A DNA stretch of 64,000 nucleotides from Malus domestica. Lineage: Eukaryota > Streptophyta > Magnoliopsida > Rosales > Rosaceae. Below the pieces are notes generated by a model that worked only from the letters and a program-made list of their open reading frames with translations, did not search any database and was not told the DNA's origin. Every line of letters starts with the position of its first letter. Position 1 is the first letter of the stretch. Positions 1-64,000 of this stretch are shown here, in pieces. The DNA lies in NCBI RefSeq assembly GCF_042453785.1, contig NC_091675.1, forward strand, positions 7,514,501 through 7,578,500. The letters run 5' to 3'. The translations under genes were made by a program, and so were the position numbers.

Positions 1-607
1 AAAATATAACAGTAAAATTATAAACAATTATGATACAAGAATAATAGTCCTCAGTGATGATGATAATAACAGTAAAGGTAATGATAAGATTATTACTATA
101 ATTCAAATTTTGGATCCAAAGTGGCGTGACTGTATTTATTTCTTCATTCTTAATCCCACATACTGTAACATGAGTCCCAATTACTTTTAGCGAAGCTAAT
201 GCCATGCCATCTGTCACATCGTTTTCTAACCAATAAGTGGAATTTATAAATAAAGCAGACCTATAAAATAAATAGACCAGAGAGAAATACATATACATGA
301 AATCAATTCTTCAATAATCATTTCTAACTTAAGGGGCTTCATTTCTATTTCTAACCAGCTCACTGCAGTCAACAAAGTATACATTTTTCAAACAAAACCA
401 TTGCACTCGTTTGACTTTAAATGAAGTTTACTTGAATTTTCGGGCACAGGGAAGGTACGACAGAGTTGAAACAAAGGCATACAAAATAAAGGACTTATAA
501 TTGGTAGAAAACGGCCTTTGACAAGCCATATAGAATGATAAGAATATTGAAATACGAGCATATCATACTGGAACAAATAATCAAGCGTGCACATAAAAAA
601 AAAGCAC

Positions 608-3600
608 CTTGTCTGATTTACTCGTGATGAATCCATTGCTTGTAGTGAAAAGGGGCACATCAACCACATCAGCAGCACTGCTTGATTTGAGGCAGGAACC
701 AATACCAGACTCCAGGTTTTGCAAAAATACCAAGTCCTGGTGAAAAACACCAGCCAATAAACTAGTGACATCATGAAACCCCTTCCTGAGTTGATCTACA
801 CCAGACTTTAGTCCTGAAAATTCAGAAAATTGGTGTTTTCTTTCCTCAGAGTGAGCAGTAGAAACCATTTCAAGATGTGAAAGAGCTTCGAGTTTGGCAG
901 CCTCTGCAAGATCCCTTTCCTTGGAGAGTATAGCAAGTTCACTCGCAGATTTTGCTAGCTCTTCCTGGAGACCATCATTCCTCTCTTGAACCTCATTCAG
1001 TTCTGCAAGGAGTAGCTCTGCTGCTCTTTTGGATTTCCTAGCTTCTTGTTCTGAAGAAGCCATATTCGCATGCAAATCACAGCACATTTTCCCAATTTGT
1101 TCTAACTTCAAAACTGGATCACCAGAATTAGCATCATCTGCAACATCAATGTTTCCTAGAATATTTATGATTAAGCTCAAAGTATTTCCTTTCTCCTGCA
1201 AATTGTTCTCAGTTTCTTTCAAACAATTCCGCAAGAATAAACTCTCAGACTGTAGGGCTTCTACTCTCCCTGGATAAGCGGACAAATCCCTGAACTTTTG
1301 TTCATATTCTGCAAGTTTACCTTCGCCTATCTTGATCTCAGATCTCAAGCGTTCCACCTCAGAATTGATCTCGTCAATATTTTGTTTCAGACTGTCACGC
1401 TGTTGCACCAATTGCTTTCCTTTTCTAACTGCAACATTTAACTTCTCTCTAACAGAAGCTGACTTCTGCTCCTCCTGATTAAGAAGACCTTGCAACTCAT
1501 TCACTTTTTTATCTAGCACTTCTAACTCACAAGCCAAAGACCGTTGCTTCTCCACATATCCATCTCTCTCCTCCTTCACATCAAAAATTTCACGTTGAAC
1601 CTCCTCCAGCTCTTTCTTCAAAGCAACTATATCTGATTCAGCAATATCAGGTGTGCTTGTGCTTCTCGCTTCAACAACCATTGCTTCAGAAATTTCAGTA
1701 CCATCGGCTGTAACCCCAAACACTGGTTTCTCAGAGGAAAGAGTTGCATAATTCTCTAAAAGCTTATTCAGTAACCCTTCCAAGCACTCAATGCTTCTTT
1801 CACCAGAATACTCAGACTTTGTTCCAGGATCCTGCAATGCATCAGTGACCAGACCCTGCAACCTTCTTATATCATCTTCTATGCTGAGAATTTGCTTCTC
1901 ATTCCCTAGCAGCTTGGCTACATTCTCCTGCAAATCAGAAACTTCCTCCCGCAGTTTTTCATTCTCAAGCTCAAACTCAGCTGCCTTTGCTGAAAGTTTA
2001 TCATGATGATTGCTCAGAAGCTCCAATCTTTGAGAAAGATTATTTCTCTCTTCAATGAATGTCTGGAGGTCTTCCTCAAGGTCAGACGTCCTCCTTCTTG
2101 AGTCTTCCAAATCAGCAGTTAGCGATGCACAATGGCTCTCAAGGTTAACAATCTTCTGCTGGAGAGACACATTCTCACCCTGCACCTCCGAAAGTTCTTT
2201 TCTTAACCACTCAATCCTATCCTCAGGCTCCATGGACCGTAGATGTGATGGCATATCAATCCTGTCTAAAAGTTCCTCCCATCTCTGGACTAAGTTGTTC
2301 CTTTCCATTAAAGATTGCTCTAACATTTCATTCTGTTCGGCCAACCCGTAGAACTTACTTTGAAGTTCATCATATTTTCTTTTGAAATCATCACTGGAAT
2401 CTGAACTTGGCTGTACATCATCTTTCCAGGAATCCATAACAACAAAACCAGCATCAGAATATGAACCTCCTCCAGCAGAACTCTTCTGATCTGAATCTGT
2501 CAGAGGAAAACTGTTTCTAGTAGCTGACCTAGCCAGCCAATCGATTTTTTCAATAATATCTCTCGAATGAAAATGCTCTGGCAGATCAAGGTCTTCTAAA
2601 ATCTCTTCTATTCTCTGAAGGACAGAGTCTTTGAGAAGGAATGATTCTCTTAACGCAGTAGCAGAATTGCGAATGTATGAAAGCTCAGATTCCAGAGCTT
2701 CCACACGCTCACCAGCTTCTGAATATGCCTTGAGCTTTGTTTCAACCTCAAGAAGCCTGGAATCTTTGAATTGCAGCTCCAGTAAGAATCTTTCCAGTTC
2801 ACTAGATTTCTCTGTAAGAGACTGCTTGAGACCATCTCGCTGGACAATCAAGCCTTTCCCCTTGGAGACAGCAATGCTAAGCTTCTCTCTCAGGGAAGAC
2901 ACCCGTTGCTCTGATTGTTCAAGTTCATTTAGTTTCTCTTGTAACTCAGAACGGGCAACAAGAAGGGCTTCCTCAACCTGACGTAAACTTTCCCTGAGAA
3001 CAATGGTTTCACTTTCAAGCTGGAAACACGAGGCATTTAACTGCTGTATTTCTTCCTGCATTGAAGTAGATTCCATCACCTTAGATTGAAAACCTTCTTT
3101 ACATAAGCCTACCTGCGTATCAGCCTCCTTGAACTTCTGAACAAGACACAATACCAATGATTCCAAGTGTGAAGCAAGCATTTTATCTTCTTGAAACTCA
3201 GCATGTTCCACTTCTAGAACACCTTCAATATCTTCTATTAACTTCCGAATAGCACTTGAATCCAGGCATCTTTGTCTCAGTTCCTCAAATTCTTCTGTTC
3301 TAACCATCAACTCTGAATTTAGCTTCTTCTTAACAGATTGGAGTTGCAATCCCTCACTCAGAAAATTCTCCAGCTGTTCTATGATGGTTTCATAAATACT
3401 GTAATCCAGAGGATCAGGAAGCTTTTCATTTTCCAGGTTCATCTCACTTTCATCTATAGACCCATGCAAAACTCTAAGAAGTTTTCTAAGGTTGCCATAC
3501 AACTTGTGCAGCATTTCACTGGCCAATTCATTCTTTACATGGAGATCGTCACATTTCTCATTCACTTCTTTGTGTAAAATACATATAGCATCACGGTCTG

Positions 3601-6600
3601 TTTGAGAACTTTTAAGTTTCTCCGTCAGATCTTTAATAACAGTGATGGCATCATAAACAGAAGCAACGAAATGGCTTGAATCCAAACAATAATGAGACAC
3701 TGGTGTAGTTGTGGTGAAACTCCCAATAGACTCACCAAGCTTTCCAATCGCTTCAACAACCGGAGCGAGAGTGGAATCCCAATGCTGCTCAAGTATCAAG
3801 ACCCTATCTGCCGCTTCCTTGTGAAAATTTTCTAATTGATCAGAGATCTGAGATACTGTGTCATTTGAACTCAGATGGAAATCATGCAATCGACTCTGCA
3901 ATTGATTAATTCTTGATTCATACTTATGTAGCTTTCTTCCAACTTCCATGTTTTCTGCTTCGAGATTAGTAACTTGTAGTCTTAAGGACTCACAGAGAAC
4001 TACAAGCTCACTGTTCCTTGTTTCAATGCTGGCCCTATGTTGTTCTAAAGCTTCATATAGGACACCAAGCTCAATGTTGGTTGCTTCCAGTTTCTTGCTA
4101 TGTTCCTCCAAGTCTTCATACTGATCTTTCAGCTCAACGAATGTAGCATTAGCAGTTTTCCTCCCATCTCGTTCCTCCTTGAGCAGTTCACTGGCATTTG
4201 CAGCATCCAGGAGCAACTGCTCAAATAATGCTCTCAAGTTTCCAGTTTGCTCTCTTACTGATGCAATTGAATCTGCCGGTGATTGATTGTCAGTTAGACC
4301 TCGTTCCTCCCCATCATGTTCATCAAGGTGCACCTTTGACTCGAAGGCTTGAATCAGTTTTAAGACTGGAGGAGTGGAGACTTTATCACCTGACCTGTTC
4401 AACAATTCTGAACGAGAGCAGATGCCTTCAATCTCCTTTACAAGTTTATTCAACATTTTCTCTGCCTCTTCCACACGTCCCTTTAGTGCTACAAACCCAA
4501 AGGAATCATCAAAAACTTCCCTCCCAAGATTCAGAACTGATGAACCTCCTCCACTGCCATCAGATGAAGGTTTTTCCACCATAATAAAGGAGCCTTCACT
4601 ATCTTGATGATTTTTTTCATTTTCAGTTTCAATTTCATGACTCCTACTCCGCACTTCTGAAAGTTCAACTTGATCCCCACCTTCACCAGCTTGGTATGCA
4701 ATTTTGATTCCACTGTTATCAACCTCTATTATCTTAGCTTTAAGTATGTCCAGACTGCTAGTAAGAAAGTTATTTTCTTCAGAGAGTTTTTCAAGGCATG
4801 TTGTCGTTTCTTTTAAATCAACCTCCAACCTCTTATGTTCTTCATGTTCAGCAGATAACCGCTCTTGAAGAACAAGAATTTCGGAAGAAAGTTTCTCAAT
4901 CTCATGGGCAGAATAATCCTTCTCCTCCTCGAGCTTCTTTCTCTCCCCTGTAACCAAAGCAAGGCTTCCATTCAATTTTTCATTTTCTACCTGCAAATCC
5001 AGTATTAAATTCTTACTGGCAGCCAATTCTATTGCAAGTTTCTCATTCTCAGAGAAAATATGCTTTGTCTCTTCCTCAAGCTTCTTTCTCTCCTCTGTAA
5101 CCAAAGAAAGGCTTCTATTCAAGTTGCCATTATCTACCTGCAAAGCCAATACTGTGTTCTTACTGTCAGCCACTTCTATAGAAAGTTTGTCATTCTCAGA
5201 GGAAAGATGCTCCTTCTCCTCCGCAAGCTTCTTTCTCTCTTCTGTTACTGAACCCAGACTCCCACTTAAGCTGGAAATTTGATCCTGTAGAGCTTCTACA
5301 GAACTTTTGCCATCAACTAACTCTGCTGAAAGCTTCTCCTTCTCGTGAAGATAAAGATCATTTTGCTCAACAAGTTTCTTTCTATCTTCATCCCACAAAG
5401 CAATACTCCCATTTAATTTCTCATTCTCCACCTGTAAAGCTGCCACCAAAGACTTGCAGTCAGCTAACTCAGCTGACAGGCTCAACAAATCCTGCCGTGA
5501 CCTTTCCAGGCTACTATGCGACTCAATTGCTCTAGCAGAAAATTCTTCAACCTCTGCCTTCGCCGTTTGAAGTTTGTCTTGGAACTCCTCCTTCCCACTA
5601 ACAACAGCCTGGAGTTCACATCTGCACTCTGAAAGCTCTTCAGCAAGGCATTGGTTCTTCTCACGAACTTCTTGTAGTGAAGCACGAAGAAGAGATGTTT
5701 CATCGAGTAACTGATCGTGTTGGCAATCAAACTCCACTTGCATCTCAGACTGTTGCACAAGCTGCAAGTCACTGATATCTTTTGTCAAATGTGTGAGAAC
5801 CAATTCTTCTTTAAGTCGCTCAAACATTTCCAGAAATACATGTTCTGGCACAATCAAATTAGTAGTCCCCTGAAATGCATTAGAAACTGATTCAATTGAC
5901 TTCATAAGAACCCGGAACTCTTCTTCGCTGAGCCTCCTAACTACTTCTGTGAGCTGTGAGAGACTGATTGAGCTGACATCTGCAACAGGAGACGCCGTCC
6001 ATTCTTTATCTGGAATCACCATATTGGCTTCTGGAGGCCTTTGAAGTCCTTTTTTCTGATGATGATCCTCCGAAAGGGCCCCATGTTCTTCTCCGCCTGA
6101 AACATCTTCTGTTACCTGCCGGTTTTCCATAGCAGCACTAACAACCAAAGATCTATCTGCCTCAGGTAGAGCTAAATCAGACACTGAGAGTCCATCAGAC
6201 ATGGTTGCACCAGTTGACAGAGATGCTTCATCTGCCTTGCCAGTCTGGTCATCTATGGAGGACTCAAGATCTGGGAAAGTTTCAGCAGTTCTATCAATCT
6301 CAGACAGAGCTACACTTTTATCTCCTGCAAGTTCCACTTCTCTATCAGATGCTTCATACAGTGTATCAGTTTGCTCGTCTAAGGAATGTGCTTGCACAGA
6401 GAAACTTTCAAAAGTTCTATCAAGCTCAGATGAAAAAATCCTGTCATCTCCTTTAAGCTCCATATCTGCTTCTTGACTACGATTACAATTTTTTGCATCC
6501 AGACCATCAGCTTCCTGCATTGCCCCTACCCAGCAACAAATGAGATTCTAATTATATGTCAAACCCATCATTTTTCCTAACCTGCCCAATTAATTTCCCA

Positions 6601-7605
6601 AAGAATCCCAAAATAATCTATAATAGAAACTTAGAAAGTTAAATAACAAGAGGAGAAGAGCACAACCTACATCTGTTACCTGATCTTCCCTCTCCTGCAC
6701 CAAGGATGTATTAATATTCTGTGAGGGAGGCAAAGATTCCTCATCTCTACCCTTTGTTTGATCAGTATCATCAACTGAAGTAGGTTGTGCTGACACATCA
6801 ACCGATATAGACATATTGGCATCTTTGGCTAGCCCTCTGGAATCCATGACATGTGAAGAGTCCAATGAACTAATTCTTGCCACCTCAGCATCAGTGCCCC
6901 CAGTACTCTCCCCCATGTTCGTGGCTGAAAAGTTAACATCACACTTACTGAATCCGACCTCCTGTGATGCTGACTCAGCATTTTGGTAAATCAAAGTTTC
7001 AACTGCATTTCTCTCATGTGTAATGGGAACCGCCGAGGGAGCAGCAGCATTAATGTCAGAAGCTGTAGAAATTTCCCCGGAATGTGACCCTGATGAGTTA
7101 ATGTTTTCCAGATTAGCATCTACACGAGACTCAGTTTCTCCTTCAGGGGTCTGAGGCACCGCTGTAGGTTTAGTTGCACTAGAGACTACATCAGCATCAG
7201 CTTCATGCTTCTCTGATTTATCAGACGTCTTTGTGGATTTTCCACTTCCACTGCCTTTACCATCTTTTTTCTGGCGAAATTGTTGAAGCTGCCGGCAAAT
7301 ATACAAGACTATATATTATAATCCAAAAACTCATTTGCACTCTCTGATTTATTACGAAGACAGTGAAGAAACAAAACAGAAAATAGAGCAGGAAACCTAT
7401 AGGAACCTACTGTACACAAAAGTTTTTCTAGTGAAAGGATACAGCTCAGACAAGTTACATTTTATCAGGAATCAAAAATTAGGGCATGAAATACATTGAA
7501 TGAGTCAAAAACCCTAATGCTCTATTTGCTGATAAAATCAAGAGCTCTGTGTACCTTTTTTCGTCCAGCTGCGAGCAGATCGGTACGGCTCTTGTTCTTG
7601 TCCAT
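608..7605 (-). CDS. TNO1: TNO1-like giant coiled-coil protein, 3' end beyond the window
   Basis: Resembles the plant trans-Golgi network SYP41-interacting protein TNO1, a long coiled-coil tether-like protein of vesicle trafficking (family knowledge). Three coding exons are readable on the minus strand. Exon 1 is 7605-7555 (MDKNKSRTDLLAAGRKK, donor AAG|GTAC). Exon 2 is 7288-6680 (starts LQQFRQKKD, donor CAG|GTAACA). Exon 3 is 6514-608 (acceptor TGCAG|GAAG, donor AAG|GTGC). All junctions are phase 0, giving about 2189 codons. The N-terminal 220 residues are acidic, Ser/Thr-rich and low complexity; nearly all the rest is heptad coiled coil. Two related modules contain the motifs REKLSIAVSKGKGL and REKLNVAVRKGKQL. 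The last visible residues (TSKSDK) end at a good donor and no convincing continuation exists in 1-607, so the C-terminal exons and any membrane anchor should lie outside. The longer open frame to 581 runs into intron. Family call fairly sure; exact orthology not tested. Confidence 0.85.
4880..5470 (-). repeat. 147-bp tandem coding repeat, four units, in the TNO1-like gene
   Basis: The antisense of a TEERKKLEEE-type motif recurs at 4934, 5081, 5228 and 5375, exactly 147 bp apart each time. That is 49 codons, or seven complete heptads, so duplication keeps both reading frame and coiled-coil register. Units diverge but share the order ERKKL, SxENxKL, ELxxSK, LQVEN. Confidence 0.8.
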
Positions 7606-8150
7606 CCGATTCCGATCCACTCCGTTCTTGCTCCCCACTGTGAGTCCTCGCCAATCACCGTGGCAAAGTCTCACTCACCATTTGATCCTCCCTATCAACA
7701 CCACCACACCATTACATTGAATAAATACTCGTTTTGTTCGCTGAAAAATAACCGAAAAAAATCAAACTAAAAACTCAAGTTTTATGCTGAATTCAGGCAA
7801 AAGAGGACCGCGCAAACACTAGTTCCAATTACACTATGTTCAATTTCTATTACAACGACATTCTCGTTCAATTTTCCTTTCTCAGCAACCAAACAGGATC
7901 CATAGCACATCAAAATCGGATTCGAAAAGATCCAGAACCTAATTCACTCACTACAAAACCAAAAACAACAAAAAAGAAACGACGCAAACAGTACGATTCA
8001 TGCATCATACAAACGAGATCAATTGAAAAATTAAGAGGAAGAAATCGCACCTGGATTTCGCGGCAGCTGGATCTGCAAGGCCGTCGCGGTTGATACGATT
8101 GTTTCGGTGGTTGCGAATGGAGGTTTGCTCTTCAATGGCGTCGTCTCGGG
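7606..8150 (-). promoter_or_regulatory. 5' UTR of the TNO1-like gene, with probable leader intron
   Basis: Upstream of the start codon at 7605 the minus strand shows a likely leader intron. A donor CCAG|GTGCGATTT lies near 8052 and an acceptor CTCACAG|TGGGG near 7641, leaving a short non-coding exon next to the ATG. The transcription start is not visible, but should lie upstream of about 8060. The open frame at 8031-8414 overlaps this leader and has no recognisable protein. Confidence 0.5.
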
Positions 8151-8419
8151 TTTTCTTTGTATCGGCGTCACTGTGTGTGTATGGGTTGGTCCCTTGCCCC
8201 TTGGATCTAAAGTTCTAACGCAACCTTCGTTTTGCACTGTGTGTTGCCTTATTTGATTTGCCTGCGCACGTTGAAATGTCGATTGGGAAGAGAAGCAAAA
8301 CGTCGCTGTTTTGGTGGTTGGTTGGCTAGAAAGCCCAATACGCGCCTTTTGCGGGCCCTTGTACAATTTAGTGGACCTCCATCTTGCTAAATGTTTTCGG
8401 CCCATTGAGCTCATTCAGA

Positions 8420-9561
8420 AAAATTATTTTTTCTGAGATACAACGATATTGGGTGGATTTTCCGATAAAATTGGAACAATATTGAGAGGATTTGAGCTAA
8501 TTACATAATAAGTTAATCATAATTTGGTATCTAAATCATCATTCATAAGAGTTAAACTTAAAATCTATCACCTACAAGTATAGAGAAATATCACTAGATT
8601 GTATTGCTAATGACAAACACACATTGAGAAAAGCTAACTTTTACATAATTTTAATGGATGGTGGCGATATTTGTCAAAATCACATATCAACACCGATCAT
8701 GAGTGAATGGGGTTGATTGGGGAGTGTGGTTGAACCCATGATGAGCTGCCTACATATCCCCAGGAAGGAGAACCAAATCATGAGAGTAGTTTTAGAGAAT
8801 GAGTGGTGGTGTGGTATGTGTTACATCGTGAATCATCCTTGGCGAATAACCTATGATGGGGCATTTAAAAGAGATGATTGTCCATGGATATGTCTACGCG
8901 TAGATGAACGCATGTAGATTACGTGAGCCTATGCTAGGCGTGTATGGGATCATTAGAGATATCTCATGATCGTTATCAGATGATCGTAAAGAATACCCAA
9001 GTTAGGGTTTATAACTTTATATAGAGATCTTGAGGGTTCTGATAGGGAGAGTAATTCTTATTAAAGCGGGAAAGTATATAGGCAAATGAGCTCTTGAATA
9101 TGCTTAAGCCTAATGGGCCCATATCGGATCACCTAACCCTTACGCAATCCCGCCTAAGATGCTAGACACAACTGTGATCATGTGATGAGGGCATTCCGAT
9201 CATTTCGACCACCCTACGTGCCATGCAGCATGGGCTTAGAAATTAATGGTCCCACCATTTATATCCTAAATAATCAACCTTTTGTCAATAAATGAGATAG
9301 AAATAGAAGAAAATTAGGTGTAACTAAGGTATTCTCAAGCTCTTATTGTCTTCACTCTAACATACACAATGCAATATTTACATATATTTAATACAATCAC
9401 CATCTGATATTTAACGGCCATCTATATAATTAATGTGACATATGTGTTTAACACAATCACCATCTGACCATCTACATGATGATTGTACCACACACAAACA
9501 AATATTGCAGTCAAATCCCAATAATTATGTCCTATGAATTTGGTTGATTACAAAATCCATT
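8420..9561. other. Intergenic DNA, no gene seen
   Basis: AT-rich sequence with a moderately GC-rich block at 8700-9260 that reads like degenerate repeat or LTR material. Its short open frames (for example 8717-8917) match nothing I recognise. No TSD or terminal repeat could be assigned. Confidence 0.4.
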
Positions 9562-9570
9562 TTAGTCAAG

Positions 9571-9787
9571 GGAGGCAGATTCTCTGCCCTCCCACTTTAT
9601 GTGTCCTCCCGTGCCTTCATGTTTGTGTGGTCACGGTTAAACTATATTAATATTTTATATTACTATTATTTTTTGTCTTATTATCTCTATAAAAAAATAT
9701 AAAATGTTGACGTGACTTAACCGTGACCACACCGAACAGGAGGGTATGGGAGGGCACGAAAAGTGGGAAGGCTGAGAATCTGCCTCC
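9571..9787. mobile_element. Mutator-type MITE with 9-bp TSD
   Basis: A 217-bp foldback element. It begins GGAGGCAGATTCTC and ends GAGAATCTGCCTCC, a perfect 14-bp terminal inverted repeat that extends imperfectly inward. It is flanked by the 9-bp direct repeat TTAGTCAAG at 9562-9570 and 9788-9796. A 9-bp TSD is typical of Mutator-like elements. The internal part (GTCTTATTATCTCTATAAAA, then GTTGACGTGACTTAACC) is shared with the element at 60846-61028. No coding capacity. Confidence 0.88.
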
Positions 9788-9796
9788 TTAGTCAAG

Positions 9797-11144
9797 ATAC
9801 TAGAGTCCAATGGTAAGGGTAGATAGAATTATAGATAAGAGTAGAGTCATTAGTCAAACGGTTCATTACAACCAAGAAAATATCCATTCCGGTCCTCTTA
9901 ACGAGCAAAAAAAAATCTGTTTGAGACTAAAATAAAGGATTATGGAGTGCTTATTCCACTAATGGCCAGCTTTCACAAGGTGGTGAGATTTATCACAAAA
10001 ATTATATAATATGATGCCGATCTAGAGAATTCAACGCCTACCAAGATGCTAAGAATCATATATTATTGTATAATTCGCACGATAATCAAAGGTTATTTAA
10101 ATTAATATATATCGACATGTTAAATGTCTTGAATCAATAAAAAAATGCAATATTTAATTCAATGTCCAATGCTGTGTGAACTATAATTCATATAAAAAAT
10201 ATGAACTCAAAGTATCAACTAGGATGTATTGACTCGTAATTATATTATTTATACAAAAGTCATTGCTAGTTGGATGATATCTTCAAGTACTCCAAACATA
10301 AATGTTAAGAAGATTATTTTAAAAGTCGAACGCTTTATAAATATTCTATTATCTAATCTTTTGGCATACTATTTTATAATATTAACACAAATGTTAACAT
10401 TAAATATGAGGTACATGAAGAGTTTTATTTTGAGAGTTTCCTAACATTTGTCTACTCGGAAACCCTTGTTACAATCTATGGAAAAACCTTGTTATAATAT
10501 ATTATTATCCAAGACAACCCATTTTATTTGACTTTTCTTTTCCTTCCCTTAAAATTATGGTATGGCGAATAAAATAATGGCACTATTAAGCACTATCTCC
10601 TTGAGTGCGAGGAGCATCAAATATTGAAGAGATAAGAATGTGGGGTTTTTTTTATACTAGCAAAGAATCAAATCCTTTGCATATCAAACGTGTCCGCAAT
10701 GATTTTTTTTTTTTTTTGAGGTCGTCTTAATTGAATAATTTATATGCAAAAGTCAAATACAAGATGATCAATTCTCATTGAGGTTCAAGAAATTTTTTGG
10801 AGTTAATATGACATTAACTTTACTTCAAATGTTACTACTTATTCAAAGATTGTTTGTAAGTGATTTAAAATGACTTAAAATATTTTTGGTAATATTGATT
10901 TTGGATTCCAAAGGTACATTAAGTATTTTTTGGAAGAAACATCAAATATATGTTTTTTGCATGAAGCACTTACTGTGTTTTTCTATGATCCACTTGGATT
11001 TTTGCTAAGGATTAATTTCAAAAATATTTTCACCAAAAGCATTTTCAGTTATTTTAAAAGCACTTTGACACAATCACTAAATACATTCACAAATAAAGTT
11101 CATAAAATAATATTATATCTATATTTATTTTCATGCTTGTTATA
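9797..11144. other. Intergenic AT-rich DNA, no gene seen
   Basis: Low-complexity AT-rich sequence. A poly-T tract at about 10702-10717 followed by GAGGTCGTCTTAATTGAATAA could be the tail of a retroposon on the minus strand. Open frames of about 70 codons (10229, 10930) look random. Confidence 0.35.
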
Positions 11145-11147
11145 TTA

Positions 11148-12256
11148 ACACCTCACGTATTGTTGAATACACCATACATACTTACTACACCTTATATTTG
11201 CTTTTTCAATTAAAATTTATCTTAATACACCCCATATAATTCCCCATGATACCCTCACACCCTACACTCTCAACATACACTTTGTATTTTCTACACCCCA
11301 CATTTTCTACATACACTTCACACTCTTCACACCTAGGTGCAAGTGAAAGATCATGGAAGTATCTTTCTTGTTCCAAGATCATGATCTGTGTGCAGAGATA
11401 CATATGGAGAGAACCAGAAGGTATGTCTAGCTCTTGGGTGCCTACATTGCTTTAATAAACAGCTCACAAGAGACCAATGGAGTAGAACTTATTCGGTATT
11501 GTACAAGGTGGTTTAACTGCTAACAGTGCTCATTTGTCACATAATTCAATGGTCCTCCCTGTAAACATTTGAGTTAAACGGAATTCATGTTTGTCTTCTA
11601 CTCAAGTAGTTGAGAGGTGTTCCTTGAAAGATGAAACTTCAAACAGACAGGGCAATCCAACTGATCAAAGGACATTGAAGGTTTGAATCAAAATGAACCT
11701 AATAACACAGCTCGGAAGAATGTAGCAATATATAGTGGTCTTGGACTTGGCTCTCCATCTTCATCTTTGGATAACAACCCTAAGGAAAGTAAGGAGATGA
11801 TACCTCCATCTCAAGTGATTGTGGATGACTCTCCCACTAACATTATTCAAGTAAAATATTTTAGTGCAGTTTCTATTGTTGCAAATGAACCTAAAATGAT
11901 ATGTTGCATTGATGGGCGTTGTTTATGTTTTATAACAAGTTATGACGTCCTTCCATGTTCCTGGAGATGCATTGATATCATCACTTCATAACAGTTTTCT
12001 TTGCTTAATAAGAAAGTGAGAGCTTTATCAACAAAAACTAGTGCCTTCATCTAAGGGTCATCAAGAATATTCATCTTTTTTCTGAGAGTAGAAGAAGATA
12101 AATAATCTTGAGATATATAAGTTAAAATGATTTGGAGTGTACTTAGAATTTTATTTTTTTTAGGGTTGAAATTGTCATTGCATAGTAGGTTAAATAAGTT
12201 ATCTAGTATTAAATTTAATGTGAGGTGTATTCAATAATATATAAGGTGCTAATAAA
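11148..12256. mobile_element. Possible 1.1-kb terminal-inverted-repeat element
   Basis: The left end contains ACACCTCACGTATTGTTGAA followed by TACACC. The right end (about 12222-12256) contains its imperfect reverse complement, GGTGTATTCAATAATATATA followed by AGGTGC. This suggests an old DNA transposon. A 102-codon open frame at 11683-11991 inside it has no recognisable domain. No clear TSD was found, so exact ends are uncertain. Confidence 0.4.
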
Positions 12257-12804
12257 AAAAACCCTATTTTATTGATTTTCCATCAATATCCATTACATTG
12301 TATGATAACTCAAGAAGGGTGCTTATTGAGATTTTGTATGATAAGATCAATATCTTAGAGGCCCCTACATATTGGATACCATATCAATCAATCGTGATGA
12401 ACTAAAAAAACATATACCCATCACGTGATATATTTCTGGCATGGACCCTTGAAATTGTATATAGTATGAATTATTTATGGATATCAGTTTTCTATGGTGT
12501 GGGAGTGTCACATTATTGGTTTTTGGATCATAGTACTTATTTTTTCTTGTGTGAACATAAGAATTTAAAGCGAATATACAGATTAATCAATAGACGCTAG
12601 CAAAATCTCAATACAATATACTAAATCAACACGCGTGGAATTATACATGTACAAGTAGTTAGTCAATTTTTTTTTTATACAACGATATTTGACATTAAAG
12701 AGTAGTGAATTTGGCTGTGACTTATAAACCTCAGCATCAAAATGTTTCTCAAATGGAGCAAAAAATAATTATCAGAGAAAGAAGAGTAAAAGTCAATAAA
12801 ATAA
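12257..12804. other. Intergenic AT-rich DNA, no gene seen
   Basis: AT-rich non-coding sequence with a poly-T run near 12667-12676. No convincing open frame or terminal repeat was found. Confidence 0.35.
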
Positions 12805-13349
12805 GGCTTATTTTTAGCTACACCTCATGAAACTCCATTTTAATCTCGTTTTACTCCTGTAACTCAAGTGTCACAACTTTACTCCTTGAAACTTAAAATT
12901 TGTTTCATTTTGACTTGTGGACTCTCTCTTCTCCCTGAAACTTATAGGTCGTCTCCTAATACATATGTGGGACCCAACACCCAATAAGACTATGTCACAT
13001 GTGTGAAAAATTGATTATAAATCTTCATTATGCGTTAACATTCAACAATAAGATAATATTAAGTTTAAAAGGAATTGAAGACAAATAAAATAAAAAAGAA
13101 ATTGACTAACGTAGCGCACCCAAATCAATCCCACATAAGAAATTAACAAATATAAGGTAATGTGGAACGAATTTTGAGTTTTATATAGATGATTTTCGAG
13201 TTTTATGACGCAAAATGAGATCAAAATCGAATTTCAAGAGCAAAATAGAGCGAACTTTGAGTTTTAAAAAGTAAAGTGACGACTTTTAAATTACACAAAA
13301 CAAAGTTAGATTAAAATCGAATTCTAAAAGACGTAACTAAAATTAAGCC
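12805..13349. mobile_element. Foldback MITE-like element, about 545 bp
   Basis: The left end is GGCTTATTTTTAGCTAC and the right end, reverse-complemented, is GGCTTAATTTTAGTTAC. Imperfect inverted similarity continues inward for roughly 100 bp (TTTTAATCT, then CAAGTGTCAC against AAAAGTCGTCAC). A 4-bp flank ATAA occurs on both sides (12801-12804 and 13350-13353). Such a short flank could be chance. It carries no credible coding sequence. Confidence 0.6.
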
Positions 13350-13353
13350 ATAA

Positions 13354-14089
13354 AAAAACTCAATGGAGTTTTCATCACGGAAAAAATAAAACTAGTTGAA
13401 GTATTCGTCAACTACTATACCATGCTTTGACCAAAAGAAAATAAAAAAAGTCCTATCCCTTGATTAAAACGTTAGGCAGTTCAAGGAATAATGGGACGTG
13501 TAAAATACGAGATACCAGCAAAACAATTTTTATAAGAAAAGAAAAAGATTTGTCAATGATTTTAAATAAAAGAGAAATATAATCTCCACGTGGTCTTTGG
13601 TTCAAATTCTATTTACTTAAAATAAATAATATGATTACAAGTGGTCGCACGTTGATTTCCCATCTTTTTAAATTATGTTCTTTTGTGGGATAGTCTTTTG
13701 CAATTTCCAAGTTGTACTATTTAGGCATCAATATTTTTCTGTTTGCATAATTTTGCAAAATATGTTGAATTCTTGGTCAAATCAACTATTTGAAGTAAAT
13801 TGATTAGTGTTGGCTCAAGTTTTACCAATTCAAGGCACTAAAAACATAAACATGTTATTCATTTTCCAAGAGTTGGACGATTAAGCTTTGATTGGTTTGA
13901 CTTGAATATGCATATGGTCTAAAGTTTCTAGTTGGTAGTTATGAATGGATCAAAAAAATGTAACTATGTTATGATGTCACAAATCACACATGTAATAAGC
14001 TTGACAGTATAATTAACGTCCTAAATTACAAAATATTAGGTTGGTATTATTTGCTTGCCCTCTTTGTTTTCTTCCGTTAATTTTTTTTA
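13354..14089. other. Intergenic DNA, no gene seen
   Basis: AT-rich sequence between a foldback element and LTR element A. I see no coding region or repeat structure I can support. Confidence 0.4.
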
Positions 14090-14094
14090 CGTTA

Positions 14095-14467
14095 TGTTGA
14101 TGCACAAAACCGGAGGGGTCTTGGAACAACGTAAATCCGACCGTGAATCTACAAGAAAGTAAAGAACACAGGATGTATAGTGGTTCACCCCAATGTTTGG
14201 GCTACGTCCACACTGATGTTGATCGTATTTCTCTGTAACTGTATGTATGGATTACAAGTGTGAGGGGGAGTCCCCCAGAGAAGGAGAGAGTTTGAGAGAG
14301 TTTCTCTATTTGTGAGCCTTGTGGCTTTGTATGTGAGGATCAGACATGAGGATTGTGAGGGTGAGGAGGCCGTTTTATAGACTAAGGGTTCCTCCCCGTT
14401 TACATTAATCATGGGCTCAATGTCTGGAAGCCCAAGTAACGAGGCCCAATATAATATGGTACCAACA
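14095..14467 (-). repeat. 3' LTR of element A
   Basis: 373 bp and collinear with the 5' LTR at 17253-17624. Small differences such as CCGGAGGGGTC against CCAGAAGGTC show post-insertion mutation. Confidence 0.92.
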
Positions 14468-14689
14468 GTAGTCCCCCAAGTCTTCAGTCAAGAGAGTTTT
14501 TTGGCTGGAGACTTGAAATTTAGTCCATGTGTGGGCCGAAATAACTAGATGTTGTCTAGAACTGATACTCGATATGAGGCGGTGCTCAATGTGAAATGAT
14601 ACTTAACTAGAAGTATCACATGTTGTGAGGCTGTTTGGCTTGTGGCTTATGTTCCCTTGGTTGGCTCAGCTTGTGGTGTTGAAGGTGAT

Positions 14690-15110
14690 GGAGTCCATTT
14701 TATAGAATAAGGGCACGCTTCTCAATACATAAATGATAGGTTAGAGTTGATGTTAGCGGCGAGGCGGTTGCTCAGCAGACTGCGATACTCTCTAATAATG
14801 GTGAGAGATTCCCTTTTATAGAATAAGGGATCGCTCCTCAATACATAAGTGATGGGTTAGGAGTGATGCTGGCGGCGAGCCAGTTGCTCAGCTGGCGGCA
14901 ATGCTCTCTAATGAAGGTGAGGGAGTCCCTTTTATATAATAAGGGTTTGCTCCTCAATACATAAGTGATGGGCTAAGAGTCTATCTCTAATGAAGATGAG
15001 GAAGTCTCTTTTATAAAATAAGGGTTCGCTCCTCAATACATGAATAATGGGTGCTCTCTAATGAAAGTGATGGAGTCCCTTTTATATAATAAGGGTTCGC
15101 TCCTCAGTAC
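14690..15110 (-). repeat. Tandem TATA-module array in element A
   Basis: About five degenerate copies of a module containing (plus strand) CCCTTTTATA, then AATAAGGG, then GCTCCTCAATACATAA. In element sense each copy reads like the LTR core promoter region (TATAAAAGGGACTCC). Spacing is roughly 70-120 bp. The same module is repeated in element B at 30320-30850. Confidence 0.7.
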
Positions 15111-15409
15111 ATAAATAATGGGCTAAGTCCCCCAAGTATTTTTCATGAAGCCCAGTTGCAGAAGCCCAATATATGGTACATAGTGTAGTTCCTCAAGTCT
15201 TCAGTCAATAGAGTATGTTGGCTGGAGACTTCAGATTGAATCCATGTATGGGCTGAAGTGGCGGTTGTTCGGAGACGGTCTTTGTATACCCTGCACTGAA
15301 GCTTTGTAGGTGAAGCTTTGAAAGTAAAGCTTTGAAGCTTGAGCTTTTTGTAAATTAAGCTTTTGAAGCTGGAGCTTTGTAAATGAAGCTTTCGAAGCTG
15401 ATTGACATG

Positions 15410-15570
15410 AGTGATGCTCATGAATGTTTATGTTGATTGACATGAGTGATGCTCATGAATGTTGACATGAATGGTGCTCATGAATGTTGACATGAGTGGT
15501 GCTCATGAATGTTGACATGAGTAATGCCCATGAATGTTTATGTATGATTGACATGAATGATGCTCATGTA
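15410..15570. repeat. 27-bp tandem repeat in element A
   Basis: Several copies of ATTGACATGAGTGATGCTCA followed by TGAATGTT, some truncated. Just left of it (15297-15410) lies a run of AAGCTTTGAAGCT-type short repeats. Both motifs recur on the opposite strand in element B at 29880-30110. Confidence 0.75.
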
Positions 15571-15577
15571 TAATTTT

Positions 15578-15837
15578 GGAGTACTGGACGTACTTTTGAT
15601 CACCTAGTTAGTGATAATAGCGACAGGCTGCCGAATAATTTTGGAGTATTGGACGTACTTTTGATCACCTAGTTGGTGATAATAGCGGCATGCTACCGAA
15701 TAATTTTGGGGTACTGGACGTACTTTTGATCACCTGGTTGGTGATAATAACGGCAGACTGCCGAATAATTTTGAAGTACTGGACATACTTTTGATCAATT
15801 GGTTGGTGACAATATGGGGTGAACCTTAAGTGGAGGG
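15578..15837. repeat. 65-bp tandem repeat (four units) in element A
   Basis: The GGAGTACTGGACGTACTTTT motif starts at 15578, 15643, 15708 and 15773, exactly 65 bp apart. Each unit carries two small palindromes: GATCACCTAGTTGGTGAT and CGGCAGGCTGCCG. Element B has about three copies at 29680-29880 on the other strand. Confidence 0.85.
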
Positions 15838-16373
15838 ATGGAGGTTGGAGTTTGAAGCCATAGAGCCTGACTCTTTTGGGCATATGGGCATTCGCCCTCC
15901 ATATAACATTCCACCCCATTATTTTTGGCTTGCGGACATTTTGCCTTTTTTTTTTTTGACATGCTGCCTTTTTTCTTTATTTATGATTACAAGATAAGAG
16001 GGGCCGCACCACGAACAGTTACAATTCCTTCCTCTTTATTTTTCTTCTTTTGGCAAATGGCAGACAATAATTACATGATATAGCTAGGAATTGTGTGTCC
16101 ATACCCATTGTCATTTGACTAGGGTGCGATCAAAAGAAATTTTTCAGCTCTTTTGAGGCATAAAGAAGGGCAGCACCGCAATTCCTTCCTCTTTATTTTC
16201 TTCCTTTTGGCAGATGACAGACCAGGTATAATTCCTTCCTCTTTATTTTTTTTTCTTTTATTTTTTCTACTTTTGCTTTTCTCTTTTCCACCGCACCTCT
16301 TTCTCTGTCTCTGTCTCTGTCTCTGCGCTGCTGTCATGCATGGTGCACACTATCTTTTGCCGTTACTACTTTG

Positions 16374-16733
16374 TCAGACGCTTAAATTTGCACCTTTTGA
16401 GGGCCCATAATTGTACCAACACCACATCTCAGAATACTTGCAGTACATTTCTCCCAAATCCAATGGCAAATCCTTCAGTTCACTTTTCTCGATTCCAGCT
16501 TCATAAATGAATTTTTTCAAGGTTTTGGAGAACCCATTGTTTTCCAGGAACTGAGCCACGGTGCGGAGGAGTGGACCCTTTTGGTCGAGACTCAGAGTTT
16601 GTGCTCTGTCGGCAGAGCTATTGGGCTTCATGTGCTCCATGTCTCGGTTTGTGAACAGAACTTGGCGAGGCTTGAATGCAAGAAGGGTAGGGTTGATAGT
16701 GTCCTCCTGAGTGCTTGTTAGGGATTTGGGCAT
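16374..16733 (-). pseudogene. Captured fragment of a LisH-domain (NOLC1/SRP40-like) gene
   Basis: An open frame of 119 codons from ATG 16733, starting [21 protein letters not shown] LisH-like segment lies at about residues 54-100 (GPLLRTVAQFLENNGFSKTL, then LPLDLGEMYCKYSEM). LisH motifs mediate dimerisation; plant NOLC1/SRP40-like nucleolar proteins have this N-terminus. The last residues (WCWYNYGPSKGANLSV) do not look like the family, so the host similarity ends near 16410. Sequence 16734-16800 may be its 5' UTR, joined to the SMXL fragment. Confidence 0.65.
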
Positions 16734-16800
16734 GCGAGGATTCTGCTCTGAGTAGGTTTATTGGAGAATGATGAGGATAGAGGTTCTGGGTTTCTGCATA

Positions 16801-16974
16801 TTTGAGACAGGCCCGCCGCAAGAGGCTAGTTCTTGAGTTAAGAAGAGTGGCGGCCACGTGGAGAGAAGTGACCTGAGCATGGCCTCTCCGCCTTGCTAGG
16901 CTGAGAGAGTGTTTTAACACCGAAACAACCTCCACTGTGAGGATCTACTAAGTTGCCCCACCTCTTGAGCGCAT
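16801..16974 (-). pseudogene. Captured fragment of an SMXL (double Clp-N) gene
   Basis: From ATG 16974 the frame reads MRSRGGAT, two stops, then [20 protein letters not shown] and [15 protein letters not shown]...LLRRACLK. This matches the N-terminal Clp-N region of SMAX1-LIKE proteins (family knowledge: chaperonin-like repressors in karrikin/strigolactone signalling). The two TAG stops fall where family members have Gln-Gln, consistent with CAG to TAG changes. Similarity ends sharply at 16801, after about 58 codons, and passes into the LisH-gene fragment. A degraded gene piece carried by element A, not a functional gene. Confidence 0.75.
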
Positions 16975-17217
16975 CACTTGATCAAAAACTTGAACCCAGC
17001 ATGTGTTTTCTTCTTCATCTTGAAAAAAAAAACTTTCAGATAAGATAGAGAGAAAGAGAGAAATAGATCTAAGAATTGTGAAGCTCGTCCGTAGATGTTG
17101 TCGTGGCGGGGAGCTGGAACGGAAGGCATGGGTTTTGCAGTGACTGTGCAGGTGTTTGGTTATTGGGTTTCTGCAAATCCACAGTGGTGAGATGAAAAAA
17201 TGAATGAGAACCGACAT
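16948..17217 (-). other. Leader open frame of element A
   Basis: ATG 17217 lies 35 bp inside the 5' LTR boundary and opens 89 codons (MSVLIHFFISPLWICRN...). Element B has an ATG at the matching place, with a similar start (MSILFHFFIK). The frame runs into captured sequence and matches no gag I know. It could be a gag remnant or chance. Confidence 0.4.
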
Positions 17218-17252
17218 AGCTTTTTGTGTTGTTTCCCACAGACGGCGCCAAA

Positions 17253-17624
17253 TGTTGATGCACAAAACCAGAAGGTCTTGGAACAACATAAATCCGACCA
17301 TGAATCTATAAGAAAGTAAAGAACACAAGATATATCGTGATTCACCCCAATGTTTGGGCTACGTCCATATTGATGTTGATCGTATTTCTCTGTAACTGTA
17401 TGTATGAATTACAAGTGTGATGGGGAGTCCCCCAAAGAAAGAGAGAGTTTGATAGAGTTTCTCTGTTTGTGAGCCTTGTAGCTTTGTATGTGAGGATCAG
17501 ACTTGAGGATTGTGAGGATGAGGATACCCTTTTATATACTAATGGCTCCTCCCATTTTACATGAATCATGGGCTCAATGTCTGAAAGCCCAAGTAACTAG
17601 GCCCAATATAATATGGTACCAACA
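17253..17624 (-). repeat. 5' LTR of element A
   Basis: 372 bp, matching 14095-14467 and the LTRs of element B. It contains a TATA-like segment that corresponds to CTATAAAAGGGACTCC in B, the conserved CCAAACATTGGGGTGAA stretch, and the terminal GTTTTGTGCATCAACA. Confidence 0.92.
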
Positions 17625-20600
17625 CGTTATTCAATTTAGCAGTTGTTAATAAGCATGATATGTGACTGTAAGAAAAATAAGACCTAACTGGATAAATGAT
17701 TCTCATTTTGATAAAGTCCGGATAACCCTCATGATAAAAATTGAGCCTACAATTGTTTCAAACGTGGGGAGTTTTTGTCAATTCATGCTTGCATAACGTG
17801 TACTAGCTCGTCCCTAATAATTATGATTTTTATAATTTTAATAAGTGAGTTTACAAAAATGCCATTTGAGGCAAAGTGTTGACTTTAGTTGATTGTCGTG
17901 TCGTGTCATGTAAGGTTATTTTCTTGGCGTATTCTTGTAGTATTCGTTGCTACAAACGTGTGGGCACAAACGGAGTGTAATTTGGAGTTATAACGAATGA
18001 GATATTAACGTTTAAAGTCGAGGGAAAAATTGTAAATTACTATTTTCTATATAAAACTCTAGATTTCTGGAGCCAAATTTGGAGAGCCATGTGTGTGGCC
18101 CAGATTAAAGGGAAGAATGATGGGCGGTGGAGATGAAGTATAAAGAAGAGAAAGGTGGGGCAAGACGCCCAATCAGAAAAGAAGGGAAACAGTAAGTCAC
18201 CAATAGGGGAGAGAAGAAAGGAGGGGAAATGAGAGAGTGAGAAACATGAGATCATGGATCCCTCACCGGATCCTTGCAACCCGACCTGCGGAACAGTGGA
18301 ACTCGATGGGTTCCGATGATTTTTTCAGGCAAAATTCTTGCGATTTACGTCAATTTATCACCTGAGAACTTCCCAAAAGCCTTCCCCATTCAAAATTACA
18401 CACAACTTTGACAAGATTTGGTTTGGTTTTGTGGGATAGCATCGGCGGCATCATGGGGAAGATTGGCAAAAATCCTCCATTTCTGAAAGTAACCCTTCGA
18501 TCACCATCACCATTAGACTTCTCTTGAGTTCATGAGCAAAGCCCAGGAGTTTGTTGAGGCGTTGGAGCAAGTATGGAAGTCGAATCGAATACCACCCTTT
18601 ATTGGGTTTCCAATGGATTTTAATGAAAATGGGGATTTGCTTGGCAAAATTGGTCTTGGTCACAGGTATAAAAGTTGCTCTACTCACTGAGATCTTTATT
18701 TTTGTGAAATTTGGTAATTTTTTGACATAGTTGAATTTTCTGGCAAGTCGGGGCAGGCGACCGCCACCTGTGGCAGCGCGTGGGACGAGATGTCCCTTGA
18801 CCTTCCTAGGTTAAATTTGAATACCTTGATACCATTTGTAGGTTTGATTAACGAATTTCCGTCATTTGAACCTAGTTTCATTAAGGTCCGCCACCCGATT
18901 ATTATAGCAGTCGACGATCCGACCGTTGGATCGTCACTAAACTTTGATACATTGTAGTACATAATATTTGAAGATTTTGGAAACTTACGGATCGGGAATA
19001 TGACGTACAGATCTTCCCAAATAGGATATGTAAGTTAAGTGTTTTATTGACAAGAATTCTGAGATATGGTTTGATAATTGTTCTAGGCGCTGATCGTTTG
19101 TGACGCCTCGATGTTTGTACTAGGGAATTGTAGCGCAGACTCCAGGTGAGTGGGCTTTTGGTTTTCAATATATGTATATACGCTTTATGGTTTTCCCATA
19201 AAAATTGATTTAAATGATTTTGTGTTTTATATGCCATGTCAAATGCTTTATATTTTGGTATATGCTTTTAGTAGTTGTGTATGTTATTGTTTGATGATGC
19301 AGACGCTCAGGTAAGTTCTAGTTGAGTATATATATTGATGATTGTGAGTTTCATTATGATGGTTATACATAGAGGCACTTAGAGCTCATAAACCTGCACC
19401 CCGATGTTATTGCTCTCGCCCGTGGCCAGGGCATAGTGCTTCACGTGATGTTCACCTCCTGCACCGCATGCTCATCTTTGATCTAAGTTTTGTGCACAGT
19501 CCTGTCGTACAGACCACTATAGGTGGTTTCAACTCGTAGGTGACCCGCGATTATTCGCACAGTCTTCACGTAATCGTAGCACTTGAGCATACTTATTACA
19601 CCTAGTCATGTCGTACAGACCATATTAGGTGGTTTCAACTCATGTGCAGGAATTGGTTAATGAGCTATAGGTTCAGCCATACAGGTCACGTTAGGTGACT
19701 CCGGTTGGCATATCATTTTACATTGATTTATCTCACCTGGTTTATGTCACAGCCCGTTCCAAAATATTACATTCGTGGCTGTGAATGGACGAAATTGCCT
19801 TTAAGAAATACTAAGTATGTGAAGCTCAAGTTGATAATTATCTAAGTTCCTAAGTTTTGAAAATAAAATGGAATTTAATAAGGATGGAACTTAGATTTTT
19901 AGTTTAAAATTTTGTGGTTTAGAGTTGGGGATTGGAAAAGGACCACGTGGGATCCCCATTCCTTATTTCCCTCCCCATTTCCCGTATACTGTCCTTCACA
20001 CTCTCTCTCTCTCCTCCCTCACGATTACTCTCAGTTCTCTCTCCCTCTCCTTCGAACTCACACGGACCACCACAAAACCACCTAAAACCTATACCAACGA
20101 CGAATCTAACACCACCATTGGAACCCTGAAGACTTCACGATCACGATGGTATCCATTTCAAGTAAGTTTTGCTTCGGAAAACCCTAGTTTCAAAGTTCCC
20201 GTGAAATGGTACTGTTCATGATCTTTTAAATGGTTACGATTTAGGCTAAAACAAGATCACAGCGAGCTTGGTGAGGTCCCAAGGAAGCTCGGAGTGCTTC
20301 GTTGGAAGTTTTTGGACGTAAGAACACGGAGATCGACAAGTTCAAAGTTTGGCCGGAGCTTTCGAGGCTTTTTCCGGCGAATCCCCGGCGAGTTAGGAGT
20401 CGAGGTAGGTATCAATCTCTTCGTCTCGTCAAGTACTACAACTTTCCTTTTTGTTTCACTCAATTTCGTTGAGTATTGAAGAAGTTATACTCATTTGAAA
20501 AATACCCAGTTTCCGGCGACCTCCGAGGCTTTCGAGGCAGTTTACGGCCAAACCACGGCGAACTAGGTGTTGTGCAAGGTACCATTATCTTTGTCTCTTC

Positions 20601-21358
20601 AAGGGCTACAACTTTCGTTTTTGAATCACTTGATTTCGTTGAGAAATGACAAAGTTATGGCAATTTGAAAAACTGCCCAGAAAACGGCCGCCGGAAAAAC
20701 CAGTCCGGCGACCCAAGGAAGAAGAAGGTGCTACAGTAAAAATAAAAAATAAAAATAAAATTATTTTAAAAATATGTCGACGTCCGTGACGTCGAGTAGA
20801 TCACTGTGGTATATTCATATACCTAAATTGAACACCGTATGAGAAAGTTATTGAAGATTGTTGGTTAGGTGTTCAAATAACGTTTTATAGTTTTCACATT
20901 TAGGTGAAAATGTGAATTGATGATCCGACCGTTGGATCATCACCAAACTTTGATACGTTATAGTACGTAATATTTGAGGATTATTGGAACTTACGGATTG
21001 GGAATCCGAGTTACGGATCTTCCGGAATTGGAATTGTAAGTCCATAATATAAAATGTTAACCGTCACTTAGTTTTGGAAATTGACGGAAATCCAACCGTT
21101 GGATGGTAATGAAATTTTAGGATGTTATCCTAGAGATATATTGTGGACCTCTGGAAGTTATGGATTTAAAATCTGAGTGGCAGATCTTCCGGATCGAACT
21201 ACGTAGTGACGTATTTTATATAAGTTAAATATTCTATCGATATGAATTCTGAGGTTGGATTTGATTACTATTCTAGGCGGCGATCGTCGTGACGCCTTGA
21301 TGTGTGGTGCTAGGGAGTTGTTGGATGAACTCCAGGTGAGTGGGCAGTTTTGTTTTCC

Positions 21359-21360
<2 letters not shown>

Positions 21361-21436
<76 letters not shown>
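21361..21436. repeat. TA microsatellite, about 38 units
   Basis: Uninterrupted alternating TA of about 76 bp inside the inner solo LTR. The open frames across it on both strands (poly Tyr-Ile) are artefacts. Confidence 0.97.
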
Positions 21437-21438
<2 letters not shown>

Positions 21439-21583
21439 TTAACGTTTTCCCAGAAATTGAAAATGCATGAAATTATGTTTAAAATGAAATGCATATGAGT
21501 TATGTGGAAAAACGGGAAGTGAAATACCATGCATAGAATTGATATGAAAAGTATATAGAAATGTGAGTTGAAATGCCATGCAT

Positions 21584-21739
21584 GAATTGATTTATGATGC
21601 ATATGTATGAATTGGTGCGGTGGACGCACAGGTAAGAATTGATTTATGATGCATATGTATGAATTGGTGCGGTGGACGCACAGGTAAGAATTGATTTATG
21701 ATGCATATGTATGAAATGGTGCGGTGGACGCACAGATGA
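21584..21739. repeat. 52-bp tandem repeat, three units
   Basis: The unit starts GAATTGATTTATGATGCATA and contains GGTGCGGTGGACGCACAG. Copies begin at 21584, 21636 and 21688 and are nearly identical. The outer LTR has only one degenerate counterpart (near 19290), so expansion happened within the inner copy or its lineage. Confidence 0.9.
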
Positions 21740-23089
21740 GTATTTAATTACTGTTATGATGATGATGATATATATTGAGCTCAAATCCTGCACCATGGTT
21801 TAGTGCTTATAGTATTCACCGCATCGCACGCTCGCCTTGGATCCAAGTAGATGCTAGTCGTACAGTCCACGCGGAGTGGGTACGACAGACCAGTCGCGAG
21901 AGTGTTAGTGAGATTCCGACTGGTGGGTGACCTTAGATTATGTGCACAGATGATTTATGAGAAGCACTAGAGCGTAACTTGTGTGCAGAAGGCCGGACGG
22001 GTCACAGAGGTGACTCCGGTAGAGTGATAATGATAGATTTTGAGCTCTAGGTTCAACCGTATAGGGCTATTAGAGGGCCTACGGTTGATTACTTTCTTGC
22101 ACCTGATATGATTATGTTGATGCATTCATACCTTATTACTGTTGAGATGATGTGGCATGGCATAATTAATATGAGAAATGTTGAGATGACATGGCATGGC
22201 ATGATTGATAAAGAGATAATGTTGAGATAGTAAAAATGAAGTTTTGAGAATATATATGTATATTTATATTTTACATTTCTGGGAAAGTATACAGGTTTTA
22301 CGGAGAGGGGTTACAACGTTTTGAGAAATGTTTGGTTTTGGAAAAGAATTGTTTTACTGACCCACTCAATTTTGGTTTTGCGCCCCTCCAGGTTCAGGAA
22401 TCACAAAGGTGTGGTGACTACGAGGAATTCGACGGTGTTCTGACAGATTGGACAAAATTAGGACTCACCTTCGGGTGTATCAACTTATAAATTGTATAAT
22501 TAAAGCTTCCGTACTGTGCAAATGGTTACGTCACTCTCACGTGACGGCCAGCATGCCCTCCTTCGGGACGGGGTGTGTCAGTTTACATATTTCCTTGTTG
22601 AAATGATATGACATGACATACTTGGTTTTTACTGCCTTTGTGCATTGTTTTTACGTATATACGTAGTATTATTTTCTGGGAAATTATACAGGTTTTACGG
22701 TGAGGAGTTATTATTTTTGGAAAAGAGAAATGGTTTTCAAAAAGCTTTGTTTTTGCCCACTCACGTTTTTTCTGTTTTGTGCCATTTCAGGTTCTAGTAG
22801 CATAGTTTCTGTATCGATGAGGATTCTTGGCATATCCTAGAATAGTGGCTTCCTAAGATGGTATGATCCTTATCTTACCATATTGTACTTTACTTATGAT
22901 CTGACATCGCATATGAAATGAATCCATACCCGCTCACCTTACACTCATGTACTTAGGCACTTTTAGGTTTAAATTTATTCACATTTTCTACATCACTATA
23001 TTGTATGGTTTCGTTACCTTCTAGGTGTCAGCCAACACAACTCGATTCAGAGTCCTAGTGGACATTCCGGGTTGAGGTGTGTCATAACG

Positions 23090-24350
23090 ACTTTTTGTAA
23101 AGTCTTAAACATTGTGAATAGAAATATATCAATAATAGTTATCTAAACTACATATTAATAAAACACTCATTGTCAACTAGAACTATTTAAAATTACTAGT
23201 TTAACTTTCTAATTAAAATTGAACATGAATAAGTAATATGGGTAGAAATGTAAAAAATAAATTTCTCATTCCCACTTTATCACTCTCTTCCTCTCTCCTT
23301 CTACTTCAAAAAAAAAAAATATATATATATATATTTCAGACCCACTTTGTGTGTGCCCATGCCCCATATGCTAGTTACTTATAAAGAAAGTTATACAATT
23401 TAAAGACTCCAATAAAATCAAAGTATTGACTTTTTTTTGTTTATTGAAGACTTTTGAAGCATTCAAACATTGGGATTACACGTTTCATCTTCAAATCAAC
23501 CAAACAGTACAAACTTGAGAAATGTAAGGAAGATTTTCGTAAAATGAGATTCTCTACGAATTTTTGTATAATAATTTTTTTTATTTAAATAAATAATATT
23601 ATCTACCCTAAAAAAAAAAATTTAAACTTAACGTTACAATAAACTAACAATAATAATATTTAAATTCGTCAATATTAATAAAAAAAATATGCCAAGAACA
23701 TTTAATGATAAATGATCCATATAAAATCTGACTTTCAAAAATCTCCTTAACATTTTATCCCACAAACTTTATTTAACTCCAAACTCTGTCTCCTCCTACT
23801 TTCACAGTTTCACCCGTTGTCCTTTTTCTGGTCTGGTCAACCTTGTCCGTAGTTATTTTGCCCATCACGAGAAAATATAATACATATCAGTTTCTAGTTG
23901 TCGATGTCCCACACGGCCACGCTGACATTTCCTCCTTCTCTCCCTCCCGATAGATTTTTCATTATCACCGGTATACAAAGTGTTATATTACGTGTTATTA
24001 TATAAATAATGAAATATATGTGTTAGAAAATTAATAACTTAAAAAATAAAATTTCTCACTACTCTTATTAAAGCACGTGATGTACCATTTGTTTTTCCGT
24101 CACAACTAAAAATTTATCCTCCCTTCCCATCCTGGGTCCCAAGCGTGTAGAAAATTGTTTAGTTTATTCAGAAAAAGGTTATTAACACTCTAAAAATCTC
24201 ATTCTACACTTCTTACTAGTGTATTTTTCTTTTTAAATTTAGAAAGTTTGGAATGTTTACAAAAATTTTGTAGTGTCAATAACAATTCCTTTTAACTAAA
24301 TCCCATCCCTAAGAAATCTTCAAACCCCTCTCAGCCGTCCGATCTAAATC
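23090..24350. other. Intergenic region upstream of the WRKY gene
   Basis: AT-rich DNA with a short AT run at 23318-23334 and poly-A tracts. The last 500 bp should hold the WRKY promoter. A W-box core in reverse (GGTCAA) lies at 23835-23840. No gene seen. Confidence 0.5.
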
Positions 24351-24355
24351 GTACT

Positions 24356-24361
24356 TTGACT
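24356..24361 (+). promoter_or_regulatory. W-box next to the TATA box of the WRKY gene
   Basis: TTGACT at 24356-24361 is the core of the WRKY binding site TTGAC(C/T). A TATA-like TTTTATATGA follows at about 24380-24389, roughly 110 bp upstream of the start codon. Self- or cross-regulation by WRKY proteins is common in this family; binding here is inference. Confidence 0.5.
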
Positions 24362-24500
24362 CTCCCTCCCTCCCTCCGCCTTTTATATGATCCCCATACC
24401 CCTCAACACTCAACCGCCCTCACCCCAAATCTCAATTCCTCGCATGTCCTCTTGAGAGACCTCCCAACCTCGCCGGCCGGAGATTCTCGAAACCCAAACG

Positions 24501-26039
24501 ATGGCGGTGGAGCTGATGAACTTCCCGAAGATGGAGGATCAGAAGGCCATACAGGAAGCGGCATCACAAGGATTGCAGAGCATGGAGCACCTGATCCGGT
24601 TCCTCTCTCATCAGCAGCAACAGTCAAACAACCAATCGGCCCGCGTCGACTGTACGGACATCACCGATCACACCGTCTCCAAGTTCAAGAAGGTCATCTC
24701 CCTCCTCAATCGGACCGGCCACGCCCGGTTCCGACGCGGTCCGGTTCAGCCGGTTCACTTCCCTACTTCTCACCCCTCGTCTTCACAAACACTCAACTTA
24801 GCTTCGGCTCTAAATCTTACTCCGACTCCGGCGCCGGCTCCAGTGACTACTCCGGCTATCGTCCCTTCGACTCCGATCGAGTTGAGTTTCGTCCAATCCC
24901 AGCCACACAGCATGACGCTCGACTTCACGAGGCCCAACGCCTTCACGTCGAACCCGAAGAGCGCGGAGATTGAGTTCGCGAAGGAGAGCTTCAGTGTCTC
25001 GTCGAGCTCGTCATTCATGTCGTCGGCGATCACCGGAGACGGCAGCGTTTCGAACGGGAAGCTCGGATCGTCGATCTTCTTGGCGCCCGCCCCGGCCGTT
25101 TCCGGTGCGAAGCCTCCCCTCTCTACGGCGCCGTATAAGAAGAGGTGCCACGAGCACGACCACTCCGACGACACGTCGTGCAAGTTTTCCGGCTCGGGAT
25201 CTGCTTCCGGCTCCGGCAAGTGCCATTGCTCCAAGAGAAGGTACGTGTAATTCATTACCCGCGCATTTTAGTTTACACTTCCTGTCCCCAGCTAAAATAC
25301 GCCTCTCGCACGATTACTGAGACGATAGGATTTGGCTGGTTTTTCCATTGTCTCACGAACCACGAGAAAATTAGTTGGACCATCCGAGGAAGCGAGTTGA
25401 CTCGGACGACTCAACTCGGTTTTATTTAGTGGACCCGGCCCGTATCTGGGGTCAACGGTTTTGGTTGCTGGGCTTTAATGGTCGTAGCACGCGTTGACGC
25501 TGATACGTTAAGATGAGCCTGGCGTATTGTTTTTCTCCGCGCGTGGGATTATTTAATTTTGACCGACGACTAAAACCCCCTAAAATATTTTTTATATCCG
25601 CAATTTTAATTAATAAATTAATAGTTTTAATTTTTGGTAATTCAGGAAAAATCGGGTGAAGAAAACGATTCGTGTGCCGGCGATAAGTTCAAAAATCGCG
25701 GATATTCCAGCGGACGAGTACTCCTGGAGAAAGTACGGTCAGAAGCCGATCAAGGGCTCGCCTTACCCAAGGTACTTAATTTAAATCCCAGCCGTTGATT
25801 TGTAATCAAAATGAAAAATCGTGAGGTGATATATGATCGGACGGTGAGAATTGAATCCGACGTTTGCTTAATTGTTTTTGTTGAACAGGGGATATTACAA
25901 GTGCAGTACGGTAAGGGGGTGCCCGGCGAGGAAACACGTGGAGCGCGCTCCGGATGATCCTGCGATGCTGATCGTAACGTACGAAGGGGAGCACCGGCAC
26001 GCGCCGGAGAACGTGGGGTTGGTGTCTGAGTCGACGTGA
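24501..26039 (+). CDS. WRKY11: Group IId WRKY transcription factor (WRKY11/17-like)
   Basis: A plant nuclear transcription factor that binds W-boxes; the WRKY11/17 clade is linked to defence and stress regulation (family knowledge). Three exons: 24501-25240, 25646-25771 and 25889-26039, giving 338 codons and stop TGA. Visible in order: conserved N-terminus ([20 protein letters not shown]), the calmodulin-binding C-motif ([20 protein letters not shown]), the group IId zinc-cluster region ([20 protein letters not shown]...CHCSKRR), the WRKYGQK heptad, and a zinc finger with C-x5-C (CSTVRGC) and HRH. The third-exon boundary falls at PR|GYYK, the classic WRKY-domain intron position. Both splice joins restore the frame (AG|GTACGT and AAG|GTACTT donors). 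WRKY11 against WRKY17 cannot be decided by eye. Confidence 0.96.
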
Positions 26040-26199
26040 GTGAAAGTGGGTAGAAAGAAAAGAAAAGTGGGTAGAAAGATGGATTTGTTCCAGCAGTTTG
26101 AAGTAGTTGAGAGGAAGGTGGTGGAACTGGAATGGATGTAAATTTTTATTTTTATTTTTAAATCTTGTAGTTTAATTAAGTGGATAATGGGAAACAAAT

Positions 26200-27597
26200 T
26201 GAGGGAAGAATCTCAATCTGTCTCAGCGGTGTTTAATTTAACTAATTTTACTTCTTTCCAAATTATTTAATTAATTTTATTGTATTTCATTCGGTGGGAA
26301 ACTGGAAATAATATTTATTTTATTGGTTAATTACACTAATATCTCTTGAAGTTGAAGTTTAACGAGTTTTTACAAATATTTTTTTACATTTAAAACATTA
26401 CGCTAACATTTTTTCAAATTTTAATTCCTTTTATACAACGTTTTAGTAAAGTATATGCTCCTAAATTTATTAATTTATTCTTATTAATTACTGGAAACTA
26501 ATTAAAAAACTTTATAATTATATATAAAGATTATAAAACATTAAACACTTAAAATATAATAATACGGAAGCGATCCAAACATCAACCCGAGGGTTTTGAT
26601 ATTGCAGTTTTAATTTTACTTTTGATTCATCGGGGCCGTCTCAAGACGATGAAGCTCTTGAGTTTGTGGTCCTCGTTTTTCATTTGAGCTGTCGTATTTT
26701 AATCTATGAAATGAAAGTCAAAAAAGTTGATACGTAATTAGGGGGAATCATGGTGACTTAATTGATATGGGGGACAGTTGGCGTTATAAGTCAAAAGCTC
26801 CCCCTACCTTCCAATGAAATTTTATTTTTGTGGGAGGTAGGCATGAAGGCACTAGACTTTCGGAATATGTAGAAGTATATGATGTGTTATTCAAGATTCA
26901 TTTATTCCTCGATGTTCACCGTTTGAAATCATAGTTTGCTTTTTCCTTGATTGACTTAGTACACATTGAAGATTACATTGCCACAAAGTGTTAATGGATC
27001 GGTTTTTTCGCCTCTATCGATTTTTCTGGTCGGTTTGGTTTGAGCGATATTATCTTGGTTGTTTAGAGTTGAACGCAAAATTTTACCATTTAACTATTTG
27101 AGTCGTAAACTCATTAAATTATGCTTGAAAGCAGTGACTTGCCCTTGCCCACCACAAAGAGTTAAAGAAAGAAGTTTTGGATGAAGAATCGGAGTAAAGC
27201 AAAGAGAGCTAAAGTTCATGATCACAAATATATTCAGTTTGATTTCGTATAAGTGTTTAACCGTAGTTTTTGAAGGGACCAAATTGGCAACCGAATCGCC
27301 AAACGTGGTTTGGTTTGGTTTCATAAACAAATTAATTTTGCCATGTGAAATATCAACCTAATCCATCTAATTGTTGCGATTGATTGATTTTTTTCGCGTT
27401 TTATTCAATATTTTGTCCACCCTAGGAGGTTTGAAGAGGCCATTTGAGAAGAATAGTGTCTATTTTTATTGATGATGGGTTAAATAGAAGTTGAAGCTTG
27501 TTACTGAAGCTGGGCTATATTCGTGTTGGAAAAAAAGCTGCACCGCATACTACCAAATGGATGAAGATTAAGAAACATCTTGGGCATCATTTGGACT
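26200..27597. other. Intergenic, no gene seen
   Basis: Begins with the WRKY 3' UTR (to about 26250) and then AT-rich DNA. The open frame at 27094-27330 on the minus strand has no recognisable feature. Confidence 0.4.
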
Positions 27598-27970
27598 TGT
27601 TAGTATCATATTATATTGGACTTCGTTACTTAGGCTTCCAGACATTGAACCCATGATCTATGTAAAAGGGGATGAGCCCTTAGTCTATAAAAGGGACTCC
27701 TCACCCTCACAATCAAAAGGGCCTCACATCTCCAAAGAGAGGCTCATATCCAGCAACCCCCTCACACTCTCAAACTCTTTCTTTCTCTGGGGGACTCCCC
27801 ATCACCCTTGCAATCCATACATACAATTAGAGAGAAATACAATCAACATCAGTGTGGACGTAGCCCAAACATTGGTGTAAACCACGATACATCTTGTGTT
27901 CTTTACTTTTTTGCAGATTCACGGTCGGATTTACGTTGTTCCAAGACCCCTCCGGTTTTGTGCATCAACA
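27598..27970 (+). repeat. 5' LTR of element B
   Basis: 373 bp, TGTTAGTATCATATT...TGTGCATCAACA. A TATA box in CTATAAAAGGGACTCC lies at about 27686-27701, so the transcript should start near 27720. Confidence 0.92.
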
Positions 27971-28006
27971 TTTGGCGCCGTCTGTGAGAATCGACACAAA
28001 AAAACT

Positions 28007-28276
28007 ATGTCGATTCTCTTTCATTTTTTCATCAAATTTCACCACCGTGAATCTGCAAAATCACAAAAACTCAGAAACCCAATAATCTTTCTCTCTCTCT
28101 CCCTTCAGTTGTATTTAGTACTCATCGTTTCTAAGTCAAAGGACAAAACGAAACAGAACCCAACTCATTCAATTTATAAGCTTCTGAAATCAGAAGCAGC
28201 AAAAAATGAAGGAAAGCTGGAGATCCATCTTCATACAAACAAAACAACCGACTCACAAGGGAACCTGGAGGAGTAG
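28007..28276 (+). other. Leader open frame of element B
   Basis: ATG 28007 lies 36 bp after the 5' LTR and opens 89 codons (MSILFHFFIKFHHRESAKSQ...). Only the first 25-30 codons resemble the leader frame of element A. The rest is cargo-flanking sequence. No known protein. Confidence 0.4.
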
Positions 28277-28292
28277 AGAAAACGGCGGCAAA

Positions 28293-28488
28293 CCTGGAGG
28301 AGTAGAGAAAGCGAACGAAGGTCAATACGGCGTTGTACGAAACGCCGAGAATCAGAATGACCCGTTCGGAGCTCCGGTGCTTACGCGGCTGGTCGATTAT
28401 GTTCTCCAACACCGGTGACACCGAGGCCAGGATGCAAGAGTGCATCGGGATACGAAGGGCGTCACAAATGAGGATGTCGACGTCGGGT
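28293..28488 (-). pseudogene. Captured fragment of a BTB/POZ-TAZ (BT) gene, antisense to element B
   Basis: Minus-strand frame DVDILICDALRIPMHSCILA, then SVSPVLENIIDQPRKHRSSE, then RVILILG...FVRFLYSSR. This is the BTB/POZ domain of plant BT scaffold proteins (BTB-TAZ-calmodulin-binding; family knowledge: CUL3 ligase adaptors). About 65 codons are present without the TAZ part. It lies head-to-head with the HOP fragment. A stretch containing AACCTGGAGGAGTAGAGAAA is duplicated at its 3' side (28264 and 28291), perhaps a junction scar. Confidence 0.75.
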
Positions 28489-28540
28489 TCGATGAGAGAT
28501 TTGGTGCCGGAAAGACCGTGCAGGTCGACGGAGGTGCATC

Positions 28541-28741
28541 ATTTCGGCTTATAAGAAGGGTCTCGAGATCAATCCCGATAACGAGGCTCTGAAATATGGT
28601 TTGGCCGACACTCAAGCCGGTGCGGCCCTCTCCCGAGCTAGACCTCCGCCCATGAACCCTGATGCTGAAGCTTTCTCAAATCTCAAGATGTGGGCCAAGC
28701 TCATTGCGGATCCATCGACCCGAGCTTTCTTGCAGCAACCC
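28541..28741 (+). pseudogene. Captured fragment of a HOP/STI1 co-chaperone gene
   Basis: Plus-strand frame ISAYKKGLEINPDNEALKYG, then LADTQAGAALSRARPPPMNP, then DAEAFSNLKMWAKLIADPST and RAFLQQP. This spans the end of a TPR segment and the start of the DP/STI1 segment of Hsp70-Hsp90 organising protein. Similarity stops at LQQP, where the family would continue into the STI1 domain. The last codons of the frame (to 28795) are unrelated sequence. Confidence 0.82.
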
Positions 28742-28980
28742 CACAAATCTCGAAGTTTTATCCAATGGCGTCCTGCAAAGTTATCTCTCAATTGAGCCAT
28801 TCATGATGCCGCTGGATTTGATCAAAGATAACCAACATAATATTACACATAATTGTCTATATAAAAGCTTTGCTTATGGTAATTTTCCTAAAAGACGTGC
28901 TGTTGGAAACAAGAAATGTTTGAAATGGCCTCCTCATCCTGCTGTTCCTCACTGTCCTCCCCCTGACCAGCAATAACCAG

Positions 28981-29193
28981 CAACCAAAAAAGGCCTCATT
29001 TTCCCGCTCTTCCACAATCTCGGCCTTCTCTTCCTCCGGCAATGGCAGCCCTCCCAAGTCGTTCGACTACAACTTGCTCATCATCGACGTCGGCGTCAGT
29101 GACCACGGTGTCGCTCTCCACGCCGTAAAAAAGGTTTTGAAAACTGCCATAATGAGGAGATTGGAAAGGGATATCAAGAAAGCAGGAAAATGA
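28981..29193 (+). pseudogene. Captured fragment of a plastid dihydrolipoyl dehydrogenase gene
   Basis: Plus-strand frame [20 protein letters not shown], then [20 protein letters not shown], then [17 protein letters not shown]. It resembles the transit-peptide end and FAD-binding start of plastid LPD, the E3 subunit of plastid pyruvate dehydrogenase. The glycine-rich FAD motif is damaged: DVGVSDHG stands where the family has GAGVGGHG. Similarity ends at KTAI, then [13 protein letters not shown] and a stop. Sequence 28860-28980 may be more of the same N-terminus in another frame. Confidence 0.72.
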
Positions 29194-29610
29194 GATTGGA
29201 GATGGATCTCAAGAAATCTGATCCCTACCACTGTCGGCAAGCATGGAAACCATGATTGTGGATTTGGACAGTGGTTATCCACTATCCCACTGAAAAAAAA
29301 AACCCACGGGATAACATGCAAAAGTATCCCACTGAAAAAACACTCATGAGGAAGCAGTGGTCACATGCGCATGTTTGATGTTATGGTGGACACCACCTAT
29401 TATTCTATAGAGAATTTCAATTTCTTTGGGATCTCTGTGGTTGCCTCCGCAACTACCAGCTGCACATGTTATCCCATTATCCAACCATCTGCTATACCCA
29501 CCTTCTACAGCAGTCTTTTTTTTTAATGATGTAATTTATTTTTCTTATTTTTTGGAGACATCTATATAAACCCCATAAGAGGGTAATAAAAAAAAAAAAA
29601 AAAAAACGGC
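29194..29610 (+). other. Unassigned part of the element B cargo zone
   Basis: No recognisable protein similarity. It contains a partial direct repeat (TATCCCACTGAAAAAA at about 29282 and 29324) and ends in an A tract (about 29588-29607) that resembles a poly-A tail. It could be further captured UTR sequence. Confidence 0.35.
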
Positions 29611-29679
29611 AAGCCTAAAATAATGGGCTGGAATGTTATGTGCCCATATGCCCAAAAGAGCTAGGCCCTATGGCTCCAA

Positions 29680-29885
29680 AATTATTCGGCAACCTGCCGC
29701 TATTATCACCAACCAGGTGATCAAAAATACGTCCAATACTCCAAAATTATTCTGCAACCTGCCGCTATTATCACCAACTAGGTGATCAAAAGTATGCCTA
29801 GTACTCCAAAATTATTCGGCAGCCTGCCGCTATTATCACCAACTAGGTGATCAAAAGTATGTCCAGTACTCCAAAATTATATATG
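29680..29885 (-). repeat. 65-bp tandem repeat in element B
   Basis: About three copies of the unit seen in element A at 15578-15837, on the opposite strand. Key parts are CCAAAATTATTCGGCA, GCCGCTATTATCACCAAC and AGGTGATCAAAAGTA. Confidence 0.8.
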
Positions 29886-30319
29886 AGCATCACTCATGTT
29901 AATCATACATAAACATTCATGAGCATCACTCATGTCAATTATACATAAACATTCATGACCATCATTCATGTCAACATTCATGAGCATCACTGATATCAAT
30001 CAGCTTCGAAAGCTTCATTTACAGAGCTCCAGCTTTGAGAGCTTCAGCTTCAAAAAGCTTTATTTACAAAAGCTCCAACTTCAAAGCGTCACTTGCAAAG
30101 CTTCACCTACAAAGTTTCAGTGCATAGTCTACAAAGACCGCCTCCGATCAACCGCTATTTCGGCCCATACATGGATTGAATTTGAAGTCTTCAGCCAACA
30201 ACCTTTATTGACTGAAGACTTGGGGGATTACACTATGTACCATATATTGGGCTTCCACAACTGGACCTCATGAAAAATACTTGGGGGGACTTAGCCTATT
30301 ATTTATGTATTGAGAAGCG

Positions 30320-30850
30320 ATCCCTTATTCTATAAAAGGGACTTCCTCACTTTCATTAAAGAGCACCCATTATTCATGTAATGAGGAGCGATCCCTTATT
30401 CTATAAAAGGAACTCCCTCACTTTTATTAGAGAGCACCCATTATTCATGTAATGAGGAACGAGCCCTTATTTTATAAAAATGACTCTCTCACCATTATTA
30501 GAGAGCATCGTCGCTAGTTGAGCAACTGCCTCGCCGCGAGCATCACTCATAACCCATTATTCATGTACTGAGGAGTGAGCCTTTATTTTATAAAATGGAC
30601 TCTCTCACCTTCACTAGAGAACATCGCCGCTAGCTGAGCAACCGCCTCACTGAGAGCATCACTCCTAACCCATCATTTATGTATTGAGGAGCGAACCCTT
30701 ATTCTATAAAAGGGACTCCCTCACCATCATTAGAGAGCATCGCTACCTACTGAGTAACCGCCTCGCCGCGAGCATCAACTCTAGCCCATCATTTATGTAT
30801 TGATGAACGATCCCTTATTCTATAAAAGGGACTCCCTCACCTTCAATGCC
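30320..30850 (+). repeat. TATA-module array in element B (six copies)
   Basis: The motif TTATTCTATAAAAGGGACTC or a close variant occurs near 30334, 30397, 30467, 30581, 30700 and 30817. Each copy is preceded by CCCATTATTCATGTA/TTGAGGAGCGA and followed by CCTCACC and usually GAGAGCATC. The core is the same as the LTR TATA region at about 27686. Confidence 0.8.
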
Positions 30851-31057
30851 ACAAGCTGAGCCAACCAAGGCAACATAAGCCACAAGCCGAGCATCCTCGC
30901 AACATGTGCTACTTCTGGTTGAGCATCATTTCAGATTGGGCACAACCTCATATTGAGTATCAGTTTTAGACGACATCTAGCTATTTTAGCTCATACATGG
31001 ACTGAATTTCAAGTCTCCAGCCAAAAGACTCTCTTGACTGAAAACTTGGGGGACTAC

Positions 31058-31430
31058 TGTTAGTACCATATTATATTGGGCATCGTTACTTGGGCTTCTA
31101 GACATTGAGCCCATGATCTATGTAAAAAGGGAGAAGCCCTTAGTCTATAAAAGGGACTCCTCACCCTCACAATCAAAAGGGCCTCACATCCTCAAAGAGA
31201 GGCTCATATCCAGCAACCCTCTCACACTCTCAAACTATCTCTTTCTCTGGGGGACTCCCCCTTACCCTTGTAATGCATACATACAGTTAGAGAGAAATAC
31301 AATCAACATCAGTGTAGAGGTAGCCCAAACATTGGGGTGAACCACGATACATCTTGTGTTCTTTACTTTCCTGCAGATTCACTGTCAGATTTACGTTGTT
31401 CCAAGACCCCTCCGGTTTTATGCATCAACA
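31058..31430 (+). repeat. 3' LTR of element B
   Basis: 373 bp and collinear with the 5' LTR. Differences such as CTCACATCCTC against CTCACATCTCC and GTTTTATGC against GTTTTGTGC mark mutations since insertion. Confidence 0.92.
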
Positions 31431-31435
31431 TGACT

Positions 31436-33300
31436 TAATGTAAATTAACATGAAAGGTGTCTTCTCAAGATGATGCGTAATGAAAGTTTGAAGCGAAGGT
31501 TAAAGGGTGCGATTGTAACTTTGAAAATTGCAAGGGGGTGGATTGCCTATGGTGAATAAGGCATTCATTTTTGACCTATTACGCTTCAGGTTCAAACGTT
31601 CTCTCTCTCTTTCAAGTAGATTAGAATAGTAATAACGCAAGGAATTAAAAAAATAAAAATTACTGAGAAAATGTTTTTGAGGATGAGTTGATTCTGGATT
31701 CATGCCAATGGTAGAGTTTTTATTGCATATATGTATTGAAATGAATGGTTTCTCCTATATATTTTCTTATATAATAATTAAATGTGGATCTTGAAACACA
31801 AAATCGAGTGGCTGAAGAAGCTGTCATATGAGCACAGCCTTGTAACATGGGCTTGTAATTAAGCAAAGTATTGAAGTAATTAGTTGTATACAGAATTAAG
31901 TCAAGATGGTGAGGGATTTATTATCATCTCATACTAAACCCGAGCCCGCTCTCAGATTAGTACTAGTATGGCACACCTATCTTTGATAGGTACATAACAA
32001 ACCACAATTGTTGCTCAGATTAACAAAAAAAAAAGTGTTTAAGCTTTTGCTAAATACGTTTAAGAACGAGTACATATATGATATACCCCAATTTTTTTTA
32101 ATTATTTAAGAAAGAACCTTGAAGGTGTAGAAGTAAATGTTGGAGCAATATTAGAAAATATGAAAGATAACAATATAATTTCAATGATAATAATCATAAA
32201 GAAATTCACAACATCAATTATATATGAGATTAACATAAACAACTAGATAGAAAGTTAGAAAAAACTGATAAACTTGGAGATTGAGGTTTGCATAAATGCA
32301 ATGTCCTAAAGATAAATTTCGCCCATACTCTTGTGCTTGTAGTTCGGTAGGCGTCCGTCTCCCAGGATTCAACAATTTATAATCCGAAGTCAAAACACTT
32401 CAATCTTCGGACTCTGGCGAACTTCATATTTTCCGTATTCTCAAGACACGACTCTGAATTTTACACATGAAGCATAAGAAAAACAAAGTGAAGAAACCCT
32501 ATTTCTCAAGAGTAAAAATTAACTCTAATTTTCTATCTTTCATGAGGTTAAATAAAACTGAAGACATTGATTGACGAAGAGATGCATACATACCTCTTTT
32601 AGATGGCACCATTTAAAGGGTCCATATTCAATGTGGCGCCACTTTGTATAAGATGGCACCCACTTAATGACAGATACGGTTTGATACAAACGGTTAAAGT
32701 ATTTTTCATTCAAATATTGAATTAAATATTATAATATATAAATTTCAACAGTAAATGCTTGTTACAGTTTGAATTATACAACTTTTGTATCAATCAATTG
32801 CAACCATGCATTTCACCTTCAATTATATGGAAAAGGATACTCGCCGAATCATTTTTCTAGAGATCTTATGATCGTGACCGTTTATCGTGTATCGTACAGT
32901 CAGTTTTCATTGTGTACTATTTTTTTTTATTTTAAATTTTAAAATAATTTTTAACTGCACGATATACGATGAATAATTACGAACATGGTATTCCTAAGAT
33001 CCAAAAAAAAAAAAGAATTTGACGCGGATCCTTTTCCCAATTATACATCTATGTATCAATCAATCGCAACAAGAAAGTAAAAAAAATTAGGTTGAGGACT
33101 TGATAGGTCAAGTCTATGCCTTGAAGACAACTTCTAGCTACAGAAGAACAAGCAGCAATCCTTGACTACGTCCTCATTTTTAACCTTATAAATTGTCCAG
33201 AGGTCAGTTTTTCATGCCTCAAAACGACACTCACTACCCAATTTCACAACCCACTTCTCAGAAACTGTAGTACTGGTTACCCAAACAATTGGAAGCGATC
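31436..33300. other. Intergenic, no gene seen
   Basis: AT-rich DNA between element B and the receptor-kinase pseudogene. It holds a degenerate MITE at about 32830-33040, listed separately. The last 150 bp should be the receptor gene's promoter and leader. Confidence 0.4.
32830..33040. mobile_element. MITE, copy 1 of a palindromic family
   Basis: The ends contain GGATACTCGCCGAATCATTT and, inverted, GGATCCGCGTCAAATTC. The inner arms read TTTATCGTGTATCGTACAGT and its inverse ACTGCACGATATACGATGAA. The same arms occur at 49875-50074 and 63838-64000. Exact ends are uncertain. Confidence 0.6.
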
Positions 33301-34115
33301 GATCGTCGCCAATTCGACACACTCATTCTTCGTCCTAGAAGAAACACAATCGGAGGTACGTACCAGATCAAATTTTGTAACACATGTTATGTTTTAACTA
33401 AACAGTAGATACGTGGTAGGGATATAGTTCCAACTCAAGCCTTTTCTCGAACTTGGGAGCTCAAAATATGGGAGTGTTGGCTGTGAGATTGATCTTTGTA
33501 TACACAATTTTGAATGCATTTATCTGCTACTTGGAAGGAAATGAGAGAGATCGGCTTGCCTTACTAGCCATCAAAGCTCAAATAAAGCAAGACCCTCATC
33601 AAGTGTTGAGTTCTTGGAACGAATCCGTTCACTTTTGCAAGTGGTACGGTGTAACTTGCAGTCCAAGACATCGTGAGAGGGTCACCGTCACTGGCGGATC
33701 CACAGTGGGGTCGTCGGGTTCGCACGACCCCTTGGAAACCATGGAAACAACCTTGAAGCTCCCATATGCGACCTCTTGGAGCTGGGGTCGTCGGGTCGGA
33801 CTCGCACGCCAACTGTTCGACAAAAATCCTGAACCAAGACTCGGCAGGAAGAGGAAGAAGAAGCAGCGCTCGCATGGAAAGCAACGAATCCTACATATAC
33901 ATTCTTCAAAATAATGCTTATATGGAAAGCAACGAATCCTACATTTAATCTCAAATATCCCTTTTTAGCGTGATTCTATGCAATTTAAGTGATAACTGAT
34001 ATCCGTGATGCAGTTTCTTATGAAGTAATGAAAACATTGGATGAAGTAATCAACATTGTTTTCCGTTTGGATATTGGTAAGCTGAGATAAGCCTATCTGT
34101 TTGTAATGTTTCCAG

Positions 34116-34831
34116 GTGTATATAAAGGCAACTGGTGAGAAGAGTGCAGAGATGGTGACTGACGAAGGTGCAATTTATGTGACATCAAACAGAGGCTACA
34201 ACTGGAGGGCTGCTGTTCAGGAGACTGTTTCCGCTACTCTTAATAGGTATGTTTTCATTCATTGGTCGGATTAAAGATTATAGTTGGAAACTTAAGACGT
34301 TCACACAATATTTCAAAGTTTGAGATTTTACGTATATCGTGAATATCTGAGATGGTTTCTTTTCGTTTTCCTCAGATTTTCATATTGTTTAAGTTGGTTG
34401 CTCTTTTATTAACGATACAAAGGCAACAAGTTTCATGTATCTCCATTGCTTTTTCAGAACAGTTTCTAGTGGAATTAGTGGTGCAAGTTACTACACTGGA
34501 ACTTTTAATTCTGTGAATCGCTCACCCGATGGAAAATATGTTGCCGTCTCAAGCCGCGGTAATTTCTATCTCACTTGGGAGCCTGGCCAGGTGAGTTTCT
34601 CCTTTTCCATGCAATATGGCTTTTCCTTCTGTCTACTCACTGTGTTTTATCTTTTACCCCCTGAAAATTCAGATGCAGTAAGTTTGTGGGATATACTCAT
34701 GCACTCATGTTAACTGTGAAGCCTGTGATTCATTGCCTTCTTTACATTTTCAGCCATACTGGCAGCCACATAACAGAACAATTGCAAGAAGAATTCAAAA
34801 CATGGGATGGAGAGCCGATGGTGGTCTTTGG
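34116..34831 (+). pseudogene. Captured HCF136 fragment (three exons, two introns)
   Basis: Matches the photosystem II assembly factor HCF136, a thylakoid-lumen beta-propeller protein. The exon at 34116-34246 reads VYIKATGEKSAEMVTDEGAI...ETVSATLN. The exon at 34458-34590 reads TVSSGISGASYYTGTFNSVN...YLTWEPGQ. The exon at 34754-34831 reads PYWQPHNRTIARRIQNMGWR...GGLW. Introns have AG|GTATG, CAG|GTGAG donors and TTTTTCAG, ATTTTCAG acceptors, and the frame is continuous across them. Similarity ends abruptly at GGLW. Keeping introns means the piece was copied from genomic DNA rather than from mRNA. Confidence 0.87.
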
Positions 34832-35353
34832 CATTGTACAGTTTGTACTTGCACCCAAACAAGCAGATATTCATGAACAGGTTAAGTTTCTTATGGATTA
34901 ATAAATATCCAAAAGAGTGTCAATCTAAGAAATGTAAACAACACAATTTGAAAGAAAGCAACAAGTAATTGGAACAGTCAACCTTTCATATTATTTATTT
35001 TCTTTACTTCGTTTTGCTAGCTAGATTGAAATACATTGTTGACTTACTCCGTCGACACTAGACCAAAGACACAAGGCTTATTATCTAGCTTGATATATAC
35101 ATTGACCTCCCCATACAGTAAAAAGATGACACTAATGGTTAGTAGCTATAAGAGGTTTGATGTAAACTATACGCAGTGTACACAAAATGAGATCCAAAGG
35201 GTGCCCAATACTGATCTTTGCATGCTTGTTCAAGAAGTCATAAGACATTTCTCAAGTGACTTAAAACCAGTTCTTCTAACCAACCCGAGTGCCTAATTTC
35301 CATTGTCCAATGCAGACCAAATCTATAGGTAGTATAATTTTTCAGAAGGGCTG

Positions 35354-35653
35354 CTAAAATATGGTTTCCATGATCAGTTCTTCTAAAACATCTTCTACCA
35401 TCTCGAAAACAACCTCCTCAGAATCATTCCGGAGATCTAGCCATGTTCCAGAGCTTGTTATGTCCTTTTCAACAATTTTCTGCAACTTCCGTGGTGATGA
35501 ATGTGGTAAGAGGTACCAATCAACAGACTTCATCACCTCATTAATCACAGTTTTCTCAATGGAAAGTTGTCTTGAGGCAATTGGCTTGATAAATGACACC
35601 AACGGGGAGTATGGAAGCCAGTGGCGGGAATTAATCGACGCTTCATTCCCCAA
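35354..35653 (-). pseudogene. Possible captured DUF4378-type fragment in the hAT element
   Basis: A 99-codon minus-strand frame ending KIVEKDITSSGTWLDLRNDS, then EEVVFEMVEDVLEELIMETI. The W-L-D-L and E-E-L-I spacing is like the C-terminal end of DUF4378 domains in LONGIFOLIA/TRM-type plant proteins. This is recognition by pattern only. It could be a chance frame. Confidence 0.35.
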
Positions 35654-38600
35654 TAGTTTGTAATATTGTTTCCATTATGAATTATGAATGAAAGTACTAT
35701 GATTTCATTTTCAATATGTTTTTCCATCCTAAATTTTTATTTGAACTTTTACACTGCGACCCCTTGGGGTAAGATTCCTGGATCCGCCACTGGTCACCGT
35801 GCTCAACTTAGGGTCCCAAAACCTGGAGGGTTCCATATCTCAACACATTGGAAACCTGAGCTTCCTAAGGGAACTCCGCCTCGGAAACAATAGCTTTACA
35901 CATCAAATCCCTGCTGAAATCGGGCGGTTGCGTAGGTTGCAAGTATTACTTCTGTACAACAACAGACTCAGTGGCCCTATTCCGACCAACATATCCAATT
36001 GCTTCAACCTCGTCACTATTCATTTTGGTTACAACAACTTAGTGAGTAAAATTCCCTCAGAAATCGGCTCATTGTCCAAGCTTCAAACACTAGTTTTAGA
36101 GTTTAATTGCTTAACCGGAGCGATCCCTCCTTCCTTGGGAAACCTTTCTGCTCTTGAGATGCTTGCTGCATATAATAACAGCTTGTCCGGAAGCATCCCT
36201 AGTTCTTTAGGCCAATTGAAAAAATTAACCTTCTTTTCGTTGGATTTGAATCGATTGTCTGGCATGATCCCTCCTTCCATCTACAACCTCTCTAATATTG
36301 TTAAGTTTTCTGTGTCGATAAACCAAATTCAAGGGAGTCTTCCCTCAAACTTGGGAATAACTCTTCCCAATCTCCAAAACTTTCACATTTTTACAAACCA
36401 ATTTACCGGAGCAATTCCCATGTCAATATCCAACATCACAAGTCTGGCCAGATTCATTGTTGCAGAGAACCATCTATCCGGGCCAGTTTCGAGTTTGCGA
36501 AACCTTCATAACCTCCAACACTTCGCCATTAACCAAAACAATCTTGGAAGTCGTGGTTACGGTGACTTGAGTTTTATCTCAGACTTGATAAATGCCACAG
36601 AGTTAGGGCACTTGTTTTTAGGCACCAACAATTTTGGTGGGACTCTTCCCTCATCAATTTCCAATCTCACAACAAAGCTTCAAATGTTTGGGGTGCAAGA
36701 AAACCAACTAAATGGAAACATTCCATTCGGGTTTGGGAACCTGATCAGCTTGGAAGCATTGAGTTTGAGGAATAACCACTTCACAGGTAACATCCCCAAT
36801 GACATTGGAAAGTTATCTAGTCTAGGGTTATTGGCTCTTGGGCGCAACGAATTATCCGGGAGCATTCCTTCCTCTCTAGGAAATTTAACCATGTTAACCA
36901 CGCTCCAATTGCAAGGGAATAACCTTAATGGCAGCATCTCTTGGAGCCTAGGGGAATGCCGTCGGCTGGTCCAATTGAATCTTTCCCGGAATAACCTTGA
37001 CGGTGTGATACCTGATCAAGTTCTTGGCCTCCCTTCCTTGTCCAAATATTTAGACTTGTCTAAAAACCGCTTTTTTGGTTCCCTTCCCATGGAAGTTGGA
37101 AAGTTGAAAAGTCTAGGTGTGCTGGATGTTTCTGATAACATGCTATCCGGAGAACTTCCTAGCACTCTTGGTAGTTGTTTGGGTTTAGAAGTCCTACACT
37201 TGCAAGGTAACTACTTCAATGGGACAATACCTTCATCTATGGTTTCACTGAGAGGAGTACAAGATTTAGACCTTTCTCGCAACAATTTCTCGGGTGAAAT
37301 TCCACAGTTTTTAGAAAGATTTGACTTCCTGAGGAATTTGAACCTGTCTTTCAATGATTTTTGGGGAGCGGTACCAACTCAAGGTGTTTTTAAGAATGCA
37401 AGTGCAAGTTCAGTTGTCGGAAACGCCAATCTCTGCGGCGGTGTTGCTGATTTCCATCTGCCCAAGTGCATCTCGAAAAAGTCCAAGGGGAGAGGACTGT
37501 CTTCGAGATTGAAATTAGTACTCTCCATAGTCCCTGCCCTTATAGGAATAGCTATGGTGTTGTTCTTTCTAACTCTCTGTCTTTTAAGGAAGAGAAGCAA
37601 AAAAATTGCATTACGGAGCACCAACTTGACGAACTCTATTTTGCAAGTGTCATATAGTACCCTCCTCAAAGCTACCGATGGGTTTTCTTCAACGAATCTG
37701 ATTGGTTCGGGTAGCTTTGGATCTGTGTACAAAGGAACTCTTGATGCTGCTGACGGATCACCTCAGCTTGTCGCCGTGAAGGTGTTTGACATGTTACACC
37801 AAGGAGCTTCTAAGAGCTTTCTAGCCGAATGTGAGGCACTAAAAAATATTAGGCATCGGAATCTTGTCAAGATTATAACAGCATGTTCAAGTGTTGATTT
37901 TCACGGTCATGATTTCAAGGCTTTGGTTTACGAGTTCATGGGCAATGGAAACTTGGATGAGTGGTTGCATCCAACTTCTGGAACACAAGAGGGTACACAC
38001 ACTCCCAAATATCTGAATCTTATTCAGAGGCTAGACGTTGCGATTGAGGTTGCTTGTGCGTTGGACTATCTTCACAATCACTGTGAGACGCCAATTGTTC
38101 ATTGTGACCTTAAACCAAGTAATGTTCTGTTGGATAACGATTTGACTCGCATGTTTCGGACTTTGGATTAGCAAGATTTGTCTTAAAACCAACCGATAAC
38201 GCGCCAACAAATCATCAAACAAGTTCCATTGGGATAAGAGGATCAGTTGGTTATGCTGCTCCAGGTAAATATTCTCATCCCTTGTGCTTCACAGTTCCCT
38301 TCACTTCTTTCTTACTCTAAAGTAACTCAAAGAGAGCTATTCTATTTACATTTGAAGTGATAATTTGTGATGTCTAATTGAATTGTAGAGTATGGTATGG
38401 GAAGTGAGGTTTCGACATACGGAGATGTCTACAGCTTTGGCATTCTTTTATTAGAGATGTTCACCGGGAAGAGACCTACCGACAACATGTTTAGTGACGG
38501 CTTCAACCTTCATAACTTTGTGAAGACGGCTTACCTGGAGCGAGCTACAGAGATTGCAGATCTGCTACTTCTTCAAGGAGGTGACAAGGACACTCCCAAC

Positions 38601-38759
38601 GATCAATGCAGCTCGAGAGCTCAAAAACTCGAGGAGTGCTTGAGTTTGACATTCGGAATTGGGATTGCTTGTTCTGCTGAATCCCCAACAGACCGAAAGG
38701 ATATCAGTGGCGTCGCGTCTGAATTGCGCTCCATTATGAACAACCTTCCCGCATGAGAA

Positions 38760-40290
38760 GTTTTGTTTTATATGTTCTACATGAGATATGTTGCTAGATA
38801 GCTTATTCATATGGGGTCAAGCTGCTTGTACATATGTTGTGTTTCCTTTCATATGAGCTTAGTAAGTTTAATACTTTAAATTATGTATATAGCAAAGTTT
38901 CATTAACTGAGAATTAATTTAGTATTAGCTGGTTTTGACTTTGTTGCACAAGCAAGAAAAAGCATAAAAATGAGACGGTGCAATTATATGGTCTAGTAAG
39001 TTGGCCAGCTAACAGATGCTTGTGTTGAAGGCGGTTGATTGCTCTGGTGGTTAGAGTATTTCTCTTCAAACTATTGCGTTCCACATTCAAATCATTTCTT
39101 GATGTAGAACAAATGCCCGAGCGGATTGAACAAGAAATTGACTGTCAGAAGACAAAAGGATGCAGTGGGAATTTTGAGATTTGGGTCCGATCTCCAATTT
39201 GGGCCATGATACATTTTCGGAAAGAGAACAGCGCGGCGTTTTCAACACACAACTGCGTAGTGAAATATAATGGATTTTAGCGATCTGAGGTCGTTTAGGA
39301 TTTCAAAAATGCATTTAAATTCTTGTGATAAAAATCAGACCTTTTGATTGTCCAAAGATGTTGTAAACAGCTTATTTAAGTCGTGGATGTTATCCATTGC
39401 ACTCATCAATTAATCAAATTATCTTTTGAGATTTTTATCAAAATGGTGAACTCCAATAACTTTGGTTCTTCAAAGATTTAGGTTGGTAATCATTTTGTTT
39501 CGTGATGCGTTATTTCATCTCTCTTTAGTCTAGATGACTAGTATAGAAAATATCGTTTGTAGTAATAATAATAATAATAATAAAAAGAATGTTAAAAATG
39601 AAAAATCTGTAATGTTTGTAAGTAAACAATACAATTGACGTGTATCACATTACCTGATCACATCTTGTGAAAAATAATCAAACAATAATTATTACACGAA
39701 AATGAATCTTGCAGGAATTTGGAAGTAGCATATTCTATAACAAACATATTGAACAATTTTTCATGTACTAACGTGACAAGAAAAAAAAGTTGATAAAAAA
39801 AGTAGAATATTCTTCATGCCTTCGCCCAGTACACTTTTCGTGGGTTCTCTCAATTATAAATTTATATCTACCATCCATGTGGTGTGGAGGTTGGGTTAAA
39901 AGTAACCATCCAACATTAAAACTTATTAAAAATGGTCATTTGAAAGTTTCAAAGATTATGACCACATGAAAAAATAACACAAACTTGCACCATAAGAAAA
40001 AGAAAATAAGAAAACAATACAACAGAAAGTTTGGACAAATTTCCCAATTTCCAACTTCCACCCACCCTTATTAAACAAATTTATTCATTTTTATTACATC
40101 TATGCCTTTTTAGAAACACGGTTTTCAGACACTATTTGATCACATACATATAAGAAACATTTTTCGTTGCATTCAAATTTTAGTCGCATCAAAAGTAAAA
40201 ATCAAAAAATAAAATAAAAGAGCAACTTATTAAGATTATAGAAAGAGGAGAATTTCTAGACACCCGTTAAATTGCCATTTGTCTTAATGG
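38760..40290. other. Intergenic, with a possible tRNA-derived SINE piece
   Basis: Begins with the receptor pseudogene's 3' flank. At 39030-39110 GATTGCTCTGGTGGTTAGAG resembles a tRNA A-box and GCGTTCCACATTCAAATC, 30 bp further on, a degenerate B-box; this could be a SINE head. An AAT microsatellite lies at about 39561-39583. No gene. Confidence 0.35.
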
Positions 40291-40304
40291 AGTATTTTTC
40301 CATG

Positions 40305-40492
40305 GGATTTGGATCCTCTCCTGGGCAGGGGATCCGAATCCTCCTGATCAGTTAATATGGACCATTAGATTTTGATCTTACGACTACAATTATCATAACT
40401 TTTAGATCAACTCTCTATTTATAACCGTTGAATTTCCCTTGTCATCTAGCCATGAGGATTCGAACCCTCTGCTCAGGAGAGGATCCAAATCC
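40305..40492. mobile_element. Mutator-type MITE with 9-bp TSD
   Basis: 188 bp, starting GGATTTGGATCCTCTCCTG and ending CAGGAGAGGATCCAAATCC. The 9-bp TSD TTTTCCATG lies at 40296-40304 and 40493-40501. The inner arms GGGATCCGAATCCTC and GAGGATTCGAACCCTC are also inverted. Confidence 0.88.
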
Positions 40493-40700
40493 TTTTCCAT
40501 GGCATCCTATTTATAATTTCATGTTGCCCTACCCAACGGGCCAACTCTCCCAATAAATCAAGAATTAATGATTTCTCAAATCGTGTAGAAATTTTAACTT
40601 ATGAATGAGTTTGATGCCCTTGGATTCTGTATTTGTGTGCAAAGTGAGCGGAAGAAGAGAAGAGGAGGCTGAAAAGAAAAAAAGTAAACAAATTGCAGAG

Positions 40701-40705
<5 letters not shown>

Positions 40706-40737
<32 letters not shown>
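40706..40737. repeat. GA microsatellite in the EXO70 leader region
   Basis: About 16 GA units, upstream of the EXO70 5' UTR intron. GA/CT runs are common in plant leaders and promoters. No gene. Confidence 0.9.
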
Positions 40738-40742
<5 letters not shown>

Positions 40743-40970
40743 AAAAAGCCTAAAACGAGTTTAACAACAAAGCAAAGAGAGAGCAGGGGGGTTTGCGGTT
40801 TTGCCTTACTGTCATGCACTTTGTCATCACTCTCGTCGGATGCGATTTATAGAACTCTGCAACTAGTGGTCTTTCTCTATCACTACATTCCTGATTAGGG
40901 CTTCTCTGCGTCCTGGGTTCACAAGCCGATTCGACTCGGCCGGGTGAACTGGATCTCTCTCCAACTTCAA

Positions 40971-41301
40971 GTGAGTTACCTTCTTTTTCGTTCCTTGTAT
41001 GTCTTAACTCATGAAAATCTGGATTTGCTTTGCTTTTGCTTTTGTGGGTTCAGTGAGATTTCTCTGTTCTTTCTTGGCTTGTGGGTTTCGATTGGTAAGG
41101 ACCCAGATGAGATTATTTTTTTTTCGATAATTCCTAGAGAAATTGAGAAAATTTCACTTTATAAAGGAATATAAGAAAAGCCCAATTTCAATTTTATTGC
41201 ATTTAGCTGCTTAAAGTTGTTGTTTTCTTTTCGCTCCCAATTTGTGTGAGACTTGTAGTTTTGCAGCTTTTGATTTTTGGGGTTTTTTTGTGTGATATTA
41301 G
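40971..41301 (+). other. 5' UTR intron of the EXO70 gene
   Basis: Donor CTTCAA|GTGAGT at 40971 and acceptor GATATTAG ending at 41301, 7 bp before the start codon at 41309. A leader intron just before the ATG often enhances expression in plants; that role here is inference. Confidence 0.7.
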
Positions 41302-41308
41302 GATTTGA

Positions 41309-43342
41309 ATGGCGCATTCCGTGAATGATAATAGCATTGAGAGTTTGATATCTGCAAGCAAGGCATTGAGGCTAAGCTTACAGAAATCACAGGGCATAGG
41401 GTCGGCTCTGGAGAAAGCCGGAAACCGATTTGAAGAGATTAACCACAGGTTACCTTCTCTTGAAGCTGCAGTTCGACCCATTCGCGCAGACAAGGAAGCC
41501 CTTGCTGCTGTTGGTGGTCATATTAACCGCGCTGTTGGCCCTGCTGCAGCTGTGCTTAAAGTTTTTGATGCTGTTCATGGACTCGAGAAGTCTCTATTGT
41601 CAGATCCGCGTAGTGATCTGCCTGGTTACTTATCGGTGATGAAACGTCTGGAAGAGGCTCTGAGATTTCTGGGTGACAATTGTGGATTGGCAATTCAGTG
41701 GTTGGAGGATATAGTAGAGTACTTGGAGGATAATGCGGTTGCGGATGACAGGTACCTTTCAAATTTGAAGAAATCATTGAAAAGTCTCCGAGAATTGCAG
41801 AGTGAGGAGGAAAAGGCCGACCTCGATGGAGGGCTTCTGGAGGCTGCTTTGGAAAAATTAGAAAATGAGTTTAGGAGGCTCCTCACAGAAAATAGCGTGC
41901 CACTTCCAATGTCGTCATCATCTTCTCTTGGAGAACAAGCATGCATTGCGCCTTCACCATTACCTGTTCTGGTAATCCAGAAGTTGCAAGCTATACTTGG
42001 AAGATTGATTGCTAATAACAGACTTGAGAAGTGTATATCTATTTATGTTGAAGTTCGAAGTTCGAATGTAAGGGCAAGTTTACAAGCTCTCAATTTGGAT
42101 TACCTTGAGATATCAATTGCAGAGTTTAATGATGTGCTGAGCATAGAGGGATATATATCAAAGTGGGGAAAGCATTTGGAGTTTGCTGTGAAACACTTGT
42201 TTGAGGCGGAGTATAAGTTGTGTAATGATGTTTTTGAGAGGATTGGATTGGATGTGTGGATGGGTTGCTTTGCAAAGATAGCTGCTCAGGCTGGTATCCT
42301 TGCATTCCTACAATTTGGTAAGACTGTTACAGAGAGCAAAAAAGATCCGATAAAGCTTTTGAAGTTGTTGGATATATTTGCATCTTTAAACAAATTGAGG
42401 CTGGACTTCAACCGGCTTTTTGGTGGACCAGCATGTATTGAAATCCAAATTCTGACAAGGGATCTCATTAAGAGTGTCATTGATGGAGCAGCTGAAATTT
42501 TCTGGGAGCTACTGCTTCAGGTGAAACTGCAAAGGCAGAACCCGCCTCCTCAAGATGGGAGTGTTCCGAAATTGGTCAGTTTTATTACGGATTATTGTAA
42601 TAAACTGCTTGGGGATGATTATAAGCCAATCTTAACTCAGGTTCTCATCATTTATCGAAGTTGGAAGCATGAGAAATTCCAAGAAGGGCTCCTTATAAAT
42701 GAGGTTTTAGAAATTGTTAAAGCCATTGAACTAAATTTGGAGGCATGGATAAAGGCTTATGAGGATACCAGCTTGGCCAGCCTTTTTGCAATGAACAACC
42801 ATTGGCATTTATACAAGCACCTGAAGGGAACTAAACTGGGGGTTCTGCTGGGGGATGCTTGGTTACGAGAACATGAACAGTACAAAGACTATTATTTCAC
42901 AGTTTTCTTGAGAGATAGCTGGGGGAAACTTCCAGGTCATTTAAGCAGAGAAGGTCTGATTCTGTTCTCAGGTGGTCGTGCCACTGCCCGTGATCTTGTC
43001 AAGAAGAGGTTAAAAAGCTTCAATGAAACGTTCGATGACATGTATAAGAAGCAATCGAGTTGGGTAATGTCAGATAAAGATCTAAGGGAGAAGACATGCC
43101 AGCTCATAGTGCAGGCTGTTGTGCCTGTTTACAGAAGTTACATGCAGAATTATGGGCCCTTGGTCGAGCAAGATGCAAGTTCAAGCAAGTATGCAAAGTA
43201 CTCTGTGCAGACTTTTGAAAAAATGCTCATGTCTCTTTTTCAGCCAAAGCCTGTTAGATATGGCAGTTTCAAAGGTAGGCAAATGAGCGGGAAATTCAAT
43301 GGAGTAGCAGATCTCCGCCGTACTACCTCTGCGGTTGTGTGA
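41309..43342 (+). CDS. EXO70G1: Exocyst subunit EXO70 (EXO70G1-like)
   Basis: A plant EXO70 protein, the exocyst subunit that tethers secretory vesicles to the plasma membrane by binding lipids. It is a single coding exon of 677 codons, as is usual for most plant EXO70 genes outside the A clade. The N-terminal coiled-coil region (ALRLSLQKSQGIGSALEKAG) includes RLPSLEAAVRPIRADKEALA. The C-terminal Exo70 domain has FAMNNHWHLYKHL, RDSWGKLPGHLSREGLILFS and YRSYMQNYGPLVE. The basic tail VRYGSFKGRQ is where lipid binding is expected. The remembered match is to the G clade (At4g31540-like), not EXO70A1. Start chosen at the ATG directly after the leader intron. No lesion seen. Confidence 0.9.
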   Translation: MAHSVNDNSIESLISASKALRLSLQKSQGIGSALEKAGNRFEEINHRLPSLEAAVRPIRADKEALAAVGGHINRAVGPAAAVLKVFDAVHGLEKSLLSDPRSDLPGYLSVMKRLEEALRFLGDNCGLAIQWLEDIVEYLEDNAVADDRYLSNLKKSLKSLRELQSEEEKADLDGGLLEAALEKLENEFRRLLTENSVPLPMSSSSSLGEQACIAPSPLPVLVIQKLQAILGRLIANNRLEKCISIYVEVRSSNVRASLQALNLDYLEISIAEFNDVLSIEGYISKWGKHLEFAVKHLFEAEYKLCNDVFERIGLDVWMGCFAKIAAQAGILAFLQFGKTVTESKKDPIKLLKLLDIFASLNKLRLDFNRLFGGPACIEIQILTRDLIKSVIDGAAEIFWELLLQVKLQRQNPPPQDGSVPKLVSFITDYCNKLLGDDYKPILTQVLIIYRSWKHEKFQEGLLINEVLEIVKAIELNLEAWIKAYEDTSLASLFAMNNHWHLYKHLKGTKLGVLLGDAWLREHEQYKDYYFTVFLRDSWGKLPGHLSREGLILFSGGRATARDLVKKRLKSFNETFDDMYKKQSSWVMSDKDLREKTCQLIVQAVVPVYRSYMQNYGPLVEQDASSSKYAKYSVQTFEKMLMSLFQPKPVRYGSFKGRQMSGKFNGVADLRRTTSAVV

Positions 43343-43900
43343 TTGTTGAACTATGTGCATTGTGGAATCACATGGCAGGATTATCCTCCCCTTTACATGA
43401 TTGGCCTTTCATCTTGTATATGACGACATTCTCAGGAGCCTGGAACTGAATACTGCTGTCCCATTGCCTGAGATTCCAAGATATGGCATCCCTGTAACTC
43501 ATCTGAATGTTATGAAGAGTTGAACACTGTTTCCATTGCGCGTGAGTTCTAGGCCATGGGGTCTCCAATTCCATGCATGATGATGAACAATTATAACCCA
43601 GTTGGACCCCGGCGTAGATAATATATTCAGGTATAGCTATCCATTTTTCGTTCTTCTCAGACTCATTGATTAAGTTATACTAGGTTAGGCAGCCGGAGAA
43701 ACCTTATAGCTTTGCTAGATTCTGTGTACAATTCTTTCGTATAAAGTGCATCAAAGAGGTCTACCTAGGATTGAATTAATTACTTGTAAGAACATGGGAA
43801 AGCTTATAAGTTAGGGACCTTCATGAGATGCTAGTTTTTGTGCTCCGAAACGGCATTGTTGAGAACTTTCAAAATGCCTGAGAGCCAAGTGCTGTCGGAA
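43343..43900 (+). other. Probable 3' UTR of the EXO70 gene
   Basis: Moderately GC-balanced sequence without a supported frame after the stop at 43342. AATAAAG-like signals occur near 43912. The 62-codon frame at 43906-44094 is not recognised. Confidence 0.4.
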
Positions 43901-44309
43901 TACTGTTGAGAATAAAGTACCTTCTCGTTTTGATGGACCTGTGTAAAGCCTTCAGTAATTTGTCAATGGCGCTTCTCTTTTCGTTTCACTTTTCCGCCTT
44001 TGATTCCAACTTTTCCTCTTTGACTCGAAACTTTTCTGCTTATGCTCGGTGTATCTGTTCGTTCTTCTTATTAGACTTGCTGGGCAAGACATGAGTTGCT
44101 GTGTGCTCTACAAGTTTTAAGAAAAGAAGAGTAGGTTGCTTTGTAGGCGAACCTGAGGCCTTTGTGTTACAAACAAAGCCCTCTTCTGGATAACAAAACT
44201 GGCGTCATCGTCACTGCCATCTTTCTTGTTTTATTCCAGTTGATAAAATCTTGTTCATTGGGCCGGCTATGATGTAACACTTATACGTCAGTTAAATGAA
44301 AGTCTTAAT

Positions 44310-44520
44310 TGTAGCAGTGATCCTGAACTCGCACGAATTATATTTGGTACCTCAACTCCACTTAGTGTCGCGTAATTGGTCCTTTCGTTAACTCTGTTAA
44401 TTTTTCTGTCAAATACGGGGGAGTACGGGGAGTGGGAGGGAGTTGGAGCTATTAAACAAGTTGAGGGACCAAAAAGTAACTCATGCAAAATATGAGGGAC
44501 CTTTTCTATGATTATGGTAG
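44310..44520. mobile_element. Degenerate foldback element
   Basis: GGTACCTCAACTCCACTTAG on the left faces GAGGGACCAAAAAGTAACTC and ATGAGGGACC on the right, in inverted orientation. The type (GGTCCCTCAA arms) is common in plant MITEs. No TSD fixed. Confidence 0.4.
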
Positions 44521-46180
44521 GAGCGCAACGATCTAGCCCAATCGATTTCCTTTCTTTCAGTTATTGCCTTCTCGTATCCTAGTCTATTAATAACAAAACT
44601 GATTCTTCACTTTAACCCTTTTATCCATTCGAACTTCTTTTTTTCTTCGTACAAGCGTAAATGTTAAGAAATAAGAAAGGGTTTTGTGCTTTTGTACGAG
44701 AAGAGTCCTCGTCTCTTCATAATAAGAAGGTATTGCTGACTTGTAAATTACAGTTTGATACGCATACATAAACGACTCACGTCTCGTAGCTTTTCAAACC
44801 GAATAATTCCATTAGGGACAAATCAGAAACTATTTCCATTCCAAAAATTCAAACATTTCTGCACAACTGTTTCTTATATGGAGACCAGACCAGGCCCACG
44901 GAAGAATTAAAATTTATCATCAATGGAAGTTTGTTCCCTTGGTTTATCTTCTTCCTATTTTTCTCTAATCTCTTGTCAACATAGCTAATCACTGAAATTA
45001 CTCGACAGAAAAGAAGGGTAAAGTTTGTTAGGTTTTACACAGTGTCTTACGCTAAAGCAAGATCAGTGATGTTAACTACGCAAGTTTTCTTGTTTACTTT
45101 CTTTAATCTGGCCTGCATTGTCTATAAACAATTGTCACCGGAAATTGGAAACCCTAATTTCCCAAAATCAAAGTTTGTGGTGAACACGATGGATGTATAG
45201 TAGTTTTCTTCCACTTTCTCTAACGTGATAGCAAGCTTGCAAATAGGGACCAGTTTGCAGGCACATTGGATTCACATAAGGACTAGTCAATGTCAACCCC
45301 ATGGGAAGGAAGCCCTAAGCCACTTTGATATTTTGTGGTTGTGAACTTAGGGTTTGTAACGTGGGAACATTGGAAATTTCTTTTTAATATGTAAAATTTA
45401 GTAAAATATGGATGGTATTTTTAGGTCGTATGAAAATAACATTTTTGTTAAAAAGAAAAACGTGAATACCACGTTTAAAAGAAGAGTTATAACGACTTTT
45501 AACACTTTTATCATCATTCACACTCCAATATATGTGAGAAAATGAAACGTAAATACCATGTATATCTTGCTGAAGTTGAGGCCCAAAACATTCTACACCT
45601 CCATTTCTCATATTTAGCATCAGCCTTTAAAAATGTTCTTAAAATAACATGTTACGTTTCGATATTGACCTAATTGTCAGGTGTTGATGTATGAAAATTT
45701 TGATTAATAAGCAAGTGACACATCACCAACACATGATTATTCAAAAAACAACCAATTAATCCTCTTTCATTTTGTCAAGGTTTAGGTTGCAGCATTCAAT
45801 GGTCGGATATGGAGGAGGAAAAATAGATGATCATGATGGATGATGGATGATGAGGACCACAACAATAACGATAAGAGTTGCCAATAATGATTTGACACTG
45901 AAACACAGTGATGCATTGCATTGTTCCTTTTTTTGTTCCCTTACATCGGAGGAGGAGGGTGAGAATTGAGACATGTTTGTGCTGTGTTTCACTCAATCTG
46001 GTCATGCCTCGTTCCAACAACACTCGTTCTTCAAATATCTAGAAACATATGACAAGTTAAAAAGACACTGAAAATTACATTTTCTTTTTTACTTTTTCCA
46101 ATCCGTAAAACTCTGAAAGTACTATTGTGAATAATGTTTTAACCGTCAATTAGTATTGCGGTTTGTGGTATTCTTTATAA
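44521..46180. other. Intergenic, no gene seen
   Basis: AT-rich DNA; frames of 60-80 codons on the minus strand have no recognisable domain. Confidence 0.4.
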
Positions 46181-46185
46181 GAAGT

Positions 46186-46364
46186 ATTTTTGCTCATCAC
46201 CATTAAGTGTGGTGTATATTTACCACTTTATTTATCACCGTTAGATGAGTTTGAATTTTAAGATTCGTGTAGTAGATAGGCACAAATCTCGAAATTTAAA
46301 CTCATCTAATGGTGATAAATAAGGTGATAAGCATACACTACACTAAATGGTGGTGAGCAAAAAT
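46186..46364. mobile_element. Foldback MITE, about 180 bp
   Basis: Left TTTTTGCTCATCACCATTAA, then GTGTGGTGTAT; right ATACACTACACTAAATGG, then TGGTGAGCAAAAA. The inner arms (TTATCACCGTTAGATGAG and CTCATCTAATGGTGATAA) are also inverted. No long TSD; a TA flank is possible. Confidence 0.7.
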
Positions 46365-46539
46365 GTAGTCATTTTCTTTGGAAGTAGGAGTGTTTTTCAA
46401 AAGCATCGCATTAGAAACAACGTTTCTATTTTCCGTTCTAAAATTTCATAATCATATATCAGATTAGAAAAATACTATAATTAAAAATTCCCTGTGATTC
46501 TCATACAAGAAAAAAACACTCATAAATCCAGGTAACACT

Positions 46540-46694
46540 ACAAAGAAGAAGAGGAGAGGAGAGAGATGTATGAAGAAGAAGTAGGAGAGAGAGGAAGACG
46601 AAGAAGGAGTGAGAGAGAAAGAAAGAGGTAGGCAGGAGGAGAAAGAAAAAGAAACGTAACGAAGAAAAAAAGATGAGAGAGAAATGAAGAGATA
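46540..46694. repeat. Purine-rich (GA/GAA) tract
   Basis: About 150 bp of almost pure purines on the plus strand. It produces Phe/Ser/Leu-rich spurious frames on the minus strand. Confidence 0.75.
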
Positions 46695-46739
46695 AAAACT
46701 CATCTTCAAACATAGAAATAATCATGACATCACTTGTCA

Positions 46740-47812
46740 CATGGATAAGTTTTGACAATCCATGAAAGAATAAAAAATGTTGTCTCTCTCCAAGTATAGT
46801 CTTACAATTTGGCTTTTTGTGTAATTTCTCTTCTTTCTTTTATCAAAATAAGTTTGGAACACTAAAAAATAAAAATAAAAAAAATCAGTAAAATTCAGAA
46901 TTCTCGAAATCTCTAAATGCATTCAAATTTTCATTTCGCTTTTCGAAAAAACTCAGATTCGAAAATTTTACCATTGTAATTGGAAACCCCGTTGCATTCC
47001 AACTTGCACCTCTAGTGAGAGATTTCATATTAGAATATCATAATGACGAGTTTGAAACCAATTTATTTTTCATATGTTACTGTAGATAGATAATTGTATC
47101 ACAAATTAATGCTTTTACTCACTTTAAATTTTGAATGGTATCTGAGATGTGAACCATATTGTTTTACCAACTGGGGGATATATGCTCTAGATATATTAAC
47201 TTTGTCACTTACACGAATAAGCCATTATTATTAATTATTAATCATTATTAAAGGTTGGGGATCTTGCAAGGGATTTCTATACATGCAGTGGATATGCCCT
47301 TCTATGAATTTTAAAGGGGCTTTTAGATTTTAGTCTACTCAACGCAATAATTTTTAATTTTTTTTTTTAACAAACGATATTATCTCTATTGAGAGGATGA
47401 AGGGATCGACTAAGTTTACAATAAGCTAACAATAATGTGGATTCATGATTTAACGAACATTTTTTTAATCTCAGGGGTAAATTTGGAATGAAAAATAATT
47501 GTATTAATGCATCAAACTGGGTCATCACACAAGAAAGAAAGGTTATCTCTACTTTTCTAAAATTAAAAATGCCTTGACCCAATTTATTAGTTCGATTTAA
47601 TGGATGATAAAGTATTTTTCTCTCCTTATGCGTGACAATATTTATTTATATACAATGATTCTCTCTAGCCTTGCTCAAGCTTAAAGCAAAAAATAAACAT
47701 GGTTGTGTATCGAGGAAAAAAAAATGTGAAAATTACTTTTTGAAAAGAGTTATTACTACCATTCCGAAATAGTTATCTTACACTAAATATAGTTCAGATG
47801 ACTATTTTAAAG

Positions 47813-47848
<36 letters not shown>

Positions 47849-49870
47849 GAGAAATGCCAAGTATATTCTCTCAAAAGTGAGGCTCTTTATCGCCTCATGT
47901 TTTTTCCATAATATTTTATAATGTAGGTACAAAAATTAATATTGAACTGTAAAATGTCAGAGAGCCCATGAAAGTTCCACTTTGAGAAATTAAGTCACTT
48001 AGCATTTCTCTATTATTATACATCATATGGCATATCTCCAAAACCAAACTAGTTTACCATTATTGAATCTTTAATTAATAAACTAATTATTGTTTATGAA
48101 ATTAATTAACTGGTTTATCTGAAGAGATAAGGTAGGCTTGCAAATGGCTAAACCATTGGTCATCCTCCTCACCTTGACCTCGTACCCTCCACTCAACTAA
48201 TTTTCCATATATTAGATTAATAGATATGTTTATGGAAGACTAGGTTAGAATATCTGTCTGCCAATAAGGCAAAGTCCACCTTAATAACCAATTTCTTTAT
48301 TTGCTTAAACAAATAAATAAAATCTTATATGCTTTTGAAAAATCCAGATCTCTCTACCTATATATTATTCAAGTAAATAATTAAGTTTCTAAATTTTGCA
48401 ACTGGATCTGTATACCAACAACCTATATATTATTCAATTTACCCCCCAAAAAAAAGCTATATATTATTCTATTTAGCATGCATGGCTGGTCCAAGATAAT
48501 TAGTGATGGTGCTCTTTTTATTGGTAATTATTTTTGCTCCAATCATTTATCATGTAACTATTTTTAAAGAAGCATTTGAATTTTTTAAGGCTCTCGACGT
48601 GTTTTCTAAAATAATCATTTATAGCAACAAAAGCTAATGAACATAAGTGTTGTTTTACACAATCACTTTTAAACATGCCCTAAAGTTGATTGATCTTACA
48701 TTGGTCATGATGTAACTAATGATGACATCTACATATTAACATCTGAAATGAATATTTTCCTACCAATAACGCTATTAGAAACACAAAATTAATCATATTG
48801 CTCTCACCATTTCTAACAAACATTACCCGATTACTGTAGATAAAATCCACCTATATTAGAAAGCGAGTTAAACATTATTCTTTTCGTAATGATCAAAGCA
48901 AAAAAAAAAAAAAAAACTCCAACAACCACAAAAATGGACAGTTGGGTCGTGACCCCTTCCCAATTAAAGTATAGCTAGTGTGTCTTGTCAATAGTCTCTT
49001 TGCCTAATCAAAGTTTTCTCAAATATTCGGACCGTACTGATATTTTTTGATAAAATATGGCCCTCCCAACTTTAAATTCAATTTTTTACCCTTAAATCAA
49101 ATTCTACTTTTTCCAATACTTACTTGGAACAAAATGTATTGCGTGTGCCTTATTGGTTCATCCAAATTTTGACAAGATTTGAGTGAAATGATTATGTTGG
49201 TAATATTGCTAACTACCTTATCATCAATGTTGACCATCCATAACCATAACTGACGTGTTTGAGATTACTTTTTGAAGGGTTAAAATTTTATGACATTGTA
49301 AAATCTTTATAACAATGTTGGGCATAAAAATCCAACAAGAGTTAAAGATCATCTATGTGTTTATTTTTCTTAAAAAAAACAACCATTACCGACATTGTTA
49401 ACCAAAATAAACTGAATTCATGTGCTTTTTTTTTTTTATCACTTACAACTTAAACATATTTACCAAAGTCCCAATCAAACTCTTAGACATATAAGTCATT
49501 GTTCATTATTGAAATTTAAGATTTGGGACAGGTTAAGATGGACCCAAATCCCTTGGGTTTTTCAAAATCTTATCTTGCTTTAAATATTCCCTCCTCGGCA
49601 TTATTTTAAGCTAATCCAAAAACTAACCGATGGGTGGTGCTCTGCTCCCAACGCACTAGTTTTATGTTTAATGTTAGAGTGGCGACTCGATCTAGTTGTA
49701 CAATTATTGGGACACCATCCGAGATATTGATATGACTTTTGAGGTGGAGGGCAAAATCGCAATAGAAGGATACAAATTTTGGGTCTAAAATATTTATGCT
49801 TTTTTTTATTTTTTTATTTCACACATCACGTCAATTAAAAGGTTGAGGGTAAGAGGTTGTTATCCTATAT
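46740..49870. other. Gene desert with short repeats
   Basis: AT-rich DNA. It includes a TA microsatellite (47816-47844) and a SINE-like tail at 47357-47440, listed separately, plus several poly-A runs. No protein frame of interest. Confidence 0.45.
47357..47440 (-). mobile_element. SINE-like 3' fragment
   Basis: On the minus strand it reads CCACATTATTGTTAGCTTAT, then AGAGATAATATCGTTTGTTA and a poly-A tract. The same string is found at 57705-57870 and 53050-53200, so it is a dispersed family with an A tail. Only the 3' part is here. Confidence 0.5.
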
Positions 49871-49874
49871 TATT

Positions 49875-50074
49875 ATCGAGAAATGATCCTCGTTGGATCT
49901 TCTTTGTACATCTATTTATCGTAAATCGTGCGATCAATTTTTGTTAGGTACTGTTTATATTCAATTTTAAATAAAAAAAATTTACAATGATTTCTGACGC
50001 ATGATATACGATAGACGGATGTGATTGGAGGATCCCTAAGATCCTCATAAAGAGGATATGGCGAGGATCCTCCT
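49875..50074. mobile_element. MITE, copy 2 of the palindromic family
   Basis: The arms are TTTATCGTAAATCGTGCGAT on the left and the inverse CGCATGATATACGATAGACG on the right, with GGATCTTC and GAGGATCC ends. Same family as 32830-33040 and 63838-64000. Confidence 0.65.
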
Positions 50075-53050
50075 GGATTATCACCATTAGAAATAAATCA
50101 TTAGATATAATTGCTTCACATTGGAAAGTTGATTATTCGTATTTGAGGTGCATATCCTAGCACTTCATAATGTTGTGTGTGCGATAAGAACAGAGGAGTA
50201 GAACACATGAGATTAAGTAAGGTTTTCCCCAACGAGGTCACTAACAAATTTAGAACTTGTGTTATAAATGTATAATCTCACGTAGTAGATAGTTTAGTAA
50301 TGTTATTCTTCATTTGTAAGTGAAAGATTTTAATTTCAATTCTCATAAATGATGTGTTTGATACAATTTATTATATTACTTAACCTATATCTAGAACTCC
50401 AACCCTTGGGTTAAAACCTTTTTTTTTTAACTCATAAAATTTAGGTTTTAACCCAGAAACAGTTTTTTTGTTCAAACCCTTCTGGGTTAAATTTTTTGTC
50501 CGAGATTATTATAGAATAAATTTGGGATAATTTTATTCTTAAAGTAACTTGTTTTAAGAAAAAAATTATGTAGATTATTCTAATTTAATTTTATGAAAAT
50601 TTTAACCTACAAATATTTAGATTCTGATAAATATTTAAAAATCACCAAACCGACACCATGAAACTCGTGGAATACTATAAAAGAATATGAAACACATGAA
50701 ATTTTTTAATTACTTTAGCCATTGGATTTAAATTTGGACCATCATATCTTCATTTTTACCGTTAGATTTAATCATATTAGATTTTAGCTGCTGAATTTAA
50801 GGAATTTGTAAATATAAAACTAAAAAAAAATCACAAATATGGTGGGCCAACCCACTAACCCATAGGGAATCTTAAGCTAAATTTGCAATGAGTTTTGGGT
50901 TAAAACTCATATTTACCCCGAGGGTTGTAGCAAGTTGGAAGAGGTTTAGAATAAAACCTACAATTTGAGTTTTACTTTTACCTAAAGAGTTGGTGTAGGT
51001 CTTACATAAATATATTTGTTTATATAAAAAAATGCATAAGTGGTCCAAATTCTATGTTTTGCAAAATGTAATCTTATCCACAAAGACTCAGTATTCATCT
51101 ACCAATCAGAATATTAACAAATATATTTCCATGCATCGATGAGAGCAAAACTGTTTAAATCAGTAAAAAAAATTAATCAGTAAATATTTCTAACGATTTA
51201 TTTATTAGAGGACTAAATCAGGAAGAAAAATAAAAATAATAAGAGAAATATCCGCGACGACAATTATTGTATATACGTAAGGGGCAATAAAAGATTAATT
51301 TGTTTTATTATAATATTTTGACACAAGAAAGTTTTGTGTCTAAATACAAATGATGTATTAAAGTATGTGGCTTGGTCGGCAGAAAAGAATGAAAGAGATA
51401 TTATGATATAATCATTCTTCAGGCAAAATGGATAGGGATGCATTTAATCCACACTCACCGCCTCAGTTGCTGATGTATTCACAATATATTAGATAGGATT
51501 TTCTATTACTTTTTTTTATTTGACTTTTTTTATTGTTTGTTATTTTAATTTTAATTGATTAAATATGTTGTATCCAGAAGACTAGAAGTAATCTTATATA
51601 CTCTAAAATACGGATTCGATCTTTGCCAATTTTCTTCTCTCTATCAACTAACTATTTAACACGCTAATAATTTTATTGTACTAAATAAATATTTGTTCTT
51701 CTATAAACGGAATAATGTACTTTGAATAATATCGTATTTGTTTGGTAAAACATATCATTTCTCTCTTCAATAAGACGACACTATTTTTTTTTTTTTTGAA
51801 GGTGAAAAGAATTTATCAAGACACGATCAAAAGGTCACACACGCTAAAAGAAGCAGCACCACATAGTTTCACAATAAACTTAAAGAACACTTATTTTATG
51901 TTATTCTTACACAAACTCTTTTTTTATTATTTAGAGATGATGTGAACTATTATTATTCACGAGAAAATAAGAGGATTCGACTTGCTTATTTATAAGAGAG
52001 GATATATGCACTTTGTTGTAGTTGACTGACATAATTTATGTATTCATTTTTTGGCTATAATATTAAACATTATTATTATTTTTCTTTAAGGTTACAAACT
52101 CACATAGGAGGAAAAGAGGATTAAAACTCGCTCAAGTGTGTATATAGTAGAAATGCTCTCTACTACTACATCTACAAACCTCACTTATTATTTTTTTAAA
52201 CATAACGAAGTATTTATACTATGAGGTGAAGGATTTAACCTAAACGAAAAAAATGTGCATAATTATGAGCTATTGACATTCTACCAAGAGTTTATAAACC
52301 CTAAAGTTGGCCATAAAAAAAGAAAAGTTCGGCCATTGTCTACTCATAACTTATTTATTTACACGAAAGATAATGTAGAAGATACATTCGTCAAATAATA
52401 GGACTACTCTTATATAAGGTGGGAAGTATCCAATTAGGAGGTACCTATCTCAATAGACGTATCGTTACATTTGATCGAACTTTTTTGTCTATTCGTGATT
52501 GATTAATCGTTTTTGCAAACGTCAATCACCAGATAACTGTCAATCACAAGATAACGTTCTCTTATTGGTAAAAAATTAGCCAATTAGAAAGTCTGGTCGG
52601 AAGTTACCAATTAAAAAGTTAGTTCGGAAGAGACCAATCAGAATATTATGTATCACGTGGACGTTCTGTTCTAGTTATCCCACTTAAACTAGACATGTCA
52701 TCTTACGACGCGCCCAAACTACATAAAAGGATAGCTTATTACGTAATAAAGAAAAATGTGAGATACAAAAAAAAAAGTCATAATTTAAAATGTCAGCGAA
52801 ATTCAATTCAAATTAAATAATTGCATGGTTAAGGCATTCTCTTCACATCTCGAGTTCAAACATCCTCCCTCCTCTTAATAAAAGAGAAAATTACTAATCA
52901 AATTTGAATTTGTTCAGAAACCGAAAGAAACACAAAATCCCAGTGCATTTTGTATAGATTGAGACTTGTAGTTTTATTCTTTACTCATTCCATACTGGGC
53001 AGGAAATCATTCGATAACACTTCCCCGATTTTGTTCTTAGACTAGAAAGT
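50075..53050. other. Gene desert, AT-rich
   Basis: No supported gene. A poly-T run at about 51784-51798 and a tRNA-like string at 52823-52860 (GCATGGTTAAGGCATTCTCT, then GAGTTCAAAC) suggest degenerate SINEs. Confidence 0.4.
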
Positions 53051-53200
53051 TCTTAATTAAGATATTATCTATACTAAAAGAGCGGGGGAGTGGGCTTGGT
53101 CTCATAATGGACTAACAATAATGTGGTTCAAATTCGTCTTTAGTTAGAATCATGCCTAAGACCTATCACATATAAACGAAGATGAATACCACTAAACTGT
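53050..53200 (-). mobile_element. SINE-like element, minus strand
   Basis: On the minus strand it contains GGTCTTAGGCATGATTC, a B-box-like string, then GAATTTGAACCACATTATTG and TTTTAGTATAGATAATATC. It is collinear with 57705-57870 but has lost most of its tail. Confidence 0.5.
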
Positions 53201-53766
53201 AATATTAAGTGGCAGAATAATTAGTAACTAGTACAAAAATATTAGCACTTCCGCTTGCTAACAACAATCTCACTTGAATCTCATTGTTTTATCTTCTCGA
53301 CTCTCATTTGCATTCTACAACGTTGCTTAGTCATCATAACCAATTTATTATGAAAATATCAACTAATTTAAAAATTGTTTAACAGTTTATTATTATTTAA
53401 TTTTCAACGTTAACATAAAAAATATGATTCGTTTATTTATTAAATAATCATTGATCGGTAAACGATTAAATGTTTGTTTTGACCAATAAAAAATAAATAA
53501 AAGACCAAAAATAAAGGATTTGTAATGCATATAAATACATATTATCTTCTCTTAAAAAGCGTGGGAACTAGGAAGAGTGTAGAGATATTGTATTGACATA
53601 AATAAGATAATAAGAGTTTCCGGAAATGGATTTTCTTGGTCACTGTCGTCGCCACGTAATCGCGAACGTGTCCGAGCGCGAGCGCGTGCGCATGCGTCCC
53701 TATTCGCCTACGGTGGACGTTAGCCTTTTCCTTGCCCCCTCAAAACTCATGCGACTCACTGTTGTC

Positions 53767-53774
53767 TATATATA
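53767..53774 (+). promoter_or_regulatory. TATA box of the OXS3-family gene
   Basis: TATATATA about 260 bp before the start codon. The sequence between is CT-rich, as usual for plant leaders. A GC-rich stretch at 53640-53720 with GCGCGAGCGCG lies just upstream. Confidence 0.6.
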
Positions 53775-53899
53775 TGCCTATCCACCTTTACTCTCCTTCT
53801 GAACCTGTTTTTTTCCTCTTATCCTCCACCGCTTCCTTAACCTGCGCACGCCCTGGATCATGTGACTCTCCGTCTTCCTCTTCTTCTTCCTTTCAATTG

Positions 53900-53962
53900 A
53901 TGAATACAAGCCCCGTTATCTGGAAGCTCAAACGACGACGCCGACGCATCGGTGAAGGGTAA
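53900..53962 (+). CDS. Upstream ORF in the OXS3-family leader
   Basis: A 20-codon frame, MNTSPVIWKLKRRRRRIGEG, with its own stop 62 bp before the main ATG. Five consecutive arginines, using less favoured CGA/CGC codons, could slow ribosomes. A regulatory role is inference; its peptide is not recognised. Confidence 0.45.
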   Translation: MNTSPVIWKLKRRRRRIGEG

Positions 53963-54024
53963 ATCCGTAATTCCCCCGATCGCCGTCTCGGAAACTCCCA
54001 GTTCGTTCTTTTCCGTTGCTTCGA

Positions 54025-54859
54025 ATGGACGTCCTAGTGGGCCCCACCTTCTCCCTCGACGTATCGTCCTACGGCCCCGCGCCGAAGCAGGACAACCGCA
54101 ACCGCGGCGGTCTGTACCTGAATCAGGACCGCGGCGCCGCGGTGGCGGAGGAGGCGTCGTCGGACAGCTCGTCGTCTATCGGTGTTCCGGATGACAGCGA
54201 GGAAGAGGAAGACTCCAAAGGCGATAACGGCGACGAGGTGCAGAGCAAGTTTAATGGTGGCGGAGGAGGGTTGGGTTCTCTGGGTTCATTTGGATCACTC
54301 GAAGATTCTCTCCCAATCAAGTAAACCCTTCCAGATCTGCAAATATTAATCTCATACCGATCATTTTTACTGAATTTTCAGTTTCTGATCCGTCCCATAG
54401 TTAATTAATTTTTGTTTTAATTTTTTCAGGAGGGGATTATCCAACTATTTTTCAGGAAAATCAAAGTCATTTGCCAGCCTGTCAGAAGTAAGCAGCACTG
54501 TGAGTTCAGTCAAGGAGGTGGAGAAGCAGGACAACCCATTCAACAAGCGGCGGCGGGTTCTGATCGCCTCCAAGTGGTCGAGAAGATCTTCGTCTTCCTC
54601 CTCCCTCTACAACTGGCCAAACCCTAAGTCCATGCCGCTGCTAGCCCTAGCCGAAGACGGAGACGAAGATGACGACGAACACGACCGCGATCGAGAAGGC
54701 GAGGGAGAGAACGCGTCGTCGGAGCAATCTTCATCGGACGAGAAGGAGGATCAGGAGAGGAGGAGGCCCCCACAGAAACTGCTCGACAGGAGGCTGAAGA
54801 GCTTCAAGTCAAAGAGTTGCTATTGCCTCTCAGATCTGCAGGAACACGATGAGCAGTAA
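54025..54859 (+). CDS. OXIDATIVE STRESS 3 (OXS3) family protein
   Basis: A plant nuclear protein family tied to tolerance of heavy metals and oxidative stress; the biochemical role is poorly defined. Two exons, 54025-54320 and 54430-54859, joined AA|GTAAAC to TTTCAG|GAGG, encode 241 residues. Family marks: [72 protein letters not shown] and [10 protein letters not shown]. The C-terminal part is acidic and then basic ([20 protein letters not shown]). Start chosen at the first ATG of the frame; the alternative TTG at 54016 is not credible. No lesion. Confidence 0.9.
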
Positions 54860-54869
54860 CAACTGGTGG

Positions 54870-56340
54870 TATTTTTTTTAATAATTTTTAATTTTATTTA
54901 GTTTTAGGGTTGTTGGATGGATGGAGGGGTTTGTGTTGTTTGTACGTGGGCAGTCAGAAAAAAATTTATAAATATATAAATATATATGGCTAACTTTGTT
55001 TCTTCGTCGGGAGAGTCGTGAGACGGTAAAAGATCTTTGTTCAAATCAACGAAACTCCTGACTTGGGGCAGAAAAATCATTGTGGTCATTTTTTGTTGGT
55101 ATAACGTTATATTAAAAAAATAAAATAAAAATAAATAAGTGAATTAACCATCAAAAGAAAGGAAAATTAACAAAAAAAATTAAAAAAACTTCACTTTTAA
55201 TGAAAAATCATTTTAAAGGCAGAAGAATAAAGAATATCAAAAAAATATATAAATATGATTTTTCGTTAAAAATGAACAGTACCAAAAGTATTTTGTTAAA
55301 ATTCTAAATAAAAAAAGAAAACCGGCACTCATCTCGCGCCACGACACCATGTCACCAACAGACTCTCTAGAAGTCTACGCTTATCAAAATTAAAGCCCAA
55401 GTCAGTCAACCTAATACTATCTAAACAACCAAGTGACGTTTAGTTTTCCAAAAACAAAAAAAACAAAAAAAACAACCAAGTGACGACTAATGAGGTAAAA
55501 AGATACTTTTGCCCCTACATCTCGACGGATATGAGAACAACGATAATTGCTAACAATTGTGTTCAGTAGAGGTTTTTTTATTCCTCGTGTCTGTAATAGG
55601 GTTACGTATTAAGTGACTTTTTATTTTATGCGTGTAGGAGGTTTTCATACATGGGATCGCTTTAAATCAGAATGATTATTAACCTCTCTAGCTTTTGATG
55701 TAAATATTTCAATTTATCTTTAATAATATTTGAATTTTGACCAAAAAACAAACAAAAAAGAACAACGATAATTGCTAATTGGATCGACATTGCGAACGGA
55801 CTTGACACAGGATTATGATTAACAACTTTTCACCATAAATTCAGGTCTCCTCGCATAATATTTTAGCAGTATGATTCCTTTGTGGATTATCGTTTTTTAT
55901 TTTTTGATTTATTTTTAGTGTTAATCGGATATGGATAAACGTATGGTGATCCGCTGGATCGGATGTGTGAAGTACAAAGACATGTTTGCCCCTCAATCAA
56001 TTATTTAGGTCAATTTTTGGTATGGAATATTGACTATAAAATATTGCTGACCTTTTATCCTTTTTCCCATCCATAGAAAAGGGGAAATTGAAAACAGAGA
56101 GTACTTTTTTTTCTTAGGAAAACTGGACTGAACTTCTGCTGTGTTGAGCTGGACATCCATTAGAATTTGGGATGCGTTTTAACGTTTGACATACATTGCT
56201 GAATCTAACTGTAGTACGAGCATGGAAGAACTAAGAGAAATTTAACAGATGAATATGAGCTATTTAAGAGAGAACGTTAGTAGAATGACCCGTCAGAACG
56301 AGAAACAAAAAAAACACGCGCACATTAAAAGTCTTCGGTG
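54870..56340. other. Intergenic, no gene seen
   Basis: Starts with the OXS3-family 3' UTR. Then AT-rich DNA with poly-A runs. No supported gene. Confidence 0.4.
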
Positions 56341-57018
56341 ATTTTGTGAGGCCCAATCAGCATACGCCGGGTTGGACGTGGTAAGTCACGTTGCCGCCTT
56401 TGTTGCGCAGAAATTGCAGGGACACTCCAAAGAACCATCAAGTCAACGAAAGCCGTCAATTGGAGGCTCTTGAGAACCGGAAGCAGCTGAGCCAACCAGA
56501 GAGAATGGTTGGAAGAGTTAAGCCTGATATTAATAGCGTGAGAAACGGAGGGAAAGGATCGGGAAAAAGAAAAAAAAAAAAGGTTTTGACGTTAGTCAAA
56601 GGGCTATGAGATACCATAAAAAATTATGGATTGCACAGAAGACCAAATCGAGGAAGGTAAAGAAGGTAAGTGGCTGAATCCCTCGAAAGTCTTGAGGGTG
56701 AATTATCATTGAATTATATACGAGTACGGTAGCTTGACTTACAACTTACAGGTATAATTGCTATACAAGAAATACATAAAGGGGATGATTTAATTATACA
56801 AAAAATTAGAGATTACGGAAATTATACGGAATCTCAAGAAATAAAAAAACGTATCCATCAATATCATCTTTCAATGGAAAGGTGGAAAACGAGCAAACAA
56901 GAAAACACAAGAAACAGAAGCTGATGGAATTAATCAAAACCTAAAAATAGTGAAAGCATTAGCCATGAAACCTAAGTTTGGAAGTCACTAGAATCTTTTG
57001 TTGGAGGGAGGATGGAGA
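56341..57018. other. Unassigned region with short open frames
   Basis: A 72-codon frame at 56391-56609 is basic and not recognised; another frame there reads AAFVAQKLQGHSKEPSSQRK, which may be a gene relic. At 56755-56930 a separate frame reads IAIQEIHKGDDLIIQKIRDY and is also unassigned. Neither has a credible start, stop and splice context. Confidence 0.3.
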
Positions 57019-57303
57019 GTAATGTTATTCATACGATGTTTTTGTACCACATTTTCATACCACCTTAGGTGGCATTTGATGTGGACAGCCACATCATTTG
57101 AATTAATCAGATTTTTAAATTTAGTTCATTATTTAATAAACTAATAATTAAGAAAAAACTAGTTAATTAAATGTTGATTGTGGTATACGAAGAGTATTTA
57201 TCCTTCATTTCCTTGGGTTTTGCAAATTTTTCAAATGATGTGGTTGTCTACATCAGATGTCACCTAAGATGGTATAGAAAAACATGGTATAAATAACATT
57301 ACT
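57019..57303. mobile_element. Foldback MITE, about 285 bp
   Basis: The left arm is GTAATGTTATTCATACGATG, then CCACCTTAGGTGGCATTTGA and CCACATCATTTGAA. The right arm carries the inverse: TTCAAATGATGTGG, CATCAGATGTCACCTAAGAT and GGTATAAATAACATTAC. Long imperfect arms with an AT-rich centre. TSD not resolved. Confidence 0.75.
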
Positions 57304-57704
57304 CAAAAGCAAATTCATCCAATCCCATACCACTAAGAGTCGAAGAACTCAATTTGTCACTCATTCATTCTTGCGAGCGAAGCAACATGATGTGCTTCCT
57401 TTATTTTGCTTCATATCTCAACTACCTAACTTCCAACCAGTTTGCTACAGCTTGGTTGGAGTCAATTCCCACATTGTTTTTAGGTAAGAGCACGTTTTCC
57501 ACTACTTGCTTTATAACTGTGTTTTTCTTTTAACTATTATGTTGGGCCTGGCCGCGGATGCTAAAATGTGATCAAGACAGGTTTGAAAAATTTAAGCTCA
57601 ATCAACTTATGTCATGTCCAGGAGCAGAAGCATCTCCGGACTCGAAGAAGACCATTCAGCCATGTCCACGAGCAAATGCTACAGTCATTATATTTTTTGT
57701 ATTT

Positions 57705-57870
57705 AGTACTACGGTCAAGTAATATTCTTCTTCATATGTAAGTGAGAGGTCTTAAGTTTGATTCTCGCTAAAGGTGAATTTGAACTACATTATTGTTAGC
57801 CATTGTGAGGCTAATCCCACCCTCATTTCTCTTAGTATAGATAAGATCGTTTGTTAAAAAAAAAAAAGTA
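57705..57870 (+). mobile_element. SINE-like element with poly-A tail
   Basis: Contains a B-box-like AAGTTTGATTCTCGCT, then GAATTTGAACTACATTATTG, TTAGTATAGATAAGATCG and an A12 tail at about 57857-57868. It shares the string with 53050-53200 and 47357-47440. Looks tRNA-derived, but the A box is unclear. Confidence 0.55.
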
Positions 57871-58095
57871 ACATTGAGCTGTAAACGTGGGTTTGTCCAG
57901 TTGGTTAATAACATCTATATTCCCGTAAATTAGAACACCGTCCTGTTAAAAAGTGATGGCGAGCTTGGGTTGGGCCTGAAGTTGGGCTAAATACAAAAAG
58001 ATCAAGTTTAGGCCCTACTCTTTTGACAAATGGGTCGTTCCTACACTGATTGAGATGTAGGACAGAGTGTGGATGCTCCAACTTGTACCCATACC

Positions 58096-59119
58096 ATGGC
58101 GTGTCTACTCGCGCCACTTCGTCCCACCTCGCCCTCACTCTCAATCCCTCGAACCAGATTTGGGGCCAAACCTCCGTCCAACGCGGCCCCCGCCCCGAGT
58201 CGACTTATTCACAACTCGATGAGCCAACCCGCAGCCGAAGGCAATCCGGACGTCCCAAAGTCCGACACCACGGACGTCCTGGTTCAGTACGTCGTGCTCC
58301 GGCGAGACCTAATCGACACGTGGCCGATGGGCAGCGTGGTCACACAGGGCTGCCATGCTTCCGCGTCCGCCATTTGGTCCCCCACAAAGACGACCCCGTC
58401 ACCCTCCAGTACTGTGGCCCGGAAAACATCGATTCTATGCATAAGGTAAATCCAAAAGCTTTAAATTGTGAAGGAAAAAAAAATTGGATTTTGTTGTGTT
58501 TATCAGTTTGGATTTCAGGGTTTTGGTTACCAAATGTGGAATGAAGGTGTGGTTCTTAGTATTTTTCATGTTCCTTTTACCGGAGCGGTATTCTAACGTA
58601 ATCTAAACTACGAGGAGGGAAATTTGAACTTTGATGTTAATGTTACCTCTTCTTTAAAAAAAAAAAGGGTTTTAGCCTATACTGTGAATTTTGTCCACTT
58701 GGGCGCACAGAATGTATGAAATTCGTCGTGTCACAGCATAAAGTTAGAGTCTTTACAGAGGTAAACATGTACGGTAATATGAGGTTGCATAGCTTAAAGT
58801 TACTGTTCGTTCAATTGGGTTATTGAGATTTATGCTGGGAATTTTCTTGTTAATCGGTTAATTGGGTTTGAGAATTGCTTGGACTACTGCTGGTTTTTGT
58901 TTTGCATGTAGTGTTGTTATTTAACCTTTGCTGCAGGTTACTCTTGAGGTGAAGGGTGAACCCCAGATATTGAATTTGTCAGAGAAGCTGAAAGCAGGTG
59001 GCATAGCGCACAAGCTGTGGATTGAGCAACCCGAAAACTTCCCAACCTGTCTCGCCACAAAGCCCTACCCCAAATCCGCGGTATCGGCGTATTTTAAAAA
59101 GTTGAAACTCTGCAAGTGA
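58096..59119 (+). pseudogene. PTRHD1-like peptidyl-tRNA hydrolase, frameshifted in exon 1
   Basis: A PTH2-type (PTRHD1-like) protein; family members are putative peptidyl-tRNA hydrolases. Exon 1 runs from ATG 58096 (context ACCATGG) to 58445, donor AAG|GTAAAT; exon 2 is 58937-59119, acceptor TGCAG. The first frame reads TDVLVQYVVLRRDLIDTWPM and QGCHASASAIWS. A run of five C at 58379-58383, where three would keep the frame, then shifts it. The proper continuation HKDDPVTLQYCGPENIDSMH sits in another frame and joins exon 2 (VTLEVKGEPQILNLSEKLKA...KSAVSAYFKKLKLCK) in phase. The 34 residues before MSQPAAEG may be an organelle-targeting extension. Everything else looks conserved, so a base-calling error is as likely as a real null allele. 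Confidence 0.82.
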
Positions 59120-59490
59120 AGTTACTGTCATCCTCATTAGTCCACAGCCATGAATTGTGTACGAGTTTCAAGGTTAACTTGTTCGTTTATGAATAGGTTC
59201 ATAGGATTTTTTTTCAGTTGTTCTTTCAGTTTATGTTGAATGTGTTAGAACACAGTTGGAGAAATAGCAATCCTAATTGGTTAAGAAGTAAAATCCGGAA
59301 GGCGGTTCGATTCAGTCGGAAAATTCATTCATATTGTTTTGGAGCAAGAACGGGAGCAATCAGACGAAATTTAGAAAGAAATCGAAAACGATTGCAAGTA
59401 CATGTTAATAGAGTCTGTCATTCGCAGTATATATTCTGCTATATATACAAAACCAAAAACTGTAAGCTCTCTACATATCATGTGAGTTCA
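59120..59490. other. Space between convergent genes
   Basis: Shared 3' regions of the PTRHD1-like gene (plus) and the zinc-ribbon gene (minus). The long plus-strand frame from 59218 is not supported by any recognisable protein and overlaps the antisense gene. Confidence 0.5.
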
Positions 59491-59691
59491 TCACTGCACT
59501 ACCAATTTTCTAGCACACAAGCTGCAGTAGAGCTTGCGCTTGGTCCTCCAATACAGCGGCAGGAAGCAAAACCTCCAGTTGCTCTCGACATCCATGGCTT
59601 GCACCATTCCTCCACAGTAAGGGCATGCCCCCGGTGCCGGTTGCCTCGACAGCACCCTCTCCTCTTCATCACACACGAACACCAAACACAT
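59491..59691 (-). CDS. Small zinc-ribbon-like protein of unknown role
   Basis: 66 codons from ATG 59691: MCLVFVCDEEERVLSRQPAP, then GACPYCGGMVQAMDVESNWR, then FCFLPLYWRTKRKLYCSLCA. Two CxxC pairs (CPYC and CSLC) 32 residues apart suggest a zinc ribbon. Small plant proteins with this CPxCGG...WRFCFLP...CxLC pattern exist, but I know no established function. The frame stays open upstream to 60012; that part is arginine/lysine-rich and unlike the family, so I take it as leader. It converges with the PTRHD1-like gene. Confidence 0.72.
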   Translation of the reverse strand: MCLVFVCDEEERVLSRQPAPGACPYCGGMVQAMDVESNWRFCFLPLYWRTKRKLYCSLCARKLVVQ

Positions 59692-60012
59692 GATCGAATA
59701 CCCTTCTTCCTTCTTCCTTTGACCTCGAGCCTTTCTAGGGTTTCCGGCTTTGCTTGCTCCTCCGCCTGTCTGCCTTTCTTTCCTGTCTCTGGTTGCTGCT
59801 ACGAGATTTGCTCCAAGTGATCGGAAACTGAAACCGTTCGCCGGCTTACAAGGTGCAAGGCAATTCCGATTTATACACAGAGAGAGGGAACTTCCAGAAA
59901 AACGTAGCTTAATCTGGCTGGTTGGAAGGCAGGTCCAATGGTTATGTAAAAACCGCGTATGTAGAAGATTCCAACCCCAAAGGTGACAAGTACAATTTAC
60001 ATAAGATAACAA

Positions 60013-60836
60013 CTTTATGTTAAATCTATCTTATCTAGATATTATTATATACGCGTTGATTCTGTCTTCTGTGTTCCTTATTTTCCTCAAATGCGTGTCA
60101 ACATTTGTGACTTATCTGTTTTGACGCAAGCGACTTTCGAAAATACTAGAATCAATCGTGCATGTGCAGTTTCCACGTTGATGCTATATCGATCGTCGCA
60201 CTCACGCTTTTGCTTTTTTGATGAAAACTTCCTTGAAACTCGGTGCAAAAATCTACGGCGGTGTAATGTGAAATGAATGGTAATTTAAAAAAAGGGAATC
60301 ATATCCCTCATCATTTTCATCCATCTCGCTACTATTCTCGTGCACTAAGTCACGAGTTATTGTTGTCACGCCTTGCTTTTTCAAAACATCAATGATGCTT
60401 GTCAATATAAATCAATTCAAGTGGATGCTTCGCAATCTTATTTAAAGATCTTTGGCCTTAATTGGATTGCTTTGAATTTTCCGTCCAATAATTGAAAGCA
60501 TGAAAAAGATGTTGCAACTCTCAACCCCCTTCAAATAAGTAATTCAACTTTTAATAGTAAGAAAACCGATCTGAATCGACTCAAAACACAGAAAACCAAC
60601 CCAAATGATTGGTTGATTCTATTTTATCTTTCAAACCAGCAATATTGAAGATAGGTGATTCGAGCACAACATCCCTATTTGGGTTAAACGATCATAACCA
60701 CCTAAATTATAAGTCATTTTTCTTAGTTGATTGTAGTCGAAATTTTTATCTTTGTCAAAAAACGATTGTCATCCATTATTTCTTTATTTTTTTACTAAAA
60801 AGTATGGCATCAATTCAAAAACTTTAATTTGAACCA
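60013..60836. other. Intergenic, no gene seen
   Basis: AT-rich DNA. Likely holds the zinc-ribbon gene's promoter on the minus strand; no clear TATA box assigned. Confidence 0.4.
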
Positions 60837-60845
60837 ATGCAAAAT

Positions 60846-61028
60846 AGGAGTATGATTCTCTCCCATTCTATTCTCATCCATTTCCCTCCTCTCCTCTCAC
60901 TCATTGTTTTTTGTCTTATTATCTCTATAAAAAAAATCAATATAAGATGTTGATGTGAATTAACCATGACCGTTCAAATAAGAGGAAAAGAAAGGGGAGA
61001 GAGATTAGAAGATGAGAGAATCATTCTC
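60846..61028. mobile_element. Mutator-type MITE with 9-bp TSD, relative of 9571-9787
   Basis: 183 bp. The left end holds GAGTATGATTCTCTC and the inverted right end GAGAATGATTCTCTC. TSD ATGCAAAAT at 60837-60845 and 61029-61037. It shares TTTTTTGTCTTATTATCTCT and GTTGATGTGAATTAACC with the element at 9571-9787, so both belong to one family. Confidence 0.85.
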
Positions 61029-61286
61029 ATGCAAAATCTCGCACAAAGATTTGGATAAGATATGACTGATTTCATAGCCCACCAAGAGGGTTAATAAGTT
61101 AATTATAGGTCAGATTATAGTAATTTGGGTCAATTAAGTGCTCATACAAAGCTACAAAAGTGCTTCCATGTCTGCGGAAGAGCAAAGCAAATACTAGGCA
61201 TAGCTAGCTGTAGAACAATATTATAACCAAACAAATATGGAAGTTATAACATAGAAATTGTGTATATAATTGAACAAGTCAATAAT

Positions 61287-62432
61287 TTAGGCGAAAAGAA
61301 GTTGACAACTAGAAGGAGAAAATCCCCTAAAAGCACTTGGAGCTGGCAGAAGCTGCCACTCAACTTTTAGCTCTGCTTCGCACTCGGACAGCCTTCCAAT
61401 TCCCACATTCAACCCACATGCCACCACACATATGTTCCCTTCCACCCCGCTCGCAGCAAAGGGACGTCTCAGTGCCTCACATGGGAATCTGTCCCCACCC
61501 ACGTACCGCCACGTGTCCTTATCAGGGTCGTACGCCTTAATCGGACAGTCCCCATACTCCGATATCACCAAGAGCCTGCCGCCCACGACCACACTCACGC
61601 CCGTCCACCCGTCCCTCATTCCCGGCCTCATCTCCTGCCACGTGTCATCATCGGGGTCGTAGACCACACCACGTGGCGAGTGCATAAACGGCCACGTCCA
61701 CCCCTCGGTCACGTACATCTTGTTGCCCACCACGTTGGAGTCATACTTGGCCAATCCAGCTGGCAGGGTGGCACATGGCGCCCATGTGTCTTTCACCGGG
61801 TCGTAACAGTCTACGGCCCTGATCGAACTGCCATTGCAAGCCTTGTCGCCTCCAACGGCCAAGATCTTTCCATTGATACTTCCCGCGTCGAACAATGACC
61901 GCGGGGTCGACATTGGAGTAGCTGTTGACCATTGATTGGTGGATGTACGATAGACGATGGTTGTCTTCATAGAGGATTCCCTGTCCGCCCGCACGCCGCC
62001 CAATACAACGAGCGTCCCCTCACGTGGCAGGGAAGCGCATGCGAACCCCGGCGGGCAAGCGGCCTTGGGACACGGCATGGGAGGCAAAACAAACCAACGG
62101 CCAGATCGCGGATCCAACGCTTGCCACTGCATCCTAGCCGTTGATTTGTTGAAGGCGAAAACGAAAAGATAAGGCAAAGGCAAACACAAAGACTTCTTGC
62201 AAAGAACAAAGCTAGGGTCTGTAATGGCTCTTTTCCATGAAGCAGAGACCGAACGCACCAGAGCCTGGTACGGATATGGAAGATAAAGCAGGCAGAGCTC
62301 AGCAACCTCATCCGGCAATCCGGGAATCAACGGCTCAGATTTCCTCATGCTGATTTCCTGTTTAGAACACTGATCGGAACCTGGGTTTGATCCAGACGAT
62401 GTTCTCGGAGCCGCCATTGCCGAAATTCGCAT
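61287..62432 (-). CDS. F-box/kelch-repeat protein (At1g30090-like)
   Basis: Probable substrate receptor of an SCF-type E3 ubiquitin ligase. 381 codons in one exon. The F-box is at about residues 36-78 (LIPGLPDEVAELCLLYLPYP, then LVRSVSASWKRAI). It is followed by kelch-type repeats with LVVLGGVRA, KILAVGGDKA, KMYVTEGWTW, VVVGGRLLVISEYG and DPVKDTW, DPDDDTW, DPDKDTW motifs, forming a partial beta propeller. The motif WQALDPRSGRWFVLPPMPCP is a mark of the At1g30090-like group as I remember it. ATG 62432 is the first in frame after the TATA box; a second Met lies five codons later. The substrate is not known. Confidence 0.93.
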   Translation of the reverse strand: MRISAMAAPRTSSGSNPGSDQCSKQEISMRKSEPLIPGLPDEVAELCLLYLPYPYQALVRSVSASWKRAITDPSFVLCKKSLCLPLPYLFVFAFNKSTARMQWQALDPRSGRWFVLPPMPCPKAACPPGFACASLPREGTLVVLGGVRADRESSMKTTIVYRTSTNQWSTATPMSTPRSLFDAGSINGKILAVGGDKACNGSSIRAVDCYDPVKDTWAPCATLPAGLAKYDSNVVGNKMYVTEGWTWPFMHSPRGVVYDPDDDTWQEMRPGMRDGWTGVSVVVGGRLLVISEYGDCPIKAYDPDKDTWRYVGGDRFPCEALRRPFAASGVEGNICVVACGLNVGIGRLSECEAELKVEWQLLPAPSAFRGFSPSSCQLLFA

Positions 62433-62451
62433 ACAAACACGTAAAGCAAAA

Positions 62452-62502
62452 CTACCCAGATGAAGAAATGATCGAAAACTTCGAGTTTCTTGAAGAATTC
62501 AT
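62452..62502 (-). CDS. Upstream ORF in the F-box/kelch leader
   Basis: A 16-codon frame MNSSRNSKFSIISSSG, with stop TAG 19 bp before the main start codon. Its short spacing would limit reinitiation, so it could reduce translation of the F-box protein; that effect is inference. Confidence 0.5.
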   Translation of the reverse strand: MNSSRNSKFSIISSSG

Positions 62503-62588
62503 GAATCGAAAAGTAAGTTTGCAAGGTGTTCGACACTTGGTCTAGCTGCAGGATTGTGGTAGTTGCAGAGCACACTATATGTATGAGT

Positions 62589-62596
62589 ATTTATAG
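62589..62596 (-). promoter_or_regulatory. TATA box of the F-box/kelch gene
   Basis: TATAAATA on the minus strand in the context GCACTATAAATACTC, about 160 bp upstream of ATG 62432. Predicts a transcription start near 62560 and a leader of about 130 nt. Confidence 0.75.
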
Positions 62597-62599
62597 TGC

Positions 62600-63530
62600 G
62601 GAAAAAGAGATCATGGAGATAAAATTATGAAGTGTGATGACGAAGCGAAGATTCACATCTGTGGAAGAATTATTGGTTGGTCAAAAGGGTGGCTTAATTA
62701 AATCGGATTAATTTTGGTTAAAAGTGTTTAGGGGCTGTGATTGGGTTTCGTTTGTTGTTTTGTGGGTGTGCATCTAGAAACCGGAATACAAGGTAAAGAG
62801 TGACGCCACAGAACTTGAGAACACGCAGAGCGGCAGATCCGAAAGAGACTTGTGTGGGATTAAAGAAATGAGCAACGAAACGAAAGTTTGAGTAAAATCG
62901 GGCGCAAACAGAGTGACCAAAAATATTTTTAATCCGAACAGAATTGCGGGTTTGAATATAAACACAGTGACCAAAGCGGATCTTATAGCCAAGAGGAATA
63001 GAGGGGTGGTTGGTTTCTTGAAAATAATTGAATTCTTGGGGGGTTTTAAAGAATAAAGAAATGAGGAAGAGGATGCATGGAGACTTGTTTGGTGTAGCAG
63101 GGGAGGGTATGATGGATCCAATTGAGATACATAGTGGTGCTTGAAGATTGAGTGGAATATAAAAAAGATCAATTTGTGGGGTATGTATTTAGGTGTGAAT
63201 ATGAACTTATGGATAGACTAATGATCCCATTACTTTAATGACTAATTGACTATGATAATTGTAGTAGGGCCTCCTCTTTGTGGTTTTGATTAGATACCTT
63301 AATGTCGTGATATTTTGGTTTAGCGTATAAGCGTTTCATGAGAAATGTTTTTTTTTTTTTGTTTTGTTTTGTTTTTTTTTTTTTGAAATATGACATGTTA
63401 CTGATCACTTCTATGTGGCGTTGGTTCACAATTTTATCATTATAAGACTTTTTGGTCTTTCGAGATGTAAAAAGTACTTATGTTTTTACAAAACACCTGA
63501 AAGTACTTCTCGAAAGGTCTCCATAAAGCA
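62600..63530. other. Promoter and intergenic DNA of the F-box/kelch gene
   Basis: No gene supported. The 132-codon minus frame at 62774-63172 is a low-complexity Phe/Ser/Leu frame. A poly-T/GTTTT tract at 63348-63384 is present. Confidence 0.45.
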
Positions 63531-63539
63531 CAAACTTAG

Positions 63540-63739
63540 GGAAAGAGATCCGAGGATCTCTTCCTTCAAAGTTCACGGGATTAAGTCATGAGTGATCTGG
63601 ACCTTTGAAATTTGATGCAACGACTAAAAACAGAAAATTAATAAAAACTTTTAAAAGTTATAATAATTTTTAGCCGTTTGATCAAATTTTAAGGATTCGA
63701 ATCACTTGATCTGTGGCTTTTGAAGGAGGATCTCTTCCC
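63540..63739. mobile_element. Foldback MITE with 9-bp TSD
   Basis: 200 bp. Left GGAAAGAGATCC, then CTTCCTTCAAAG; right CTTTTGAAGGAGGATC, then TCTTCCC. TSD CAAACTTAG at 63531-63539 and 63740-63748. The inner arms TTGAAATTTGATG and CAAATTTTAAGGATTC are also roughly inverted. Confidence 0.78.
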
Positions 63740-63837
63740 CAAACTTAGAAGTGATTTTTTGTGCTAACTCGGTATAAAGTGTTTTTAATTATTTAAAAAA
63801 GTTTCGGACTGTTTTAAAAGAATTGTCAAAACATGAA

Positions 63838-64000
63838 CGGATCCTCTTTGTGAGGATCCAGATGATTCATTAATCATATTCGTTCATCGTAAATCGTACG
63901 ATCAATTTTCTCATATATTATTTGTATTTAATTTTAAATAAAAATTTTAAAATAATTTATGATCGTATGATGTACAATAAATGAATACAATTAGAAGATC
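63838..64000. mobile_element. MITE, copy 3 of the palindromic family, cut by the right edge
   Basis: GGATCCTCTTTGTGAGGATC, then TCGTTCATCGTAAATCGTAC, then the inverse ATCGTATGATGTACAATAAA. It continues past the window. Same family as 32830-33040 and 49875-50074. Confidence 0.65.

Follow-up and report, generated by a model that had tools for sequence, protein, structure and literature searches.

What are the two elements that, within one 64,000-nucleotide stretch of apple DNA (the window), carry pieces of unrelated host genes between the same LTRs? Element A occupies positions 14095-17624 on the minus strand and element B positions 27598-31430 on the plus strand. Their LTRs, of 373 and 372 bp in A and twice 373 bp in B, all begin with TG and end with CA, and the two LTRs of a pair are separated by a K2P distance of 0.089 in A and 0.080 in B. 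The target-site duplications (TSDs) are CGTTA/CGTTA for A (5/5) and GGACT/TGACT for B (4/5). Common to both elements are TTTGGCGCCGTCTGTG, located after the 5' LTR in the position of a primer site, and a leader of about 100 bp; CTTGGGGGAC lies ahead of the 3' LTR, in the position of a polypurine tract (PPT). The putative primer at the TTTGGCGCCGTCTGTG site is tRNA-Asp. As literal text, the letters of the primer site gave no match in the published papers searched, and DNA patterns of the elements gave none in the viral collection; in the bacterial collection a single 19-mer was found in Flavobacterium, which was taken as chance. The outer parts of the two elements are as follows.

14090..14094, unstranded: A, target-site duplication CGTTA
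14095..14467, minus: A, 3' LTR, 373 bp
14468..14490, minus: A, purine-rich stretch CTTGGGGGAC ahead of the 3' LTR
17152..17251, minus: A, leader with primer-site region TTGGCGCCGTCTGTG
17253..17624, minus: A, 5' LTR, 372 bp
17625..17629, unstranded: A, target-site duplication CGTTA
27593..27597, unstranded: B, target-site duplication GGACT
27598..27970, plus: B, 5' LTR, 373 bp
27971..28075, plus: B, leader with primer-site region
31040..31057, plus: B, purine-rich stretch ahead of the 3' LTR
31058..31430, plus: B, 3' LTR, 373 bp
31431..31435, unstranded: B, target-site duplication TGACT (4/5)

The 3' module, about 1.5 kb long, shows a K2P distance of 0.142 between A and B over 1,346 columns. 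It is made up mostly of diverged copies of two of the element's own sequences, the PPT-U3 start and the TATA region, with five TATAAAA units in A and six in B. Sequence comparison thus bears out what an earlier note on this DNA had described as shared, i.e. LTRs, primer-site region, leader, purine tract and 3' module.

14680..15127, minus: A, TATA/U3 unit of the LTR in five diverged copies
15171..15257, minus: A, internal diverged copy of PPT and U3 start
15402..15536, minus: A, 25-bp repeats
15560..15814, minus: A, 65-bp repeats
15946..15957, minus: A, 12 consecutive A at the module's upstream edge
29444..29587, plus: B, tract before the module, wholly or partly common to at least 10 other members, scaffold
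29588..29606, plus: B, 19 consecutive A at the module's upstream edge
29667..29880, plus: B, 65-bp repeats
30203..30250, plus: B, internal diverged copy of PPT and U3 start
30292..30855, plus: B, TATA/U3 unit of the LTR in six diverged copies

The same note had stated that neither element has gag-pol, and none could be recognised among those of the frames and pieces that were scanned; the longest frame inside either element is 136 aa, and the scanned pieces yielded only host domains. Parent genes for all five cargo pieces that it had named (SMXL and a LisH gene in A, BTB-TAZ, HOP and LPD in B) are present in the apple genome. The SMXL piece matches the SMAX1 chain (E 1.6e-8) and its genomic parents at 84-89%, and the BTB piece is recognised by Pfam (E 8.8e-7) and has genomic parents. 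The HOP piece gives a DP domain at 2.6e-4, short of Pfam's cut-off, and one of its genomic parents reads as HOP. For the LPD piece no domain or protein match was obtained in PDB, Pfam, NCBIfam or the protein collection, and its identity was settled only through the genomic parent, whose first two exons were read as lipoamide dehydrogenase.

16773..16987, minus: A, cargo 1, SMXL piece (nearest parents C13:24625964 and C16:26463057)
16420..16777, minus: A, cargo 2, cDNA of a LisH gene with two exons of the parent joined (C16:26227080-26228139; its 700-bp intron is missing)
28278..28537, minus: B, BTB-TAZ cDNA piece, antisense to B (parent C6:29046277-29046611, 112-bp intron missing)
28542..28741, plus: B, HOP piece (parents C6:11852179 and C4:11082243; unbroken match in a stretch without intron)
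29001..29151, plus: B, piece of lipoamide dehydrogenase in which the end of exon 1 runs straight into the first 16 matched nt of exon 2 (parent C13:11812653 onwards)

An LTR-similarity search of the apple genome yielded 14 further elements with ends as in A and B and a private cargo each, a sample biased to LTRs close to those of B and to loci with paired LTRs. This is the outcome, many copies with conserved flanks and different cargo, for which a genome search had been proposed, and private cargo was found in 16/16 compared elements, A and B included. Neither of the two findings that had been named as contrary, the same cargo everywhere or cargo outside the LTR-TSD limits, was encountered; the cargo of A and B lies wholly within these limits. 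In total, 22 host families could be named by Pfam or parent matches, in 14 of the 16 elements, and seven of these 14 hold pieces of at least two host genes. This count leaves out Pfam matches in low-complexity frames (New_glue, DUF7099 and CTD), as well as MORF_dom and Herpes_teg_N, which overlap a subtilase and a V-ATPase c match, respectively; two loci (L023 and L024) known as pieces only, with cargo not delimited, are outside all counts. Besides A and B, 12 of the 14 sampled elements contain a recognisable host gene; in the other two (E14b and E19), as in the cargo-type site L053, no host domain was recognised among the frames scanned, and the frames scanned in the 14 elements likewise gave no gag, protease, reverse transcriptase or integrase.

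All 11 elements of which both LTRs were read have paired direct LTRs with TG...CA ends and TSDs of about 5 bp (seven at 5/5, four at 4/5), as LTR retrotransposons do. LTR lengths in the measured elements are about 367-386 bp, and the spans range from 3,486 to 7,921 bp, with ten of 11 at 3.5-4.5 kb and one at 7.9 kb. The cargo-type leader pattern occurs at 1,772 sites in the genome and at none in the control. In the 19 slots compared, against an estimated 1,772 leader copies, the cargo lies between leader and 3' module. One locus (L020) has LTR and leader with no known module in reach, and the stretch of E14b stops short of the module, so that only the tract before it is seen. We therefore propose, with a probability of about 0.86, that A and B belong to a high-copy, non-autonomous LTR family of the apple lineage, in which fixed cis-acting parts enclose exchangeable host cDNA.

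The route of capture can be read from the cargo itself. In all seven pieces whose parents have one or more introns in the corresponding stretch, these introns are missing (LisH, BTB, LPD, P450 with four introns, DCC1-like, V-ATPase c, and eIF6 with two), which argues for capture through spliced mRNA. Host domains were found in 11 of the 27 longest sense frames of 14 elements and in none of the 28 longest antisense frames (Fisher p 1.1e-4), with all 28 antisense and 27 of 28 sense frames scanned (L028:5401-5673 left out). Two host pieces are antisense, BTB in B and BTB_2 in E12. The antisense BTB piece was considered as an argument against mRNA capture, but this is countered by another element (L039, C16:2558524), in which the leader is followed by the same 181 bp and BTB stands in sense; the inversion therefore happened within the family, and the sense form is inferred to be the older one. 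Capture at the DNA level, either of genomic gene pieces as by Pack-MULEs, Helitrons or gap repair or by insertion into an ordinary element, could account for antisense cargo and for host pieces that are short and mixed as in Pack-type elements. We consider it very improbable, given the seven intron-less pieces and the constant leader-to-module position of the cargo in the slots compared. Moreover, the inverted pairs in the cargo regions of A and B (four each, short, imperfect and partly A/T-rich) never mark both cargo edges, and thus no terminal inverted repeats of Pack-MULE type surround the captured pieces of these two elements.

Short overlaps were found at six of seven junctions (5, 4, 7, 9, 2 and 3 nt), although at four of these six one side is a family-shared or unassigned tract with no traced host gene; the SMXL piece and the start of the LisH piece in A have TCCTC in common, and the BTB-HOP junction has no overlap. 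Overlaps of 2-9 nt are like those of template switching, by which the cargo was apparently picked up. Processed pseudogenes made by LINEs, inserted secondarily into a defective LTR element and then copied along, would also be spliced, and in both A and B a run of A stands at the downstream cargo edge. The tract ahead of the A-run of B, however, is common to many members, and therefore is scaffold and not a fresh tail; this, the fusion of several genes per element, mostly with short overlaps, and the location of host domains in sense frames make a LINE origin likewise very improbable. The notion that the A-run at the cargo end of A and B is a captured mRNA tail was likewise demoted, as the preceding 60-145 bp in B are family-shared. 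The A-run could serve as a landing pad for poly(A) tails.

In the mode of capture that we propose, the elements would have kept what is required in cis, i.e. LTRs, primer site with short leader, and 3' module with polypurine tract. The LTR would drive an element RNA, which together with host mRNAs would be packaged into particles that a Ty3/gypsy helper provides in trans. During minus-strand synthesis, reverse transcriptase would quit the element RNA upstream of the 3' module, jump, guided by microhomology, to one or several spliced host mRNAs and copy stretches of them, and rejoin the element at the leader; these jumps are inferred because the cargo is spliced, mostly in sense, often derived from several genes, and joined with short overlaps. 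Integration of the cDNA makes the 5-bp duplication seen at the target sites. Some cargo recurs in new combinations: HOP DNA is common to B, E31, E32 and E36 (the last three were found through this cargo and stand outside the 16), and a pyruvate-dehydrogenase-like stretch is common to E10, E13 and E15a. Hence copies also recombine, presumably in later rounds, and not every piece was newly captured.

Plant LTR elements are already known to capture genes, but no description of a high-copy family that captures so regularly was found in the literature searched. Bs1 of maize holds pieces of three host genes (PMC13317346), exons only according to PMC4717578, and the apple elements similarly have intron-less host-gene pieces between LTRs; Bs1 is one element with one gene set, whereas in the apple family the cargo varies from copy to copy. 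Soybean GmaRetroS15 and other TRIMs are small elements with TSDs and exon-only pieces, with three genes in one element; PMC4717578 gives 30 gene-carrying elements in 7 of 289 subfamilies, with sizes of 1,172-1,449 bp. The apple elements are larger (mostly 3.5-4.5 kb), have a repeat-rich 3' module, and lack the very small size and short LTRs of TRIMs. In pepper, spliced NLR genes lie within LTR elements, for the most part non-autonomous (about 72% of the NLRs that were retroduplicated), which therefore would move in trans (PMC5664825); there mainly one gene class was amplified, compared with short, broken pieces of many unrelated genes in apple. Retand-type Ty3/gypsy elements have, ahead of the 3' LTR, a long region that often contains tandem repeats, and some are non-autonomous, but their internal regions measure 7.4-12.9 kb and usually have coding domains (PMC11963269), which were not recognised in the apple elements. 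The tandem repeats before the 3' LTR in apple are a Retand/Tat likeness that does not suffice for membership.

For maize B73, PMC2774510 reports 425 LTR elements with nuclear gene pieces, from at least 189 captures in 81 families, and its authors found none that combines two or more standard nuclear genes; in apple, seven of 14 elements with recognised cargo hold at least two. Capture by LTR elements is thus widespread in print (PMC2774510 and PMC4717578), and cargo is shared by several copies here. It may therefore be that no special scaffold is involved, that gutted LTR families take up mRNA at a background rate, possibly by the same mechanism, and that the present one is simply old and present in many copies, among which recombination has spread the products of fewer captures; we regard this as a serious prospect, a little short of even. 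Against it stand the private cargo of all 16 elements and their 22 host families, which look far denser than in maize (425 gene-bearing elements from a set of 35,229 full-length ones before filtering; PMC2774510), in a comparison with maize across different methods and families. Of the earlier claim of repeated capture by a specialised scaffold, repeated capture is upheld by the recurring ends and private cargo, with the reservation that cargo is partly shared, and the scaffold may be either specialised or simply permissive; the reading of A and B as a gene-capturing LTR family is supported.

A search for an autonomous relative with matching LTR and primer site, as had been suggested, recovered the primer site and the LTR tip, but not the whole LTR. 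Among ten sites with the LTR-end and primer-site pattern, seven have a gag frame (six open, that of L052 broken), L050 and L057 have partial gag, and L053 is cargo-type without identified cargo; as these are exact matches, the first among those listed for C1, the one in ten is no estimate of the cargo share. The gag-bearing relatives have the same primer site and a PF03732 gag, but resemble the cargo-type elements over no more than about 43 nt at the end of the LTR and the following 30 nt or so. The LTRs of two gag elements that were read differ from the cargo-type LTR, and no helper with the same whole LTR was found among the gag-bearing elements examined.

Gene acquisition by LTR elements has mostly been argued from single cases. 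We lean slightly towards regarding this scaffold family, of very roughly 1,800 leader-bearing copies, as a standing mRNA-capture system. Nearly every copy would carry its own mosaic of spliced pieces from unrelated host genes, and the family would at once shuffle exons and preserve, like fossils, a sample of the host mRNAs formerly packaged with it. Provided that the sample is representative, the family would offer hundreds of spliced inserts, all different, between fixed ends, and would allow a statistical reading of the rules of capture: the sites of reverse-transcriptase jumps, the overlap required, the choice of mRNAs for packaging and the frequency of cargo exchange. A warning for annotation also follows, as apple protein sets include hypothetical proteins that resemble fusions of such cargo.

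The earlier note had described two elements in the window as members of one LTR scaffold family that lacks gag-pol and carries different host genes in the same slot:

14095-17624, minus strand, LTR element A
27598-31430, plus strand, LTR element B

Their nature as LTR elements was borne out by LTRs of 372-373 bp with TG...CA ends and by flanking duplications (CGTTA/CGTTA in A, GGACT/TGACT in B). The LTR pairs have diverged by 0.089 (A) and 0.080 (B; K2P). Because the LTRs of A differ from those of B by 0.19-0.24, and the 3' modules (the repeat-rich parts before the 3' LTR) by 0.142 (K2P), A and B are taken for two subfamilies. In both, the 5' LTR is followed by TTTGGCGCCGTCTGTG and a common leader of about 100 bp, and the 3' module consists of 65-bp repeats, 25-bp repeats and a promoter-like part, in that order. 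This last part, an internal polypurine tract plus U3 start followed by TATAAAA-bearing U3 units (five in A, six in B), is interpreted as segments of the element's promoter that have been amplified. The five to six LTR TATA units, which point the same way as the element, precede the 3' LTR (14680-15127 in A, 30292-30855 in B) and could serve as extra promoters.

The five cargo genes named for A and B (SMXL, LisH, BTB, HOP and LPD) were likewise confirmed by genomic parents, i.e. matching host genes in the same genome, and in part by domain or protein matches. The SMXL piece of A matches a SMAX1 chain (1.6e-8) and has parents at 84-89%, and the LisH piece has a parent in two blocks (94% and 99%). 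In B, the BTB piece is recognized by Pfam (8.8e-7; parent 91% and 89%), and the HOP piece shows a DP domain and a TPR end in order, both under Pfam's cut-offs, and the translation of one of its parents reads as HOP. Domain and protein searches with the LPD piece gave no match; exons 1 and 2 of its parent read as plastid-type lipoamide dehydrogenase. The names SMXL, BTB-TAZ, HOP and plastid LPD are finer than these matches and are presumably correct. A 39-bp tract directly behind the LisH piece (16385-16423) recurs at seven other places (92-97% over 35-39 bp), and may be another scaffold segment.

The family was sampled in the 651-Mb assembly (19 contigs; the window is C15:7514501-7578500), whose nearest named protein matches come from Malus domestica. 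A search with the B LTR yielded 2,892 first-look candidates, 40 of which were scored, and 20 stretches around these were taken, paired LTRs first. In twelve stretches there are 14 elements that have both a leader and a cargo slot, with the module in view in 13 (the stretch of E14b ends before it). Six others showed a single LTR and no module nearby; five of these are solo LTRs, with flanking duplications matching at 5/5 positions in four and 4/5 in one. The sixth, L020 (4734-9901), has an LTR and a cargo-type leader with no known 3' module within reach; its 170-aa frame containing MSGPSDRRFDLN gave no match in a Pfam scan. The remaining two stretches (L023, L024) hold pieces and were left out of the counts. 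A frame adjoining a solo LTR (L025:6702-7199) resembles, by eye, a caulimovirid-type RNase H remnant. Together with A and B the sample comprises 16 elements, picked regardless of cargo. In the 11 with both LTRs read, target site duplications match at 5/5 positions in seven and 4/5 in four, and LTR divergence (K2P) is 0.059-0.089, i.e. an age of 2.3-3.4 My at 1.3e-8, the rate used in PMC5664825, or older if the rate in trees is slower.

Host domains (Pfam, E 0.01 or better) in the cargo of further family members
E10: subtilase propeptide, PDH E1 (PDH E1 under Pfam's own cut-off)
E11: DUF630
E12: CNNM, PUNUT, BTB_2 (CNNM and PUNUT under Pfam's own cut-offs)
E13: eIF-6, PDH E1
E14a: DCC1-like, HSF (DCC1-like under Pfam's own cut-off; split genomic parent found)
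E15a: EF-hand, longin
E15b: fatty acid desaturase
E16: ATP-synt_C
E18: SAM synthetase
E21: Methyltransf_29
E28: P450
E29: TCP1/cpn60 (cpn60 under Pfam's own cut-off)
E14b, E19: no host domain at this threshold

When the five cargo genes from A and B are counted in, 22 host families were found in 14 of the 16 elements, and seven of these 14 carry at least two. When 19 slots (the 16 and three found via HOP) were compared all-against-all, each of the 16 elements had private sequence (237 bp in B and 960-4,302 bp in the rest). Some pieces of B recur: HOP DNA is common to B, E31, E32 and E36, each with different neighbours, and the LPD stretch to B and E32 (92%). A short PDH-like stretch is common to E10, E13 and E15a.

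With regard to spliced RNA, 11 host pieces were searched against the genome for parents and introns. For seven, the parent matches in blocks, and the introns between these are missing from the cargo: LisH (700 bp, GT...AG; 397 bp in a second parent), BTB (112 bp, GT...AG; 117 bp in a second parent), P450 (four introns; C4:31056776-31058158), eIF6 (two introns), LPD, DCC1-like and V-ATPase c. For the other four (SMXL, HOP, HSF and one dynein-light-chain-like by eye) the match spans no intron or allows no verdict. No kept intron was seen among the 11. In the LisH, P450 and eIF6 searches, exon joints were matched unbroken at further genomic places, which are probably more cargo copies.

Orientation was assessed from the longest two frames per strand in 14 elements: host domains occur in 11 of the 27 sense frames scanned vs none of 28 antisense frames (p 1.1e-4). 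Known antisense pieces are BTB in B and BTB_2 in E12, the latter in a shorter frame outside this test. A sister element (C16:2558524) shares with B the leader and the 181 bp that follow it, and there the BTB piece comes next in sense.

At six of seven junctions the alignment ends overlap: SMXL/LisH (TCCTC, 5 nt), LisH/next tract (4 nt), three in E14a (7, 9 and 2 nt) and leader/P450 (3 nt), with no overlap at BTB/HOP. A simple model expects an overlap of at least 2 nt at 0.16 per junction by chance; the number of junctions is small, and the ends of alignments are soft. At four of the six, a tract that is family-shared or unidentified forms one side.

Several hypothetical proteins in apple protein sets (P0003-P0006, P0008-P0010) resemble gene models on such cargo, and P0003 aligns with element A in two blocks, the pattern expected of a spliced model on a near copy. 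The LisH piece is fused to SF3B6 in P0008 (E 2e-40 to p14) and similarly in P0009, to a PUB-type N-terminus in P0010 (E 0.0027, under the cut-off), and to unidentified partners in P0004 and P0006. We infer that most LisH-fusion proteins are encoded inside family members; places of further LisH copies were seen in the genome.

Genome-wide, the LTR end plus primer site pattern (up to 2 mismatches) occurs at 4,364 sites and the cargo-type leader pattern (up to 3 mismatches) at 1,772, with 0 in either control; B itself should be missed by the latter, since its leader contains one extra base. Ten exact sites of the former on contig C1 lead to a gag frame in seven cases (one broken), partial gag in two and a cargo-type element in one. 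The single gag frame scanned matches PF03732 (5.2e-12). In the two gag elements with the LTR read, the part in common with cargo elements is limited to the LTR tip and the next 30 nt or so; they are helper candidates, no more.

Gene capture by LTR elements is known. Published examples are 425 maize elements with gene pieces (at least 189 captures, 81 families), no single one of which combines pieces from several standard nuclear genes (PMC2774510); soybean TRIMs whose gene pieces are exon-only, with more than two genes in two of them (PMC4717578); NLR genes of pepper inside gutted elements (PMC5664825); counts for rice and sorghum (PMC3726574); 3' repeats in Retand (PMC11963269); and plant LTR elements with extra frames, transduced pieces being usually in sense (PMC7264820). 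Bs1 and mechanisms are covered in a 2026 review (PMC13317346). No description of an apple family of this kind was found in the literature searched, which is weak evidence of absence as most subscription journals lie outside its coverage. As far as seen, the regularity and breadth of capture within one scaffold family are new.

Elsewhere in the window, an uninterrupted 1988-aa frame (581-6547, minus strand) appears coiled-coil-like by eye, and three 52-bp tandem repeats (21577-21750) lie beside a long simple repeat.
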